A stretch of 38,518 bases of DNA, taken from a virus. How positions within the stretch are numbered: position 1 is the stretch's first letter; every line of letters begins with the position of its first letter. The position numbers were made by a program, and so were the translations under genes. Under the pieces are notes generated by a model, which saw nothing but the letters and a program-made list of their open reading frames with translations, was not told where the DNA came from and did not search any database. Below, in pieces: positions 1 through 38,518 of this stretch. Where the stretch lies: IMG/VR virus record IMGVR_UViG_3300028393_000155, positions 1-38,518 of that record. One strand, written 5' to 3'.

Positions 1-270
1 TTGGAAATCCTATCCCTAGCGGTGTTCAAACACTACCCCCAAGTCAAGAAAGTTAAGGGGGGTCTACTCTTTGTGGTAGCCAGCGAGTTTATAAAAGCCG
101 ATTACGAGGCAGAAAAAGAGGGGGTCTACTGGATGCGTTGGATTGAGGATACCAATAGGCTTGAAAAAGCGATAGAATTAGATGTTTGGAATCCAAAACC
201 AAACTTCAGTTGCAGTAAATGGTGCGCTGTTAAAGACTGCGTTCATAACGGTAAATCCAATTATAGATAG
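1..270 (+). CDS. C-terminal fragment of a probable PD-(D/E)XK (RecB/Cas4-like) exonuclease
   Basis: The frame is open from the first base and ends in TAG at 268-270, so the gene begins before the window; the TTG at base 1 is probably not the start. The visible 89 residues are the tail of a protein whose last third reads WNPKPNFSC, with Cys at fragment positions 71, 75 and 80. A C-x3-C-x4-C cluster after an 'NP.F.C' stretch is typical of the C-terminus of phage RecB-like nucleases, where the cysteines can hold an Fe-S cluster. The catalytic core is outside the window, so the family call rests on this tail and on the neighbouring helicase and primase genes. An alternative is any Cys-tailed replication protein. 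The next gene starts 8 nt after this stop. Confidence 0.5.
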   Translation: MEILSLAVFKHYPQVKKVKGGLLFVVASEFIKADYEAEKEGVYWMRWIEDTNRLEKAIELDVWNPKPNFSCSKWCAVKDCVHNGKSNYR

Positions 271-277
271 GTTTAAT

Positions 278-571
278 ATGCCATATAAAAATAAAGCAGA
301 TCGTAAGTACAAGCAAGCCGCAGAGTATGAAGATACTCCCGAACAAGTCAAAAACCGAGTTGAGCGTAATAAAATTCGCCGTAAGCTACTGAAAGAAGGT
401 AAGGTTCATAAAGGTGATGGTAAAGACATATCACATAAAAAAGCTATGGACAAGGGCGGTTCAATTAAAGATGGATACAAGATTGAAAGTGCCTCTGCAA
501 ATCGTTCATTCAAACGGGATGCCAAAAAGAATTTAGTGTCAGAAGTTAGCAAACGTGAACGAAAAAAGTGA
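278..571 (+). CDS. Small HNH-like phage protein (97 aa)
   Basis: I place the start at ATG 278, giving a protein that begins MPYKNKADRK; an in-frame ATG at 182 would overlap the upstream gene by about 90 nt and adds sequence unlike the family. The protein is very basic. Its centre reads GDGKDISHKKAMDKGGS followed by SASANRSF, which resembles the core of small HNH endonucleases: H53 in the position of the central His and N75 in the position of the later Asn, with a Gly-Gly turn between. The zinc-binding Cys pairs of larger HNH enzymes are absent. Homologues of this size are common in phages. It may be a nicking or homing-type nuclease, or a DNA-binding relic; activity cannot be judged from sequence. 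Its TGA stop (569-571) lies inside a promoter-like element. Confidence 0.55.
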   Translation: MPYKNKADRKYKQAAEYEDTPEQVKNRVERNKIRRKLLKEGKVHKGDGKDISHKKAMDKGGSIKDGYKIESASANRSFKRDAKKNLVSEVSKRERKK

Positions 572-577
572 TATAAT
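569..577 (+). promoter_or_regulatory. Extended -10 promoter overlapping the HNH-like gene stop
   Basis: The bases TGATATAAT match the extended -10 consensus TGnTATAAT exactly. Extended -10 promoters can act without a good -35 box, and none is present at 16-18 nt upstream. Transcription would start near base 584 and run through a structured stretch of about 165 nt into the helicase gene. The TG of the element is part of the TGA stop of the preceding gene. Confidence 0.45.
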
Positions 578-583
578 AATTTC

Positions 584-749
584 ATGCGTGTAGGGGCAAG
601 TGCGCATAATGAACTACCCCAGTTAGGGCTTTGCTATATGTAATACCTCACGTTAGCATATAGGGGGTGAACTAACCGACTGACTCCCGTAAGGAGTCAA
701 ATAAAAAATCGAAAGACCACTTTCGAGCGATAACCCATTGGAGTTTTGA
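584..749 (+). promoter_or_regulatory. Structured 5' leader or small RNA upstream of the helicase gene
   Basis: No plausible gene fills this gap. Five pairings can be seen. P1 is GGGG 593-596 with CCCC 617-620. P2 is GTTAG 622-626 with CTAAC 672-676. P3 lies inside P2: CTATATG-TAA 634-643 pairs with TTA-CATATAG 653-663 around one bulged G. P4 is GACTCC 682-687 with GGAGTC 693-698, loop CGTAA. P5 is TCGAAAG 709-715 with CTTTCGA 720-726, loop ACCA. The CCCC at 617-620 could instead pair with GGGG at 664-667, so two folds compete. No T-run follows P4 or P5, so they are not ordinary terminators. It does not match a riboswitch or tRNA that I recognise. Confidence 0.35.
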
Positions 750-2297
750 GTGCAAATCATTGATAACAAGGCATTACTCTTGAAACTGAGAGACCCACAA
801 CGGATAACTACTGTTATTCCTAAATCAAAAGTTTTAGACTCAGGCGAAGTGTTGGTGAAGTGGGGGCTAGATGAAGCCCAAGTATTAAAGAACCTGAGTA
901 TTAAGAACGTACCATCTCCGATTGAAGCCCAGTACGAATGGACTGGCGCATACAAACCTTTTGCACATCAAAAAACAACATCAGCTTTTTTAACCATGCA
1001 CCGTAGAGCCTTTTGTTTTAACGAACAAGGCACGGGCAAAACCTCTTCCGTAATTTGGGCTGCCGACTATTTAATTAACGTCGGTGCTATCAAACGTGTG
1101 TTAGTGCTATGCCCTCTATCCATTATGCAGTCTGCTTGGGAGGGCGATTTGTTTAGATTTGCAATGCATAGAACTTGTGCTATTGCCCATAGCTACTCTA
1201 GAGACAAACGGATACAAGCAATCCAAAGTGATGCTGAGTTTGTCATTATTAACTACGATGGAGTAGAAATAATTAGGGATGAAATAGAAGCCGAAGGGTT
1301 TGATTTAATAGTTATTGACGAAGCAAATGCTTACAAAAATGTAGCTACTAAGCGTTGGAAAACTTTGAAACAACTAGTTAAACCAACCACATGGGTATGG
1401 ATGCTAACAGGAACACCAGCCGCACAATCACCGACAGATGCATACGGATTGGCAAAGATAATTAACCCTGACGGAGTACCTAAGTTTTATGGTGCGTTCA
1501 GAGACCTTGTAATGAATAAGATTACACAGTTCAAATGGATACCAAAGCCCAATGCACAAAATGTCATCCATGAAGCGCTTCAACCAGCAATACGTTTTAC
1601 CAAAGAGGAATGTTTAGATCTACCAGATATGACGTACACATTCAGAGAGACACCACTATCTACCCAGCAGTTAAAGTTTTACGAGGCAATTAAAAGAGAT
1701 ATGCTTACCGTAGCGGCTGGGGAAACCATTACAACAGTTAATGCCGCCGCTAACCTAAATAAACTATTACAGCTTTCATGCGGTGCAGTTTACTCGGATA
1801 CTGGAGAAGTCATTGCTTTTGATGCGGGCGGTAGATTGTCAGCACTCTTAGAAGTTATTGAAGAAGCCAGCCACAAAGTAATTATATTTGCACCATTCAG
1901 ACACGCAATCGAAATCATTGCAGATGAATTAAAAGCTAAGGGTATACCCGCAGAAAAGATTCATGGTGGTATTTCCGCAACAAAACGAACAGAAATATTT
2001 AATTCTTTTCAAACAGAAAAAAACCCGCAAGTCCTTGTAATACAACCTCAAGCCGCTGCACATGGAGTAACGCTTCATGCCGCTAACGTAGTGGTGTGGT
2101 GGGGTCCGATTACATCAATAGAAACATACCTCCAAGCCAATGCCCGTGTGCATCGTGCTGGTCAACGCAACCCCTGTACTGTAGTGCATTTGCAAGGCTC
2201 TCCTGTGGAGAAAAAGATTTATAAGATGTTGTCAGAGAAGGTGGACATTCATACTAGATTAATTGATCTTTATAAAAATATTATGGAAGATACTTGA
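750..2297 (+). CDS. SNF2/DEAD-like superfamily 2 DNA helicase
   Basis: This 515-aa protein has the two RecA-like lobes of a superfamily 2 helicase close to the SWI2/SNF2 type. Motif I (Walker A) is NEQGTGKTSS at residues 91-100. Motif II is DEAN at 190-193, motif III MLTGTPAAQ at about 218, and motif VI ARVHRAGQR at 465-473 with its paired arginines. A short beta-rich region of about 70 residues precedes the ATPase core, as in phage SNF2 proteins. The start is GTG 750, with GGAG at 740-743; there is no better ATG. It probably translocates on duplex DNA during replication or recombination, given the exonuclease before it and the primase-helicase after it. The gene lies behind the extended -10 promoter and structured leader, and its stop overlaps the -35 box of the next promoter. 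Confidence 0.88.
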   Translation: MQIIDNKALLLKLRDPQRITTVIPKSKVLDSGEVLVKWGLDEAQVLKNLSIKNVPSPIEAQYEWTGAYKPFAHQKTTSAFLTMHRRAFCFNEQGTGKTSSVIWAADYLINVGAIKRVLVLCPLSIMQSAWEGDLFRFAMHRTCAIAHSYSRDKRIQAIQSDAEFVIINYDGVEIIRDEIEAEGFDLIVIDEANAYKNVATKRWKTLKQLVKPTTWVWMLTGTPAAQSPTDAYGLAKIINPDGVPKFYGAFRDLVMNKITQFKWIPKPNAQNVIHEALQPAIRFTKEECLDLPDMTYTFRETPLSTQQLKFYEAIKRDMLTVAAGETITTVNAAANLNKLLQLSCGAVYSDTGEVIAFDAGGRLSALLEVIEEASHKVIIFAPFRHAIEIIADELKAKGIPAEKIHGGISATKRTEIFNSFQTEKNPQVLVIQPQAAAHGVTLHAANVVVWWGPITSIETYLQANARVHRAGQRNPCTVVHLQGSPVEKKIYKMLSEKVDIHTRLIDLYKNIMEDT

Positions 2298-2322
2298 CAT
2301 TGTATAGTAATGCCCTTATACT
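2294..2322 (+). promoter_or_regulatory. Near-consensus sigma70 promoter
   Basis: TTGACA at 2294-2299 and TATACT at 2317-2322 are separated by exactly 17 nt. The -35 box overlaps the TGA stop (2295-2297) of the helicase gene. Transcription should start near 2329 and would read the genes from 2356 to 6998 up to the terminator at 6997-7023. An inverted repeat GTATA-N10-TATAC (2302-2306, 2317-2321) and a tandem TGTAGT pair (2322-2333) overlap the -10 box and start site and could bind a regulator. This looks like a host-polymerase early promoter. Confidence 0.8.
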
Positions 2323-2355
2323 GTAGTTGTAGTTATAAAAAGAAAGGAGTGCGCA

Positions 2356-2745
2356 GTGAGTGAAGAACTAAACGCTGAAAAGCTTGTAAAGATTTACGTC
2401 AAGATTCGTGATAGACGGCGAGAGATTTACAAGGAAGATAAAGAGTTAGAAGAACAGTTGAACTTAATATCTAATGAGATTCTTGGAATATGTAAAGAGC
2501 AAGGTTCAAGTTTAATAAGAACCAAGTACGGAACTATTTCTAAACGAATCAAAAAGAACTACCATACTAGTGATTGGCATGAGTTGTTTAATTTTGTTAA
2601 AGAACATGATGCATTTGCGTTACTGCAACAACGATTACACAATGCCAATATGGAGCAGTTTTTGGAGGAGAACCCTGATCTACATCCGCCAGGGCTATAT
2701 GCGGATACAACAATGAGTGTAGTAATTACAAAAGGTAAGGAATAA
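2356..2745 (+). CDS. Conserved phage protein of unknown function (129 aa)
   Basis: The GTG start at 2356 has a strong ribosome site, AGAAAGGAG at 2341-2349, and directly follows the sigma70 promoter, so it heads a transcription unit. Residues 1-50 are charged and probably a coiled coil (RDRRREIYKEDKELEEQL). The C-terminal half is the better conserved-looking part, with SDWHELFNFVKEHDAFALL and LEENPDLHPPGLYADT; I recall similar 'HDAF..L..R....N...FLEENPDL.PPGL' proteins beside replication genes in other phages, without a known role. The layout (coiled coil plus small domain, between a helicase and a probable ssDNA-binding protein) fits a replication or recombination accessory, possibly a nuclease inhibitor, but no catalytic motif is visible. 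Confidence 0.7.
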   Translation: MSEELNAEKLVKIYVKIRDRRREIYKEDKELEEQLNLISNEILGICKEQGSSLIRTKYGTISKRIKKNYHTSDWHELFNFVKEHDAFALLQQRLHNANMEQFLEENPDLHPPGLYADTTMSVVITKGKE

Positions 2746-2747
2746 TT

Positions 2748-3617
2748 ATGAGCAATGAATTATCAGTATTAGGTAGCGGTCTTCCATCCTATCTTAAAGA
2801 AGTAGAACTCGATGCAACTACAAGAGCCCTGATGGGTAGTGGTGGTACGGGCGGAATGAAACGCATCTCCATCAAAGGTGGTGTATGGCGCATGATGGTC
2901 AACGGCAAAGAAGTTGCTAAGAACGAAGACCGTGCTATGAACGTAGTAGTGGTAGCCGCCGCACCTAAGGTATCTCGCACTTTCTATGCTGGTACATACT
3001 CTGAAGGTGGAGAAGCTAAAGCCCCTGATTGCTGGTCAGCAGACGGAGAAGTTCCTGATGCTAAAGCTACTGCCCCACAAGCTAGCCGTTGCGTAGACTG
3101 CGCACAAAATGCTAAAGGGTCAGGTCAAGGTGATTCCCGTGCTTGCCGTTTTAGCCAGCGTTTAGCGGTTGTATTGGCTAATGATTTAGAAGGCGAAGTA
3201 ATGCAGTTAACCTTGCCAGCTTCTTCTATCTTCGGTGCTGGAGAGCCAGGAAAATGGCCTTTGCAAACTTATGCCAAGATGATTGGTAGTAAGGGTGTTC
3301 CTATCACTGCGGTAGTAACTGAAATGCGTTTTGATACAGAAGCCGCTACACCTAAGATTGCTTTTAAGCCAGTGCGTGTTTTAGATTCTGACGAGCATGA
3401 GATTGTTATTACTCAGGGCAAATCCGACAAGGCTCAAAAAGCTATTACTATGACCGTGTCTGATGCTGATGGTGTAAAGCCTAAGTTGTCAGCACCTAAG
3501 GCAAAAGTTGAGGAAGAAGTAGTTGCCGAGCCAGTCAAGCGTGTGGCTAAGAAAGATGAAGCTCCTGCACCAAAGAAAGACATCTCCAAAATCCTTAGTG
3601 ATTGGGATGATGAATAA
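2748..3617 (+). CDS. Probable single-stranded DNA-binding protein with Cys4 site and acidic tail
   Basis: The 289-aa product is predicted from layout rather than clear homology. Residues 40-150 look beta-rich and contain four Cys (C95, C115, C118, C133) that could hold a zinc ion. After about residue 225 it turns into a long, low-complexity Ala/Lys/Glu/Pro linker. It ends in SKILSDWDDE, an acidic, aromatic tail like those by which T7 gp2.5 and bacterial SSB bind partner proteins. The gene starts 2 nt after the preceding stop and its TAA overlaps the next ATG (TAATG at 3615-3619), so it is translationally coupled to the HTH gene. The replication neighbourhood supports the ssDNA-binding idea. 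The alternative is a replication-linked zinc protein of unknown role. Confidence 0.55.
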   Translation: MSNELSVLGSGLPSYLKEVELDATTRALMGSGGTGGMKRISIKGGVWRMMVNGKEVAKNEDRAMNVVVVAAAPKVSRTFYAGTYSEGGEAKAPDCWSADGEVPDAKATAPQASRCVDCAQNAKGSGQGDSRACRFSQRLAVVLANDLEGEVMQLTLPASSIFGAGEPGKWPLQTYAKMIGSKGVPITAVVTEMRFDTEAATPKIAFKPVRVLDSDEHEIVITQGKSDKAQKAITMTVSDADGVKPKLSAPKAKVEEEVVAEPVKRVAKKDEAPAPKKDISKILSDWDDE

Positions 3618-3847
3618 TGCCTAAAGGATATTCGCTAGCAATGGCGGATGAGATTAAGTCCGCTGATTCTAAATTACTTGGGGTCAAGTTAGGCAAGTTT
3701 TGTTTAAGTAAGGATATACCCGTACAAGATGTTGCAGAACACTTTAAAGTTAGTAGAATGACTGTGTATGCATGGTTTAAGGGTGAATCAATCGTATCAG
3801 GCAAATACGCTGAAAAGATGACAAAACTGCTTGCAAAAGTAGGTTAA
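3617..3847 (+). CDS. Small HTH DNA-binding protein
   Basis: This 76-aa protein contains one Cro/C1- or XRE-like helix-turn-helix: residues about 33-55 read IPVQDVAEHFKVSRMTVYAW, where the second helix VSRMTVYAW is the probable recognition helix. The first 20 residues are polar and may pair with a partner subunit. The start codon overlaps the stop of the probable SSB gene. It could repress or tune its own operon; the repeats around the promoter at 2294-2333 are the obvious candidate operators. It is too short to be a full lysogeny repressor with a cleavable domain, and no integrase is seen nearby. Confidence 0.75.
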   Translation: MPKGYSLAMADEIKSADSKLLGVKLGKFCLSKDIPVQDVAEHFKVSRMTVYAWFKGESIVSGKYAEKMTKLLAKVG

Positions 3848-3946
3848 TGGTAACGAGGGGGGCTAGGTTAGCTACCGAAAAGAGTGTGTGCCGTAACACT
3901 CCTGCCCAATCCTTTAATAATAAAAAACGGTACAACAAGGACGGCT

Positions 3947-6811
3947 ATGCTTTCGAGGACAGAGTTTCTATCTTTAGTATTACCACCCCTACAAGAAGGG
4001 GAACAATATTGCAGTTGGGGCAATAGCGCAGTTGAAAAGAATTCAATTGAACAGAAGTTTGTAGGAAGTATTGAAGAACTTAGCGCTGAAGCAGACAGAT
4101 TAGTTAGTGAGAATTTTAATTCTTTCTTTGCGCTGGCAAAATTTACATCCGCAGACCAAGGTCGATATGCGACTAATGCGGTATCTTTAAAGTCTTTTTT
4201 CTTAGACGTTGATTGTGGTGAGGGTAAACCCTATACCGACATAAATGCTGGTTTAACGGCGCTTAAAAGCTTTTGTAAAAGCACGGGGCTACCTAAGCCT
4301 ATGGTGGTTAAATCAGGTCGTGGTGCGCACGTTTATTGGGTTCTAGACAAGGAAATACCTAGAGCCGAATGGAAGCCTTTTGCCGAGCGTTTAAAGCAGT
4401 TATGTGTGGAGCATGATTTTAATGCTGACTCTTCTGTAACAACAGATGCGGCTAGGATTTTGCGTGTGCCAAACACCATGCACCTTAAAGACTTCAAGAA
4501 CCCTATTCAAGTAGAAGTCCTAATGACTGCCCCAACTGTGGCATTAGACGACATAGCTGGTATCTTGACCCCTACCGAAGAGATTTTAAAAGCCCTAGAT
4601 AAGGCGGAGTTCAAGCGTCCTATGGATGCCACTACTCTAGCGCTAATGGGTAGCAGTCAGGCTAGGTTTAAGACCATAATGATGAAGTCGTTGCAAGGTG
4701 AAGGTTGCCAGCAACTAGCCAATATCTATGAGAACCAAACGGATTTAGAAGAGCCCCTTTGGAGGGCTGGATTAAGTATTGCCCAGCATTGTGTGGACAG
4801 AGAGTCGGGTATCCATAACCTATCTAAAAAGCATCCTGAGTATAACCCTGAGGAGACCGATAGAAAGGCTAATGAGACAAAAGGTCCTTATACCTGCGAG
4901 ACTTTTAAAAAGCTAAACCCCAGCGCCTGTGAAGGTTGCACTCTAAAGATTACATCTCCTATCCAATTAGGTAAAGAGATTATTAAAGCTACTGAAGAAG
5001 ACAATACGGTAATGGACATTGAGCCAATTACTAAGGAACTTAAGACATTCACAATACCTTCTTATCCGTTCCCATATTTCCGTGGTAAGGGCGGTGGTAT
5101 ATATGTGCATAGAAAGTCTAAAGAAGATGATGAGGAAGAAGATGCCCTTGTCTATCCCTATGATTTTTATGTGGTTAAGCGTATGCAAGACCCCGATCAT
5201 GGCGAAACTTTGTTGTTTAGATTACACCTACCAAAAGATGGTGTGAGAGAGTTCATTATGCCTTTAGCTACTGTGATGGCTAAAGATAGATTTAGAGACA
5301 CAATCGCTTCTCATGGGCTTGCCGTGCTAGGTAAAAAGCAAGACGAGTTAATGGGATACGTAACAAAATGGGTGGAACAATTGCAATTAACAACTGAAGC
5401 CGAAAAGGCACACAAACAATTTGGATGGATTGAAGGAGACGGGGCAATCATTATTGGCGATAGAGAAATACGTGCTACTGAGATAGCATATAGTCCGCCA
5501 TCTTCCCCAACTTTACCAATCGTTCCATTCTTTCAACCTAAAGGAGACTTCCATGTATGGAAAGATGTTATTAACTCATATGGTAGAGAAGGTATGGAGA
5601 ACCGTGCTTTTGCCTTCTTTATGGGCTTTGGGTCTTTGCTTATGCGCTTTACTAACTTGGATGGCTTCTTGCTTAATCTACTCAGTAGAGAGTCTGGAAG
5701 TGGTAAAACAACGGTTCTTCATGCAATTAACTCGATATATGGAAGACCAAAAGAACTTTTGATGTCGCCTAAAGATACATACAACTTCCGTATGCAACGC
5801 TTTGGTACTATGCAAAGTCTTTGTGCCACTATGGATGAGATTACCAATATGCCAGCAGAGCAGATGTCAAATCAGGTTTATGACATTACTTCGGGTAAAG
5901 GTAAGAACCGTATGAAACAACACGAGAATGCAGAGCGACTTAACCATTCTAAGTGGGCTTTGGGTTTAGTTACTTCTTCCAACCGATCAATCACTGACTC
6001 CTTGTTATCTATTAAGAGTTTCCCTGAGGGAGAACTAATGCGTATCTTGGAAATTCAAGTCAAAGCAGAAGAGGCGGATGCTACATGGTCTAAGCAACAC
6101 TTTGGCAAACTTATGAATAACTACGGTCATGCTATTGAGCCGTATGCCCAAGCGTTGGTAAGTCAGCTACCTATGGTTATTGAGACCATGAACAAGATGC
6201 AAGAACGTGTAGACAAGGCGGCAGACATTAAGAATACTGAGCGTTATTGGTCTGCTATGGCTACGATTGCAATTACTGGGGGTACGATTGCCCAAGCTTT
6301 AGGATTGCACGACATTCCTGTTAAGCCTGTGTTTGATTATGCTATTAACTTAATTAAGGAAACCCGTAACCGCAACAAAGAGTATATGTTTGATAACGAT
6401 GAATACTTGGGTGGATTCTTACAGCGTCACTTCCATGAGATTCTAGTTATCAATGGCAATAGAGATAGCCGCAACGGTTTAGAACACGGTCCAATCAGAG
6501 AGCCTAGAGGGGCTTTGGTGTCTCGCTATGAGCCTGATACTAAGATGCTTTATGTAGTTGTAAAAAGCTATCGTGACGACTGCTCTAAGAACTTTATGAA
6601 CTTTGAAGAGTCCCTAGCCCAATATCGTAAGAATAGTTCTTTACTGGGTACTAAGAAAAAGCGTATGACGGCTGGAACGGTGGCAAATACTCAAGCCCCT
6701 GTAAATGCCCTGTGCTTTGATACTACTAAATTAGACTTCTTTAACGAGACTGTGTTATTAAATGCTGAAGATACTGAACCTGCCCCTGCTAATCCAGTGG
6801 GAGAAGTTTAA
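3947..6811 (+). CDS. Primase-helicase fusion (AEP-like primase plus DUF927-like ATPase)
   Basis: I place the start at ATG 3947 (protein MLSRTEFLSL, 954 aa), with AAGG-ACGG just upstream; an open frame reaches back to 3884 but adds 21 atypical residues. Residues 60-185 carry the signature of an archaeo-eukaryotic primase: FFLDVD (D87, D89), SGRGAHVYW (123-131) and TDAARILRVPNT (166-177). A Cys-rich patch (CETFKKLNPSACEGC, about residue 320) may bind zinc. The C-terminal half is a DUF927-like P-loop ATPase with Walker A SGSGKTT (583-589) and Walker B ending in MDE (629-631). The protein probably both primes and unwinds DNA at the phage fork. It lies between the HTH gene and a small gene whose start overlaps its 3' end by 50 nt. 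Confidence 0.85.
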   Translation: MLSRTEFLSLVLPPLQEGEQYCSWGNSAVEKNSIEQKFVGSIEELSAEADRLVSENFNSFFALAKFTSADQGRYATNAVSLKSFFLDVDCGEGKPYTDINAGLTALKSFCKSTGLPKPMVVKSGRGAHVYWVLDKEIPRAEWKPFAERLKQLCVEHDFNADSSVTTDAARILRVPNTMHLKDFKNPIQVEVLMTAPTVALDDIAGILTPTEEILKALDKAEFKRPMDATTLALMGSSQARFKTIMMKSLQGEGCQQLANIYENQTDLEEPLWRAGLSIAQHCVDRESGIHNLSKKHPEYNPEETDRKANETKGPYTCETFKKLNPSACEGCTLKITSPIQLGKEIIKATEEDNTVMDIEPITKELKTFTIPSYPFPYFRGKGGGIYVHRKSKEDDEEEDALVYPYDFYVVKRMQDPDHGETLLFRLHLPKDGVREFIMPLATVMAKDRFRDTIASHGLAVLGKKQDELMGYVTKWVEQLQLTTEAEKAHKQFGWIEGDGAIIIGDREIRATEIAYSPPSSPTLPIVPFFQPKGDFHVWKDVINSYGREGMENRAFAFFMGFGSLLMRFTNLDGFLLNLLSRESGSGKTTVLHAINSIYGRPKELLMSPKDTYNFRMQRFGTMQSLCATMDEITNMPAEQMSNQVYDITSGKGKNRMKQHENAERLNHSKWALGLVTSSNRSITDSLLSIKSFPEGELMRILEIQVKAEEADATWSKQHFGKLMNNYGHAIEPYAQALVSQLPMVIETMNKMQERVDKAADIKNTERYWSAMATIAITGGTIAQALGLHDIPVKPVFDYAINLIKETRNRNKEYMFDNDEYLGGFLQRHFHEILVINGNRDSRNGLEHGPIREPRGALVSRYEPDTKMLYVVVKSYRDDCSKNFMNFEESLAQYRKNSSLLGTKKKRMTAGTVANTQAPVNALCFDTTKLDFFNETVLLNAEDTEPAPANPVGEV

Positions 6812-6998
6812 ACCTGGGACTTCGTTTTTTGTGCCCTGTATTGATAGGGCTTTGACCGAAAGGTTTGTTACAACAGAGGCCCGGCGTTTACAGATTAACA
6901 TCATCTGTAAACACGTTGTAGAAAAAGGCAAGTACGGGGTTAGAGTTTGGCGGACTGATGGTATACTTAAGCCGCACTCTCCTCTTACAGAGGTTTAG
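6762..6998 (+). CDS. Small protein of unknown function (78 aa), last gene of the early arm
   Basis: The only ATG in frame is at 6762, inside the 3' end of the primase gene, giving a 50-nt overlap. The motif FKPGTSFFVPCID (about 16-28) followed by a basic stretch resembles small phage proteins in which 'G.SFFVPC' lies near the N-terminus; the true start could therefore be a rarer codon closer to residue 13, but none of ATG, GTG or TTG is present there in frame. The rest is a compact alpha/beta-like sequence (FVTTEARRLQINIICKHVV). Its role is unknown. Its TAG stop (6996-6998) runs directly into the terminator stem. Confidence 0.6.
   Translation: MLKILNLPLLIQWEKFKPGTSFFVPCIDRALTERFVTTEARRLQINIICKHVVEKGKYGVRVWRTDGILKPHSPLTEV
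6981..6993 (+). other. Small hairpin just before the terminator
   Basis: CCTCT (6981-6985) and AGAGG (6989-6993) form a tight 5-bp hairpin with a TAC loop, inside the last codons of the 78-aa gene. It sits 3 nt before the terminator stem and may protect the 3' end of the early transcript. This is a weak element on its own. Confidence 0.3.
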
Positions 6999-7023
6999 CC
7001 CCTACTAGTTAGGGGCTTTTTTT
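6997..7023 (+). terminator. Rho-independent terminator of the early (+) operon
   Basis: AGCCCCTA (6997-7004) pairs perfectly with TAGGGGCT (7010-7017) around the loop CTAGT, and the stem runs into seven T residues (7017-7023). It ends the + strand transcripts. Read on the - strand the same stem is followed by AAACC, so it has no U-tract in that direction and should not stop the late operon efficiently. Confidence 0.92.
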
Positions 7024-10000
7024 AATTTTCTTCGTCAAAGAACTTATCTCTAATCTCAGGTAATAGTTTTCTATTGAAAGTTACCCCGTTAATCATGTTA
7101 CGTTCTGCGGCTTTCCGTGCGGATTGAGACTTTTGCAGTGTTGTGCCTGTAATTCTATTTCCTGGGTGGGCAGAATTAAAGTCATTAATATCTTCTCTAG
7201 CCTCTGCCATTAGGTCGTAATCACCGCCAGTACGAGCCATGTCGTACATATTTAGGAGGCGCTGGCGCCTGTCTGCTACTTTCTTTTCGTAGTTTTTAGC
7301 GGCAGAAGTAATTTCATATTTGGAAGAGAGAGAAGCCGGACTGAATCCAACAACCTGCATCATGGAGTTATACGCACCAATATCTTCTTCTACTGGATCA
7401 CCTTTAAGGGTACGTGCGCCTTCCACCATGTACCTAGTACCCTTCATGCCATTGCGAATAAAACTAGGTAGGACTGCTTCAATAGCACGTTCTGTGTGCC
7501 CTTCGTTGAACATCTTTGCGGCATTCTCTACGTTAACTAAATAACTACCCGCTGGACCAAACGCTCTTTGCATAGCGCCTAAAACAAGCCCGTCACTTGC
7601 ACGGGGGTCATCTCTCCAAATTAAATCTTGCGCAACACCTACACGGTTAGCAATTTCTAAGTTAGTAATGTAGTTAACTGGACCTTTGTACATAAGTTCA
7701 CCAAAGAAATCACGCAAGTCCTCATTGAAATCATACGGCTCGTCATCGTCACCAAACAATGCATGAAGCATTTGACCCATTACTTGGGCTAGTCCCATGA
7801 ACGGCATACCTTTAACCCCAGCAAAAACGCTAGTCATAGCTATAGTGCCTAACAACTGACGGCGAGCTATATCACGAATTACTTTATTTTCTTCCGCACT
7901 AAGGCTAGGATCTTTTGCAAAAGACTGGTGAAAAGCTCTAGCCATTAAAAAAGCGCTATTCCAAGCAAATGATTTAAATGTAAAGAACACACGACCTATA
8001 GAATTTTGCATCCATAAAGGAGCGGTTTCAGCCATACCGGATGTATGAACATCTTTTACGGTGTCTATTGCATATTGCAAAGCTTTGGTTTCTGAAAAAT
8101 TATTAGCTTTAGCTAAATCGTAAGCAGCAATGGCGGTAATAGCACGGTTGTATTTTTCAGTTGCGGAGAAAGGAATAGACAGACCATCTAATATTTTAGC
8201 TTTAAGACCAACTTGGTCTGCAGTATTAGTGCGGCGACCTTCCATTAATTCTCTAGCTTGTGTATGTTCTAACTGCCCATGATCTTGCAAGTAGTCATAC
8301 AGTCCTTTGTACTTAGGGTCTGTGTTGTCGCCCTTTAATACCCAATTAGAAGCAGTCCTATTAGAAGCAGTCATAGCTGCCGCCGCTTTAGCAAAACCAA
8401 ATCGTGCACCCAGTATAGGGTATACCAGCATAGGAAGCGCAGTTAAGTTAATTAATGCGGAAGAAATGTTACCTGAAATGTATTCAAAATAGCTAAGAGC
8501 CGTAGCTGCATGAGTAAATTTATTAAAAGTTGGGTTATGAAAAAAATCTTGCTGCTGTTTAATATTTTTATATACAGCCGTTAAAGTATCGTCACCTTTG
8601 GCTTGTTCTTTTATTCCTTCTACTGCCGCATCAATTTGTGGGACATAGATTGTGTCTGCAAGTTTTCTAGTCCACTTAAGCATTGTGTCGCCGTATCCAC
8701 GAATAATATCTTTTTCCATACCCGGTACGTTTTTAGAACGCATAAAGTTCTTTGCAATAGAGCCTGCAGGGAATAGGGCCAGATAGGCTTGGTACACGTT
8801 ATTCATTTGCTGCTGAGAAGCAGGGGTCATCTTACCTGTAACTGGGTCTTTAACTGATAACCCTTTCATTACTTGTGCAATAAATGAGGATGATGGAATA
8901 GACCGTGAATTATAGTCCATGCTTTCCAAGTTTTGATAAGTTGTATGCTGTATGTTTTTTAGGTTTTTATCAATAAATTGTTGGCGCTCACGGATAGATT
9001 CAAAAGCAGATGCCGCTTCTTCTCCAGTAACTGGGTCAGGATAACGAACCCAATAATCGCCACGGCGTAAAAACGGTATATAGGCTACAACATTTGAGTT
9101 AGTTTCAAACTGAGCTTTAATCTTTTGCTTTAAAGTTGGGTCATCTGTGCTATTAAGTAAGAAGTCTTTGTATGTATCAAACGCTTTCTTATAGTCATTA
9201 CGTAGGGTATCGTACATCCCTCTAACATCTTTTGGTAAAGCGTTATATATAGCGCGGAGCTGTTGGTACTTCGCAGCATTGACAGGGGTTGTTACAAAAT
9301 TAACATTAGCAGGGTCAACACCAGCCATACGAGCTTCATAAGCCATATCTTCCATACGGCGAACACCAGCAGGGTCAGACTTAGCAATCTTTAAAAAGTT
9401 GCTGTAGTTAGTTTTAACTTGTTTTATAGCGGCTTCTTGGTAACCCCTACGCTTTTCTAGTGCGTCAATCAGCGTTTGGATAGCAGGTAACTTATCACCC
9501 CATATTTTATTTATATGGTCAAGACGCATTAAACTTAAACCCATTGCTTTCCAGCCAGCACCTTGTACGTTAGAAAAGGTATTTAAAGTTTGTTCTATAG
9601 CTTGCTTACCAAGAACAGGCATTGCGTTTCTAGCATCGCTAATAATGTTAAACATCTGCTCACCATTAGAAGGCGCTACAGTATCTGCAATATCTAGGAT
9701 GTCATTGATGGCTTTAATACCAGCTTCGTATGCACTTGTACCTTTACGGAAACCAAAGAACTCAGCCAAAATTTGAACAATACGTTGGAGCATATTGCCG
9801 CTTCTAGGAGCACTGATACCTTTTAACGCATTTCTAAACTCTGGATTACCGACTAACTCAGCAGCAAACTCTTGAATATCTTGCGCACCATAAGAGCTAC
9901 CTAATTGACTGTAAACACTCTCGTATATGGCTGTAAGCTGTTTAGTTAGTGGGTGGTCAGGGTTACGCAGTACGTGTGATATAGCAGCATGAACGGATTC

Positions 10001-13000
10001 GTGGATACCAGTATGTCGGGTTAACCCTAACTCTGGGTCAAGTGTAATTGTGTCAGTAGCTGGGTCATATGCACCAGCATCGGATTCCCCACCAAGACTG
10101 CCTTTTTTACGGGTTACTTTACCCACCTTAGTCTTGGTCTTAAGGCGCATCTTCTCAATCTTTTGGAGAATGCCTTTAATTGTAGGATCTGTTTCGGTAG
10201 CAGCTAGACCAGTAATAAACTCTTGGAACTGGTTGTTATCAACGGCTTCTTCAATACTTTTTGGTAAGCCAGCAAGCCCATAGGATAAGTAATCTACATC
10301 TTCTTCAAGTTCAGCTTCTTGTCTTTTTTCTTTTCTGCGGTCAGAAGACGCTTCACGGGCTTTGCCTAATTCAGCAGCTTGAGACGCTTGTTCTTTTTTA
10401 AGTTCTTTGTTTTTACTTTCGCTTTCAAGGCGTTGTTTAGCCTCAACAATTTTGCCAGCAATAACCGAATCAAATAAATCATTACCATGCTTGTTAAGAA
10501 AAGAAATACCGTCAGCCCTATCTTTTTGACTGGCAGTCATTAGATTATTTAATAACCTAGTAGCTTCTGCGCCTGATTTAGCAACGGCTTCTTTAACCAT
10601 TTGCAACTGAGTAATATCTCTTGCACGTTTAGCACGTCCAGCTGAGGTGTCTTCAAAATTGTTAACGCTATCTTGCAAATCAAGTGCGCTATTAAACAGT
10701 GCGGGCAAGCGTAATATATCTACGGCTTCTTTAACATCTTCTGGAGTAATATTAACTTCATTAGGCAACAACCCTTCTTTCTCCGCCGTTTTATCTATTT
10801 TGCGACTAAGGTTTAAGGCAGTGCGAACTTCATTTTTTTCAATTTCTTGGGCTTGGTCTTCAAGAATAAGTTCAGCATTAGTCTGGGTTTTAGCTACATC
10901 TTTAGCTTCTTTTACCCCTAGTGGACGCTCGACTGCTCCTTTTCCTGCAATATCTTGTCCAACAGAAAGTCCAGGTGCAGCCACTCCTCCTGCGTTAGGT
11001 TTTGTAATGCTTTGGGCAGGTCCAAGTCCAGACACGTCTTGGGCGACTGTAGTATCTTGAATGCTAGGCTGACTTGTTCCGGCGATAGGTTCATTTGAAG
11101 TCTCCTGTATAAATTGTTGAAACTCTGGACGTGATAAGAACGTAGATATCTTAGCCTTAGTTTCTTTGTTTTTGTGTTTTTCTGCAGCCGCTTCTAATAC
11201 GGCTTTTACTTCAGCAGCTTGAGCTGGGTCGGTAATATCTTTACCATGTATTAACTTGTTTCTAATAAACGTTGCGGTTGGACCAATACCTAGTGTTCTA
11301 AATGTAGAGTCGTCAATTGTTGTAGGAAGTTGTTCTACTGTAACTGGTGTAGGTTTAGCACGAACTACAGGCTCGGCAATAACTTCTTCTGGTGCAGTTG
11401 CCACGGGTGCTGGAGGTGGTGTAGTTGCTGCAGGTGCTGGTTGACCAAATAAACCAAGTTGTCCAACGTTAGCTTTGCGTTCTTCTTCAGCAGCTTTATA
11501 GGCGGCTTCGGCTTCTTTGGCTGTAGGCAGTTTAGTACCTTCAAACAAGTCTGCTTGTTTAGCTCCTAGTACTTTTTTAAGTTTAGCTTGAGCTTCTTTT
11601 AATGCGGTCTTTTCTTTTTGCTCCGCTTGGCGGATGCGGTTAGCTTCAGCTTTGTCACCTTTAGTTTTGGCAAGTTCAGCAGCTTTGGTAGGTTGCCCGT
11701 TCTCATCAAACAGAGTTACTTGTTTGCCTGATAAATCTTTAGGTGCATTTTTAGCAGCCTCTTTAGCTAGCTTGGCATCTTCTTTAGCTTGAGCTTTAAT
11801 AGCATTAGCGTCATATAGTTCTGTATAAGGACCAGTCTCTAAACCAGGAAGTTCGCCTTGGTCTTGTAGTTGTTGGTACTCTTCTACGGATACCCCTGCG
11901 GCATCAGCTTCGGCTTTTAAATCAGCGGCTTGTTTATATTGATCTAGTCTACCAGCACGTTTCTGTTGGGCAGCATTGTATTGAGATTGACGGCGAGCAG
12001 CTTCAGTAGCACCACCAGCCGTACCAAATCCTGCACCACCTACAGCGCCACGGACGCTGGACTCCATGATGCGATTCCACTCTTTACTACCAAATACTTG
12101 TGGGTTATCCGAAACAAATCGTTCGGCAGCAATACTAATAGCTTCTTGCGCACCTTCGGTCATACCTTCAAAACCGGCGCCTTTTAACATATTAGCGCTT
12201 ACTGTACGCAGTAAGCCTTTGTCCATGCCAGACTTCTCAAGTATTTTTTCTACTACCCCAACCCTCATTGGACCAGTTAAGCTTTTGGCTAATTGAGAAG
12301 GCAGCACAGAGTCTAATGCGGCAGAACCAGCACCAAACAATAAAGATGTTCCTACTTCAAGTTTGCCAGTTTCTTCGTATATATTTTGAAAAACTTCGGG
12401 AGCATTTTGTGCGTAAGAGCCTAAGAAAATACCAGCGTTTTGTGCGGCACTTTTTATATTTGCTAATTGTGGAAGAGATTGTTTAACACCTTGGGCAATA
12501 AATGCATTTGCAGCTTCTCCAGCTAGCCCTTTTTCAGCAGCTTGAACTGCAAGATTTTTAGCAATACCATTGGCAGCTGTTCGGGCGGCTACTGCTTGAA
12601 GACCAACACCAGGAATTAACGAGGTTAAGATATTAGGTATTTGCTCAACAATCGTCTCTAAAACAAATCCAGGAGCATCAGTAATACCTTTTACGTCCGA
12701 TAGCTCTTTATATTGCGGAGCATAGTACTTATTTATTTCTTCTTGGGTGGCTTTTGCCTCACCCATCTGTCTTTCAGCAAACTCATCAAACCCAAGAGCT
12801 TTACCTGCCATAGCAGGAATGATGTCACCAAAAGTAGAACCTAGTTGTTTTGTGCCACGAGTAAAGGCTTTTTTAGCCATTTCACCATAGCCTACATTTC
12901 CTTTAGGTATTTCAAAATCATACTTTTTAGCTAAATGTTCTAATTGGGAACTTAATTCTTCAGCCGATAAATTATCATCAAACTGAACAGCCCCCAGTTT

Positions 13001-13018
13001 TGGTAAGTCAAGAAGCAT
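7022..13018 (-). CDS. Giant virion/ejection protein with zincin-like motif (polyvalent, PLxRFG-type protein)
   Basis: The 1998-aa protein is the largest in the window and ends the late arm. Residues 1-350 are Ala/Gly-rich helices. Residues about 350-960 are charged, Ala/Lys/Glu-rich coiled coil and linker with a Pro/Ala stretch near 525-555. At 1006-1010 is HESVH, an HExxH zinc-protease motif (H1006, E1007, H1010), followed about 40 residues later by EFAAELVGN, which may supply a third ligand. The last about 700 residues resemble the C-terminal part of phage 'PLxRFG'/large polyvalent proteins (PILGARFGF, FKSFAWNSAF, FGDDDEPYDFNEDL). Such proteins are thought to be injected with the DNA. It follows an SLT protein, matching the position of T7 gp16. 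I did not find a literal PLxRFG string. Residual function (protease, membrane channel) is inferred. Confidence 0.75.
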   Translation of the reverse strand: MLLDLPKLGAVQFDDNLSAEELSSQLEHLAKKYDFEIPKGNVGYGEMAKKAFTRGTKQLGSTFGDIIPAMAGKALGFDEFAERQMGEAKATQEEINKYYAPQYKELSDVKGITDAPGFVLETIVEQIPNILTSLIPGVGLQAVAARTAANGIAKNLAVQAAEKGLAGEAANAFIAQGVKQSLPQLANIKSAAQNAGIFLGSYAQNAPEVFQNIYEETGKLEVGTSLLFGAGSAALDSVLPSQLAKSLTGPMRVGVVEKILEKSGMDKGLLRTVSANMLKGAGFEGMTEGAQEAISIAAERFVSDNPQVFGSKEWNRIMESSVRGAVGGAGFGTAGGATEAARRQSQYNAAQQKRAGRLDQYKQAADLKAEADAAGVSVEEYQQLQDQGELPGLETGPYTELYDANAIKAQAKEDAKLAKEAAKNAPKDLSGKQVTLFDENGQPTKAAELAKTKGDKAEANRIRQAEQKEKTALKEAQAKLKKVLGAKQADLFEGTKLPTAKEAEAAYKAAEEERKANVGQLGLFGQPAPAATTPPPAPVATAPEEVIAEPVVRAKPTPVTVEQLPTTIDDSTFRTLGIGPTATFIRNKLIHGKDITDPAQAAEVKAVLEAAAEKHKNKETKAKISTFLSRPEFQQFIQETSNEPIAGTSQPSIQDTTVAQDVSGLGPAQSITKPNAGGVAAPGLSVGQDIAGKGAVERPLGVKEAKDVAKTQTNAELILEDQAQEIEKNEVRTALNLSRKIDKTAEKEGLLPNEVNITPEDVKEAVDILRLPALFNSALDLQDSVNNFEDTSAGRAKRARDITQLQMVKEAVAKSGAEATRLLNNLMTASQKDRADGISFLNKHGNDLFDSVIAGKIVEAKQRLESESKNKELKKEQASQAAELGKAREASSDRRKEKRQEAELEEDVDYLSYGLAGLPKSIEEAVDNNQFQEFITGLAATETDPTIKGILQKIEKMRLKTKTKVGKVTRKKGSLGGESDAGAYDPATDTITLDPELGLTRHTGIHESVHAAISHVLRNPDHPLTKQLTAIYESVYSQLGSSYGAQDIQEFAAELVGNPEFRNALKGISAPRSGNMLQRIVQILAEFFGFRKGTSAYEAGIKAINDILDIADTVAPSNGEQMFNIISDARNAMPVLGKQAIEQTLNTFSNVQGAGWKAMGLSLMRLDHINKIWGDKLPAIQTLIDALEKRRGYQEAAIKQVKTNYSNFLKIAKSDPAGVRRMEDMAYEARMAGVDPANVNFVTTPVNAAKYQQLRAIYNALPKDVRGMYDTLRNDYKKAFDTYKDFLLNSTDDPTLKQKIKAQFETNSNVVAYIPFLRRGDYWVRYPDPVTGEEAASAFESIRERQQFIDKNLKNIQHTTYQNLESMDYNSRSIPSSSFIAQVMKGLSVKDPVTGKMTPASQQQMNNVYQAYLALFPAGSIAKNFMRSKNVPGMEKDIIRGYGDTMLKWTRKLADTIYVPQIDAAVEGIKEQAKGDDTLTAVYKNIKQQQDFFHNPTFNKFTHAATALSYFEYISGNISSALINLTALPMLVYPILGARFGFAKAAAAMTASNRTASNWVLKGDNTDPKYKGLYDYLQDHGQLEHTQARELMEGRRTNTADQVGLKAKILDGLSIPFSATEKYNRAITAIAAYDLAKANNFSETKALQYAIDTVKDVHTSGMAETAPLWMQNSIGRVFFTFKSFAWNSAFLMARAFHQSFAKDPSLSAEENKVIRDIARRQLLGTIAMTSVFAGVKGMPFMGLAQVMGQMLHALFGDDDEPYDFNEDLRDFFGELMYKGPVNYITNLEIANRVGVAQDLIWRDDPRASDGLVLGAMQRAFGPAGSYLVNVENAAKMFNEGHTERAIEAVLPSFIRNGMKGTRYMVEGARTLKGDPVEEDIGAYNSMMQVVGFSPASLSSKYEITSAAKNYEKKVADRRQRLLNMYDMARTGGDYDLMAEAREDINDFNSAHPGNRITGTTLQKSQSARKAAERNMINGVTFNRKLLPEIRDKFFDEEN

Positions 13019-13025
13019 AATTGCC

Positions 13026-15035
13026 TTATTTTAGCGAATTAAAGGTAGGAGCCTCGGTATCTTCTCCCCCCTGCATTATATTATTAATATATCTGTTCTG
13101 AGCAATTTTATACTGTCCCATTAGTTTAGGGTCATTTTTCCAATCTGATTTTTGTTTTTTAAGATCTGCTTCTATACTAGCTTTTTCACTAGAATTTTCC
13201 CATGCAGCTAAACCTTTAACTCTTAATTGACCAAGTTGCGCATTAGCTTGTTGTTGTCTAACTCCAAACATTTGTTGATTATATGCATTTCTATTTGCAT
13301 CGTTCTTGATTTTAGCTGCTAATGCGTCTTTTCTAGATTGTTCGTATAGCTGGGCACGGGACAAACCAAGGCGACCAGATAGAATAGCGTTTTCTTCAGC
13401 AATTTGAGACTTACGAGCATCTGCCAAATGAGCAATACCTTTAGCCCCACCTTGACCAATATTGGCGGCAGCGTATGGAGAAGTACCACCCATCATACCA
13501 AGACCTGCTTGTAACAAAGCCATGTAGTTGTCGATGTTCTTTTGATTCTTAGCGCTCTTAGCACGTTCGTCAAGCATCTCTTTTAAGGAAGAAATATCCA
13601 TAGCTTGGCGTCCTTCAACTTTTGCAGCATCTTCTCTAGCTTGTCTTTCATTATCCGTTTCTTTTACAGGTAATCGGAAAGCATCCCCAGCCATTTTACT
13701 ACCAGTTAAATCCGCTACTGGAGGTATATTTGCAGGAGCCTCTTGAGTATCTGGTTTTTCATTTGCACGAACATACCTATCATAATATGGGGTCATACTA
13801 GATGAAGAACCACCAAAAGCTTCTTCTGGAATATAAGGTAGATTAAGCCCAGTTGCACGAATAGGACGAACAATACCAGTATTAATTGCACCCATAGCCC
13901 CACGCACAGGCAGTGTAACTACGTCTGCAGCAGAAGCGCCAAGCTTTTTAAGACCCATCATAAAGTCTTCTTTGTCTTGTTTTTGTTGAGCATCTTCTAC
14001 AAGTTGTTCTTCGTCTGGGTTTAATTTAGGGTTTCCAAAAGCAACTACTCCACCACCAGCTAAACTAACAATACCATCGCCCATCTTATTATTTAAACCA
14101 GCCATTACTTGCCCAACAGTTTTATCTTTAAGTTGTGGGTTAGCTTTTAATACTTGAGCGGAAACCGCCTCATTCATAGGGGTTTTAGGGTCCATATTTA
14201 AAAGATCTTTAGCGCCTTTTAACCCAAAGAAATGAGATGCGTAAACCTCTCCATAAGTTGGATTACGTCCTAAAGCACCTTTTAGTCCTTCAGCGTTTTG
14301 ACGAACAAACTTAGCGCCTAACTCCGCATTTTTTTCTGGGTCAAATTGCTCACCTTTTTTGCCGCCCATACCTTTCCATGTGGAATCAGTAAACTGGAAA
14401 AGCCCTTTAGCCGTGCTATTTGGGTTAGCCGCAGATGCTTTATAGCCACTTTCTATACCAGCAATTTTATTTAATAGTTCTGGGGGTAATTTATTCTCCG
14501 CAGCTTTTGCGGCGATTACGTCTTTAATACCAATACCGCCTTTAGATTCCGGGTTTATACCTACACCCCTATTCTCGGTTTCTTTTTTATGGTGCATAGC
14601 TGCCATGATACCTTCGGGCATTTCTTCATCGTCATAACTATCATCTTCGCCATTATCTCCAGCTATAGCAGCTAAGTTTCTTTTAAACATTGCCAAATCT
14701 TGTTTTTGATTATCGGTATCGTCTTCTTCATCTTCAGCTAAACCACCATCATCAAAAGCAATAATGCCCCCACCAGCCATTTCAGTTGGGAGATTACTAG
14801 GCGCTGAATCAATACCATGCTGGGCAGCTTCGGCCATAACTTGATCTGCAATTGGGGGCTGCTTTTGTTGGCCACCCTGCATCATAGCTTGGGCTTCTTT
14901 TTGCTGATTCATTTTATCTTGAATCAACGGGATACCAACATAGGCAGGTAATGTACCAGTTTGAATTGCTTTTTGTAATTGATCCACCGATAATTTTTCA
15001 GCGTCCGCCATGCGGCTCATTAAGCTTCCGATCAT
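13026..15035 (-). CDS. Virion-associated lytic transglycosylase (SLT domain), internal virion protein
   Basis: This 669-aa protein has an SLT lysozyme-like domain at about 170-290: LPPELLNKIAGIESGY with the catalytic Glu at E195, then AKGLFQFTDSTWKGM. The domain cuts peptidoglycan and in other podoviruses opens the cell wall for DNA entry. Residues 1-60 carry a helix with LSVDQLQKAIQTGTLPAYVG that is common at the start of such proteins. Two glycine motifs, AGGGIIAFDDGG (87-98) and LAGGGVVAFGN (about 327), flank acidic linkers. The C-terminal third is helical and Ala/Gln-rich. The start ATG 15035 has AAGGG upstream; a second ATG 15 nt further in has GGAAG. The gene lies 2 nt after the 460-aa gene and 7 nt before the giant protein gene. 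Confidence 0.8.
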   Translation of the reverse strand: MIGSLMSRMADAEKLSVDQLQKAIQTGTLPAYVGIPLIQDKMNQQKEAQAMMQGGQQKQPPIADQVMAEAAQHGIDSAPSNLPTEMAGGGIIAFDDGGLAEDEEDDTDNQKQDLAMFKRNLAAIAGDNGEDDSYDDEEMPEGIMAAMHHKKETENRGVGINPESKGGIGIKDVIAAKAAENKLPPELLNKIAGIESGYKASAANPNSTAKGLFQFTDSTWKGMGGKKGEQFDPEKNAELGAKFVRQNAEGLKGALGRNPTYGEVYASHFFGLKGAKDLLNMDPKTPMNEAVSAQVLKANPQLKDKTVGQVMAGLNNKMGDGIVSLAGGGVVAFGNPKLNPDEEQLVEDAQQKQDKEDFMMGLKKLGASAADVVTLPVRGAMGAINTGIVRPIRATGLNLPYIPEEAFGGSSSSMTPYYDRYVRANEKPDTQEAPANIPPVADLTGSKMAGDAFRLPVKETDNERQAREDAAKVEGRQAMDISSLKEMLDERAKSAKNQKNIDNYMALLQAGLGMMGGTSPYAAANIGQGGAKGIAHLADARKSQIAEENAILSGRLGLSRAQLYEQSRKDALAAKIKNDANRNAYNQQMFGVRQQQANAQLGQLRVKGLAAWENSSEKASIEADLKKQKSDWKNDPKLMGQYKIAQNRYINNIMQGGEDTEAPTFNSLK

Positions 15036-15037
15036 GA

Positions 15038-16420
15038 TTAACCCTTACTCATAATATTATAAAGACCAAGTGTATCTACACCATCGCTCTTTTTCTTTTT
15101 AATTACACCACCTGCTTTACCTTTAGCTAAACCATAACCTGCAGCCGCAGTTAAACCAAGCCCACTTAATTGCGACACTGCACTTGGAGCCGCTTGGTAT
15201 GTTGCAGTAGTTTGTGTAGGAGTTGCATAACCACGAATCATAGAGTTATAGAACGCCAATTGTTGTTGTGGATAAACAGTTTTGTTAGCAAAGTTTTGAA
15301 TATTTTGGTCAATAGCCCGTTGGTTCATTGCTTGTTCTTGACCACCCACTTGCATTTGTTGGTTTGCAATGGCTTGTCTTGCTGCAAGATCTTGTGTACC
15401 AATATTAGCCAAATTTGTAGCTTGTTGACCGGCTCCAGTATATCCAGCCTGTGCCGCATTAACACCTTGTAGACCAATTTGAGCACCTTGCATACCCTGA
15501 GCATTACCAGTCAATGCGGTGTTGATACCACTAATACCAGTGTTTGCGCCTTGAATGCCTGTTTGTTGGCCTTGTAGACCTAAGTTAGCGCCAAACTGTT
15601 GTGCTTGTTGTGCGGCTTGAAATGCGTTTTGATATCCTTGACCAATTGCTTGATTCATACCTATGTTCATGTTGCGGCGGTTTTCAGACTGCTCTAATGC
15701 CGCACGGCTTCCACCAAAAGCTCCAGATTTTACAGCGTTGCCCGCCGCTTGATTCCCGCTAATTGCGTATTGGCGCTGCATTTCTTCAAGTTGGGGTTGT
15801 AGCGCATTTTGTATATATGGTGACATAAACGCTTGTTGAGCGCCAGGATTAGTCGCCATTGCGTTATATTGATTTCCTGCTTGAGCAGCTTGCGCCCCAA
15901 TACCAGCGCCCATTGCGCCGTACCCTAAACCACCTTGTCCGATGTTAGCACCTTGACCGCCATATTGATTACCTAAACTACCGTAACCATAAGCAGGAGT
16001 TGCTGAACCTAAAAGACCTTGCCCTGCTTGGCTAGTCATTCCAGTAGCTTCACCATATTGACCTGGTTGTTGCATGGCGTAAATAGAGTCCATTGCTCTT
16101 TGTTGTGGGCCAGTAAACCCAGCTACATAGTCAGAACCTTTTGTGCTGTATGGTGTGTAGCCTTTAATACTTTCGATGTCTACTTGGCCTTTATTAGTTT
16201 GGTTACCGTTTTCATCATAAGTTGGAGCTTGTGCTTTTGTATTAAAAAGTTCTTGAGTACTTGCGCCAATAGCCGCCTCTACTTGAGGACGAAGCCAATC
16301 AGGGATGTTGGAAGTTTGCGTAGTTGTATTAGTTGGCCCACCACCACCACCACCGCCAAAGAATGGGGTGCGTGTACCATCAGATAACCAGCCGCTGTGT
16401 TTAGATTTTAAAAAGCTCAT
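15038..16420 (-). CDS. Gly/Gln/Ala-rich internal virion or ejection protein
   Basis: The 460-aa protein is of unusual composition. It starts MSFLKSKHSGW and has a run of seven Gly at about 22-28. A short globular part follows (NIPDWLRPQVEAAIGASTQE). The middle 250 residues are Gly/Gln/Ala/Asn-rich with degenerate repeats such as LQGQQTGIQGANTGISGINT. The C-terminus returns to AGGVIKKKKSDG. This layout, and its position between a GNAT-like gene and the SLT gene, fits a membrane- or tunnel-forming ejection protein like T7 gp14; no enzyme motif is visible. Its start overlaps the previous stop in ATGA (16417-16420), so translation is coupled. The alternative is a tail-associated structural protein. 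Confidence 0.7.
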   Translation of the reverse strand: MSFLKSKHSGWLSDGTRTPFFGGGGGGGPTNTTTQTSNIPDWLRPQVEAAIGASTQELFNTKAQAPTYDENGNQTNKGQVDIESIKGYTPYSTKGSDYVAGFTGPQQRAMDSIYAMQQPGQYGEATGMTSQAGQGLLGSATPAYGYGSLGNQYGGQGANIGQGGLGYGAMGAGIGAQAAQAGNQYNAMATNPGAQQAFMSPYIQNALQPQLEEMQRQYAISGNQAAGNAVKSGAFGGSRAALEQSENRRNMNIGMNQAIGQGYQNAFQAAQQAQQFGANLGLQGQQTGIQGANTGISGINTALTGNAQGMQGAQIGLQGVNAAQAGYTGAGQQATNLANIGTQDLAARQAIANQQMQVGGQEQAMNQRAIDQNIQNFANKTVYPQQQLAFYNSMIRGYATPTQTTATYQAAPSAVSQLSGLGLTAAAGYGLAKGKAGGVIKKKKSDGVDTLGLYNIMSKG

Positions 16421-16830
16421 ATTTTTACTTCCACTAATGTGGTACGCTCTTCAAAGCCATACCGTTTCCATAAACGAGCGATAGATGGCCTAGCCATCCC
16501 TTGGATTTTTGTTGCTCCACGATTCTTTAAAATTTCGCTCATTTGCTCAAATGTTTCTTTATTAGAAATTAACTTACCACCAATAAAAGTAATAAATGCA
16601 ACCCTACTGTTTGGATAATTAATAAATGAAGATGTTGCCGCACCATGTATAACTCCTTCTTCATCTATTGCTACTAATAACAACCACTGCCCTGTATTAA
16701 CAAATAACCTAATTTGATCGACTGTGTAGTCTCCATGCCCGTACTGCATTGCCGATTTAACATATTTTTCTACTAACGGCCACGTTTGGGCACAGTACTC
16801 TAAAGGTACAAATTTAATAGTTAGATTCAT
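16417..16830 (-). CDS. GNAT-like protein, position of T7 internal protein gp13
   Basis: I place the start at ATG 16830 (MNLTIKFVPLEY, 137 aa), 1 nt after the upstream stop; the open frame extends to 16896 but would overlap that gene. The fold looks like a small GNAT acyltransferase: N-terminal helix, strands WLLLVAIDEEGVIHGAATS, a central strand RVAFITFIGG, and a last helix-strand RPSIARLWKRYGFEERT. The acetyl-CoA loop (Q/RxxGxG/A) is not clear, so it may have lost enzyme activity. T7 gp13, a GNAT-like internal protein of similar length, sits immediately before the gp14-gp16 ejection genes, and this gene has the same place here. Its TGA stop overlaps the next ATG. Confidence 0.65.
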   Translation of the reverse strand: MNLTIKFVPLEYCAQTWPLVEKYVKSAMQYGHGDYTVDQIRLFVNTGQWLLLVAIDEEGVIHGAATSSFINYPNSRVAFITFIGGKLISNKETFEQMSEILKNRGATKIQGMARPSIARLWKRYGFEERTTLVEVKI

Positions 16831-16831
16831 T

Positions 16832-17881
16832 TTATGCGGGCAGATAGCCTCCAGCTTTAATTTGTTTACCTTGTTTCTTTGTACCAGTACGAGCACTGCG
16901 AACTTTATCCATCATTTTATATAAGTGCTTTGCGCCAGCATCAGTAGACCCGTTACCAAGATGCGAGACAACGTCAGCAGGAACAACAAACTCACCATCA
17001 GCCAAACGTGCTGGTTGCCTATCCGCAATAGTCGCATGAATTGAGTCTGACATTCCATCGCCTCGTCCTTTTAATAGTCCAGCAATACCACCAGATTTCA
17101 TACCAATTGGGCTTTCAATACCAGTGTATGGGTTTGTTTTTGGTTCGTAACCAGAAGCCATTACTTGTGCGCTAGTAGGCATTTGACTTGGCGTGGCATA
17201 CTGAGTTTTATCTGCCTGAGCTTGTGGGTAGTGCATATTGTCCCCTAAACCAGGGCTATCCATACCACCACCAGCTAAAGCAGCAATCCCCCCATCTGCG
17301 TATCTTTGTACTGGATACGGTTGCGGTGTATAAGTGTTTGGGTCGTAACTGAACTTAGATAAAGAACCGTTATATGGTTTTTGTGGGGGTATTCCGTATC
17401 TATTGCGCTCTGCAGCCATAGCACCTTGAAGAGCTGTTCCAGCACCAGTTATCCCTAATTGGGTATTAGAAAGGTTAGAATAACCAAAAGCATTAGGAGA
17501 AGGTGTTGGTGGGGGAGGAGTAACAGGGGGAGTAACAGGGGGAGTAACAGCAGGAACAGCAGCGGCTGAATATCCAGGAATAGCCCCAGGAACAGAAGCA
17601 GCAGGGGTACTAAAACTAGCACCAGACCCAGCAGCGGGTACAAAACCCCCAGTACCACTAGCACCTGATTGGATGGCCGTTGTATCCAGTAACCCAGCAC
17701 CTACGTTACCAGCACCGCCACTAAAAGCACCCATAGCTCCACCAGTAACTGCGCCCGTAGCTGCGCCCATTAAAGCGCCTTTTAAGGGGTCACCCCCGGA
17801 AATAGCAGACCCAGCTGCTCCCGTACCAGCGCCTACAGCTGCGCTGATTAACATTGCCTCGCCAATTCCTGCATCTGCCAT
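16832..17881 (-). CDS. Gly/Ala-rich virion protein with conserved 'GDGMSD...LADGEFVVPADVV' C-terminus
   Basis: The 349-aa protein begins with a glycine-zipper-like stretch (MADAGIGEAMLISAAVGAGT), then alternating Gly/Ala segments and a polyproline region with repeated TPPV units at about 115-130. The C-terminal third is different: YADGGIAALAGGGMD, KSGGIAGLLKG, then GRGDGMSDSI and ARLADGEFVVPADVV. The last motif recurs in many phage tail/ejection proteins I recall, where its role is unknown; with DGEF it resembles a small, tightly folded beta domain. It is the first gene of the ejection block, with AGGAACT before the start. The glycine-zipper start suggests membrane insertion during DNA entry, by inference. 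Confidence 0.65.
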   Translation of the reverse strand: MADAGIGEAMLISAAVGAGTGAAGSAISGGDPLKGALMGAATGAVTGGAMGAFSGGAGNVGAGLLDTTAIQSGASGTGGFVPAAGSGASFSTPAASVPGAIPGYSAAAVPAVTPPVTPPVTPPPPTPSPNAFGYSNLSNTQLGITGAGTALQGAMAAERNRYGIPPQKPYNGSLSKFSYDPNTYTPQPYPVQRYADGGIAALAGGGMDSPGLGDNMHYPQAQADKTQYATPSQMPTSAQVMASGYEPKTNPYTGIESPIGMKSGGIAGLLKGRGDGMSDSIHATIADRQPARLADGEFVVPADVVSHLGNGSTDAGAKHLYKMMDKVRSARTGTKKQGKQIKAGGYLPA

Positions 17882-17920
17882 AATTAGTTCCTAATAGTAT
17901 TTGGGGTTGATTTTATCATA

Positions 17921-18226
17921 TTAAACCGTTGTTCCACTAGCGTTTTTCCACACCGTACCGTTCCACCAAACAGGAATTCCCAAGGTGGTATCGTAGTAAA
18001 TCTGCCCAATTGGAACCCCTACAAGGTTTGTACTTACTGGGCGATTTGCCGTAGTGCCAGAATCAGGGATACTAACAGACTGGGTAAAGTTATCTATTTG
18101 GGTGAAATAAAGGCGTAGGGCATTACTAAACTGGTCTTGATACTGCTGGTTATAAGCGACCGGCCCAATAGGTAAATTAGGGGCTTTTGTCCCTATAACT
18201 TGAAGATTTTTAACCTTAGTAACCAT
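17921..18226 (-). CDS. Small virion protein of unknown function (101 aa)
   Basis: The start ATG overlaps the stop of the 789-aa tail protein gene (TAATG at 18224-18228). The N-terminal half is a helix (YNQQYQDQFSNALRLYFTQI) and the C-terminal 40 residues read GQIYYDTTLGIPVWWNGTVW, a small beta unit often found at the end of phage fibre or tail proteins that display sequence to the solvent. It is probably a tail accessory or fibre-base protein. No enzymatic motif is visible. A 39-nt gap with only the next ribosome site separates it from the ejection block. Confidence 0.65.
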   Translation of the reverse strand: MVTKVKNLQVIGTKAPNLPIGPVAYNQQYQDQFSNALRLYFTQIDNFTQSVSIPDSGTTANRPVSTNLVGVPIGQIYYDTTLGIPVWWNGTVWKNASGTTV

Positions 18227-20595
18227 TATCTTCTACCGTCTTGTCGGATATCAATTCGGGGTGTGCCTAACTGCCAAGCTACCCCAAGCGTACTTGACTC
18301 AATCCTAAACGCCAACTGCCTACCCCGTAGCCTTGTATAGACTTGCCCGTCAAACTGCTGGATGTTATAGACCTTTTTAACACTATAATTATCCGCACTA
18401 GCTACTGATGGACTATCCGCTTGGCCATAAGCAGTGCCTGAGTTTTGACGAGGTTTAATTGTCATGGTTACAACAGGATTATTTATGTTAGAGCCGTTAA
18501 AGTTTACGTCTGGCAAGATACGCCATACAAAACCAAAGTTGTGCCCATCACCAATATCAAAATCAGAGGACTGTATATAAGAATAAATTGGTACGGAAGT
18601 TTCACCAGACACATCATCAACAGAAGACTCATGATACAGAACACGTCTGTTGTAATCTGCAGCCATTGGGTATGGGCGAATACCAGAATCTAGCCAATAT
18701 GTTCTAGCCATAGTACCGTAATACCAAACCCGGTCTAAATAGTTGTATATCACATATTTATCTACTGTATCAGTACCACTACTTTCACTTACGTAGAACC
18801 ACCAGACTTCGTTGTAAGCCTCGTTAGCCCCAGCAAAAATTTGGAAAGACTGAGTTGTATTAATGTCATTAAAGATGTACTGGCGTAACGAGCAAGGTAG
18901 GGTTTCTACTCGTCCAGAATACATATAGAACTTATCCCGCCCCATCCAATACGTTACGTTATTAACAGTAATCATAGAATTTGGGGACATAACAGAAATG
19001 TTATCCATCAGCAGGTTAAAGCCCCATACATAAGGAGGCCCTAAATACTGCATAGAATAGATAGCTGAATCTGTCCATACTAAAATCTCTTGGCGTGTAG
19101 CACGACCAGCCATAATAAAAGACCCATTACTTAACAGGAACTCACCTGCTTGGTTTGTAGGAGTCTGTGTCCATTGGAACGGGTTTTCTTGATCTGACCA
19201 GCGCACCAGCATTGGATTAAACGCAGTGCCAGAATTTGTCGGGTCGTAAGAGTTAGAACCCAAAGCAATAACAAATCGTTGAATAGCCGAAGCAATAACC
19301 TGGTTTGTAGCAACTGGACAGAACGCGGCATCCCCTGCACCTACTACAGCTACTGCGGCTTTTGCTAGTGGTACTGCATGAACACTTAACCCTGCAGTTG
19401 CCGACCAGTATGCAATACCCCCGCCTCGTGGCGCAATAATTAAATCTTGCCCAAAGTTATCGTTAGACCAAAGGCGCAGTTGCTGCGGAATACCAGAAGT
19501 GTACCCAGTACCCCAACCACGAGTCCCAGATTGTGGATAAGCAGTAACACCACCACCGCCACCAGTTGTTGTAGAAGTAGCTAATAAAATGGTTCCAGCA
19601 TTACTATTGTTTGTCGTAGTGCCAGGGGTAAGAATTGTGTAGGCATTGGCGCTAGTAACCGTAATCAAATAAGTAATATTTAATACACTAGCCGATATAC
19701 CCCCAGTTGCTGTTGCCCCCGTAAAATAGACATAAGGCACTGAAGCAGTTCCGGAACCAGTACCTACCCCAGTAGCAAAAAAGAGAACCCCTACTGTATT
19801 AGCAGAAGCGCCAATTAATGTAAAGTCTGTACTTCCCACCGATGTAATTCTATATTCTCTACCAACTACAAAAGCCCCTGCCGTAGTAGTATATCCGTGT
19901 GCAGTTTGAGTAACTGTTATTGTTCCGCTTCCGCTTGTTGTGGCAAAGGGGTTACTACCTAAAGCTATAGGAGTGCTTGGAGACCAAGGACCTGCACCCC
20001 AACCCGTACCAATCGTAGCTACGTCATTACCAATTGGATACTCATAATAAATAACTACCGCAGCGCCACCAGTACCCGTATTTCCAACGCCAGGAGTAAC
20101 TGGAAGCGTTACCGTATAAGTACCTGAACCCACGCCGGTAACCACAAAATCATTATTTAAAATGGTAGCAGTAATATTTCCGCCAAGACCTGCTGCCCCA
20201 GTAATCGTAATGTAGTCACCAATGTTAGGAGCGTATTGAGCGTCCGTAATGGTCATAGTGGTATTGCCGGTAACTACTGAAAATGGACCGTTTAATGCAG
20301 GGCTATCATTGTATATATAGGGGGTAATGTTGTTAAATACTGTACCTGATTCTATGTAGTATTTTTTACTAGTACCCAGCCCTAAATAATTAGAGCCATT
20401 AATAGCCACCCAGTTCCACATCGATCGGCAGATACCAATAAACTGGTTATTAGAAAGTCTAGACCAACCACCTAATTTTTCAGGAAAACCAGAACGAAAA
20501 CGGACTTTATCCCCGTCATACCAACCGCCTTCGTTGGCGTAATCAGTACCTTCTCGGTTAAGTCCAGGTCTAAATTCTAGTTTTTGTAATGGCAT
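18226..20595 (-). CDS. Large tail/DNA-stabilisation protein with inserted beta modules
   Basis: The 789-aa protein opens with LEFRPGLNREGTDYANEGG and GDKVRFRSGFPEKLGGW, the N-terminal signature of a family that is annotated in podo-like phages as packaged-DNA stabilisation or tail protein, in the manner of P22 gp10. Residues about 430-789 continue this core (QILIWTDSAIYS-type segments, WYFYVSESS, GFVWRILPDVNF). Between about 100 and 340 are inserted beta modules: one built on GSGTYTVTLPVTPG, one on TITVTQTAHGYTT (near 227), and one on EYRITSVGSTDFTLIGAS (245-265). The last two are mobile modules I recall from many phage structural proteins. The protein probably seals or extends the tail. The adaptor-like gene at 31572 and the neck gene at 33413 carry different inserts. 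Confidence 0.7.
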   Translation of the reverse strand: MPLQKLEFRPGLNREGTDYANEGGWYDGDKVRFRSGFPEKLGGWSRLSNNQFIGICRSMWNWVAINGSNYLGLGTSKKYYIESGTVFNNITPYIYNDSPALNGPFSVVTGNTTMTITDAQYAPNIGDYITITGAAGLGGNITATILNNDFVVTGVGSGTYTVTLPVTPGVGNTGTGGAAVVIYYEYPIGNDVATIGTGWGAGPWSPSTPIALGSNPFATTSGSGTITVTQTAHGYTTTAGAFVVGREYRITSVGSTDFTLIGASANTVGVLFFATGVGTGSGTASVPYVYFTGATATGGISASVLNITYLITVTSANAYTILTPGTTTNNSNAGTILLATSTTTGGGGGVTAYPQSGTRGWGTGYTSGIPQQLRLWSNDNFGQDLIIAPRGGGIAYWSATAGLSVHAVPLAKAAVAVVGAGDAAFCPVATNQVIASAIQRFVIALGSNSYDPTNSGTAFNPMLVRWSDQENPFQWTQTPTNQAGEFLLSNGSFIMAGRATRQEILVWTDSAIYSMQYLGPPYVWGFNLLMDNISVMSPNSMITVNNVTYWMGRDKFYMYSGRVETLPCSLRQYIFNDINTTQSFQIFAGANEAYNEVWWFYVSESSGTDTVDKYVIYNYLDRVWYYGTMARTYWLDSGIRPYPMAADYNRRVLYHESSVDDVSGETSVPIYSYIQSSDFDIGDGHNFGFVWRILPDVNFNGSNINNPVVTMTIKPRQNSGTAYGQADSPSVASADNYSVKKVYNIQQFDGQVYTRLRGRQLAFRIESSTLGVAWQLGTPRIDIRQDGRR

Positions 20596-20598
20596 GGT

Positions 20599-21186
20599 TT
20601 ACCCTAATACGGATATTGCTTTGGCAATTTTAGCTTTGCGGTCATCAAGTCCGAGTAACCCGCCGTTAATACGTTTAGTCATTGTCTCATAATCCTTAGT
20701 ATCAGCCAAGGCGTTTAATCCCTTTTTGTTCCAGAACCAAGCTGCGGAAAGGCAAGCGTATCGTGGGTCCAGCAATAAAGTAGGGTCAGCAAGAAGATCA
20801 GCACCAATACCAGATCCGCAGTGTTCATAGTTTTCTTTGCCTGTAAGTTGGATAAGACCTCTGCCTAAATATTTAGCAGCTTCTTCCTCGCTGGTGTTAC
20901 CTAATCTACCGTTATAAACTTTACCTGCAATCTTGGCTGGTTGACGTGCATACTGGTCTGCAATTTCTTTTGTAGGAAACCGACTAGGCCAAGTCTTCAT
21001 TAGACCTTCTGCGCTATAGTTTAGGTTTTCTTGCAAGACTTTAAAATTAGCAGACTCATGAGCACACTGACCAATAAACGATGCTTGACGGATAGGTGTT
21101 GTAATGTCATATTTAGCAAACGCCTCTTCTAGTGGTCCAAGCCATTTGTGGTCAATACCTAATTTATCTAGTTGGTCATACGTCAT
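20599..21186 (-). CDS. Endolysin, GH19 chitinase-like muramidase
   Basis: The 195-aa protein is full length for a single-domain GH19 endolysin. The first catalytic Glu is E44 in CAHESANF and the second is E53 in VLQENLNYS, at the expected spacing; GRGLIQLTGKENY (about 108-120) is the conserved substrate-groove motif. It lacks a signal peptide or membrane anchor, so it needs a holin. Its start overlaps the stop of the Rz-like gene (ATGA 21183-21186). Unusually the order in transcription is holin, Rz/Rz1, endolysin. It hydrolyses peptidoglycan at the end of infection. Confidence 0.88.
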   Translation of the reverse strand: MTYDQLDKLGIDHKWLGPLEEAFAKYDITTPIRQASFIGQCAHESANFKVLQENLNYSAEGLMKTWPSRFPTKEIADQYARQPAKIAGKVYNGRLGNTSEEEAAKYLGRGLIQLTGKENYEHCGSGIGADLLADPTLLLDPRYACLSAAWFWNKKGLNALADTKDYETMTKRINGGLLGLDDRKAKIAKAISVLG

Positions 21187-21566
21187 TTAATTGCCTCATA
21201 TTGTTTGTAGCAAGCTTGTAAGGCAACTCTTATTTCGTCTGCTCTGGCAGCTTCCCTAACAAGAAACTCTGAATCCTCGGCATAAAGGCTGGCTCCGTTG
21301 CAACCCTTTCTATCTGCGGTTTCTGTGGCACGACTGGGACGCTTACGCAACTCGCTAACAGCATCGACCAACTGAGTATTAATAGCTTTGATTTGAGCAT
21401 CTTTGTCTTTCCTTATTTGATCTGCATCTGCTTGATATTGATGTTCTTTGTCACGGACAGTTTTTTCTGCTTTACTTTGATGATACGAACAACCGTTAAC
21501 AAACCCACCACAAAATAAAGTAATGGCTACCATTACATAAATAGCATAGATATTTAAGCCAAACAT
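21183..21566 (-). CDS. Rz: i-spanin, Rz-like inner-membrane subunit
   Basis: This 127-aa protein has one N-terminal membrane segment (about residues 7-25: AIYVMVAITLFCGGFV) and a long periplasmic helical domain rich in charged residues (EKTVRDKEHQYQADAD, about 33-70). It ends in a Rz-type tail with SEFLVREAARADEIR and ALQACY. Such a protein spans the periplasm and joins an outer-membrane lipoprotein to fuse the two membranes. The partner gene lies in the +1 frame inside this one (21230-21400). The start overlaps the stop of the holin gene in TAATG. It supports a Gram-negative host. Confidence 0.8.
   Translation of the reverse strand: MFGLNIYAIYVMVAITLFCGGFVNGCSYHQSKAEKTVRDKEHQYQADADQIRKDKDAQIKAINTQLVDAVSELRKRPSRATETADRKGCNGASLYAEDSEFLVREAARADEIRVALQACYKQYEAIK
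21230..21400 (-). CDS. Rz1: o-spanin, Rz1-like lipoprotein nested inside the Rz gene
   Basis: Read in the +1 frame of the Rz gene, from ATG 21400 to TAA 21230-21232, is a 56-aa protein. It has a basic start (MLKSK), a hydrophobic segment (LLILSWSMLLAS) and a lipobox LASC at residues 15-18, so the mature lipoprotein would begin at C18. The mature part is short and Pro-rich at first (VPVVPQKPQ), as in Rz1 proteins. AAGGA lies about 10 nt upstream of the ATG. A fully embedded Rz1 is the arrangement of phage lambda. The gene is missed by length-based ORF calls. Together with Rz it makes the spanin pair. Confidence 0.88.
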   Translation of the reverse strand: MLKSKLLILSWSMLLASCVSVPVVPQKPQIERVATEPAFMPRIQSFLLGKLPEQTK

Positions 21567-21769
21567 TACTTCTCGTCCAAAGGCATCGTTGTTAAAACAC
21601 GCAAAACTGCTACAGCTGCACCAATTAAAATAAGCAACACACCATACACACGAGGGTCAATAATGTTTTGCACATAGCTAAAGTTATCGTAAGCAGCGCC
21701 CAATATAGCTACTGCCAATGCCAACCACATCGTTTTAGAACGCATAGCGCACCGTATGCTACGACGCAT
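21566..21769 (-). CDS. Holin, two-transmembrane type
   Basis: The 67-aa protein has a basic N-terminus (MRRSIRCAMRSK), two hydrophobic segments (about 14-31, WLALAVAILGAAY; about 41-59, VYGVLLILIGAAVAVL) and a short charged tail (PLDEK). This, and its place directly before the spanin and endolysin genes, makes it the likely holin that times lysis. Met codons at 1, 9 and 14 offer alternative starts, the first two separated by basic residues; lambda S uses such a dual start to make holin and antiholin. I see no strong ribosome site for the inner starts. The ATG at 21769 overlaps the stop of the previous gene. Confidence 0.75.
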   Translation of the reverse strand: MRRSIRCAMRSKTMWLALAVAILGAAYDNFSYVQNIIDPRVYGVLLILIGAAVAVLRVLTTMPLDEK

Positions 21770-21975
21770 TACTTAGCTTTCGGTTTACGAGTAGTAGCTT
21801 TTTTTACAGTAGATTTTTTAGCAACTGGTTTCTTAATAGGCGCTGGCTCTTCTGCTAAGTTTTTAACTTCTACTTCTGCAAAAGGCCACTGTGTAGTTAC
21901 GTTAACCTTACCAACTTGCATATCTACTTTTGGCATATAGCCAAGCTTGTCAAACAACCATGAAAATAAAAACAT
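21769..21975 (-). CDS. Small basic protein of unknown function next to the holin
   Basis: The 68-aa protein starts MFLFSWLFDKLGYMPK, a short amphipathic or membrane-leaning stretch, and then a small beta part (VDMQVGKVNVTTQWPF). The last 25 residues are Lys/Pro/Ala-rich (KKPVAKKSTVKKATTRKPK), like the disordered tail of histone H1-type proteins. It could bind nucleic acid or the membrane surface. Start and stop both overlap their neighbours in TAATG, so it belongs to the translationally coupled run of fibre, small protein, holin and spanin. No known lysis function fits; a lysis accessory or antiholin is possible but unsupported. Confidence 0.55.
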   Translation of the reverse strand: MFLFSWLFDKLGYMPKVDMQVGKVNVTTQWPFAEVEVKNLAEEPAPIKKPVAKKSTVKKATTRKPKAK

Positions 21976-23519
21976 TATTTAGCCTCCAATTGAGCAACAC
22001 GTTTACGTAAAGATTGTAGTTCAGCAATCATCAAAGCAATCATTTCTGGTGTAGACGCATCAATACCTTGGTAAATAGGTTTACCATCTTCATCAACAGC
22101 ATTAGGCTCACCACCCACTGCGCCTGGAATTATTTGCTGCAGTTCGTCGGCAATAAAACCTCGTGCAGTTTTTCCTGTAGCATCCCATATAAATTCTCTT
22201 GGTTGCATTGCATCAATAATAGAACCAGCATTTGTTAGAGGGGTAATATTAGATTTAAGTCTGCGATCTGAAGTTGTTTGATAACTAGTAGCTCCAGAAG
22301 TTACTGCAATTGCCCCAGAACTTGTGGCGTTATATTGAAAAACCATTGCATAAGTACTGCCGCCAACTACGTTAACACCAATGCCAGAAGACCCACCGCT
22401 ATAACTTTCAAAGTAAGCACAAGATTGTCCAGGAGTAGTTCCTTTTACTGTTAAGTTAAAATTACCATAAAAAAGATTACCACAGCCAATACTGCCAGCT
22501 GCTACTATATTATTTGTGCCTAATCCAGAGCTATTAAATTTATTGGCTTGTGTTCCACCTGTAATAAACGTAATTTCACCAGAAGATTGGTTTATGTAGT
22601 TACTTGTGTTGCCAACGTAATAAATTGGAGAAGTTACTGATGAAGAAAATGTTGCGCTAGTATTAGTACCAGAAGTTAATACAGAATTTCCGCCAACCGT
22701 AGGGGCTACACCAAAAGTAACAGGGGTTGCATTGGTAAATGAGTTTGTACCGCTAAAGGTATTGTTGCCTGACTGGGTTGCACCAGTAAATGTTATCCAG
22801 CTAGGAGCAGCAGTTCCGTTAGATTGAAGCACTTGCCCTGTTGAACCCGCAGAAAGAAACTGGGTTGTATTTGCACCAGATTGATAAACAATTTGACCTG
22901 CGCCGCCACCGGCTAAGTTACTAGCTAATGTTGCTGTACCTGATGGATTCCAGTATGGAGGGGCTCCGCTACCACCGCTTGTTAAAACATATCCAGATGT
23001 TCCAGGAGCTAAATAAGTAGTTACACCAACACCGCTTTGATAAACAAGTGCATTAGCAGTACCACCAGTTAGATTAGCTGCACCAACGGCAACCGATGCG
23101 TATGTAGAACTGTTTACGTAGTTAACTGCCACCATTTCAGAACCAGTACAGTAGGCTATAACGGTAGTTCCAGTAAGAATAGCTAAAGCAGTGCCACCAG
23201 CAGGTTTAAAGTATGCCGTTGCGCTAGACGCTAAGTTGTTGGTAATAATGTAAAGCTTTTGTTTGGCTGGACAAATAACTGAATTTGAACCTGATTGAAC
23301 GCCGTTAATAATAATTACCGCACTACGAGACTCGTCTGCTGCCCCGTTAAGATTTGAGAGGGTGTAGTCGCTACCTGCAGACATAGTAATTGAAGTTTGG
23401 TAGCAAATAGCTTGCTCTAGAAGAGTACCTAGATTTGTATTGGTAGTAGCACCCCAAACACCCGTCTGCTCACCGTCTCCGATAAGTGCAAGTTTTAAAC
23501 TATTAGAATACGTTGTCAT
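21975..23519 (-). CDS. Tail fibre with C-terminal S74 self-cleaving chaperone domain
   Basis: The 514-aa protein starts with a fibre N-terminus (LALIGDGEQTGVWGATTNTN), then two copies of a 'VYQSG...LxSxGxxAPxW' repeat at about 155-240, a glycine-rich beta region, and a C-terminal intramolecular chaperone. The S74 motif is TSDRRLKSNI (416-425) with the catalytic Ser417 and Lys422. The domain trims itself off after helping the trimer fold, so the mature fibre should end near 416. The helix AELQSLRKRVAQLEAK ends the chaperone as usual. The gene has AAGGAAG before the start. It precedes the lysis cassette and follows the 20-residue-repeat protein gene. Confidence 0.85.
   Translation of the reverse strand: MTTYSNSLKLALIGDGEQTGVWGATTNTNLGTLLEQAICYQTSITMSAGSDYTLSNLNGAADESRSAVIIINGVQSGSNSVICPAKQKLYIITNNLASSATAYFKPAGGTALAILTGTTVIAYCTGSEMVAVNYVNSSTYASVAVGAANLTGGTANALVYQSGVGVTTYLAPGTSGYVLTSGGSGAPPYWNPSGTATLASNLAGGGAGQIVYQSGANTTQFLSAGSTGQVLQSNGTAAPSWITFTGATQSGNNTFSGTNSFTNATPVTFGVAPTVGGNSVLTSGTNTSATFSSSVTSPIYYVGNTSNYINQSSGEITFITGGTQANKFNSSGLGTNNIVAAGSIGCGNLFYGNFNLTVKGTTPGQSCAYFESYSGGSSGIGVNVVGGSTYAMVFQYNATSSGAIAVTSGATSYQTTSDRRLKSNITPLTNAGSIIDAMQPREFIWDATGKTARGFIADELQQIIPGAVGGEPNAVDEDGKPIYQGIDASTPEMIALMIAELQSLRKRVAQLEAK
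22796..23053 (-). repeat. Two fibre repeats of the 'VYQSG...APxW' kind
   Basis: Within the S74 fibre gene, two diverged units of about 40 residues encode LVYQSGVGVTTYLAPGTSG... and IVYQSGANTTQFLSAGSTG..., each ending GxGAPPYW or GTAAPSW. Related units occur in the fibre gene at 29092-30549 (LVYQTGTNTTGFIANGTSG), so the two genes share sequence that could support recombination. Confidence 0.6.
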
Positions 23520-23528
23520 GATCTTCCT

Positions 23529-24188
23529 TTAAGCTTGATCGTTATTAATTTGAACCCAGTTAGGGGTTTGGTCGTCTACAACCCTGAACCATCCACGCCC
23601 AATCGGAGCGTCTGTTAATGTTATTGTTTCTGGGACTGTTGGTCTGTATGTAGCGTTTGCTGGTACTGTATCTACGGCAGTTAGCGTTTCTGCAACAATT
23701 GGGCTATATGATAATTGCGCTGTAGTGGCATCTGTTATTGTAGCAGTTTCTGCTCTAGTCACGCCGTAGAAGAATCCGCCTGTTAAAGCTTCAGATACTG
23801 TCATTGTTTCTGCTAACGAACCAACAAATACTATTCCGCCAGTTGCGCTATCAGTCGCAGTTAAAGCCTCGGCTAGGCTTACAGAATATAAATACGAAAT
23901 ATTAGGGGTGTCAACAAGACTTAGCGATTCTGCCAAACTTACTGGATACACACTGATATTGCCCTCAACGGTATCAAGACTAAAGTTTTCAGTTACTGTT
24001 GGACGGAAATTAAAAGTAGCCCCAGAATCGGCATCAGACAAGGAAAAAGATTCAAAGTTAAGCCCTTGAAATACGGCGGGGCCAGCATATACATCTGTAG
24101 AAGTAAACGAATCGGATAAATCAACCGCGTAGCTAGTCCCACCTAATGCGGCAAATGGGGCTTGAGCAAACGCAGTTATTCCAAACAT
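23529..24188 (-). CDS. Fibre-like protein with a strict 20-residue repeat
   Basis: The 219-aa protein has a short leader (MFGITAFAQAPFAALGG) and then about nine repeats. Each has an acidic residue followed six residues later by Asp: E87/D93, E107/D113, E147/D153, E167/D173, E187/D193, with one Glu (E133) in the Asp place. An aromatic residue recurs at F61, Y81, Y101, F121, Y141, Y161, Y181 and F201. The unit is roughly xLAExhxhxDxxxxxxYxx. A fixed 20-residue period with buried aromatics fits a beta-solenoid or stacked-hairpin fibre, by inference. The last 18 residues (VDDQTPNWVQINNDQA) look like an attachment tail. It lies just upstream of the S74 fibre gene in the transcript, so a fibre-tip or partner role is likely. 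No homologue is recognised. Confidence 0.7.
   Translation of the reverse strand: MFGITAFAQAPFAALGGTSYAVDLSDSFTSTDVYAGPAVFQGLNFESFSLSDADSGATFNFRPTVTENFSLDTVEGNISVYPVSLAESLSLVDTPNISYLYSVSLAEALTATDSATGGIVFVGSLAETMTVSEALTGGFFYGVTRAETATITDATTAQLSYSPIVAETLTAVDTVPANATYRPTVPETITLTDAPIGRGWFRVVDDQTPNWVQINNDQA
23586..24113 (-). repeat. 60-bp-period coding repeat (nine diverged units)
   Basis: The repeat covers residues 26 to 201 of the 219-aa protein. The protein-level period is 20 residues, with one 21-residue step near 46-67, while the DNA units are diverged, so the period is kept by selection on the fold rather than recent duplication. Confidence 0.65.
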
Positions 24189-24189
24189 A

Positions 24190-24546
24190 TTATTCTGTTA
24201 ATGAATATTTGGTCATTAAATCAAACGCTTGTTCTGGAGTAATGTCAGGAGAAGCAACATCATCAACACCATCTCCATCACGAATAGCATGGATACAACA
24301 AAATACTGTATTGGGTTCTAAAGCGGTAAATTGATGTTTAATACCTTTTGGGGTAACAATTAAATGAGGCGCTTTGTATTCAGCTTCGCCATTGTCATGC
24401 ACCATTTTAACTGCGCCAGAAGATAACAAAGTAATATGGTCAAAAGTATGGGCATGGCCGTGATCAGTGTCACCAACACGAACAAAATGATGCAGTTTTA
24501 CAAATACATTATCTACAATTTTAAGGTCTGTTTGTGGATTAGACAC
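24190..24546 (-). CDS. Cupin-family protein A (118 aa)
   Basis: The protein matches the cupin motif 1, G(x)5HxH(x)3E(x)6G, with G25, H31, H33 and G44, but His37 replaces the Glu. Motif 2 follows as PKGIKH (66-71) with H71. The four His (31, 33, 37, 71) could bind a metal ion. H61 and H86 are also kept in the paralogue at 26278. The C-terminal 28 residues (from about 91) are unique to this copy. Substrate and reaction are unknown; small cupins can be dioxygenases, isomerases or metal-binding sensors. GTG 24546 is the start, overlapping the previous gene by 8 nt. It sits inside the fibre cluster, which is unusual. Confidence 0.8.
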   Translation of the reverse strand: MSNPQTDLKIVDNVFVKLHHFVRVGDTDHGHAHTFDHITLLSSGAVKMVHDNGEAEYKAPHLIVTPKGIKHQFTALEPNTVFCCIHAIRDGDGVDDVASPDITPEQAFDLMTKYSLTE

Positions 24547-24886
24547 GAGTTACCTCAATAGTTGGCTGTGGTGGATTGTAAACCCAAAGGCAAGCAAACT
24601 CATCAAATGTGACATATTGTTCATCCTCTTGCGGCACAATCGGTTTAGGGTTAATAAACGCATCACGACTTGTATCGTATGTATATCCTATGCCAGCATA
24701 ATTTTTTCTTGTATTGCCGTTATAGCTTGTTTGTTTCCAATTAGTATCTGCGCCAAATAAAGATTTTAAAAAGTCAATACCAAGTTGTTCTTGTTCGTTT
24801 CCTTGCTCATCTTTAAGCATAAAGTTATCAACAACAAGGACTCTTAAAACAGTATTATTTGAGTCCAATTCTGCAAAATGAGCCAT
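24539..24886 (-). CDS. Conserved fibre-region protein, 'MAHFAELD' family (115 aa)
   Basis: The start is ATG 24886 (MAHFAELDSNNTVLRV); its A is the last base of the upstream stop (TAATG), although the frame is open to 24901. The centre has WKQTSYNGNTRKNYAGIGYT, a stretch that I recall as highly conserved in many phage proteins of this size, including cyanophages, then a short acidic part and a last segment with FDEFACLWVYNPPQP. Its role is unknown; the invariable placement in fibre clusters suggests a fibre chaperone or a small head/tail ornament. No catalytic motif is visible. It lies between the Gly-rich protein gene and cupin A. Confidence 0.7.
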   Translation of the reverse strand: MAHFAELDSNNTVLRVLVVDNFMLKDEQGNEQEQLGIDFLKSLFGADTNWKQTSYNGNTRKNYAGIGYTYDTSRDAFINPKPIVPQEDEQYVTFDEFACLWVYNPPQPTIEVTRV

Positions 24887-25773
24887 TATTGGAATCTCCA
24901 TTTAATAACTACAATACCTGAACCACCGTTACCACCACGACCACCGCCATTGTCACCACCGCCACCTCCACCAGTATTTGCAGTTCCACTAATACCAGGA
25001 GTATCAGCAGAACCTCCACCTCCAGTACCGCCAGTTCCTTGTGTTATTACAATGCCACCACCTGCACTAGTACTAGCAAATCCCCCACCGCCTCCAGCAT
25101 ATGTAACGGATGTGCCAGTAATTGAATTAGGACTGCCATCACCACCATTTCCACCAGTTGAGGTTAATGTAGTTGCGCTACCACTTCCACCAGATTGAGA
25201 AGCTCCACCACCACCACCACCATATCTATTAAAATAAGCAGTTTTTAAACCTGGGTTAACTGACAATCTTCCACCATTGCCGCCAGAATTTCCTTGTCCC
25301 GATGTTCCTGAGCCAGGGTTACTAGAAGATTGACCTCCGCCACCTCCACTACCACCAGTTCCGCCATCTACGTTATCGTAACCGCCCTTACCGCCTCCAG
25401 TAGAAATTATTAAACTACCTATTGAAGAATCTGACCCATTAGCCGGAGAACTATTTCCAAGACCGCCAGCGCCAACGGTAACAGTATAACTAGTTGCAGT
25501 AACTGTTTGACCTGTTGCAGCTAAAAGACCTCCAGCACCGCCACCGCCTCCTCTGCCTGGACCTCCAGGACCTCCACCAGCTACTACAAGATATTCAATA
25601 GTGCTAGATTCAACACTTCCAGAACCAACAGAGTTAACCGTAAATGAGCCTGTGCCAAGGAAACTAGCAATTTTATAATTACCGCTTGTAGTTACAGTTG
25701 CACCTGAAGTTGTAGCATCTATATAAGTAGCTGCAAGTCCAGCCGTTTGGAAAGCATTAATTGCGGCAAACAT
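24886..25773 (-). CDS. Glycine-rich fibre/adhesin protein (295 aa)
   Basis: Start ATG 25773 (MFAAINAFQTAGLAATYIDA) overlaps the previous stop in TAATG; the longer frame to 25809 is not needed. After a beta N-terminal part (about 1-75, NYKIASFLGTGSFTVNSVGS) it is extremely Gly/Ser-rich with GGGG runs, and ends with the short strand GSGIVVIKWRFQ. Glycine-rich domains with short Gly blocks separated by Ser/Asn/Thr can fold as a polyglycine-II sandwich, as in the Salmonella phage S16 adhesin gp38; applying that here is inference. It probably sits at a fibre tip. The complement of the Gly codons reads as long Pro-rich frames, which are not genes. Confidence 0.75.
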   Translation of the reverse strand: MFAAINAFQTAGLAATYIDATTSGATVTTSGNYKIASFLGTGSFTVNSVGSGSVESSTIEYLVVAGGGPGGPGRGGGGGAGGLLAATGQTVTATSYTVTVGAGGLGNSSPANGSDSSIGSLIISTGGGKGGYDNVDGGTGGSGGGGGQSSSNPGSGTSGQGNSGGNGGRLSVNPGLKTAYFNRYGGGGGGASQSGGSGSATTLTSTGGNGGDGSPNSITGTSVTYAGGGGGFASTSAGGGIVITQGTGGTGGGGSADTPGISGTANTGGGGGGDNGGGRGGNGGSGIVVIKWRFQ

Positions 25774-26270
25774 TATGGTGTGTAACCTTGTGAAATAGAA
25801 CCATACCAATTTGTACCATCAGCAACAAATGTCAGAATATCCATTTTGCCAGCAGTAGCTGTAATAGTTGGCGCACCAGAAGTACCCCATTTAACACCTG
25901 TAAATGTAGCTGTACCGTTACCTGTAGAAGCCGCTTGCTTTAATAGCAAGATAAATGATTTACCAGCGGTTGCTGTAGGCATTGTAAATGTACAAGCGGT
26001 AGAAGCTGTCAATGTAGCAGTCTGAACAGTGCCGTTAGTTAATGCAATCGTATTGGTAGTTGTAACTGTTCCAATAGCCACTACACTTTCAGTGTAGTTT
26101 GTAATTGTAGAATTTGTTATTGTTGGTGTAGTTAATGATGGGCTAGTTCCTAAAACAACAGCACCAGAACCTGTAGAAGTAGTAACTCCTGTACCTCCGT
26201 TGGTAACAGCCAGAACACCAGATGAACTTGCGCCTTCGGCAAGAATAGATAGGTTACGTGAAATAGTCAT
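25773..26270 (-). CDS. Short tail-fibre protein (165 aa)
   Basis: The protein begins MTISRNLSILAEGASSSG and has the sequence NGGTGVTTSTGSGAVVLGTS, the usual hinge of phage side fibres between an N-terminal attachment part and a shaft. Later strands (TATLTASTACTFTMPTAT, GKMDILTFVADGTNWYG) resemble the end of short fibre proteins and the sequence is typical beta-rich, Thr/Ser-rich, without long helices. It is probably the fibre shaft or an adaptor for the Gly-rich protein that follows, whose start it overlaps. Its start has no strong ribosome site. It is too short to hold a receptor-binding domain of its own. Confidence 0.7.
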   Translation of the reverse strand: MTISRNLSILAEGASSSGVLAVTNGGTGVTTSTGSGAVVLGTSPSLTTPTITNSTITNYTESVVAIGTVTTTNTIALTNGTVQTATLTASTACTFTMPTATAGKSFILLLKQAASTGNGTATFTGVKWGTSGAPTITATAGKMDILTFVADGTNWYGSISQGYTP

Positions 26271-26277
26271 AATATGC

Positions 26278-26589
26278 CTATGGAATCATTGATGGGTCTA
26301 AAATATCGCCAGTGGTTTCGTCTCTCATAGCATGAATGCAGTAAGCAACAGTGTTATCTTCTAGCGCTACCAATTCGTGCATCTTATCTTTGTGGATAAA
26401 AATCATGTGTGGGGTTTTAAACTCTGTGGTTTTACCTTCAACTGTTACGCTCAACGCTCCAGCAGCTAATAAAGTTAAGTGGTCAAGCTGATGTGTATGA
26501 CCTTGCTCAACATCGCCTTTTCTTTCAAAGTGCATTTGACGAGTGTATAGGTTTGAAACGCTACCAAGTTGTACCTTTGGGTAATTCAT
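26278..26589 (-). CDS. Cupin-family protein B (103 aa), paralogue of cupin A
   Basis: This protein aligns without gaps with cupin A over the first 90 residues; I count about 38 identities by hand. All six His are at the same numbers: 31, 33, 37, 61, 71 and 86. Motif 1 is GHTHQLDHLTLLAAG (30-44), with His37 in place of Glu. In motif 2 the PxG of cupin A is HKD (66-68), so the two copies have drifted there. Its start overlaps the stop of the 146-aa gene (TAATG). Metal binding is likely; the role is unknown. The placement before another fibre-shaft gene mirrors that of cupin A. Confidence 0.8.
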   Translation of the reverse strand: MNYPKVQLGSVSNLYTRQMHFERKGDVEQGHTHQLDHLTLLAAGALSVTVEGKTTEFKTPHMIFIHKDKMHELVALEDNTVAYCIHAMRDETTGDILDPSMIP

Positions 26590-27029
26590 TACACCACCGT
26601 TGCTGGAATTGTTGTAGTCTCGTTAGTCTTAGCCAAAATTAAAGTAGCAGACGCTTGAGAAATGTCACCCACAGCAACAAGCATATCAAGCACTTCTTTT
26701 ACTTTAGCTTTAAAGTTTTGCCCAACCAATTCAACTTTAGCTGTTTTAATTTCATCGCTTTTGTCGTTGTCCCATTTAACTCGCTCGGCAAGAGTCAAAC
26801 CTTTGCGAACATCTTCAGCAGTCCATTGACGGGGTGCTGGCTCTGCTTCAATAATTACAGGCTCTGGTGGTTTTGTTGCCTTGACGCCATCCCAAAAGTC
26901 ATCTTTATTAGCGTCATCGGGAACAAGTGTGTCGTAAAATTTAGCGACATCTGAGTGATACCATGAAAACGGTTCTCCCGGAGCAATATCTCTTATGCGT
27001 CCGTTTTCAATCCATGCGTGCTTAGTCAT
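26589..27029 (-). CDS. Fibre-region protein of unknown function (146 aa)
   Basis: The start is ATG 27029 (MTKHAWIENGRIRDIAPG), chosen because AGGAGA lies 8 nt upstream; the frame is open to 27062 but starts there have no such site. The first 60 residues, with EPFSWYHSDVAKFYDTLVPD, form a compact domain; a Pro/Glu linker follows (EPVIIEAEPAPRQW); and the last 70 are helical (AEDVRKGLTLAERVKWDNDK and EVLDMLVAVGDISQA). The layout resembles tail-fibre assembly proteins or small capping proteins. It overlaps the Cys4 mini-gene by 8 nt and the cupin B start by 1 nt. Confidence 0.6.
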   Translation of the reverse strand: MTKHAWIENGRIRDIAPGEPFSWYHSDVAKFYDTLVPDDANKDDFWDGVKATKPPEPVIIEAEPAPRQWTAEDVRKGLTLAERVKWDNDKSDEIKTAKVELVGQNFKAKVKEVLDMLVAVGDISQASATLILAKTNETTTIPATVV

Positions 27030-27192
27030 TTGTTTTCTCCTGATGTTCTCCGCAAAAACCATCGTTCAGCATTGGCGGAAAAAATGAATTCAAACCACCC
27101 TCTGGGGTGACCAAAATAGTAGGGGGATAACGACGGCAAAGTCCTTGTTCGTCGTTATGTTTTAAAAAGTGATTACAGTTTTGGCAGTTCAT
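27022..27192 (-). CDS. Cys4 mini-protein (56 aa), probable zinc ribbon
   Basis: This frame, ATG 27192 to TAA 27022-27024, is too short for most ORF filters but is well supported. It starts MNCQNCNHFLKHNDEQGLC and continues RYPPTILV and FPPMLNDGFCGEH. Four Cys at 3, 6, 19 and 47, with the C-x2-C, the RRYPP and the CGEH, match a family of tiny phage proteins I recall as 'C..C........G.C.R.PP......FP....d..CGE'. It probably binds zinc. The ATG overlaps the stop of the Gly-rich gene (TAATG) and the 3' end overlaps the next gene by 8 nt, so it completes an otherwise unexplained gap of 163 nt. Its function is unknown. Confidence 0.8.
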   Translation of the reverse strand: MNCQNCNHFLKHNDEQGLCRRYPPTILVTPEGGLNSFFPPMLNDGFCGEHQEKTND

Positions 27193-28679
27193 TAGTAGCC
27201 TTCAGTCCAAGCAAAAGCCACAAAGCCGTTTCCGCCACTGCCTCCAGCGCAACCAGTTCCGGTGACTCCGCCCCCACCGCCGCCTCCTGCACCTGCGCCT
27301 CCAGCGCCACCAATAGCCGCGGTGGTATTAGGGTTTACGCTTCCTCCGCCACCGCCGCCACCACCGCCAAAGCCTCCAGAACCGGGGGTAGCAGAAAAAT
27401 TACTTGTGCCACCACCACCGCCACCGCCGCCGCCCCAGCCACCGCTACCACCAGAGTTACCCTGTGTGCTGGAACCGCCGCCACCGCCACCACCCCAGCC
27501 GCCATTTCCCGCAGGTTGGTAACTAACGCCACTCTGAGCAGTGCCACCTCCACCACCGCCAAAACCGCCGTTACCAGCCAATCCATAGTACCCAGACCCA
27601 GCACCGCCGCCGCCCACAGGGCGAACACGATTTGCGTACAAAATAAAATCTGAATCAGCATTAACTATAGTTCCAGAACCCCCAGAACCCGGTGGCGTTG
27701 AGTTTGTGTAACTTCCGTTTCCTTGATTAGCGGCAACACCGCCAAATGGGCCACCTCCAGCATATCCAATGTAATTACTACCTGACCCATACCCTAAATT
27801 ATTTTGAGCAGACGATTCAGAACCGCCGCCACCACAACCATAAGCCTGACTACTGATTGGTACATTTATGTTGCCGCCGTTGCCGTTATAACCACCTCCC
27901 CCACCACCTGCACTAATATCAAAGCCACCTGACCCAGTTCTCAAATATCCACCAGCACCGTTAAAGCCGGCGCCGCCACCACCTCCGTTAACTTGAAAAG
28001 AACCTGTACTATATAAATAACCACCAGCGCCATTAAAACCACCGCCTCCAGCGCCGCCTTTCATAGTAGACTGACTTCCATCTCCGCTAATATAACCACC
28101 AGCACCACGAAGTCCTCCGCCACCAGCGCCACCGGTTAATGCTTGATAATTTGCGGCGGTAATATATCCACCCGCTCCTCCAGAAGAAGTGATTAAACCC
28201 CTTATAGTTGCACTAACGGTTGCTGCCCCACCAGCACCACCACTACTTGTACTATTTCCATTGTCATTTGCACCAACACCATAACCGCCGCCAGTTAAGG
28301 AAATAGTTGTTCCAATTGATGTTGTGCCACCAGCAGTTCCACGAGTGGTTACAAGTGTACCCGATGAAGTTCCGCCCGAACCTCCAGCGCCAATAGTTCC
28401 AGTAATGGTTTGTCCGGGAATAACATCTAAAATACCTTCAGCATTTCCACCGCCGCCACCCCCTGTTCCGCCGGCTTCATAACCACTACCTTGTCGGTAA
28501 AAACCACCACCACCGCCACCGCCGCCAGCGGCTAAAAAGTAGAGTTGGTATACATTTTGTGGAACGGTAAATGTAAATGTGCCCGCTGTTGTAATAACTT
28601 GACTACGTGCCCAGTTAGGGGGAGCAACACGGGTAGCATAATTTGGTGGCAGTGCTATGCCATACATTCCCTTATTCAT
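27192..28679 (-). CDS. Large glycine-rich fibre/adhesin protein (495 aa)
   Basis: The first about 55 residues are not repetitive, with NWARSQVITTAGTFTFTVPQ then VYQLYFLAA, the strand before the glycine-rich start that is typical of this protein type. Nearly all the rest is Gly-rich with short Ala/Ser/Asn/Tyr breaks such as GAGGYLRTGSGGFDIS. The C-terminus is NGFVAFAWTEGY, like the shorter paralogue at 24886, which ends GSGIVVIKWRF. The shared start (TFTxP/SFTxN and LVVAGGG) and end suggest paralogy. A polyglycine-II arrangement is a guess from composition. Gly codons create a GC-rich tract and long antisense Pro-rich frames that should not be called genes. Confidence 0.75.
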   Translation of the reverse strand: MNKGMYGIALPPNYATRVAPPNWARSQVITTAGTFTFTVPQNVYQLYFLAAGGGGGGGGFYRQGSGYEAGGTGGGGGGNAEGILDVIPGQTITGTIGAGGSGGTSSGTLVTTRGTAGGTTSIGTTISLTGGGYGVGANDNGNSTSSGGAGGAATVSATIRGLITSSGGAGGYITAANYQALTGGAGGGGLRGAGGYISGDGSQSTMKGGAGGGGFNGAGGYLYSTGSFQVNGGGGGAGFNGAGGYLRTGSGGFDISAGGGGGGYNGNGGNINVPISSQAYGCGGGGSESSAQNNLGYGSGSNYIGYAGGGPFGGVAANQGNGSYTNSTPPGSGGSGTIVNADSDFILYANRVRPVGGGGAGSGYYGLAGNGGFGGGGGGTAQSGVSYQPAGNGGWGGGGGGGSSTQGNSGGSGGWGGGGGGGGGTSNFSATPGSGGFGGGGGGGGGSVNPNTTAAIGGAGGAGAGGGGGGGVTGTGCAGGSGGNGFVAFAWTEGY

Positions 28680-28680
28680 C

Positions 28681-29082
28681 TTAGTAGTCTCCGCCTGATG
28701 CAGTTACACGAACACCTGTTTGAGTTACAGAAGTTGTAGCTCTTAATGAGTATCCAGTTGGTAAGTTAATAGGTAATAAGTTTGGCTGTGTATTGCTTGA
28801 AATTAATGCTTGAAATGCTGGTATTGTTGTTGAAGAAGTAATGGCAATTACAGGAACCTGAGCATAAAGGATGTAGTTTGTACCATCATAAATAAACAAG
28901 TTAACGTTACTTGCCACAGTAGTAGCTACACCTTGAACCTCAATATAATCAATACGTGAACCACTAGAACCAGCGGTAAATACTGTTCCTACTGTAGACG
29001 GAGCAGTTAAAGATGTATCAGCCGTTGTTAAAAGTGCTGAGCCTATTTTGGGGGTTGATGCGTATTGTGCAGATGTTGACAT
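28681..29082 (-). CDS. Small beta-rich virion protein (133 aa)
   Basis: The protein starts MSTSAQYASTPKIGSALLTT, a Thr/Ser/Ala-rich N-terminus. A folded beta part with RIDYIEVQGVATTVASNVN and LFIYDGTNYILYAQV follows, then PTGYSLRATTSVTQTGVRV and a short end (TASGGDY). Similar proteins of this size sit in many phage fibre clusters; they are thought to be fibre- or head-decoration subunits. AAGGAG lies before the start. It lies 9 nt after the larger fibre gene and 1 nt before the large Gly-rich gene. Confidence 0.65.
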   Translation of the reverse strand: MSTSAQYASTPKIGSALLTTADTSLTAPSTVGTVFTAGSSGSRIDYIEVQGVATTVASNVNLFIYDGTNYILYAQVPVIAITSSTTIPAFQALISSNTQPNLLPINLPTGYSLRATTSVTQTGVRVTASGGDY

Positions 29083-29091
29083 TATTACTCC

Positions 29092-30549
29092 TTAAATTAA
29101 TCCAAAGCCATTACTAGTGGCATTAAACGGTGTATTACCGCCATTAAACATAGTTACAAAAGGCTGCGCTCCACTAGCAGCTGCTTGCCATGAAGGAACA
29201 GATGATCCATTGCTTGTTAACACATAGCCTGATGTTCCGTTAGCAATAAATCCTGTTGTATTAGTACCAGTTTGATATACAAGTTGGCTTGCGGCTCCAC
29301 CTGAAATATTACTAGCAGTGCCTACACTACTAACAGAAAATGCAATAGTTTCAACAATATCGCCAGCACCAGCTGCAGTTGCTAATACAATAGAAGTACC
29401 ATTAGACGCTGTGTAATCTGAAGCGTTTAGCAATACACCATTTAAATACACCTGTACATAGCCTACTGTATAAGTAACACTAAATGTTGTTTGACCACCT
29501 GTAGCTGTAAATGAAGTTCTTGTATATGCACCTGTAACAGAAACTGAAGACCAAGTAGGAGGAGCGCCAGATCCAGCAGAAGTTAATACTTGCCCAGATG
29601 TACCGTAAGAGCCGTTAAACGCAATAGCATTTGTTGCATCAATCGTCATAGCATCATTTGCGTTGCTATTAGTTACGATATGAATTGGGTTTGATGCCGT
29701 TGTACCAATTGCAAGGTGCGTATTAACTGCATACAAATAAACAGTGTTTGCCTCGTTTAAATTGCTAGTCCCAGTAAAGTTGGAACTGTTCATACCAAAG
29801 TCGCCGTAGTACGATGAAGCCGTACCTAAGTTATTACTTACGATAAAGTCAGCTGAAGCTGCTGTACCAGCGTTTTTGTTTTCTACTATTACCTGACCAT
29901 AACTATTTACATCCGTTGAGTAAGAAGCAAATATGTTTGTATCTGAATAGCCTAAAGTACCATAAAAATATGCGCCAGTAGCGGCACTTGTACTAATAGT
30001 TTTAGTAGCTACGTACGATGTGGACGATAAAGCAGACCCGTTATAGTTTAGTGATGCGGAAGTGCTAAGAGCTGAAGTGCCGTTACCATAAGGAACATAC
30101 CCAGTAGTAACGCTTGTTAATCCTGTACCGCCATTAGCAACAGGCAGAGTACCTGTAACACCAGTAGTAAGTGGTAGTCCAGTAGCATTAGTTAACGTAG
30201 CGGAAGTAACTGTACCAAGAGCATTAACATTACCAGCAGTGTCTAAATTAATAGACTTTCCAGACGGGTACGTAACAAATACTGTTACAGCACCGGAAAA
30301 CGTAACTGCGCTTCCAGAGTTACTAGAAGATAGGATAGTTGTGCGGGTTAACGTAGGGCCTGTAGTTGAATATGTACCAACACCTACTTCCCAGTTACCA
30401 GTGGCATCAAAAGCGCTATAGTAAGTTGTATTCCCGTTACCAACAACCGCAAACGACTGATACCCAGTAGCCGTACTCGTTAAAGTAAAGCTAACTGTGG
30501 TATTTGCCGTCCCGTTCTGTTGGACGCGATCCGCTAGTATTAATGCCAT
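29092..30549 (-). CDS. Tail fibre protein (485 aa)
   Basis: The N-terminus, MALILADRVQQNGTANTTVS, with GSAVTFSGAVTVFVTYPSGK at about 95-115, is a widespread fibre-attachment domain. Then comes GNVNALGTVTSATLTNATGL and the NGGTGLTSVTTGYVPYGNG hinge. Later there are VLTSAGSGAPPTW and LVYQTGTNTTGFIANGTSG repeats like those in the S74 fibre, and a central segment (YTRTSFTATGGQTTFSVTYT) that is a known fibre module. The C-terminal end (FNGGNTPFNATSNGFGLI) is short and there is no S74 domain, so it may be a shaft whose tip is the Gly-rich protein. The start ATG 30549 has GGAG 6 nt upstream. Confidence 0.8.
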   Translation of the reverse strand: MALILADRVQQNGTANTTVSFTLTSTATGYQSFAVVGNGNTTYYSAFDATGNWEVGVGTYSTTGPTLTRTTILSSSNSGSAVTFSGAVTVFVTYPSGKSINLDTAGNVNALGTVTSATLTNATGLPLTTGVTGTLPVANGGTGLTSVTTGYVPYGNGTSALSTSASLNYNGSALSSTSYVATKTISTSAATGAYFYGTLGYSDTNIFASYSTDVNSYGQVIVENKNAGTAASADFIVSNNLGTASSYYGDFGMNSSNFTGTSNLNEANTVYLYAVNTHLAIGTTASNPIHIVTNSNANDAMTIDATNAIAFNGSYGTSGQVLTSAGSGAPPTWSSVSVTGAYTRTSFTATGGQTTFSVTYTVGYVQVYLNGVLLNASDYTASNGTSIVLATAAGAGDIVETIAFSVSSVGTASNISGGAASQLVYQTGTNTTGFIANGTSGYVLTSNGSSVPSWQAAASGAQPFVTMFNGGNTPFNATSNGFGLI

Positions 30550-30561
30550 ATGAGGCTCCTA

Positions 30562-31140
30562 TTAGCCAGCTGCTGATAAGGTGTAGCTAACGTTAATTGT
30601 GTCACCAGAAGCAACTGTCTTTGAACCAGCAGTAAAGTCGCCAGCACTAAATAAAACGCCTGTAGTGTTATCAATTGCAGATGTACCGCCAACGTTGATG
30701 AACGCACCAGCAACAGTACCAGAACTAGTCATGCTAAATGTAACCGCGGAGCTTGTTGATAAAACTGATGGGTTAGCTGTTGTAGCTGCACTAAACGCTG
30801 GAGTCTTACGTGTACCAGAATATGTAGGAGCATTAGCATTACCAACTTCTAACCAGGTAGCGTGACTTGATTGCGTGTCTGCGTAAGCCGCTGTGCCTGT
30901 ACCTTTTAAGCCCATAACAATAGCGCCGCCGCCAGTGTTAGCAAAGTATGAGTTCATCAAGTTTGCACGACCAACGTTAGTCGTCAGGTTTTTGAAAGTA
31001 TCAGACCACTTTAAATTACCTTGTGCATCAAAGCACTCAGCGGTATAAACGCCTTCTAAACCAATAGTATCAGTTTGACCAGCGCCACGGGTAACAGTAG
31101 CTTCTACGCTGTCTCCGAATTTTGCTTGTTCATTGCTCAT
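30562..31140 (-). CDS. Beta-rich structural protein (192 aa)
   Basis: The start has AAGGAG. The first 60 residues, with GVYTAECFDAQGNLKWSDTFK, are a small folded part. It continues NVGRANLMNSYFANTGGGAI and then a Ser/Thr-rich beta domain that ends VASGDTINVSYTLSAAG. This order (leader plus Ig-like C-terminal) is common in phage proteins that I recall sitting beside adaptor genes and fibre genes; a minor tail or head-completion protein is likely. No enzymatic motif is seen. It overlaps nothing and lies 9 nt after the 140-aa gene. Confidence 0.65.
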   Translation of the reverse strand: MSNEQAKFGDSVEATVTRGAGQTDTIGLEGVYTAECFDAQGNLKWSDTFKNLTTNVGRANLMNSYFANTGGGAIVMGLKGTGTAAYADTQSSHATWLEVGNANAPTYSGTRKTPAFSAATTANPSVLSTSSAVTFSMTSSGTVAGAFINVGGTSAIDNTTGVLFSAGDFTAGSKTVASGDTINVSYTLSAAG

Positions 31141-31149
31141 AAAAACTCC

Positions 31150-31572
31150 TTAAGTAAATCGAATAATGGCGTCTGATGCATTGTTCGCCGGGAAAGTAAT
31201 TGTAAAACTATTTGTAGCCGTTTTATCTGCCCCAAAATCCAAGACCGCAACCGCCGCATTAGTAGTGCTATTATAGATTAATGCACCCCTAGTAGTAAAG
31301 CTTGCTGGGCTCCAAGTCACGTTTGCAAAAGAAATAAAGGCTGTTTGTCCGCTAGTTGTAGGGCCTATTGGGGTTAAAACTTTCCCGCCAGCCGTGTAGC
31401 CTGTGCCAGTAATCTCGTTTGTAGTTGTATAAATAAGCGTCTCATAACTTAAGTTAGCCAAAGCGGTATAAAGCGCTATTTTATATACATAGGGGGTTCC
31501 AGAGGCAAAGTTCTCCAAACCACTTAAACAATTCTTTTGAAACCCTGTACATTGTCCTTGCTGTATTGGCAT
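31150..31572 (-). CDS. Structural protein of unknown role (140 aa)
   Basis: The protein starts MPIQQGQCTGFQKNCLSGLE and has two Cys (8, 15). The middle is strand-rich (PYVYKIALYTALANLSYETL) with a Gly/Thr loop, and the last third reads TFTTRGALIYNSTTNAAVAV then DFGADKTATNSFTITFP. It looks like a small beta-sandwich virion protein of the kind found between adaptor and fibre genes. Its start overlaps the stop of the adaptor gene (TAATG), so the two are coupled. Function unknown; a tail-completion role is an inference. Confidence 0.6.
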   Translation of the reverse strand: MPIQQGQCTGFQKNCLSGLENFASGTPYVYKIALYTALANLSYETLIYTTTNEITGTGYTAGGKVLTPIGPTTSGQTAFISFANVTWSPASFTTRGALIYNSTTNAAVAVLDFGADKTATNSFTITFPANNASDAIIRFT

Positions 31573-32501
31573 TATGGGTTAACCTTAATCTTAGCTTGCC
31601 CGTCTCGGTACGCATCACCACGTTCCAGACCAGTTCCAAGGCGATTTAGCTGCTGCATGGCTTCTTGGTACTTAGTTTCGTAGTAGCCAATCAAATCTTG
31701 TTCGCCCTTCATAAATAGCATAGCCTCACGCATAGCTCCATAGAACAATACTGGGTCGTAATTGTCGCCTAACCATGAGGTTCCTGTAGCGTTATTAATA
31801 GCAAACACAGGAATAGAGAATCCAGAACCAGCCCCTAAAGAGCCTAAATCAGCTGCAGAAGCGCTTAAAACGTCTCCAGCAACGTAAAAACTACCACCAT
31901 TTTTAAGGCTAACAGAAGTAACCCTATTACCAGAAACAACAATATCTGCCGTAGCGTCACTGCCTGTACCGCCTGTTAAAGAAACGTTTTGGTATACCCC
32001 GTTAGTGTAGTTAGTACCACCTGCTAAACTTAATGCATTTAACGAAGTAATCATGCCCTGCACAATAGATACTGGGTAGTAGTAATAGTGCAGTTCTACG
32101 TTATAGCTAGCGTCTGGGGTAGGTCCAACAATAAACGACAGCTCGTTAGGAACAGAATACTGGTTGCCAAAAAGGGCATAGTAACGAGGCTCGCCTACGC
32201 TGGTTGGAGTAGGGTACGCAGCACGAATAAAGTTAACGTCTTTGTTTAACAGATACTCATAGCTACCATCGGTTCTTATTACCGCTAACGAAAAAGTAGA
32301 GAGGTAGTCGTTTGGTGCTGATAAGTAGGGATTACTCGCAGTTAAAGTACCCGTAACGTTTCTACGAAGCGATGGAATCTGAACAGAATTGTATACCCGC
32401 TCCTCTGCCTCTTGAACAAAGCGGGGGATGTTGTATACGAATAGCTGCTCAGTATTCTCCGAGTAGTCTTGAATCGCTTGGTATAGTTGCGAATAGTTCA
32501 T
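31572..32501 (-). CDS. Adaptor/tail-tube protein (T7 gp11-like) with an inserted beta module
   Basis: The helical N-terminus NIPRFVQEAEERVYNSVQIP and the C-terminus SWLGDNYDPVLFYGAMREA are the marks of a podovirus adaptor of the T7 gp11 kind, which joins portal to nozzle. Between residues about 150 and 238 an extra domain interrupts it: GTNYTNGVYQNVSL, GSDATADIVVSGNRVTSVSL and GDVLSAS. The core continues on both sides (HYYYYPVSIVQ, then ATGTSWLGDN). The module is a mobile beta unit that I recall from other phage structural proteins; its excision would leave a normal adaptor. The start is ATG 32501. Confidence 0.78.
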   Translation of the reverse strand: MNYSQLYQAIQDYSENTEQLFVYNIPRFVQEAEERVYNSVQIPSLRRNVTGTLTASNPYLSAPNDYLSTFSLAVIRTDGSYEYLLNKDVNFIRAAYPTPTSVGEPRYYALFGNQYSVPNELSFIVGPTPDASYNVELHYYYYPVSIVQGMITSLNALSLAGGTNYTNGVYQNVSLTGGTGSDATADIVVSGNRVTSVSLKNGGSFYVAGDVLSASAADLGSLGAGSGFSIPVFAINNATGTSWLGDNYDPVLFYGAMREAMLFMKGEQDLIGYYETKYQEAMQQLNRLGTGLERGDAYRDGQAKIKVNP

Positions 32502-32515
32502 TGGGGTTTACCCTA

Positions 32516-32779
32516 CTAGGCCATTGGCCCACGAGATGTATAGCCTTTAGTAGCAGCGCCATGACCACGCTGTTTCATACCAGAGGTTTTAACTTCGTCT
32601 TTTTGGCTTTTAAATATTTGGCTACCAACAGACATCTTAACTGCATCTACGTTGTTGCCTGGCTTAACAACTGAATCTTTAGCTGTGGTCATAGTTTTAC
32701 CATCCATAGTGTGGGGTGCAGCATATACATCAGCGGAACCTACTTCTTTTCCGCCTTGTTTCATAGAAAACTTAGCCAT
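32516..32779 (-). CDS. Small basic virion-region protein (87 aa)
   Basis: The protein is Lys/Gly/Met-rich: MAKFSMKQGGKEVGSADVYA, then TTAKDSVVKPGNNVDAVKMS, and an end with RGHGAATKGYTSRGPMA. It has no hydrophobic core and is probably disordered. The start of the mature body has a GG motif (KQGGKE) like other proteins in this region. Similar small basic proteins with a TRGPMA-like end occur in related phages. It may be packed in the virion or bind DNA; this is inference. Its start is 2 nt after the stop of the 62-aa gene. Confidence 0.6.
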   Translation of the reverse strand: MAKFSMKQGGKEVGSADVYAAPHTMDGKTMTTAKDSVVKPGNNVDAVKMSVGSQIFKSQKDEVKTSGMKQRGHGAATKGYTSRGPMA

Positions 32780-32781
32780 GA

Positions 32782-32970
32782 TTATCTACCTCTTTGAGCA
32801 GCGCATTTAGCTAAGTTACGACCCATAGACTTCATATTAGCATTGGTTTTACCAACACCGTTTTTAATTGGACCATTCATAGTTTTAACGCTTGGGCCTG
32901 AATCGCCTAAGTTTTTACCTTTTGTTTTGCCTTTGGCTTCAATACCATTAGCGCCTTTTTTAAATGTCAT
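32782..32970 (-). CDS. Small basic protein (62 aa) with GKNLGDSGP motif
   Basis: The frame is open to a TTG at 32976, but AAGGAG stands 6 nt before ATG 32970, so the product is MTFKKGANGIEAKGKTKG, then KNLGDSGPSVKTM and a basic end SMGRNLAKCAAQRGR. The NLGDSGP string recurs in the 208-aa protein at 35754 (KGRNLGDSGPTASI). It is Lys/Gly-rich with few hydrophobic residues. The role is unknown; a DNA-binding or virion-internal peptide is plausible. Confidence 0.6.
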   Translation of the reverse strand: MTFKKGANGIEAKGKTKGKNLGDSGPSVKTMNGPIKNGVGKTNANMKSMGRNLAKCAAQRGR

Positions 32971-32980
32971 TTTCAACTCC

Positions 32981-33409
32981 TTAAGTTGTCGTAATTGTTA
33001 CTGTACCTACTTGCCCTGGGGCAATCAAATAATTTGGTGTTAAAAGACTATCAAATTGACTAGCCCCGCCTACTGGTGCCCAACCCCACTGAATTACCCT
33101 ACTACCTTCTGCTGGATACCCATTCTCATCTATGGAGTTATTGTTTCCATTAATAATCTGTAACCCAGTTTGTCCTGAAGCATAGTAACTCGTATCTGGT
33201 CTTGGCTCCCGTACTGCTTGTGGGTCATTGACCGGGTACATACCTAATTGTAACTGAGGTTGATCTGGTTCCCAACACTCTGAACAAACTTTAATACTTA
33301 CCTGCTTAGTCTTAATCGTAAGCTTTTTAAGGTCTACTAATTTAAATTGTTGCCCACAGCGATCACAGTTAGCAATCGAGTGTTTACCCGAACTATACTT
33401 TGACGGCAT
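32981..33409 (-). CDS. Zinc-ribbon structural protein (142 aa)
   Basis: The N-terminal part holds two C-x2-C pairs: ANCDRCGQQF (C15, C18) and KVCSECWEPD (C42, C45), joined by a basic strand (KKLTIKTKQVSI). Next comes LQLGMYPVNDPQAVREPRPD, a stretch I recall as highly conserved in phage proteins of this size beside the neck genes. The C-terminal 40 residues (NYLIAPGQVGTVTITTT) are beta. It probably binds zinc and is a small virion component between neck and head, but no known function. The gene lies 3 nt after the 316-aa neck gene. Confidence 0.7.
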   Translation of the reverse strand: MPSKYSSGKHSIANCDRCGQQFKLVDLKKLTIKTKQVSIKVCSECWEPDQPQLQLGMYPVNDPQAVREPRPDTSYYASGQTGLQIINGNNNSIDENGYPAEGSRVIQWGWAPVGGASQFDSLLTPNYLIAPGQVGTVTITTT

Positions 33410-33412
33410 AAA

Positions 33413-34363
33413 TTACCTCGAATAGAACAAGTTTCTAGGAACCCATCTAATAGGGGCTGTTTCTCTATCTTCTTGCGCTGCCAAGTTAAACTGTTCCTCA
33501 TACTCCTGCTTCAAACCCATAACTCTTTGTGCGTCTATCCCAGGGAGCTTAACACTCAACATATAGGCCAGACCTGCTACAAAACAGTTAATGAACCGGA
33601 ACGGAATGTCTTGAATAGTTACACCATCCCCAGCATCTTGCAATCTACGCATTCTCCAGTACACCAAAGTATAAGGACCACCACCAGCATCGGGCGTAGG
33701 CCAGACATTTACACAAGGCAAGTTTTGGATATATACCGAAGCACCGACAGCATGAGTTGTTGCAGTAGTGCCGTTTTGCCCACGCCAGCAGTTTAATAGC
33801 TGATTACCGCTAATATTAGTATATCCAATGGTTTCATTATCAATTTTTACAAACCCTGTAGACCCTAATCCGGCTGTGCTAACTAGATTAATTGTTGTAT
33901 CTGTAGCAGATACTGAAGGAGTGGTTGTGCCTGTAGCTACTGTAGTAGACGCTGTGCCGTTAGTTAACGCAGTTTGGCGGTTAAACCATACTTGAATAGG
34001 GCGGCCATTAGTTAATTTATTGGGAATAGTAGAATAAGTGGACTCAGAAATACGGCTAAGATTAATATCAGTTTGATTCGATGTACTAGCATTGCTTGTC
34101 CGGGTTACTAAATCTAAAATGTCAATGGTGTCCGCAGGTACGGGGTAAACGCCTTGGTTGGTTACTAGAGGAATAGCGCACTCTTCAATCGTCCATAAAT
34201 TAATACCACGATTGGCCCACTCAACTGTCATCAAGTTAATAGATCTACGGGCAGTGCGTAAGTTGTATCCAGTACGCAGCTCCTGTCCACACCGCTCAAA
34301 AGCTTCTTCAACAAGCTCAGAGAGGTCTAGATTAAACGCGGTTTGTCCGGACGTAGTCGCCAT
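33413..34363 (-). CDS. Neck/head-tail connector protein with an inserted beta module (316 aa)
   Basis: The N-terminus FNLDLSELVEEAFERCGQEL, TGYNLRTARRSINLMTVEWA and the C-terminus IPFRFINCFVAGLAYMLSVK are those of a family of helical virion proteins next to adaptor genes. Between residues about 133 and 212 is a beta module: TTINLVSTAGLGSTGFVKID and ETIGYTNISGNQLLNCWRG, then GTTATTHAVGASV. This 'IGYT.ISG..L..C.RG..GT.A..H..GA.V' unit occurs in other phage structural proteins as I recall. Removing it joins a continuous helical core. It is probably a neck or portal-adjacent protein; the exact role is inference. Confidence 0.7.
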   Translation of the reverse strand: MATTSGQTAFNLDLSELVEEAFERCGQELRTGYNLRTARRSINLMTVEWANRGINLWTIEECAIPLVTNQGVYPVPADTIDILDLVTRTSNASTSNQTDINLSRISESTYSTIPNKLTNGRPIQVWFNRQTALTNGTASTTVATGTTTPSVSATDTTINLVSTAGLGSTGFVKIDNETIGYTNISGNQLLNCWRGQNGTTATTHAVGASVYIQNLPCVNVWPTPDAGGGPYTLVYWRMRRLQDAGDGVTIQDIPFRFINCFVAGLAYMLSVKLPGIDAQRVMGLKQEYEEQFNLAAQEDRETAPIRWVPRNLFYSR

Positions 34364-34366
34364 TAT

Positions 34367-34561
34367 TTACCCATTTTTCAGTATTCGTATTTCTTCACGT
34401 AACTTAATTATTTCTGCATCTCGTTCGTCTAACTTCTTCATTAAACCAACGCTTGTATCTGCCCACATTGCCATGTCTCTAACACGCTCTTTGTGGTCTT
34501 CCAGCATCATGTTGTATAACCGCTCAGACGCATCAATCTGAACCTGCATGAAGTCTTTCAT
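34367..34561 (-). CDS. Small coiled-coil protein (64 aa)
   Basis: Nearly the whole sequence is a charged amphipathic helix: RLYNMMLEDHKERVRDMAMW, then MKKLDERDAEIIKLREEIRI. It overlaps the upstream gene in ATGA (34558-34561) and its stop is 3 nt before the 316-aa gene. A coiled-coil oligomer, perhaps a scaffold-like or connector accessory, is likely. No motif gives a function. Confidence 0.6.
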   Translation of the reverse strand: MKDFMQVQIDASERLYNMMLEDHKERVRDMAMWADTSVGLMKKLDERDAEIIKLREEIRILKNG

Positions 34562-34905
34562 TTAATCTTCCTATACGGTTTTACTTTTGCTTTTACCTTT
34601 TGCGGCTGCGGCACGAATTGCTGCCCCTGTGCTTTTCCTGCTCGTTTTGCTCGTGTTGTTGCTGCGTACTCTTGTGGGCTTAACGCTTGTATTGCTTTCT
34701 TCGGCAAGTACCGTTCCCCCGTCTCGGACGATTTCTTCCCTGACTTGGTTGTCCACTCTTGGTCGCCCCAAGATTTCAAAGATTGTTGCGATTTTGCTAA
34801 ACCACCCCCAGCCATTTTCTTTTTGCTTGCGCAATGTGCTTTCTGAGAGAATCCCTTTGGGTTGCTGCAATTTATTGAATCCTTGTATTTTTTTGACCAT
34901 GTCAC
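34558..34905 (-). CDS. Basic virion-region protein, DUF5872-like (115 aa)
   Basis: The N-terminus, WSKKYKDSINCSNPKGFSQ with KAHCASKKK, is a motif I recall from many phage proteins (Y..SI.C.NPKGFSQKAHC). The C-terminal part reads SLKSWGDQEWTTKSGKKSSE, TGERYLPKKAIQALSPQEYA and ATTRAKRAGK, which I recognise as a DUF5872-like domain; the name needs checking. It is Lys-rich, with a GG motif (KMAGGGLAKS) between the two parts. Its stop overlaps the next start in ATGA. A second frame over the same bases (34571-34918) is a shadow. The role is unknown. Confidence 0.7.
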   Translation of the reverse strand: MTWSKKYKDSINCSNPKGFSQKAHCASKKKMAGGGLAKSQQSLKSWGDQEWTTKSGKKSSETGERYLPKKAIQALSPQEYAATTRAKRAGKAQGQQFVPQPQKVKAKVKPYRKIK

Positions 34906-35174
34906 TTGTAGCCTCCACCAGCCGCCTTATATTTTTTGGCTACTAATTGGGCTTTACGAGCCGACCATTGACCTGCACCAGTACCTTGTGTTGCAGCTGC
35001 TTTAACTTGAGAAACAATACGTTTACGCATCTCTGGTTTTGTGTAGTTCCCAGCGGCATTGACCTTTCCACCTTCTTTATATTGCGTAAAGTCGGTGTTA
35101 TCCTTGCGGGGTTTCTTTTTCCCACTTGGCATTTTAGAAGGGGCAATATCGCCCATACCACGGCTGGCTCGCAT
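34902..35174 (-). CDS. Basic virion-region protein (90 aa)
   Basis: The start is ATG 35174 (MRASRGMGDIAPSKMPSGKK); the frame is open to 35243 but that would lie inside the upstream gene. The protein is Lys/Arg-rich, with KEGGKVNAAGNYTKPEMRKR and a conserved-looking end, GQWSARKAQLVAKKYKAAGG. This end recurs in small basic phage proteins I recall. It starts 1 nt after the stop of the 191-aa gene, and its 3' end overlaps the next gene by 4 nt. Probably part of the same virion or DNA-binding group as its neighbours; no enzyme motif. Confidence 0.65.
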   Translation of the reverse strand: MRASRGMGDIAPSKMPSGKKKPRKDNTDFTQYKEGGKVNAAGNYTKPEMRKRIVSQVKAAATQGTGAGQWSARKAQLVAKKYKAAGGGYK

Positions 35175-35175
35175 A

Positions 35176-35751
35176 TTAAGCTTTTGTTTTACCACGAATA
35201 GCACAACCATCAGCTCTAGCAGAAGCGGATTTAACTTTACCACCTTTTTTCATAGCCATGCCCATAGTGTGGTCAGGCGTGTAGCTAGAAGATTTAGTTT
35301 TAGCTTTTGGCATATCGCTACGGTCTTTACGAGTCATTAGAGATGCACCGCCACCAGTCTCTGCGCGTGTAAATGCTTTAGCACCTTTTGGAGAAGAAGA
35401 CTTAGCTTTTGGAGCTGGGCGCATATCAATCATTGGCTCATCTTCAAGCTTGCTATTAGCATAGTCCTTTGCTTTGATGCGAGTGTCATCATCAATGTTT
35501 TTATTTTTACCGGTTTGAGTTTCAAACTCAATGTCTCCACCTTCATCATATCGTTTTGCTTTTTTCATAACTTTTCCGCCTTTTTTCATCCCAGTTACAT
35601 TGCCCATGGTGTCTACTTTAGGGATATTTTGCTCAGTAGTACCAAACATTTCGTATTCTTTTTGCTTTTCAGCCCGAAGTCCACGCTCTTTATTAGCCTT
35701 GTAATAGGCTTCGCGTTTTTCCTTTTCTTTGGCGGTTTCAGTAAATGGCAT
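35176..35751 (-). CDS. Basic Lys/Gly-rich protein with GG motifs (191 aa)
   Basis: The protein starts with a charged helix (EKEKREAYYKANKERGLRAE). Two GG units follow, MKKGGKVMKKAK near 56 and YDEGGDIEFE near 69. A disordered stretch rich in Lys/Ser/Pro (PAPKAKSSSPKGAKAFTRAE) leads to a third unit, MKKGGKVKSASARADGCAIR, near the C-terminus. This last string, with the single Cys, recurs in related phage proteins as I recall. It is strongly basic. It could bind DNA in the head or be a virion-internal protein; the function is inferred from composition and its neighbours. Confidence 0.65.
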   Translation of the reverse strand: MPFTETAKEKEKREAYYKANKERGLRAEKQKEYEMFGTTEQNIPKVDTMGNVTGMKKGGKVMKKAKRYDEGGDIEFETQTGKNKNIDDDTRIKAKDYANSKLEDEPMIDMRPAPKAKSSSPKGAKAFTRAETGGGASLMTRKDRSDMPKAKTKSSSYTPDHTMGMAMKKGGKVKSASARADGCAIRGKTKA

Positions 35752-35753
35752 GA

Positions 35754-36380
35754 TTATTTCTTCTTACCGTACATACCGCCGCTACACATTTTAACCTTGC
35801 CGCCTTTTTTCATGCCTTTAGTAATAGAAGCTGTAGGACCAGAATCACCAAGGTTACGACCTTTAGTATGACCACGTTTTTGAACAGCAGACTCACCAAA
35901 CTTAGTTAGCTTGTTTGAACCTTTTTCTACATCTTTAGCCATTGTACGAGGGCCCATTGTTTCTTTAGCCATACCGCCCATTGCCATCTTTTTCATAGCC
36001 ATACCGCCTTTTTTAAGAGCGGCTAAGTTAGTACCCTTGCCGCCTTTATGTTCTTGTTTGTCATGCATTTTAAATGCTTTTTTAATCATAGCTTTGTCTT
36101 GGGCTTTATCCATTTTGGTATCTTCTTTAGCATCACTAGCCATACCGCCCTTTTTCATATAACCCATTTTGTTGCGTACCGCTGTAGGTAACTTAGCTAT
36201 TCCTGGATTTTTCTTTGCGTCTACTGGTTTCATAGCTCCACCAGTACCAAACTTACGACCCCTATCTGCTTTCATAAACTCTTCTCCGATTGATGGTTTA
36301 ATCCCAACCTTCTTAGCAAAAGCTGGGTTTTTGGCAACTGCTGCCATTAAATTATGTTGTTTTTTACTTGTTGATGGCAT
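35754..36380 (-). CDS. Basic Lys/Gly/Met-rich protein with repeated GG motifs (208 aa)
   Basis: The start is ATG 36380 (MPSTSKKQHNLMAAVAKNPA), chosen because this beginning, with AFAKKVGIKPSIGEEFMKAD, is a conserved phage protein start; the frame is open to 36419 in the coding part of the previous gene, and the overlap here is 17 nt. The rest is Lys/Gly/Met-rich with GG units FGTGGAMKP, MKKGGMASDAK, LKKGGMAMKK, MGGMAKETMG and MKKGGKVKMCSGG. It also carries KGRNLGDSGPTASI, like the 62-aa protein. It is strongly basic and probably unfolded. A role in DNA condensation or in the virion interior is possible; this is inference. Confidence 0.68.
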   Translation of the reverse strand: MPSTSKKQHNLMAAVAKNPAFAKKVGIKPSIGEEFMKADRGRKFGTGGAMKPVDAKKNPGIAKLPTAVRNKMGYMKKGGMASDAKEDTKMDKAQDKAMIKKAFKMHDKQEHKGGKGTNLAALKKGGMAMKKMAMGGMAKETMGPRTMAKDVEKGSNKLTKFGESAVQKRGHTKGRNLGDSGPTASITKGMKKGGKVKMCSGGMYGKKK

Positions 36381-36564
36381 TGTTTTTTCCCAACCAACCT
36401 TGAACAGTCTTAGTCTCATAAATGCGAATCGCCGTCCAGACTATAGTAAAAATAGCGGCAATAGCTGGCAACATATCTGCAAGAGTTCCTAGTACGGTAA
36501 CGATAGAAGCAAAGTCAATAATATGTTTGCTTGCTTCGTCCATGTTTAAAAATGAGTCTTTCAT
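36364..36564 (-). CDS. Small membrane protein, second holin candidate (66 aa)
   Basis: The 66 residues hold a hydrophobic part (about 17-45: DFASIVTVLGTLADMLPAIA, AIFTIVWTAIRI) that can form one long or two short membrane helices, then a charged C-terminus (YETKTVQGWLGKNNAINK). Proteins of this kind with 'IVWTAIRIYET' are common in podo-like phages and are often annotated as class II holins. T7 puts its holin (gp17.5) near the terminase genes, far from its lysozyme; this gene likewise lies far from the endolysin. It may be the holin, an antiholin or a membrane-linked virion factor. Its 3' end overlaps the next gene by 17 nt. Confidence 0.6.
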   Translation of the reverse strand: MKDSFLNMDEASKHIIDFASIVTVLGTLADMLPAIAAIFTIVWTAIRIYETKTVQGWLGKNNAINK

Positions 36565-36565
36565 T

Positions 36566-36829
36566 TTAGCATTTCCATCTTGCTAGTGAAGCGGCTTTAC
36601 GAGTTGGCTTGCCGTTTTCGTCTTTCATTGGGCCGGGCATTCCAGACATACGAGCACAAAAAGATTTCTTGCGAGCGCCGCCTTGTGGTTGTGGAGCTTT
36701 TAAATGCGAGCCAGTAGCTGCATTATATTTAGCACGACCTTTGGCGGTAAGCCCAGCGCCCTTAGATACAGGCAACTTTTCACCACGACCAATCGCAAGA
36801 GAGGGACCTTTTTTCTTTTTAGTAGCCAT
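36566..36829 (-). CDS. Basic conserved phage protein, DUF6321-like (87 aa)
   Basis: The protein is compact and very basic: ATKKKKGPSLAIGRGEKLPV, SKGAGLTAKGRAKYNAATGS, HLKAPQPQGGARKKSFCARM and a Cys at the end (ARWKC). I recall this family as DUF6321; the name needs checking. Its role is unknown. The start overlaps the stop of the glycosyltransferase gene (TAATG). The SFCARMSGMPGP stretch and conserved Lys/Arg suggest RNA- or DNA-binding, by inference. It opens the cluster of basic proteins. Confidence 0.72.
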   Translation of the reverse strand: MATKKKKGPSLAIGRGEKLPVSKGAGLTAKGRAKYNAATGSHLKAPQPQGGARKKSFCARMSGMPGPMKDENGKPTRKAASLARWKC

Positions 36830-37584
36830 TATGCAGCATCCTTATTTGAGTCTACTGGGCGGATTAATGGGTATAAAAACTCTTCACCAAACGAGCCTTC
36901 AAACTCATGAACACCCATATGACCTAGTTTAATAGTAGGATCAATCCATACTTCAAAGCCCATCTCTCTAGCACGGTCACAGAACAGATAGTCTTCACCG
37001 ATATATTGCCCGTCTTTTAATTCAAAGTCAAAGAAGCAATATGTTTCATCGCCCTGTTTCTTTTCATCGTGGTAAAGCCACTCTGGATGAGCTTCAGCCA
37101 ACTTCTCAAATACTTCACGGCGAATCATCATAAAAGCTGTAGCTACACGCTTTGCTCTTACTAGACCCATCTTGTCCATGAAAATGCTTTCATCGTCCGT
37201 ATCTAGTGTAGAGAAATAAACTTGACCTTTTTTACGGGCGACTGGAATACCAGCAACAATCCCTTTTACAGGATCTGTATTCCAAGCCATTAAACGGAAA
37301 ATATCTTCAGCATTAAAGTTAATATCTGAATCAATGAACATTAAGTCCGTACACTCTGACTTTAGAAAATCCGTAGCAATCAAGTTACGAACACGAGATA
37401 CAACAGAACACCCAGAAATATTGCAGATCTGAACGTCAATCCCGTGTCTTGTTGCTTGTAAACAAAACTCAGCTAGCGAAATAGCTAGCTTTGAAGAAAC
37501 TTTGTAATCGTAGGAAGGAAGGCCAATCATCACCCTCCGACCCGCTAAATTATATCCAGCTTCTAATCGAACTTGTTCGGTCAT
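36829..37584 (-). CDS. GT-A fold glycosyltransferase (family 2-like)
   Basis: The 251-aa protein looks like a single-domain GT-A enzyme. RVMIGLPSYDYKVSSKLAIS is the start of the first Rossmann strand; LMFIDSDINFNAEDIFRL holds the metal-binding D-x-D; a later core reads FDFELKDGQYIGEDYLFCDR, with the catalytic-type 'GEDY', then AREMGFEVWIDPTIKLGHMG, where the His may bind metal. It likely transfers a sugar from a nucleotide donor; acceptor unknown. Placed between a head-type gene and basic proteins, the target may be a virion protein or the host surface. The start follows a 3-nt gap and its stop overlaps the next start. Confidence 0.8.
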   Translation of the reverse strand: MTEQVRLEAGYNLAGRRVMIGLPSYDYKVSSKLAISLAEFCLQATRHGIDVQICNISGCSVVSRVRNLIATDFLKSECTDLMFIDSDINFNAEDIFRLMAWNTDPVKGIVAGIPVARKKGQVYFSTLDTDDESIFMDKMGLVRAKRVATAFMMIRREVFEKLAEAHPEWLYHDEKKQGDETYCFFDFELKDGQYIGEDYLFCDRAREMGFEVWIDPTIKLGHMGVHEFEGSFGEEFLYPLIRPVDSNKDAA

Positions 37585-37587
37585 TTT

Positions 37588-38097
37588 TTACCCGTAGTAA
37601 ATATTTGCTGCGGCTAGGTTAACCATATATGCGTATACACCAGTAATAGCTTTTACACCTTCGCCTGGAATAAGTGGGGCGTTGTTATATGAGTCACTAG
37701 CAGCTACATCGTATGTTGCCATCCATGTTCCTGTGGAATAAATCATTGTTGCTCCAGCAGTAATGCTGCCTGAATTAATATCAGTTACAGTAAAAGATCC
37801 TGAAGTAAGAACCGTAACAACATAGTCTCCATTAGTAGCTGATCCACCCGTACCAACGCCAAAATCAATACCAATAACTTGTCCTGTAGATAAACCGTGT
37901 GCTGATTGCGTAACAGTTACTGTAGTTCCAGAACGAGCATAAGTTCCCGTAGTTACAGGTGCAGTTACAGTATCAAACAAAGTAAGCGATCCAGCACTAG
38001 CGCTTCCAGTAAAAGATACGCCCTTGATGCGAGTGCCATAAGGCACCAAAATACCAGACTGGTTTAAATGCGCTTGTTTTACGTCATATTGCATCAT
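37588..38097 (-). CDS. Head/decoration-type protein with inserted beta module (169 aa)
   Basis: Two parts of a small phage structural protein frame an insert. The N-terminal part (MQYDVKQAHLNQSGILVPYG, TRIKGVSFTGSASAGSLTLF) and the C-terminal part (APLIPGEGVKAITGVYAYMV) fit a virion decoration protein. Between about 50 and 120 lies a module with RSGTTVTVTQSAHGLSTGQV and TNGDYVVTVLTSGSFTVTDI. That module has the same 'T(I/V)TVTQ(T/S)AHG' signature as the insert in the 789-aa tail protein. AGGAG is 7 nt before ATG 38097. The role is inferred from fold-type and position next to the partial gene. Confidence 0.65.
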   Translation of the reverse strand: MMQYDVKQAHLNQSGILVPYGTRIKGVSFTGSASAGSLTLFDTVTAPVTTGTYARSGTTVTVTQSAHGLSTGQVIGIDFGVGTGGSATNGDYVVTVLTSGSFTVTDINSGSITAGATMIYSTGTWMATYDVAASDSYNNAPLIPGEGVKAITGVYAYMVNLAAANIYYG

Positions 38098-38120
38098 AAT
38101 TAATCTCCTAAAGATTTAAT

Positions 38121-38137
38121 GGGGGAACAAGTCCCCC
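38121..38137. other. GC-rich hairpin between two head-type genes
   Basis: GGGGGA (38121-38126) pairs with TCCCCC (38132-38137) around a five-base loop. On the - strand it lies between the stop of the right-edge gene and the ribosome site of the next. Only ATTAAAT follows, so a U-tract is weak. It may slow transcription or protect the upstream mRNA rather than end it. Confidence 0.4.
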
Positions 38138-38143
38138 GCAAGA

Positions 38144-38518
38144 TTAATTTTGTTGACCAGTAGGACGTTGGCTACCATCAGAATTACGAACTGCATAGGT
38201 AACGATGATTGTTGCTGCACCAGTAGACAAGGAAGTTCCAGCTAGTGTGTAAGCAATTAACACATCAGTAGAACCAACATTTAACCATCCGCCAGGAGTT
38301 GTTGCATTAGCGCCAAGAGCTGTAGAACCAACACTAGTAATAGTGCCAGTAGTAGTAAATGCTGTACCGCCAATATTTAATACGCAAGTTGTTGCAGCGC
38401 TAAATACAGTTGTGGTAACAACTTTAACGTCAACAATCTGTGAACCAGCAGGAACAGCAATCAAGTTGCCAGTCAATGTGCCATAAACTACGTCAGCAGA
38501 TTGAGAAACAACGGTGCA
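38144..38518 (-). CDS. Head/decoration-like structural protein, 5' end outside window
   Basis: The frame is open to the right edge of the window: 14 more codons (ending SADVVYGT) precede the TTG at 38476, so the gene is cut, not started there. The visible part is Thr/Ala/Val-rich beta sequence: GNLIAVPAGSQIVDVKVVTT, TVFSAATTCVLNIGGTAFTT, then STDVLIAYTLAGTSLSTGAA and the end AVRNSDGSQRPTGQQN. Small phage virion proteins with the VVYG and YAVRNSDGSQ features are what I recall as decoration or minor head proteins. It is followed by a hairpin and the 169-aa head-type gene. Confidence 0.6.
   Translation of the reverse strand, partial: CTVVSQSADVVYGTLTGNLIAVPAGSQIVDVKVVTTTVFSAATTCVLNIGGTAFTTTGTITSVGSTALGANATTPGGWLNVGSTDVLIAYTLAGTSLSTGAATIIVTYAVRNSDGSQRPTGQQN

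Follow-up and report, generated by a model that had tools for sequence, protein, structure and literature searches.

The question raised by this locus is whether the 127-codon reading frame at 21183..21566 (minus strand) of the window, the whole 38,518-nucleotide stretch of viral DNA analysed here (IMG/VR record IMGVR_UViG_3300028393_000155), encodes a single protein or two proteins in different frames, and in the latter case whether the two form a spanin pair. We confirmed the enclosing frame (21566..21183); read in +1, it contains a 56-codon gene with an ATG at 21400 and a TAA at 21230-21232, exactly to the base as the initial annotation had proposed.

The 127-aa product of the enclosing gene matches PHROG 1327 ('Rz-like spanin') with an E-value of 1.6e-9, and relatives of it are carried by 33 loci in a scan of IMG/VR. 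Its match to the Pfam family DUF2514 (PF10721; 22.8 bits) falls just below the curated cut-off of 26; the same family is matched by 12 of 19 homologues of the protein (E-values up to 0.01). A low-confidence AlphaFold model (mean pLDDT 58.6) places helices at residues 6-20, 26-74 and 96-126, suggesting an N-terminal hydrophobic helix, a long periplasmic helix, a linker and a second helix. At the low confidence of this model, the outer product thus appears to combine one N-terminal transmembrane segment with a helical periplasmic domain, and the hydrophobic N-terminus runs across the family alignment. The i-spanin-like character initially claimed for the enclosing gene is supported by the profile match and by its location, with a holin gene on one side and an endolysin gene on the other.

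Indeed, the gene lies in a lysis cassette, in the order holin (upstream), Rz/Rz1, endolysin (downstream). The holin gene (67 aa; 21566..21769, minus strand; PHROG 1356 holin, E-value 6e-4; DUF7940 below the cut-off) has one base in common with the start of the i-spanin gene (TAATG), and the gene for a GH19 chitinase-type endolysin (195 aa; 20599..21186, minus strand; PHROG 181, E-value 2.7e-75; Pfam PF00182, E-value 1.3e-11) overlaps the i-spanin stop (ATGA). Relatives of the holin are found upstream of Rz in most related loci, and in many relatives the pair has a related holin and a related endolysin on its two sides, in some of them with extra DNA in between. A scan for promoters and terminators performed no better than chance. 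Upstream of the holin gene lies a 68-aa ORF (21769-21975) with a Lys/Pro/Ala-rich tail, the N-terminal half of which was seen among the relatives in L005 alone (68% identity). Elsewhere in the window a 1998-aa ORF (7022-13018) contains an LPD39 domain and has a C-terminal part like DarB-like antirestriction proteins (PHROG 10089); its product is possibly an ejected virion protein.

The inner gene (21230..21400, minus strand) is situated wholly within the i-spanin gene, at an offset of 166 nt, and encodes the 56-aa o-spanin MLKSKLLILSWSMLLASCVSVPVVPQKPQIERVATEPAFMPRIQSFLLGKLPEQTK. The N-terminal part of the product, MLKSKLLILSWSMLLASC, includes a predicted type II signal peptide (residues 1-17; 21350..21400, minus strand; sequence and an AlphaFold helix at 2-16), with the Lys residues K3 and K5 (KxK) in the n-region, the h-region LLILSWSMLLAS, and the lipobox LASC at residues 15-18 (21347..21358, minus strand). 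The basic N-terminus, hydrophobic segment and lipobox had all been described at the outset and were recovered here; judged by rule, the signal peptide matches the type II pattern [LVI][ASTVI][GAS]C. The lipobox Cys is invariant in an alignment of 22 o-spanins, and Cys18 is the predicted lipidated residue; it is followed by Val here and never by Asp across the family sequences. The claim of a Pro-rich mature part stands in so far as the 39 aa are proline-enriched (6 Pro, 15%), but a run of adjacent prolines, like the penta-proline of lambda Rz1, was sought in these 39 residues and not found. Besides the signal helix, the AlphaFold model of the o-spanin (mean pLDDT 75.5) has a C-terminal helix at 37-47. 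Its own profile matches are weak (E-value 0.013 or worse, covering mainly the signal peptide), although all are to Rz-like spanin PHROG families, and searches of phage collections with o-spanin sequences alone returned nothing useful, because these sequences are too short.

A candidate ribosome-binding site, AAGGA, recognised by its match to the consensus, is located 9 nt 5' of the o-spanin ATG (21410..21414, minus strand), and AGGA occurs at the same distance from the start in 28 of the 28 genes listed. The nested frame starts at 0.44 and ends at 0.88 of the i-spanin length. This is close to the published range: in about 70% of embedded pairs the nested start lies at 0.4-0.5 and the end at 0.9-1 (PMC6139136).

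Could the nested ORF have arisen simply as a by-product of the codons used in a conserved Rz gene, with no protein being made from it? By length alone, a nested ORF is not unusual: when the Rz protein was recoded synonymously with the window's codon usage, 10% of the sequences had one of 56 aa or more. When a lipobox in the right place (10-25 residues in) was required as well, the number was 15 in 100,000 recodings, and 52 in 100,000 when the gene's own codons were shuffled. Against such a by-product speaks, besides the invariant lipobox Cys, a comparison of 28 distinct complete homologous genes, the window's included. Stops that break the inner frame, which the initial annotation had named as evidence against the gene, were found in none of them: across the overlap DNA the +1 frame contains 0 stops versus 152 in the +2 frame, and upstream of the overlap the two out-of-frame readings contain 96 and 94. 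Moreover, among 20 closer genes the diversity at Rz third positions is 0.445 in the 5' part, 0.139 in the overlap and 0.471 in the 3' part, a threefold fall at silent sites that is confined to the nested frame and reversed past the inner stop codon.

The substitution pattern is in line with this. Per possible (weighted) change, substitutions that are silent in Rz and change Rz1 occur at 0.0216 in the overlap (13 non-overlapping close pairs) versus 0.1149 upstream (9 pairs), a 5.3-fold suppression (Fisher p=4e-29). Within the overlap, the rate is 0.0219 for substitutions that change Rz and are silent in Rz1, and 0.12 for those silent in both. The rates for the two frames are nearly equal and far below the doubly silent rate; therefore both frames are under purifying selection of similar strength, which answers the comparison of codon conservation that had been called for. 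The stop counts and the substitution pattern rule out a chance ORF, and the probability that the frame merely reflects codon choice is practically negligible.

Given a real inner gene, its lipoprotein might still have a job independent of Rz, for instance in superinfection exclusion. Exclusion proteins do occur among small phage lipoproteins, and one distant relative shows a weak PHROG match to the Cor superinfection exclusion protein (E-value 0.048). Throughout the family, however, the gene is nested in an Rz-like gene within the lysis cassette, and the best profile matches of the family are spanins, so that we regard such an independent role as very improbable. It is the enclosing protein that would be the outer-membrane lipoprotein, and not an i-spanin, if its stretch VNGC (residues 23-26), which resembles a lipobox and has a VTGC counterpart in one relative, were functional. 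Yet this Cys is missing in L024-L033, whose N-terminal segments are hydrophobic all the same, a basic n-region is lacking, and the profile match is to Rz-like spanins. We consider a lipoprotein nature of the 127-aa protein exceedingly unlikely, and rejected it on the loss of the Cys in the more distant relatives.

The Rz/Rz1 pair is thus almost certainly an embedded two-component spanin, given the Rz-like profile match, the kept cassette, the invariant Cys, the open frame, the substitution pattern and the nested pairs in distant homologues. It shares with this class the nested out-of-frame ORF, a lipobox with a type II signal (by rule), the cassette and the dual selection. For the topology, lipidation, complex formation and fusion we reason by analogy with work on lambda. 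The N-terminal helix of the i-spanin would serve as its anchor in the inner membrane, whereas the o-spanin would reach the outer membrane after cleavage in front of Cys18 and lipidation; through their C-terminal parts the two would form a complex spanning the periplasm. Holin and endolysin would act first, breaching the inner membrane and degrading the peptidoglycan, after which the spanin complex would finish lysis. Very probably, the two proteins jointly bring about fusion of the inner and outer membranes of a Gram-negative host, releasing the phages.

Relatives of the i-spanin were also found in four bacterial genome contigs: one of Rhodoferax sp. TH121 (846 kb), one each of a Sheuella and a Rhodocyclaceae MAG, and one of a cyanobacterial MAG, which at 17.5 kb may be a misbinned phage. 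A nested lipobox-type ORF is present in all four, the Rhodocyclaceae one having the less usual STAC. In the order of Rhodoferax sp. TH121, the i-spanin profile was matched in 3 of 398 other genomes sampled, and two genomes sampled from this order (L049, L050) have such a nested ORF. In L051, the i-spanin match is weak (E-value 2.3e-4) and the lipobox ORF extends beyond the i-spanin stop; this pair would be overlapped and not embedded. Locus L023 is a 2236-bp IMG/VR contig in which a direct terminal repeat of 121 bp lies within the spanin gene; when the ends are simply joined, the doubled sequence still lacks a restored Rz frame, and the contig is probably a small assembly artefact. The nested pairs in these bacterial genomes and in Edwardsiella phage vB_EpM_ZHS fit a Gram-negative host for the window's phage; the host proposed initially is thereby supported by inference from the wider family, which stops short of a specific host.

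The C-terminal part of the o-spanin contains a conserved motif, FMPRIQSFLLGKLPEQT (21236..21286, minus strand), and the same DNA encodes part of the second helix of the i-spanin (EDSEFLVREAARADE). Across the family the o-spanin motif is roughly FxxRMxxFLSGKLPEQT (short form FxxRxxxFLxGKLP), on DNA shared with i-spanin EFLxREAARAD; in the 22-row alignment F46 and L47 are invariant, F39 and G49 nearly so. Real genes carry 6-10 of 10 consensus positions, versus about 2-3 when the i-spanin stretch was recoded at random with synonymous codons. Gene by gene, the P values of this excess range from 0.007 to below 5e-5 in nine genes, but they are indicative only, since these are related genes compared with a consensus drawn from the same family. 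Both frames are constrained within the motif DNA too, on small counts (12 and 8 substitutions). In the lambda pair, genetically sensitive parts of one gene lie opposite silent parts of the other, for Rz and Rz1 alike (PMC5295617). It is conceivable, though we hold it somewhat doubtful, that functional C-terminal motifs of i-spanin helix 2 and the o-spanin are here, unlike in lambda, written on the same roughly 50 nt. If both were needed, the two motifs would be superimposed and co-functional instead of segregated.

Automatic annotation misses embedded genes of this kind. With this pair comes a further spanin family, most of it from contigs of uncultivated phages. In environmental phages it is a statistically clean example of two co-functional genes that occupy a single stretch of DNA, and it lends itself to a comparison with lambda of the ways in which constraint is shared or divided between overlapping genes.

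Embedded two-component spanins have been catalogued by Kongari et al. 2018 (PMC6139136). In lambda the o-spanin ORF lies wholly in the i-spanin gene, in the +1 frame of its second half (PMC5295617, PMC6139136), and the window's ORF is fully nested in the same manner. Lambda Rz consists of a TM, CC1, a linker and CC2 (PMC5295617), resembled by the N-terminal TM, two helices and linker of our low-confidence i-spanin model, and the mature part of the predicted lipoprotein o-spanin has about 40 aa, as in lambda Rz1. The lambda-like character initially assigned to the pair holds for this embedded arrangement, but not for the o-spanin sequence, which lacks the penta-proline stretch of Rz1, has no Cys in its mature part other than the lipidated one, and instead has the conserved C-terminal helix motif. 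The gene order holin, Rz/Rz1, endolysin and the GH19 type of the endolysin also differ from lambda. Another comparable pair is that of Edwardsiella phage vB_EpM_ZHS (OM621816), in which the Rz-like ORF (32% identity over 75% of the query) encloses a lipobox-type ORF that has an FLSGxLP motif, although this is a 71-kb phage of another type. In OM621816.1 the pair (25695-26006; L039) is unannotated, no gene being given on that strand, and a short opposite-strand ORF is annotated over part of it. The embedded arrangement itself is thus already known from lambda; new are another clear example and its family-specific differences.

Follow-up and report, generated by a model that had tools for sequence, protein, structure and literature searches.

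A repeat protein family with conserved ends and exchangeable shafts encoded directly before fibre-type genes in phages

Results

The repeat gene and its locus

The stretch of DNA analysed here, referred to as the window, is an IMG/VR virus record of 38,518 bases with podovirus-like gene content. A protein of 219 aa, named P0001, is encoded on its minus strand, and the plus-strand reading of the same positions contains many stops. A sequence-only reading of 23529-24188 had described the repeat of this protein; that account lacked the minus strand, the N-terminal anchor, the exchange of shafts, the C-terminal 11-residue units marked by Trp (Trp 11-mers) and the fixed position next to a tail-fibre gene. 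The features are as follows.

23529..24188, minus strand (24188 -> 23529): repeat gene P0001, 219 aa, ATG start, from the ORF listing and translation
24138..24188, minus strand: N-terminal anchor, residues 1-17, MFGITAFAQAPFAALGG, near-invariant in 87 anchor-bearing proteins
23586..24125, minus strand: nine 20-residue units, residues 22-201, from the lag-20 test, the unit matrix in relatives and predicted strands
23532..23591, minus strand: pair of C-terminal Trp units, residues 200-219 (WFRVVDDQTPN / WVQINNDQA), overlapping the end of unit 9
21975..23519, minus strand: next gene, a tail fibre with a C-terminal Peptidase_S74 chaperone domain, 9 nt downstream of the repeat gene

The tail fibre is recognized by Pfam (PF13884, E=5.3e-11) and by the PHROG tail fiber family phrog_5668 (E=1.9e-23). 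The stretch 21975-30549 holds a series of fibre-type genes together with Gly-rich and cupin-like ORFs. The neighbours of P0001 comprise the S74 tail fibre, two Gly_rich_2 ORFs and several ORFs with PHROG tail-fibre matches. The Gly_rich_2 ORFs, located at 24886-25809 and 27192-28679 inside the fibre locus, are possible glycine-rich adhesins. Two mutually similar small ORFs (24190-24546 and 26278-26589) are interspersed in the same locus, the former with weak cupin and short-tail-fibre matches.

Elsewhere in the window, a "stabilization"-type protein is encoded at 18226-20595, with best phage matches about 30% identical, and an endolysin and a lytic transglycosylase ORF are also present. An ORF of 1998 residues with an LPD39 domain (7022-13018) looks like a large ejected virion protein in size and place. 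Two ORFs of 115 residues each, on the same strand and in different frames, overlap almost totally at 34558-34918.

The 20-residue repeat in P0001

At lag 20, residues 21-205 have a BLOSUM62 self-similarity of 0.90, whereas shuffled sequences average -0.68 (sd 0.15). This score was reached by none of 5000 shuffles, which confirms that the proposed 20-residue repeat is real. The best self-similarity over lags 5-64 was likewise reached by none of 1000 shuffles, and lags 40 and 60 rank next after lag 20. The aromatic residues F61, Y81, Y101, F121, Y141, Y161, Y181 and F201 are all present as described. The leading acidic residues of the nine units are D26, E46, E67, E87, E107, E127, E147, E167 and E187; one of these steps is 21, and the spacing, given as strictly 20 residues, is therefore not quite strict. 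An Asp six positions later had been proposed for every unit; an acidic residue is found there in eight of the nine units but Asp in only seven, the exceptions being one unit with E133 in place of Asp and the E67 unit, which has D72 at +5. Residues 22-196 contain 21 acidic and 3 basic (Lys/Arg/His) residues, and this near absence of basic residues is compatible with, rather than indicative of, putative metal sites.

The DNA units are diverged, as noted earlier, with a mean pairwise identity of 36% and a maximum of 53%. Tandem Repeats Finder detects no array of 60-nt units at the repeat gene because the DNA copies are too diverged, and a DNA repeat search at the gene gave only a 26-nt stretch in three copies. 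The dN/dS ratio (simple NG86) is 0.26-0.35 for four relatives that share about 60% protein identity with P0001; the nearest relative, which has few changes, gives 0.56. Values below 1 against all five relatives compared indicate purifying selection and bear out the suggestion that the repeat protein is under selection.

Family membership and shaft diversity

Scanning IMG/VR with P0001 as query yielded 61 loci, and a scan with an alignment as query yielded 80 loci kept from at least 123 confirmed (at least 600 candidate stretches); many loci of the two scans lie on the same contigs. The candidate total is a lower bound, and therefore the family is larger than the collected set. A loose anchor start was found in 124 ORFs, 87 of them distinct, comprising P0001, 85 proteins from other IMG/VR loci and one from pelagiphage HTVC023P. 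The last was found by a Trp-spacing scan of the region around the HTVC023P homologue of the 18226-20595 protein, and two of the five phage regions around such homologues contained a candidate. At 60% identity the 87 proteins form 47 clusters. Scans of cellular genome contigs, with patterns from the anchor or mostly from stretches outside the repeat core, gave no confirmed relative. E-x5-D repeats in some archaeal surface proteins may resemble the P0001 20-mer.

The best self-similarity lag is 20 in 66 of the 87 proteins, 40 in 14 and 41 in one; it is 22 in four and 44 in two. An iterated position matrix of the 20-mer found 817 units in 77 anchor-bearing proteins, and leans towards the pattern because it was seeded with the units of P0001 itself. 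It scores eight rather than nine units in P0001 because of the 21-residue step. The consensus is approximately xxSITENFTLADSxTxxAxF, with E6 in 93%, D12 in 83% and F20 in 66% of units. E or D is present at position 6 in 99% and at position 12 in 91% of the 817 units, and an aromatic residue at position 20 in 76%. Positions 4, 8 and 10 are hydrophobic, positions 6 and 12 acidic, and positions 3, 5, 7, 9 and 11 small and mostly polar. Consecutive units are exactly 20 residues apart in 653 of 740 steps, the remainder being mostly 40 or 41, and complete members with any 20-mer have from 5 up to 20 units. All 87 shafts together contain 2666 acidic and 368 Lys/Arg/His residues among 21,494. Thr occupies unit positions 7, 9 and 11 in 53, 72 and 62% of the 40 units of the nearest relatives, against 13, 45 and 18% of all 817 units.

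Ten of the 87 proteins carry the anchor without the E-x5-D...F 20-mer and have another repeat as shaft; the best lag is 22 or 44 in six of them, and the other four show a different 20-residue pattern. The shaft thus varies in length by whole units and, with both ends kept, gives way to other repeats in some members. The overall architecture consists of an anchor of about 17 residues, a repeat shaft and, in nearly all complete members, Trp 11-mers.

Proteins of more than 2000 residues, starting with MADRYWVGG and carrying 20-mers near the C-terminus, were also observed (L037, L038, L043, L044, L048, L049, L051 and L052). Such giants (e.g. L037, L043, L051) occupy the same gene slot before the fibre gene. 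A protein of Limnohabitans phage DC31 resembles part of the large N-terminal region of the L043 type and lacks the 20-mers.

Conserved ends

The anchor of P0001 has the pattern MFGI[ST]AFAQ.PFA (within residues 1-17), with aromatics at residues 2, 7 and 12. The 87 anchor-bearing proteins were themselves selected with a looser version of this motif; an aromatic residue is kept in 84-86 of them at each of the first two positions, and F or Y in 86 at the third. A different start, GWG..WGQ..WG, replaces MFGI.AFAQ.PFA in two proteins (L141:1150-2280 and L053:5947-6726). An alignment by eye brings the aromatic, Gly/Ala and Gln residues of the two starts into register, and the two anchors may be related.

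At the other end, at least one 11-residue W..I.D.Q unit is present in 77 of 78 complete members. P0001 has two; there are two in 17 members, three in five, four in 43, six in 11 and one in a single member, with L058 alone having no Trp chain. The number is even in 71 of the 77 members, and in 39 of the 44 clusters, that have any. This prevalence of even numbers hints that two 11-mers form one structural turn, and the sequences thus suggest a 22-residue unit. Tape-measure 11-residue units are helical in character. Of the 194 Trp 11-mers analysed, 2% have a hydrophobic residue at position 8 and 2% at position 11, unlike an amphipathic helix, and Q, T, P and N are typical there.

A fibre-type gene as fixed neighbour

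A homologue of the S74 fibre gene of the window was detected in 55 of the 61 relative loci. The gene directly after the repeat gene could be assessed for 75 of the 87 members, 12 having no testable next gene, and is of fibre type in 72 (nine of these judged by eye). By pattern, 54 next ORFs have the WG..TN fibre N-terminus (type A) and nine the LADRV fibre N-terminus (type B); of the ten assigned to neither, eight were judged type A and one type B by eye. The exceptions are L060, whose next ORF differs, and L111 and L124, which have no qualifying ORF. The count of 72 is per protein among related members (87 proteins in 47 clusters) and uses a wider pattern written after the misses had been seen, a stricter first pattern having given 43 of 75. 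A next ORF was found in 73 cases, and in 60 of them the gap to it is 3-10 nt. The position of the family immediately before a gene of fibre type is thus fixed.

Sequence and literature searches

P0001 has no match in Pfam or PHROGs at E<=0.1, in NCBIfam at E<=0.01 or among PDB sequences at E<=10, in agreement with the earlier reading, which recognized no named family. In phage databases, where a search for the repeat had been proposed, relatives were found in IMG/VR loci, and tblastn of P0001, L008 and L022 against 50,697 phage records gave no match at E<=0.01 with the low-complexity filter on. Among 28 relatives, six match the tail-fibre PHROG phrog_28766 weakly (best E 1.1e-4). Weak matches to 22 Pfam families scattered among 28 members, the most frequent being RAD24_helical in seven relatives (best E 2.3e-4), and to 17 PHROGs scattered among the 28 relatives were attributed to chance or composition. 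A literature search with the anchor strings tried found no paper. None of the libraries searched names the family or has a model that covers P0001.

Structure prediction

AlphaFold2 gave a mean pLDDT of 62.1 and a pTM of 0.58 for P0001 with 28 sequences, its five models ranging from 62.1 to 40.5. For the relative L066, 44% identical, the mean pLDDT was 52.2 and the pTM 0.43 with 42 sequences; the model made with more sequences was thus the worse one. Both models show about two strands per 20-residue unit at low confidence, and the anchor and the Trp array have pLDDT below 50. Foldseek with the P0001 model returned 57 matches in the PDB at E<=10 and 292 in BFVD, none at E<=0.001 in either. The L066 model was compared by VIA only. 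By VIA, both models align with numerous LRR and beta-helix proteins, the best Z being 15.1 for P0001 and 12.5 for L066, with no family prominent.

The earlier proposal was a beta-solenoid with a putative buried aromatic ladder. The solenoid agrees with the two strands per unit, but given the low confidence of both models and the lack of a Foldseek match at E<=0.001 it is suggested and not shown. The models support a beta-rich repeat rod, for which a single-chain solenoid is not proven.

Proposed function and alternatives

On balance, we lean towards a role for P0001 as shaft or adhesin in the tail-fibre locus of a podovirus-like phage, its place in the virion being inferred from the gene neighbours. 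The short N-terminal anchor would dock on a different protein of the virion. Stacked in tandem, the 20-residue units would build a rigid beta-rich rod, with about two short strands each, and their number would set the rod length; the Trp 11-mers would cap the rod or make contact with either the surface of the host or the fibre encoded next door. Nine units between conserved ends, together with the tail-fibre gene next door, thus probably denote a rod of adjustable length that aids host reach.

Less probable, and still deserving serious attention, is an arrangement with the same function in which the units form an intertwined homotrimeric fibre (a triple beta-helix or spiral) and not a single-chain solenoid. 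Phage fibres, S74 fibres included, are commonly trimers. The low single-chain AlphaFold confidence, which did not rise with more sequences, would fit a fold that depends on partner chains, and the acidic and hydrophobic residues alternate together at positions 4, 6, 8, 10 and 12, which is odd for a single-chain core. However, both monomer models are still coil-like, with a strand spacing of roughly 20 residues.

It is unlikely that P0001 helps to assemble the neighbouring fibre without being a structural part itself. Assembly factors often adjoin their fibres in phages, as the fixed place beside the fibre gene would have it, but a tandem array of variable number, sometimes fused to very large proteins, better fits a structural rod.

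A quite improbable elaboration of the adjustable rod would be a cassette system in which the docking peptide and the Trp end are kept and the rod is swapped (20-mer, 22-mer VTG or other repeats), with calcium-binding acidic ladders and a Thr-x-Thr-x-Thr face. One or two acidic ladders of the rod may be candidate calcium sites. Insect antifreeze proteins have a flat Thr-x-Thr-x-Thr face, and by analogy that of the nearest relatives could grip an ordered surface, e.g. crystalline polysaccharide or ice.

A curli-like or other secreted polymer subunit, released from infected cells and not part of the virion, is very improbable. Curlin repeats, of about 22 residues, are short like the P0001 units, and a BFVD match is named "Curlin associated", at a non-significant E of 0.64. 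Curli (type VIII secretion) genes are reported in HTVC023P-type pelagiphages (PMC9599517). The record, which may be a fragment, nevertheless has no Curlin_rpt and no CsgG match at E<=1, P0001 itself has no Pfam match, and its gene lies directly before the tail-fibre gene; a curli identity was rejected.

Scarcely credible is a length ruler with Trp 11-mers as tape-measure units: W-marked 11-residue repeats occur in tape-measure proteins according to PMC3271669, and the L043 Trp array (134 residues) matches 99 phage records at E<=0.01, with nearly all of the best 30 of the 99 annotated as tail or tape-measure proteins, but identity is 23-27% and the best E-values about 6e-5 among the matches listed, positions 8 and 11 are polar although the W and I places are common to both, and the neighbourhood is podovirus-like.

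The receptor-facing parts of aquatic phages known from metagenomes only are poorly annotated, and the three-part architecture of anchor, unit-length shaft and Trp array places "hypothetical" genes in the fibre locus. The presence of a member in the cultured phage HTVC023P makes virion presence testable, and the natural series of 5-20 units between the same ends offers a direct test of rod length against unit number.

Comparison with known systems

The P0001 model aligns with 7muq_AM (Z 15.1, rmsd 5.0) and 5gkq_A (Z 14.4, rmsd 3.1), and the L066 model with the SRRP adhesin 5nxk_C (Z 12.5) and the tail fibre 9rkv_M of Agrobacterium phage 7-7-1 (Z 11.0, rmsd 4.0, 181 aligned). Both models align over 170-180 residues with beta-solenoids (PL6 alginate lyases, pentapeptide and LRR proteins). 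Unrelated families are tied or close in these beta-helix alignments, with identity of at most 15% among the matches listed, and the predicted likeness of P0001 to beta-solenoid and beta-helix proteins would be one of common arrangement only.

Pentapeptide-repeat proteins have a coil of 20 residues, like the P0001 unit, and the motif A(D/N)Lxx. The profile match to 2j8k is weak (E 0.55), and Pentapeptide_4 is matched by two of 28 relatives (best E 3.9e-4). A pentapeptide identity was rejected, as the consensus is not A(D/N)Lxx and P0001 has no pentapeptide profile match at E<=0.1 in Pfam. Curlin (CsgA/B) is another short tandem beta repeat, reported in related-type aquatic phages (PMC9599517).

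The closest comparison is with two proteins annotated as hypothetical only, gp68 of HTVC023P (QGZ17694-series, MN698239.1, L143:10988-11668) and a protein of phage DSL-LC04 (L141:1150-2280), a metagenome-assembled genome according to the title of PMC10611076. Both share with P0001 the slot before a tail-type or S74-type gene, the next gene of gp68 being annotated as a putative tail protein, and both carry Trp 11-mers at the C-terminus. The anchor of gp68 has L and I replacing two F, and that of the DSL-LC04 protein is replaced by a GWG..WGQ.PWG start. Unlike P0001, both have 22-residue VTG..GT..G shaft repeats without the E-x5-D pattern. A repetitive rod of a phage fibre locus is a familiar kind of protein; what is new here is that fixed ends are combined with exchangeable shafts built from different repeats.
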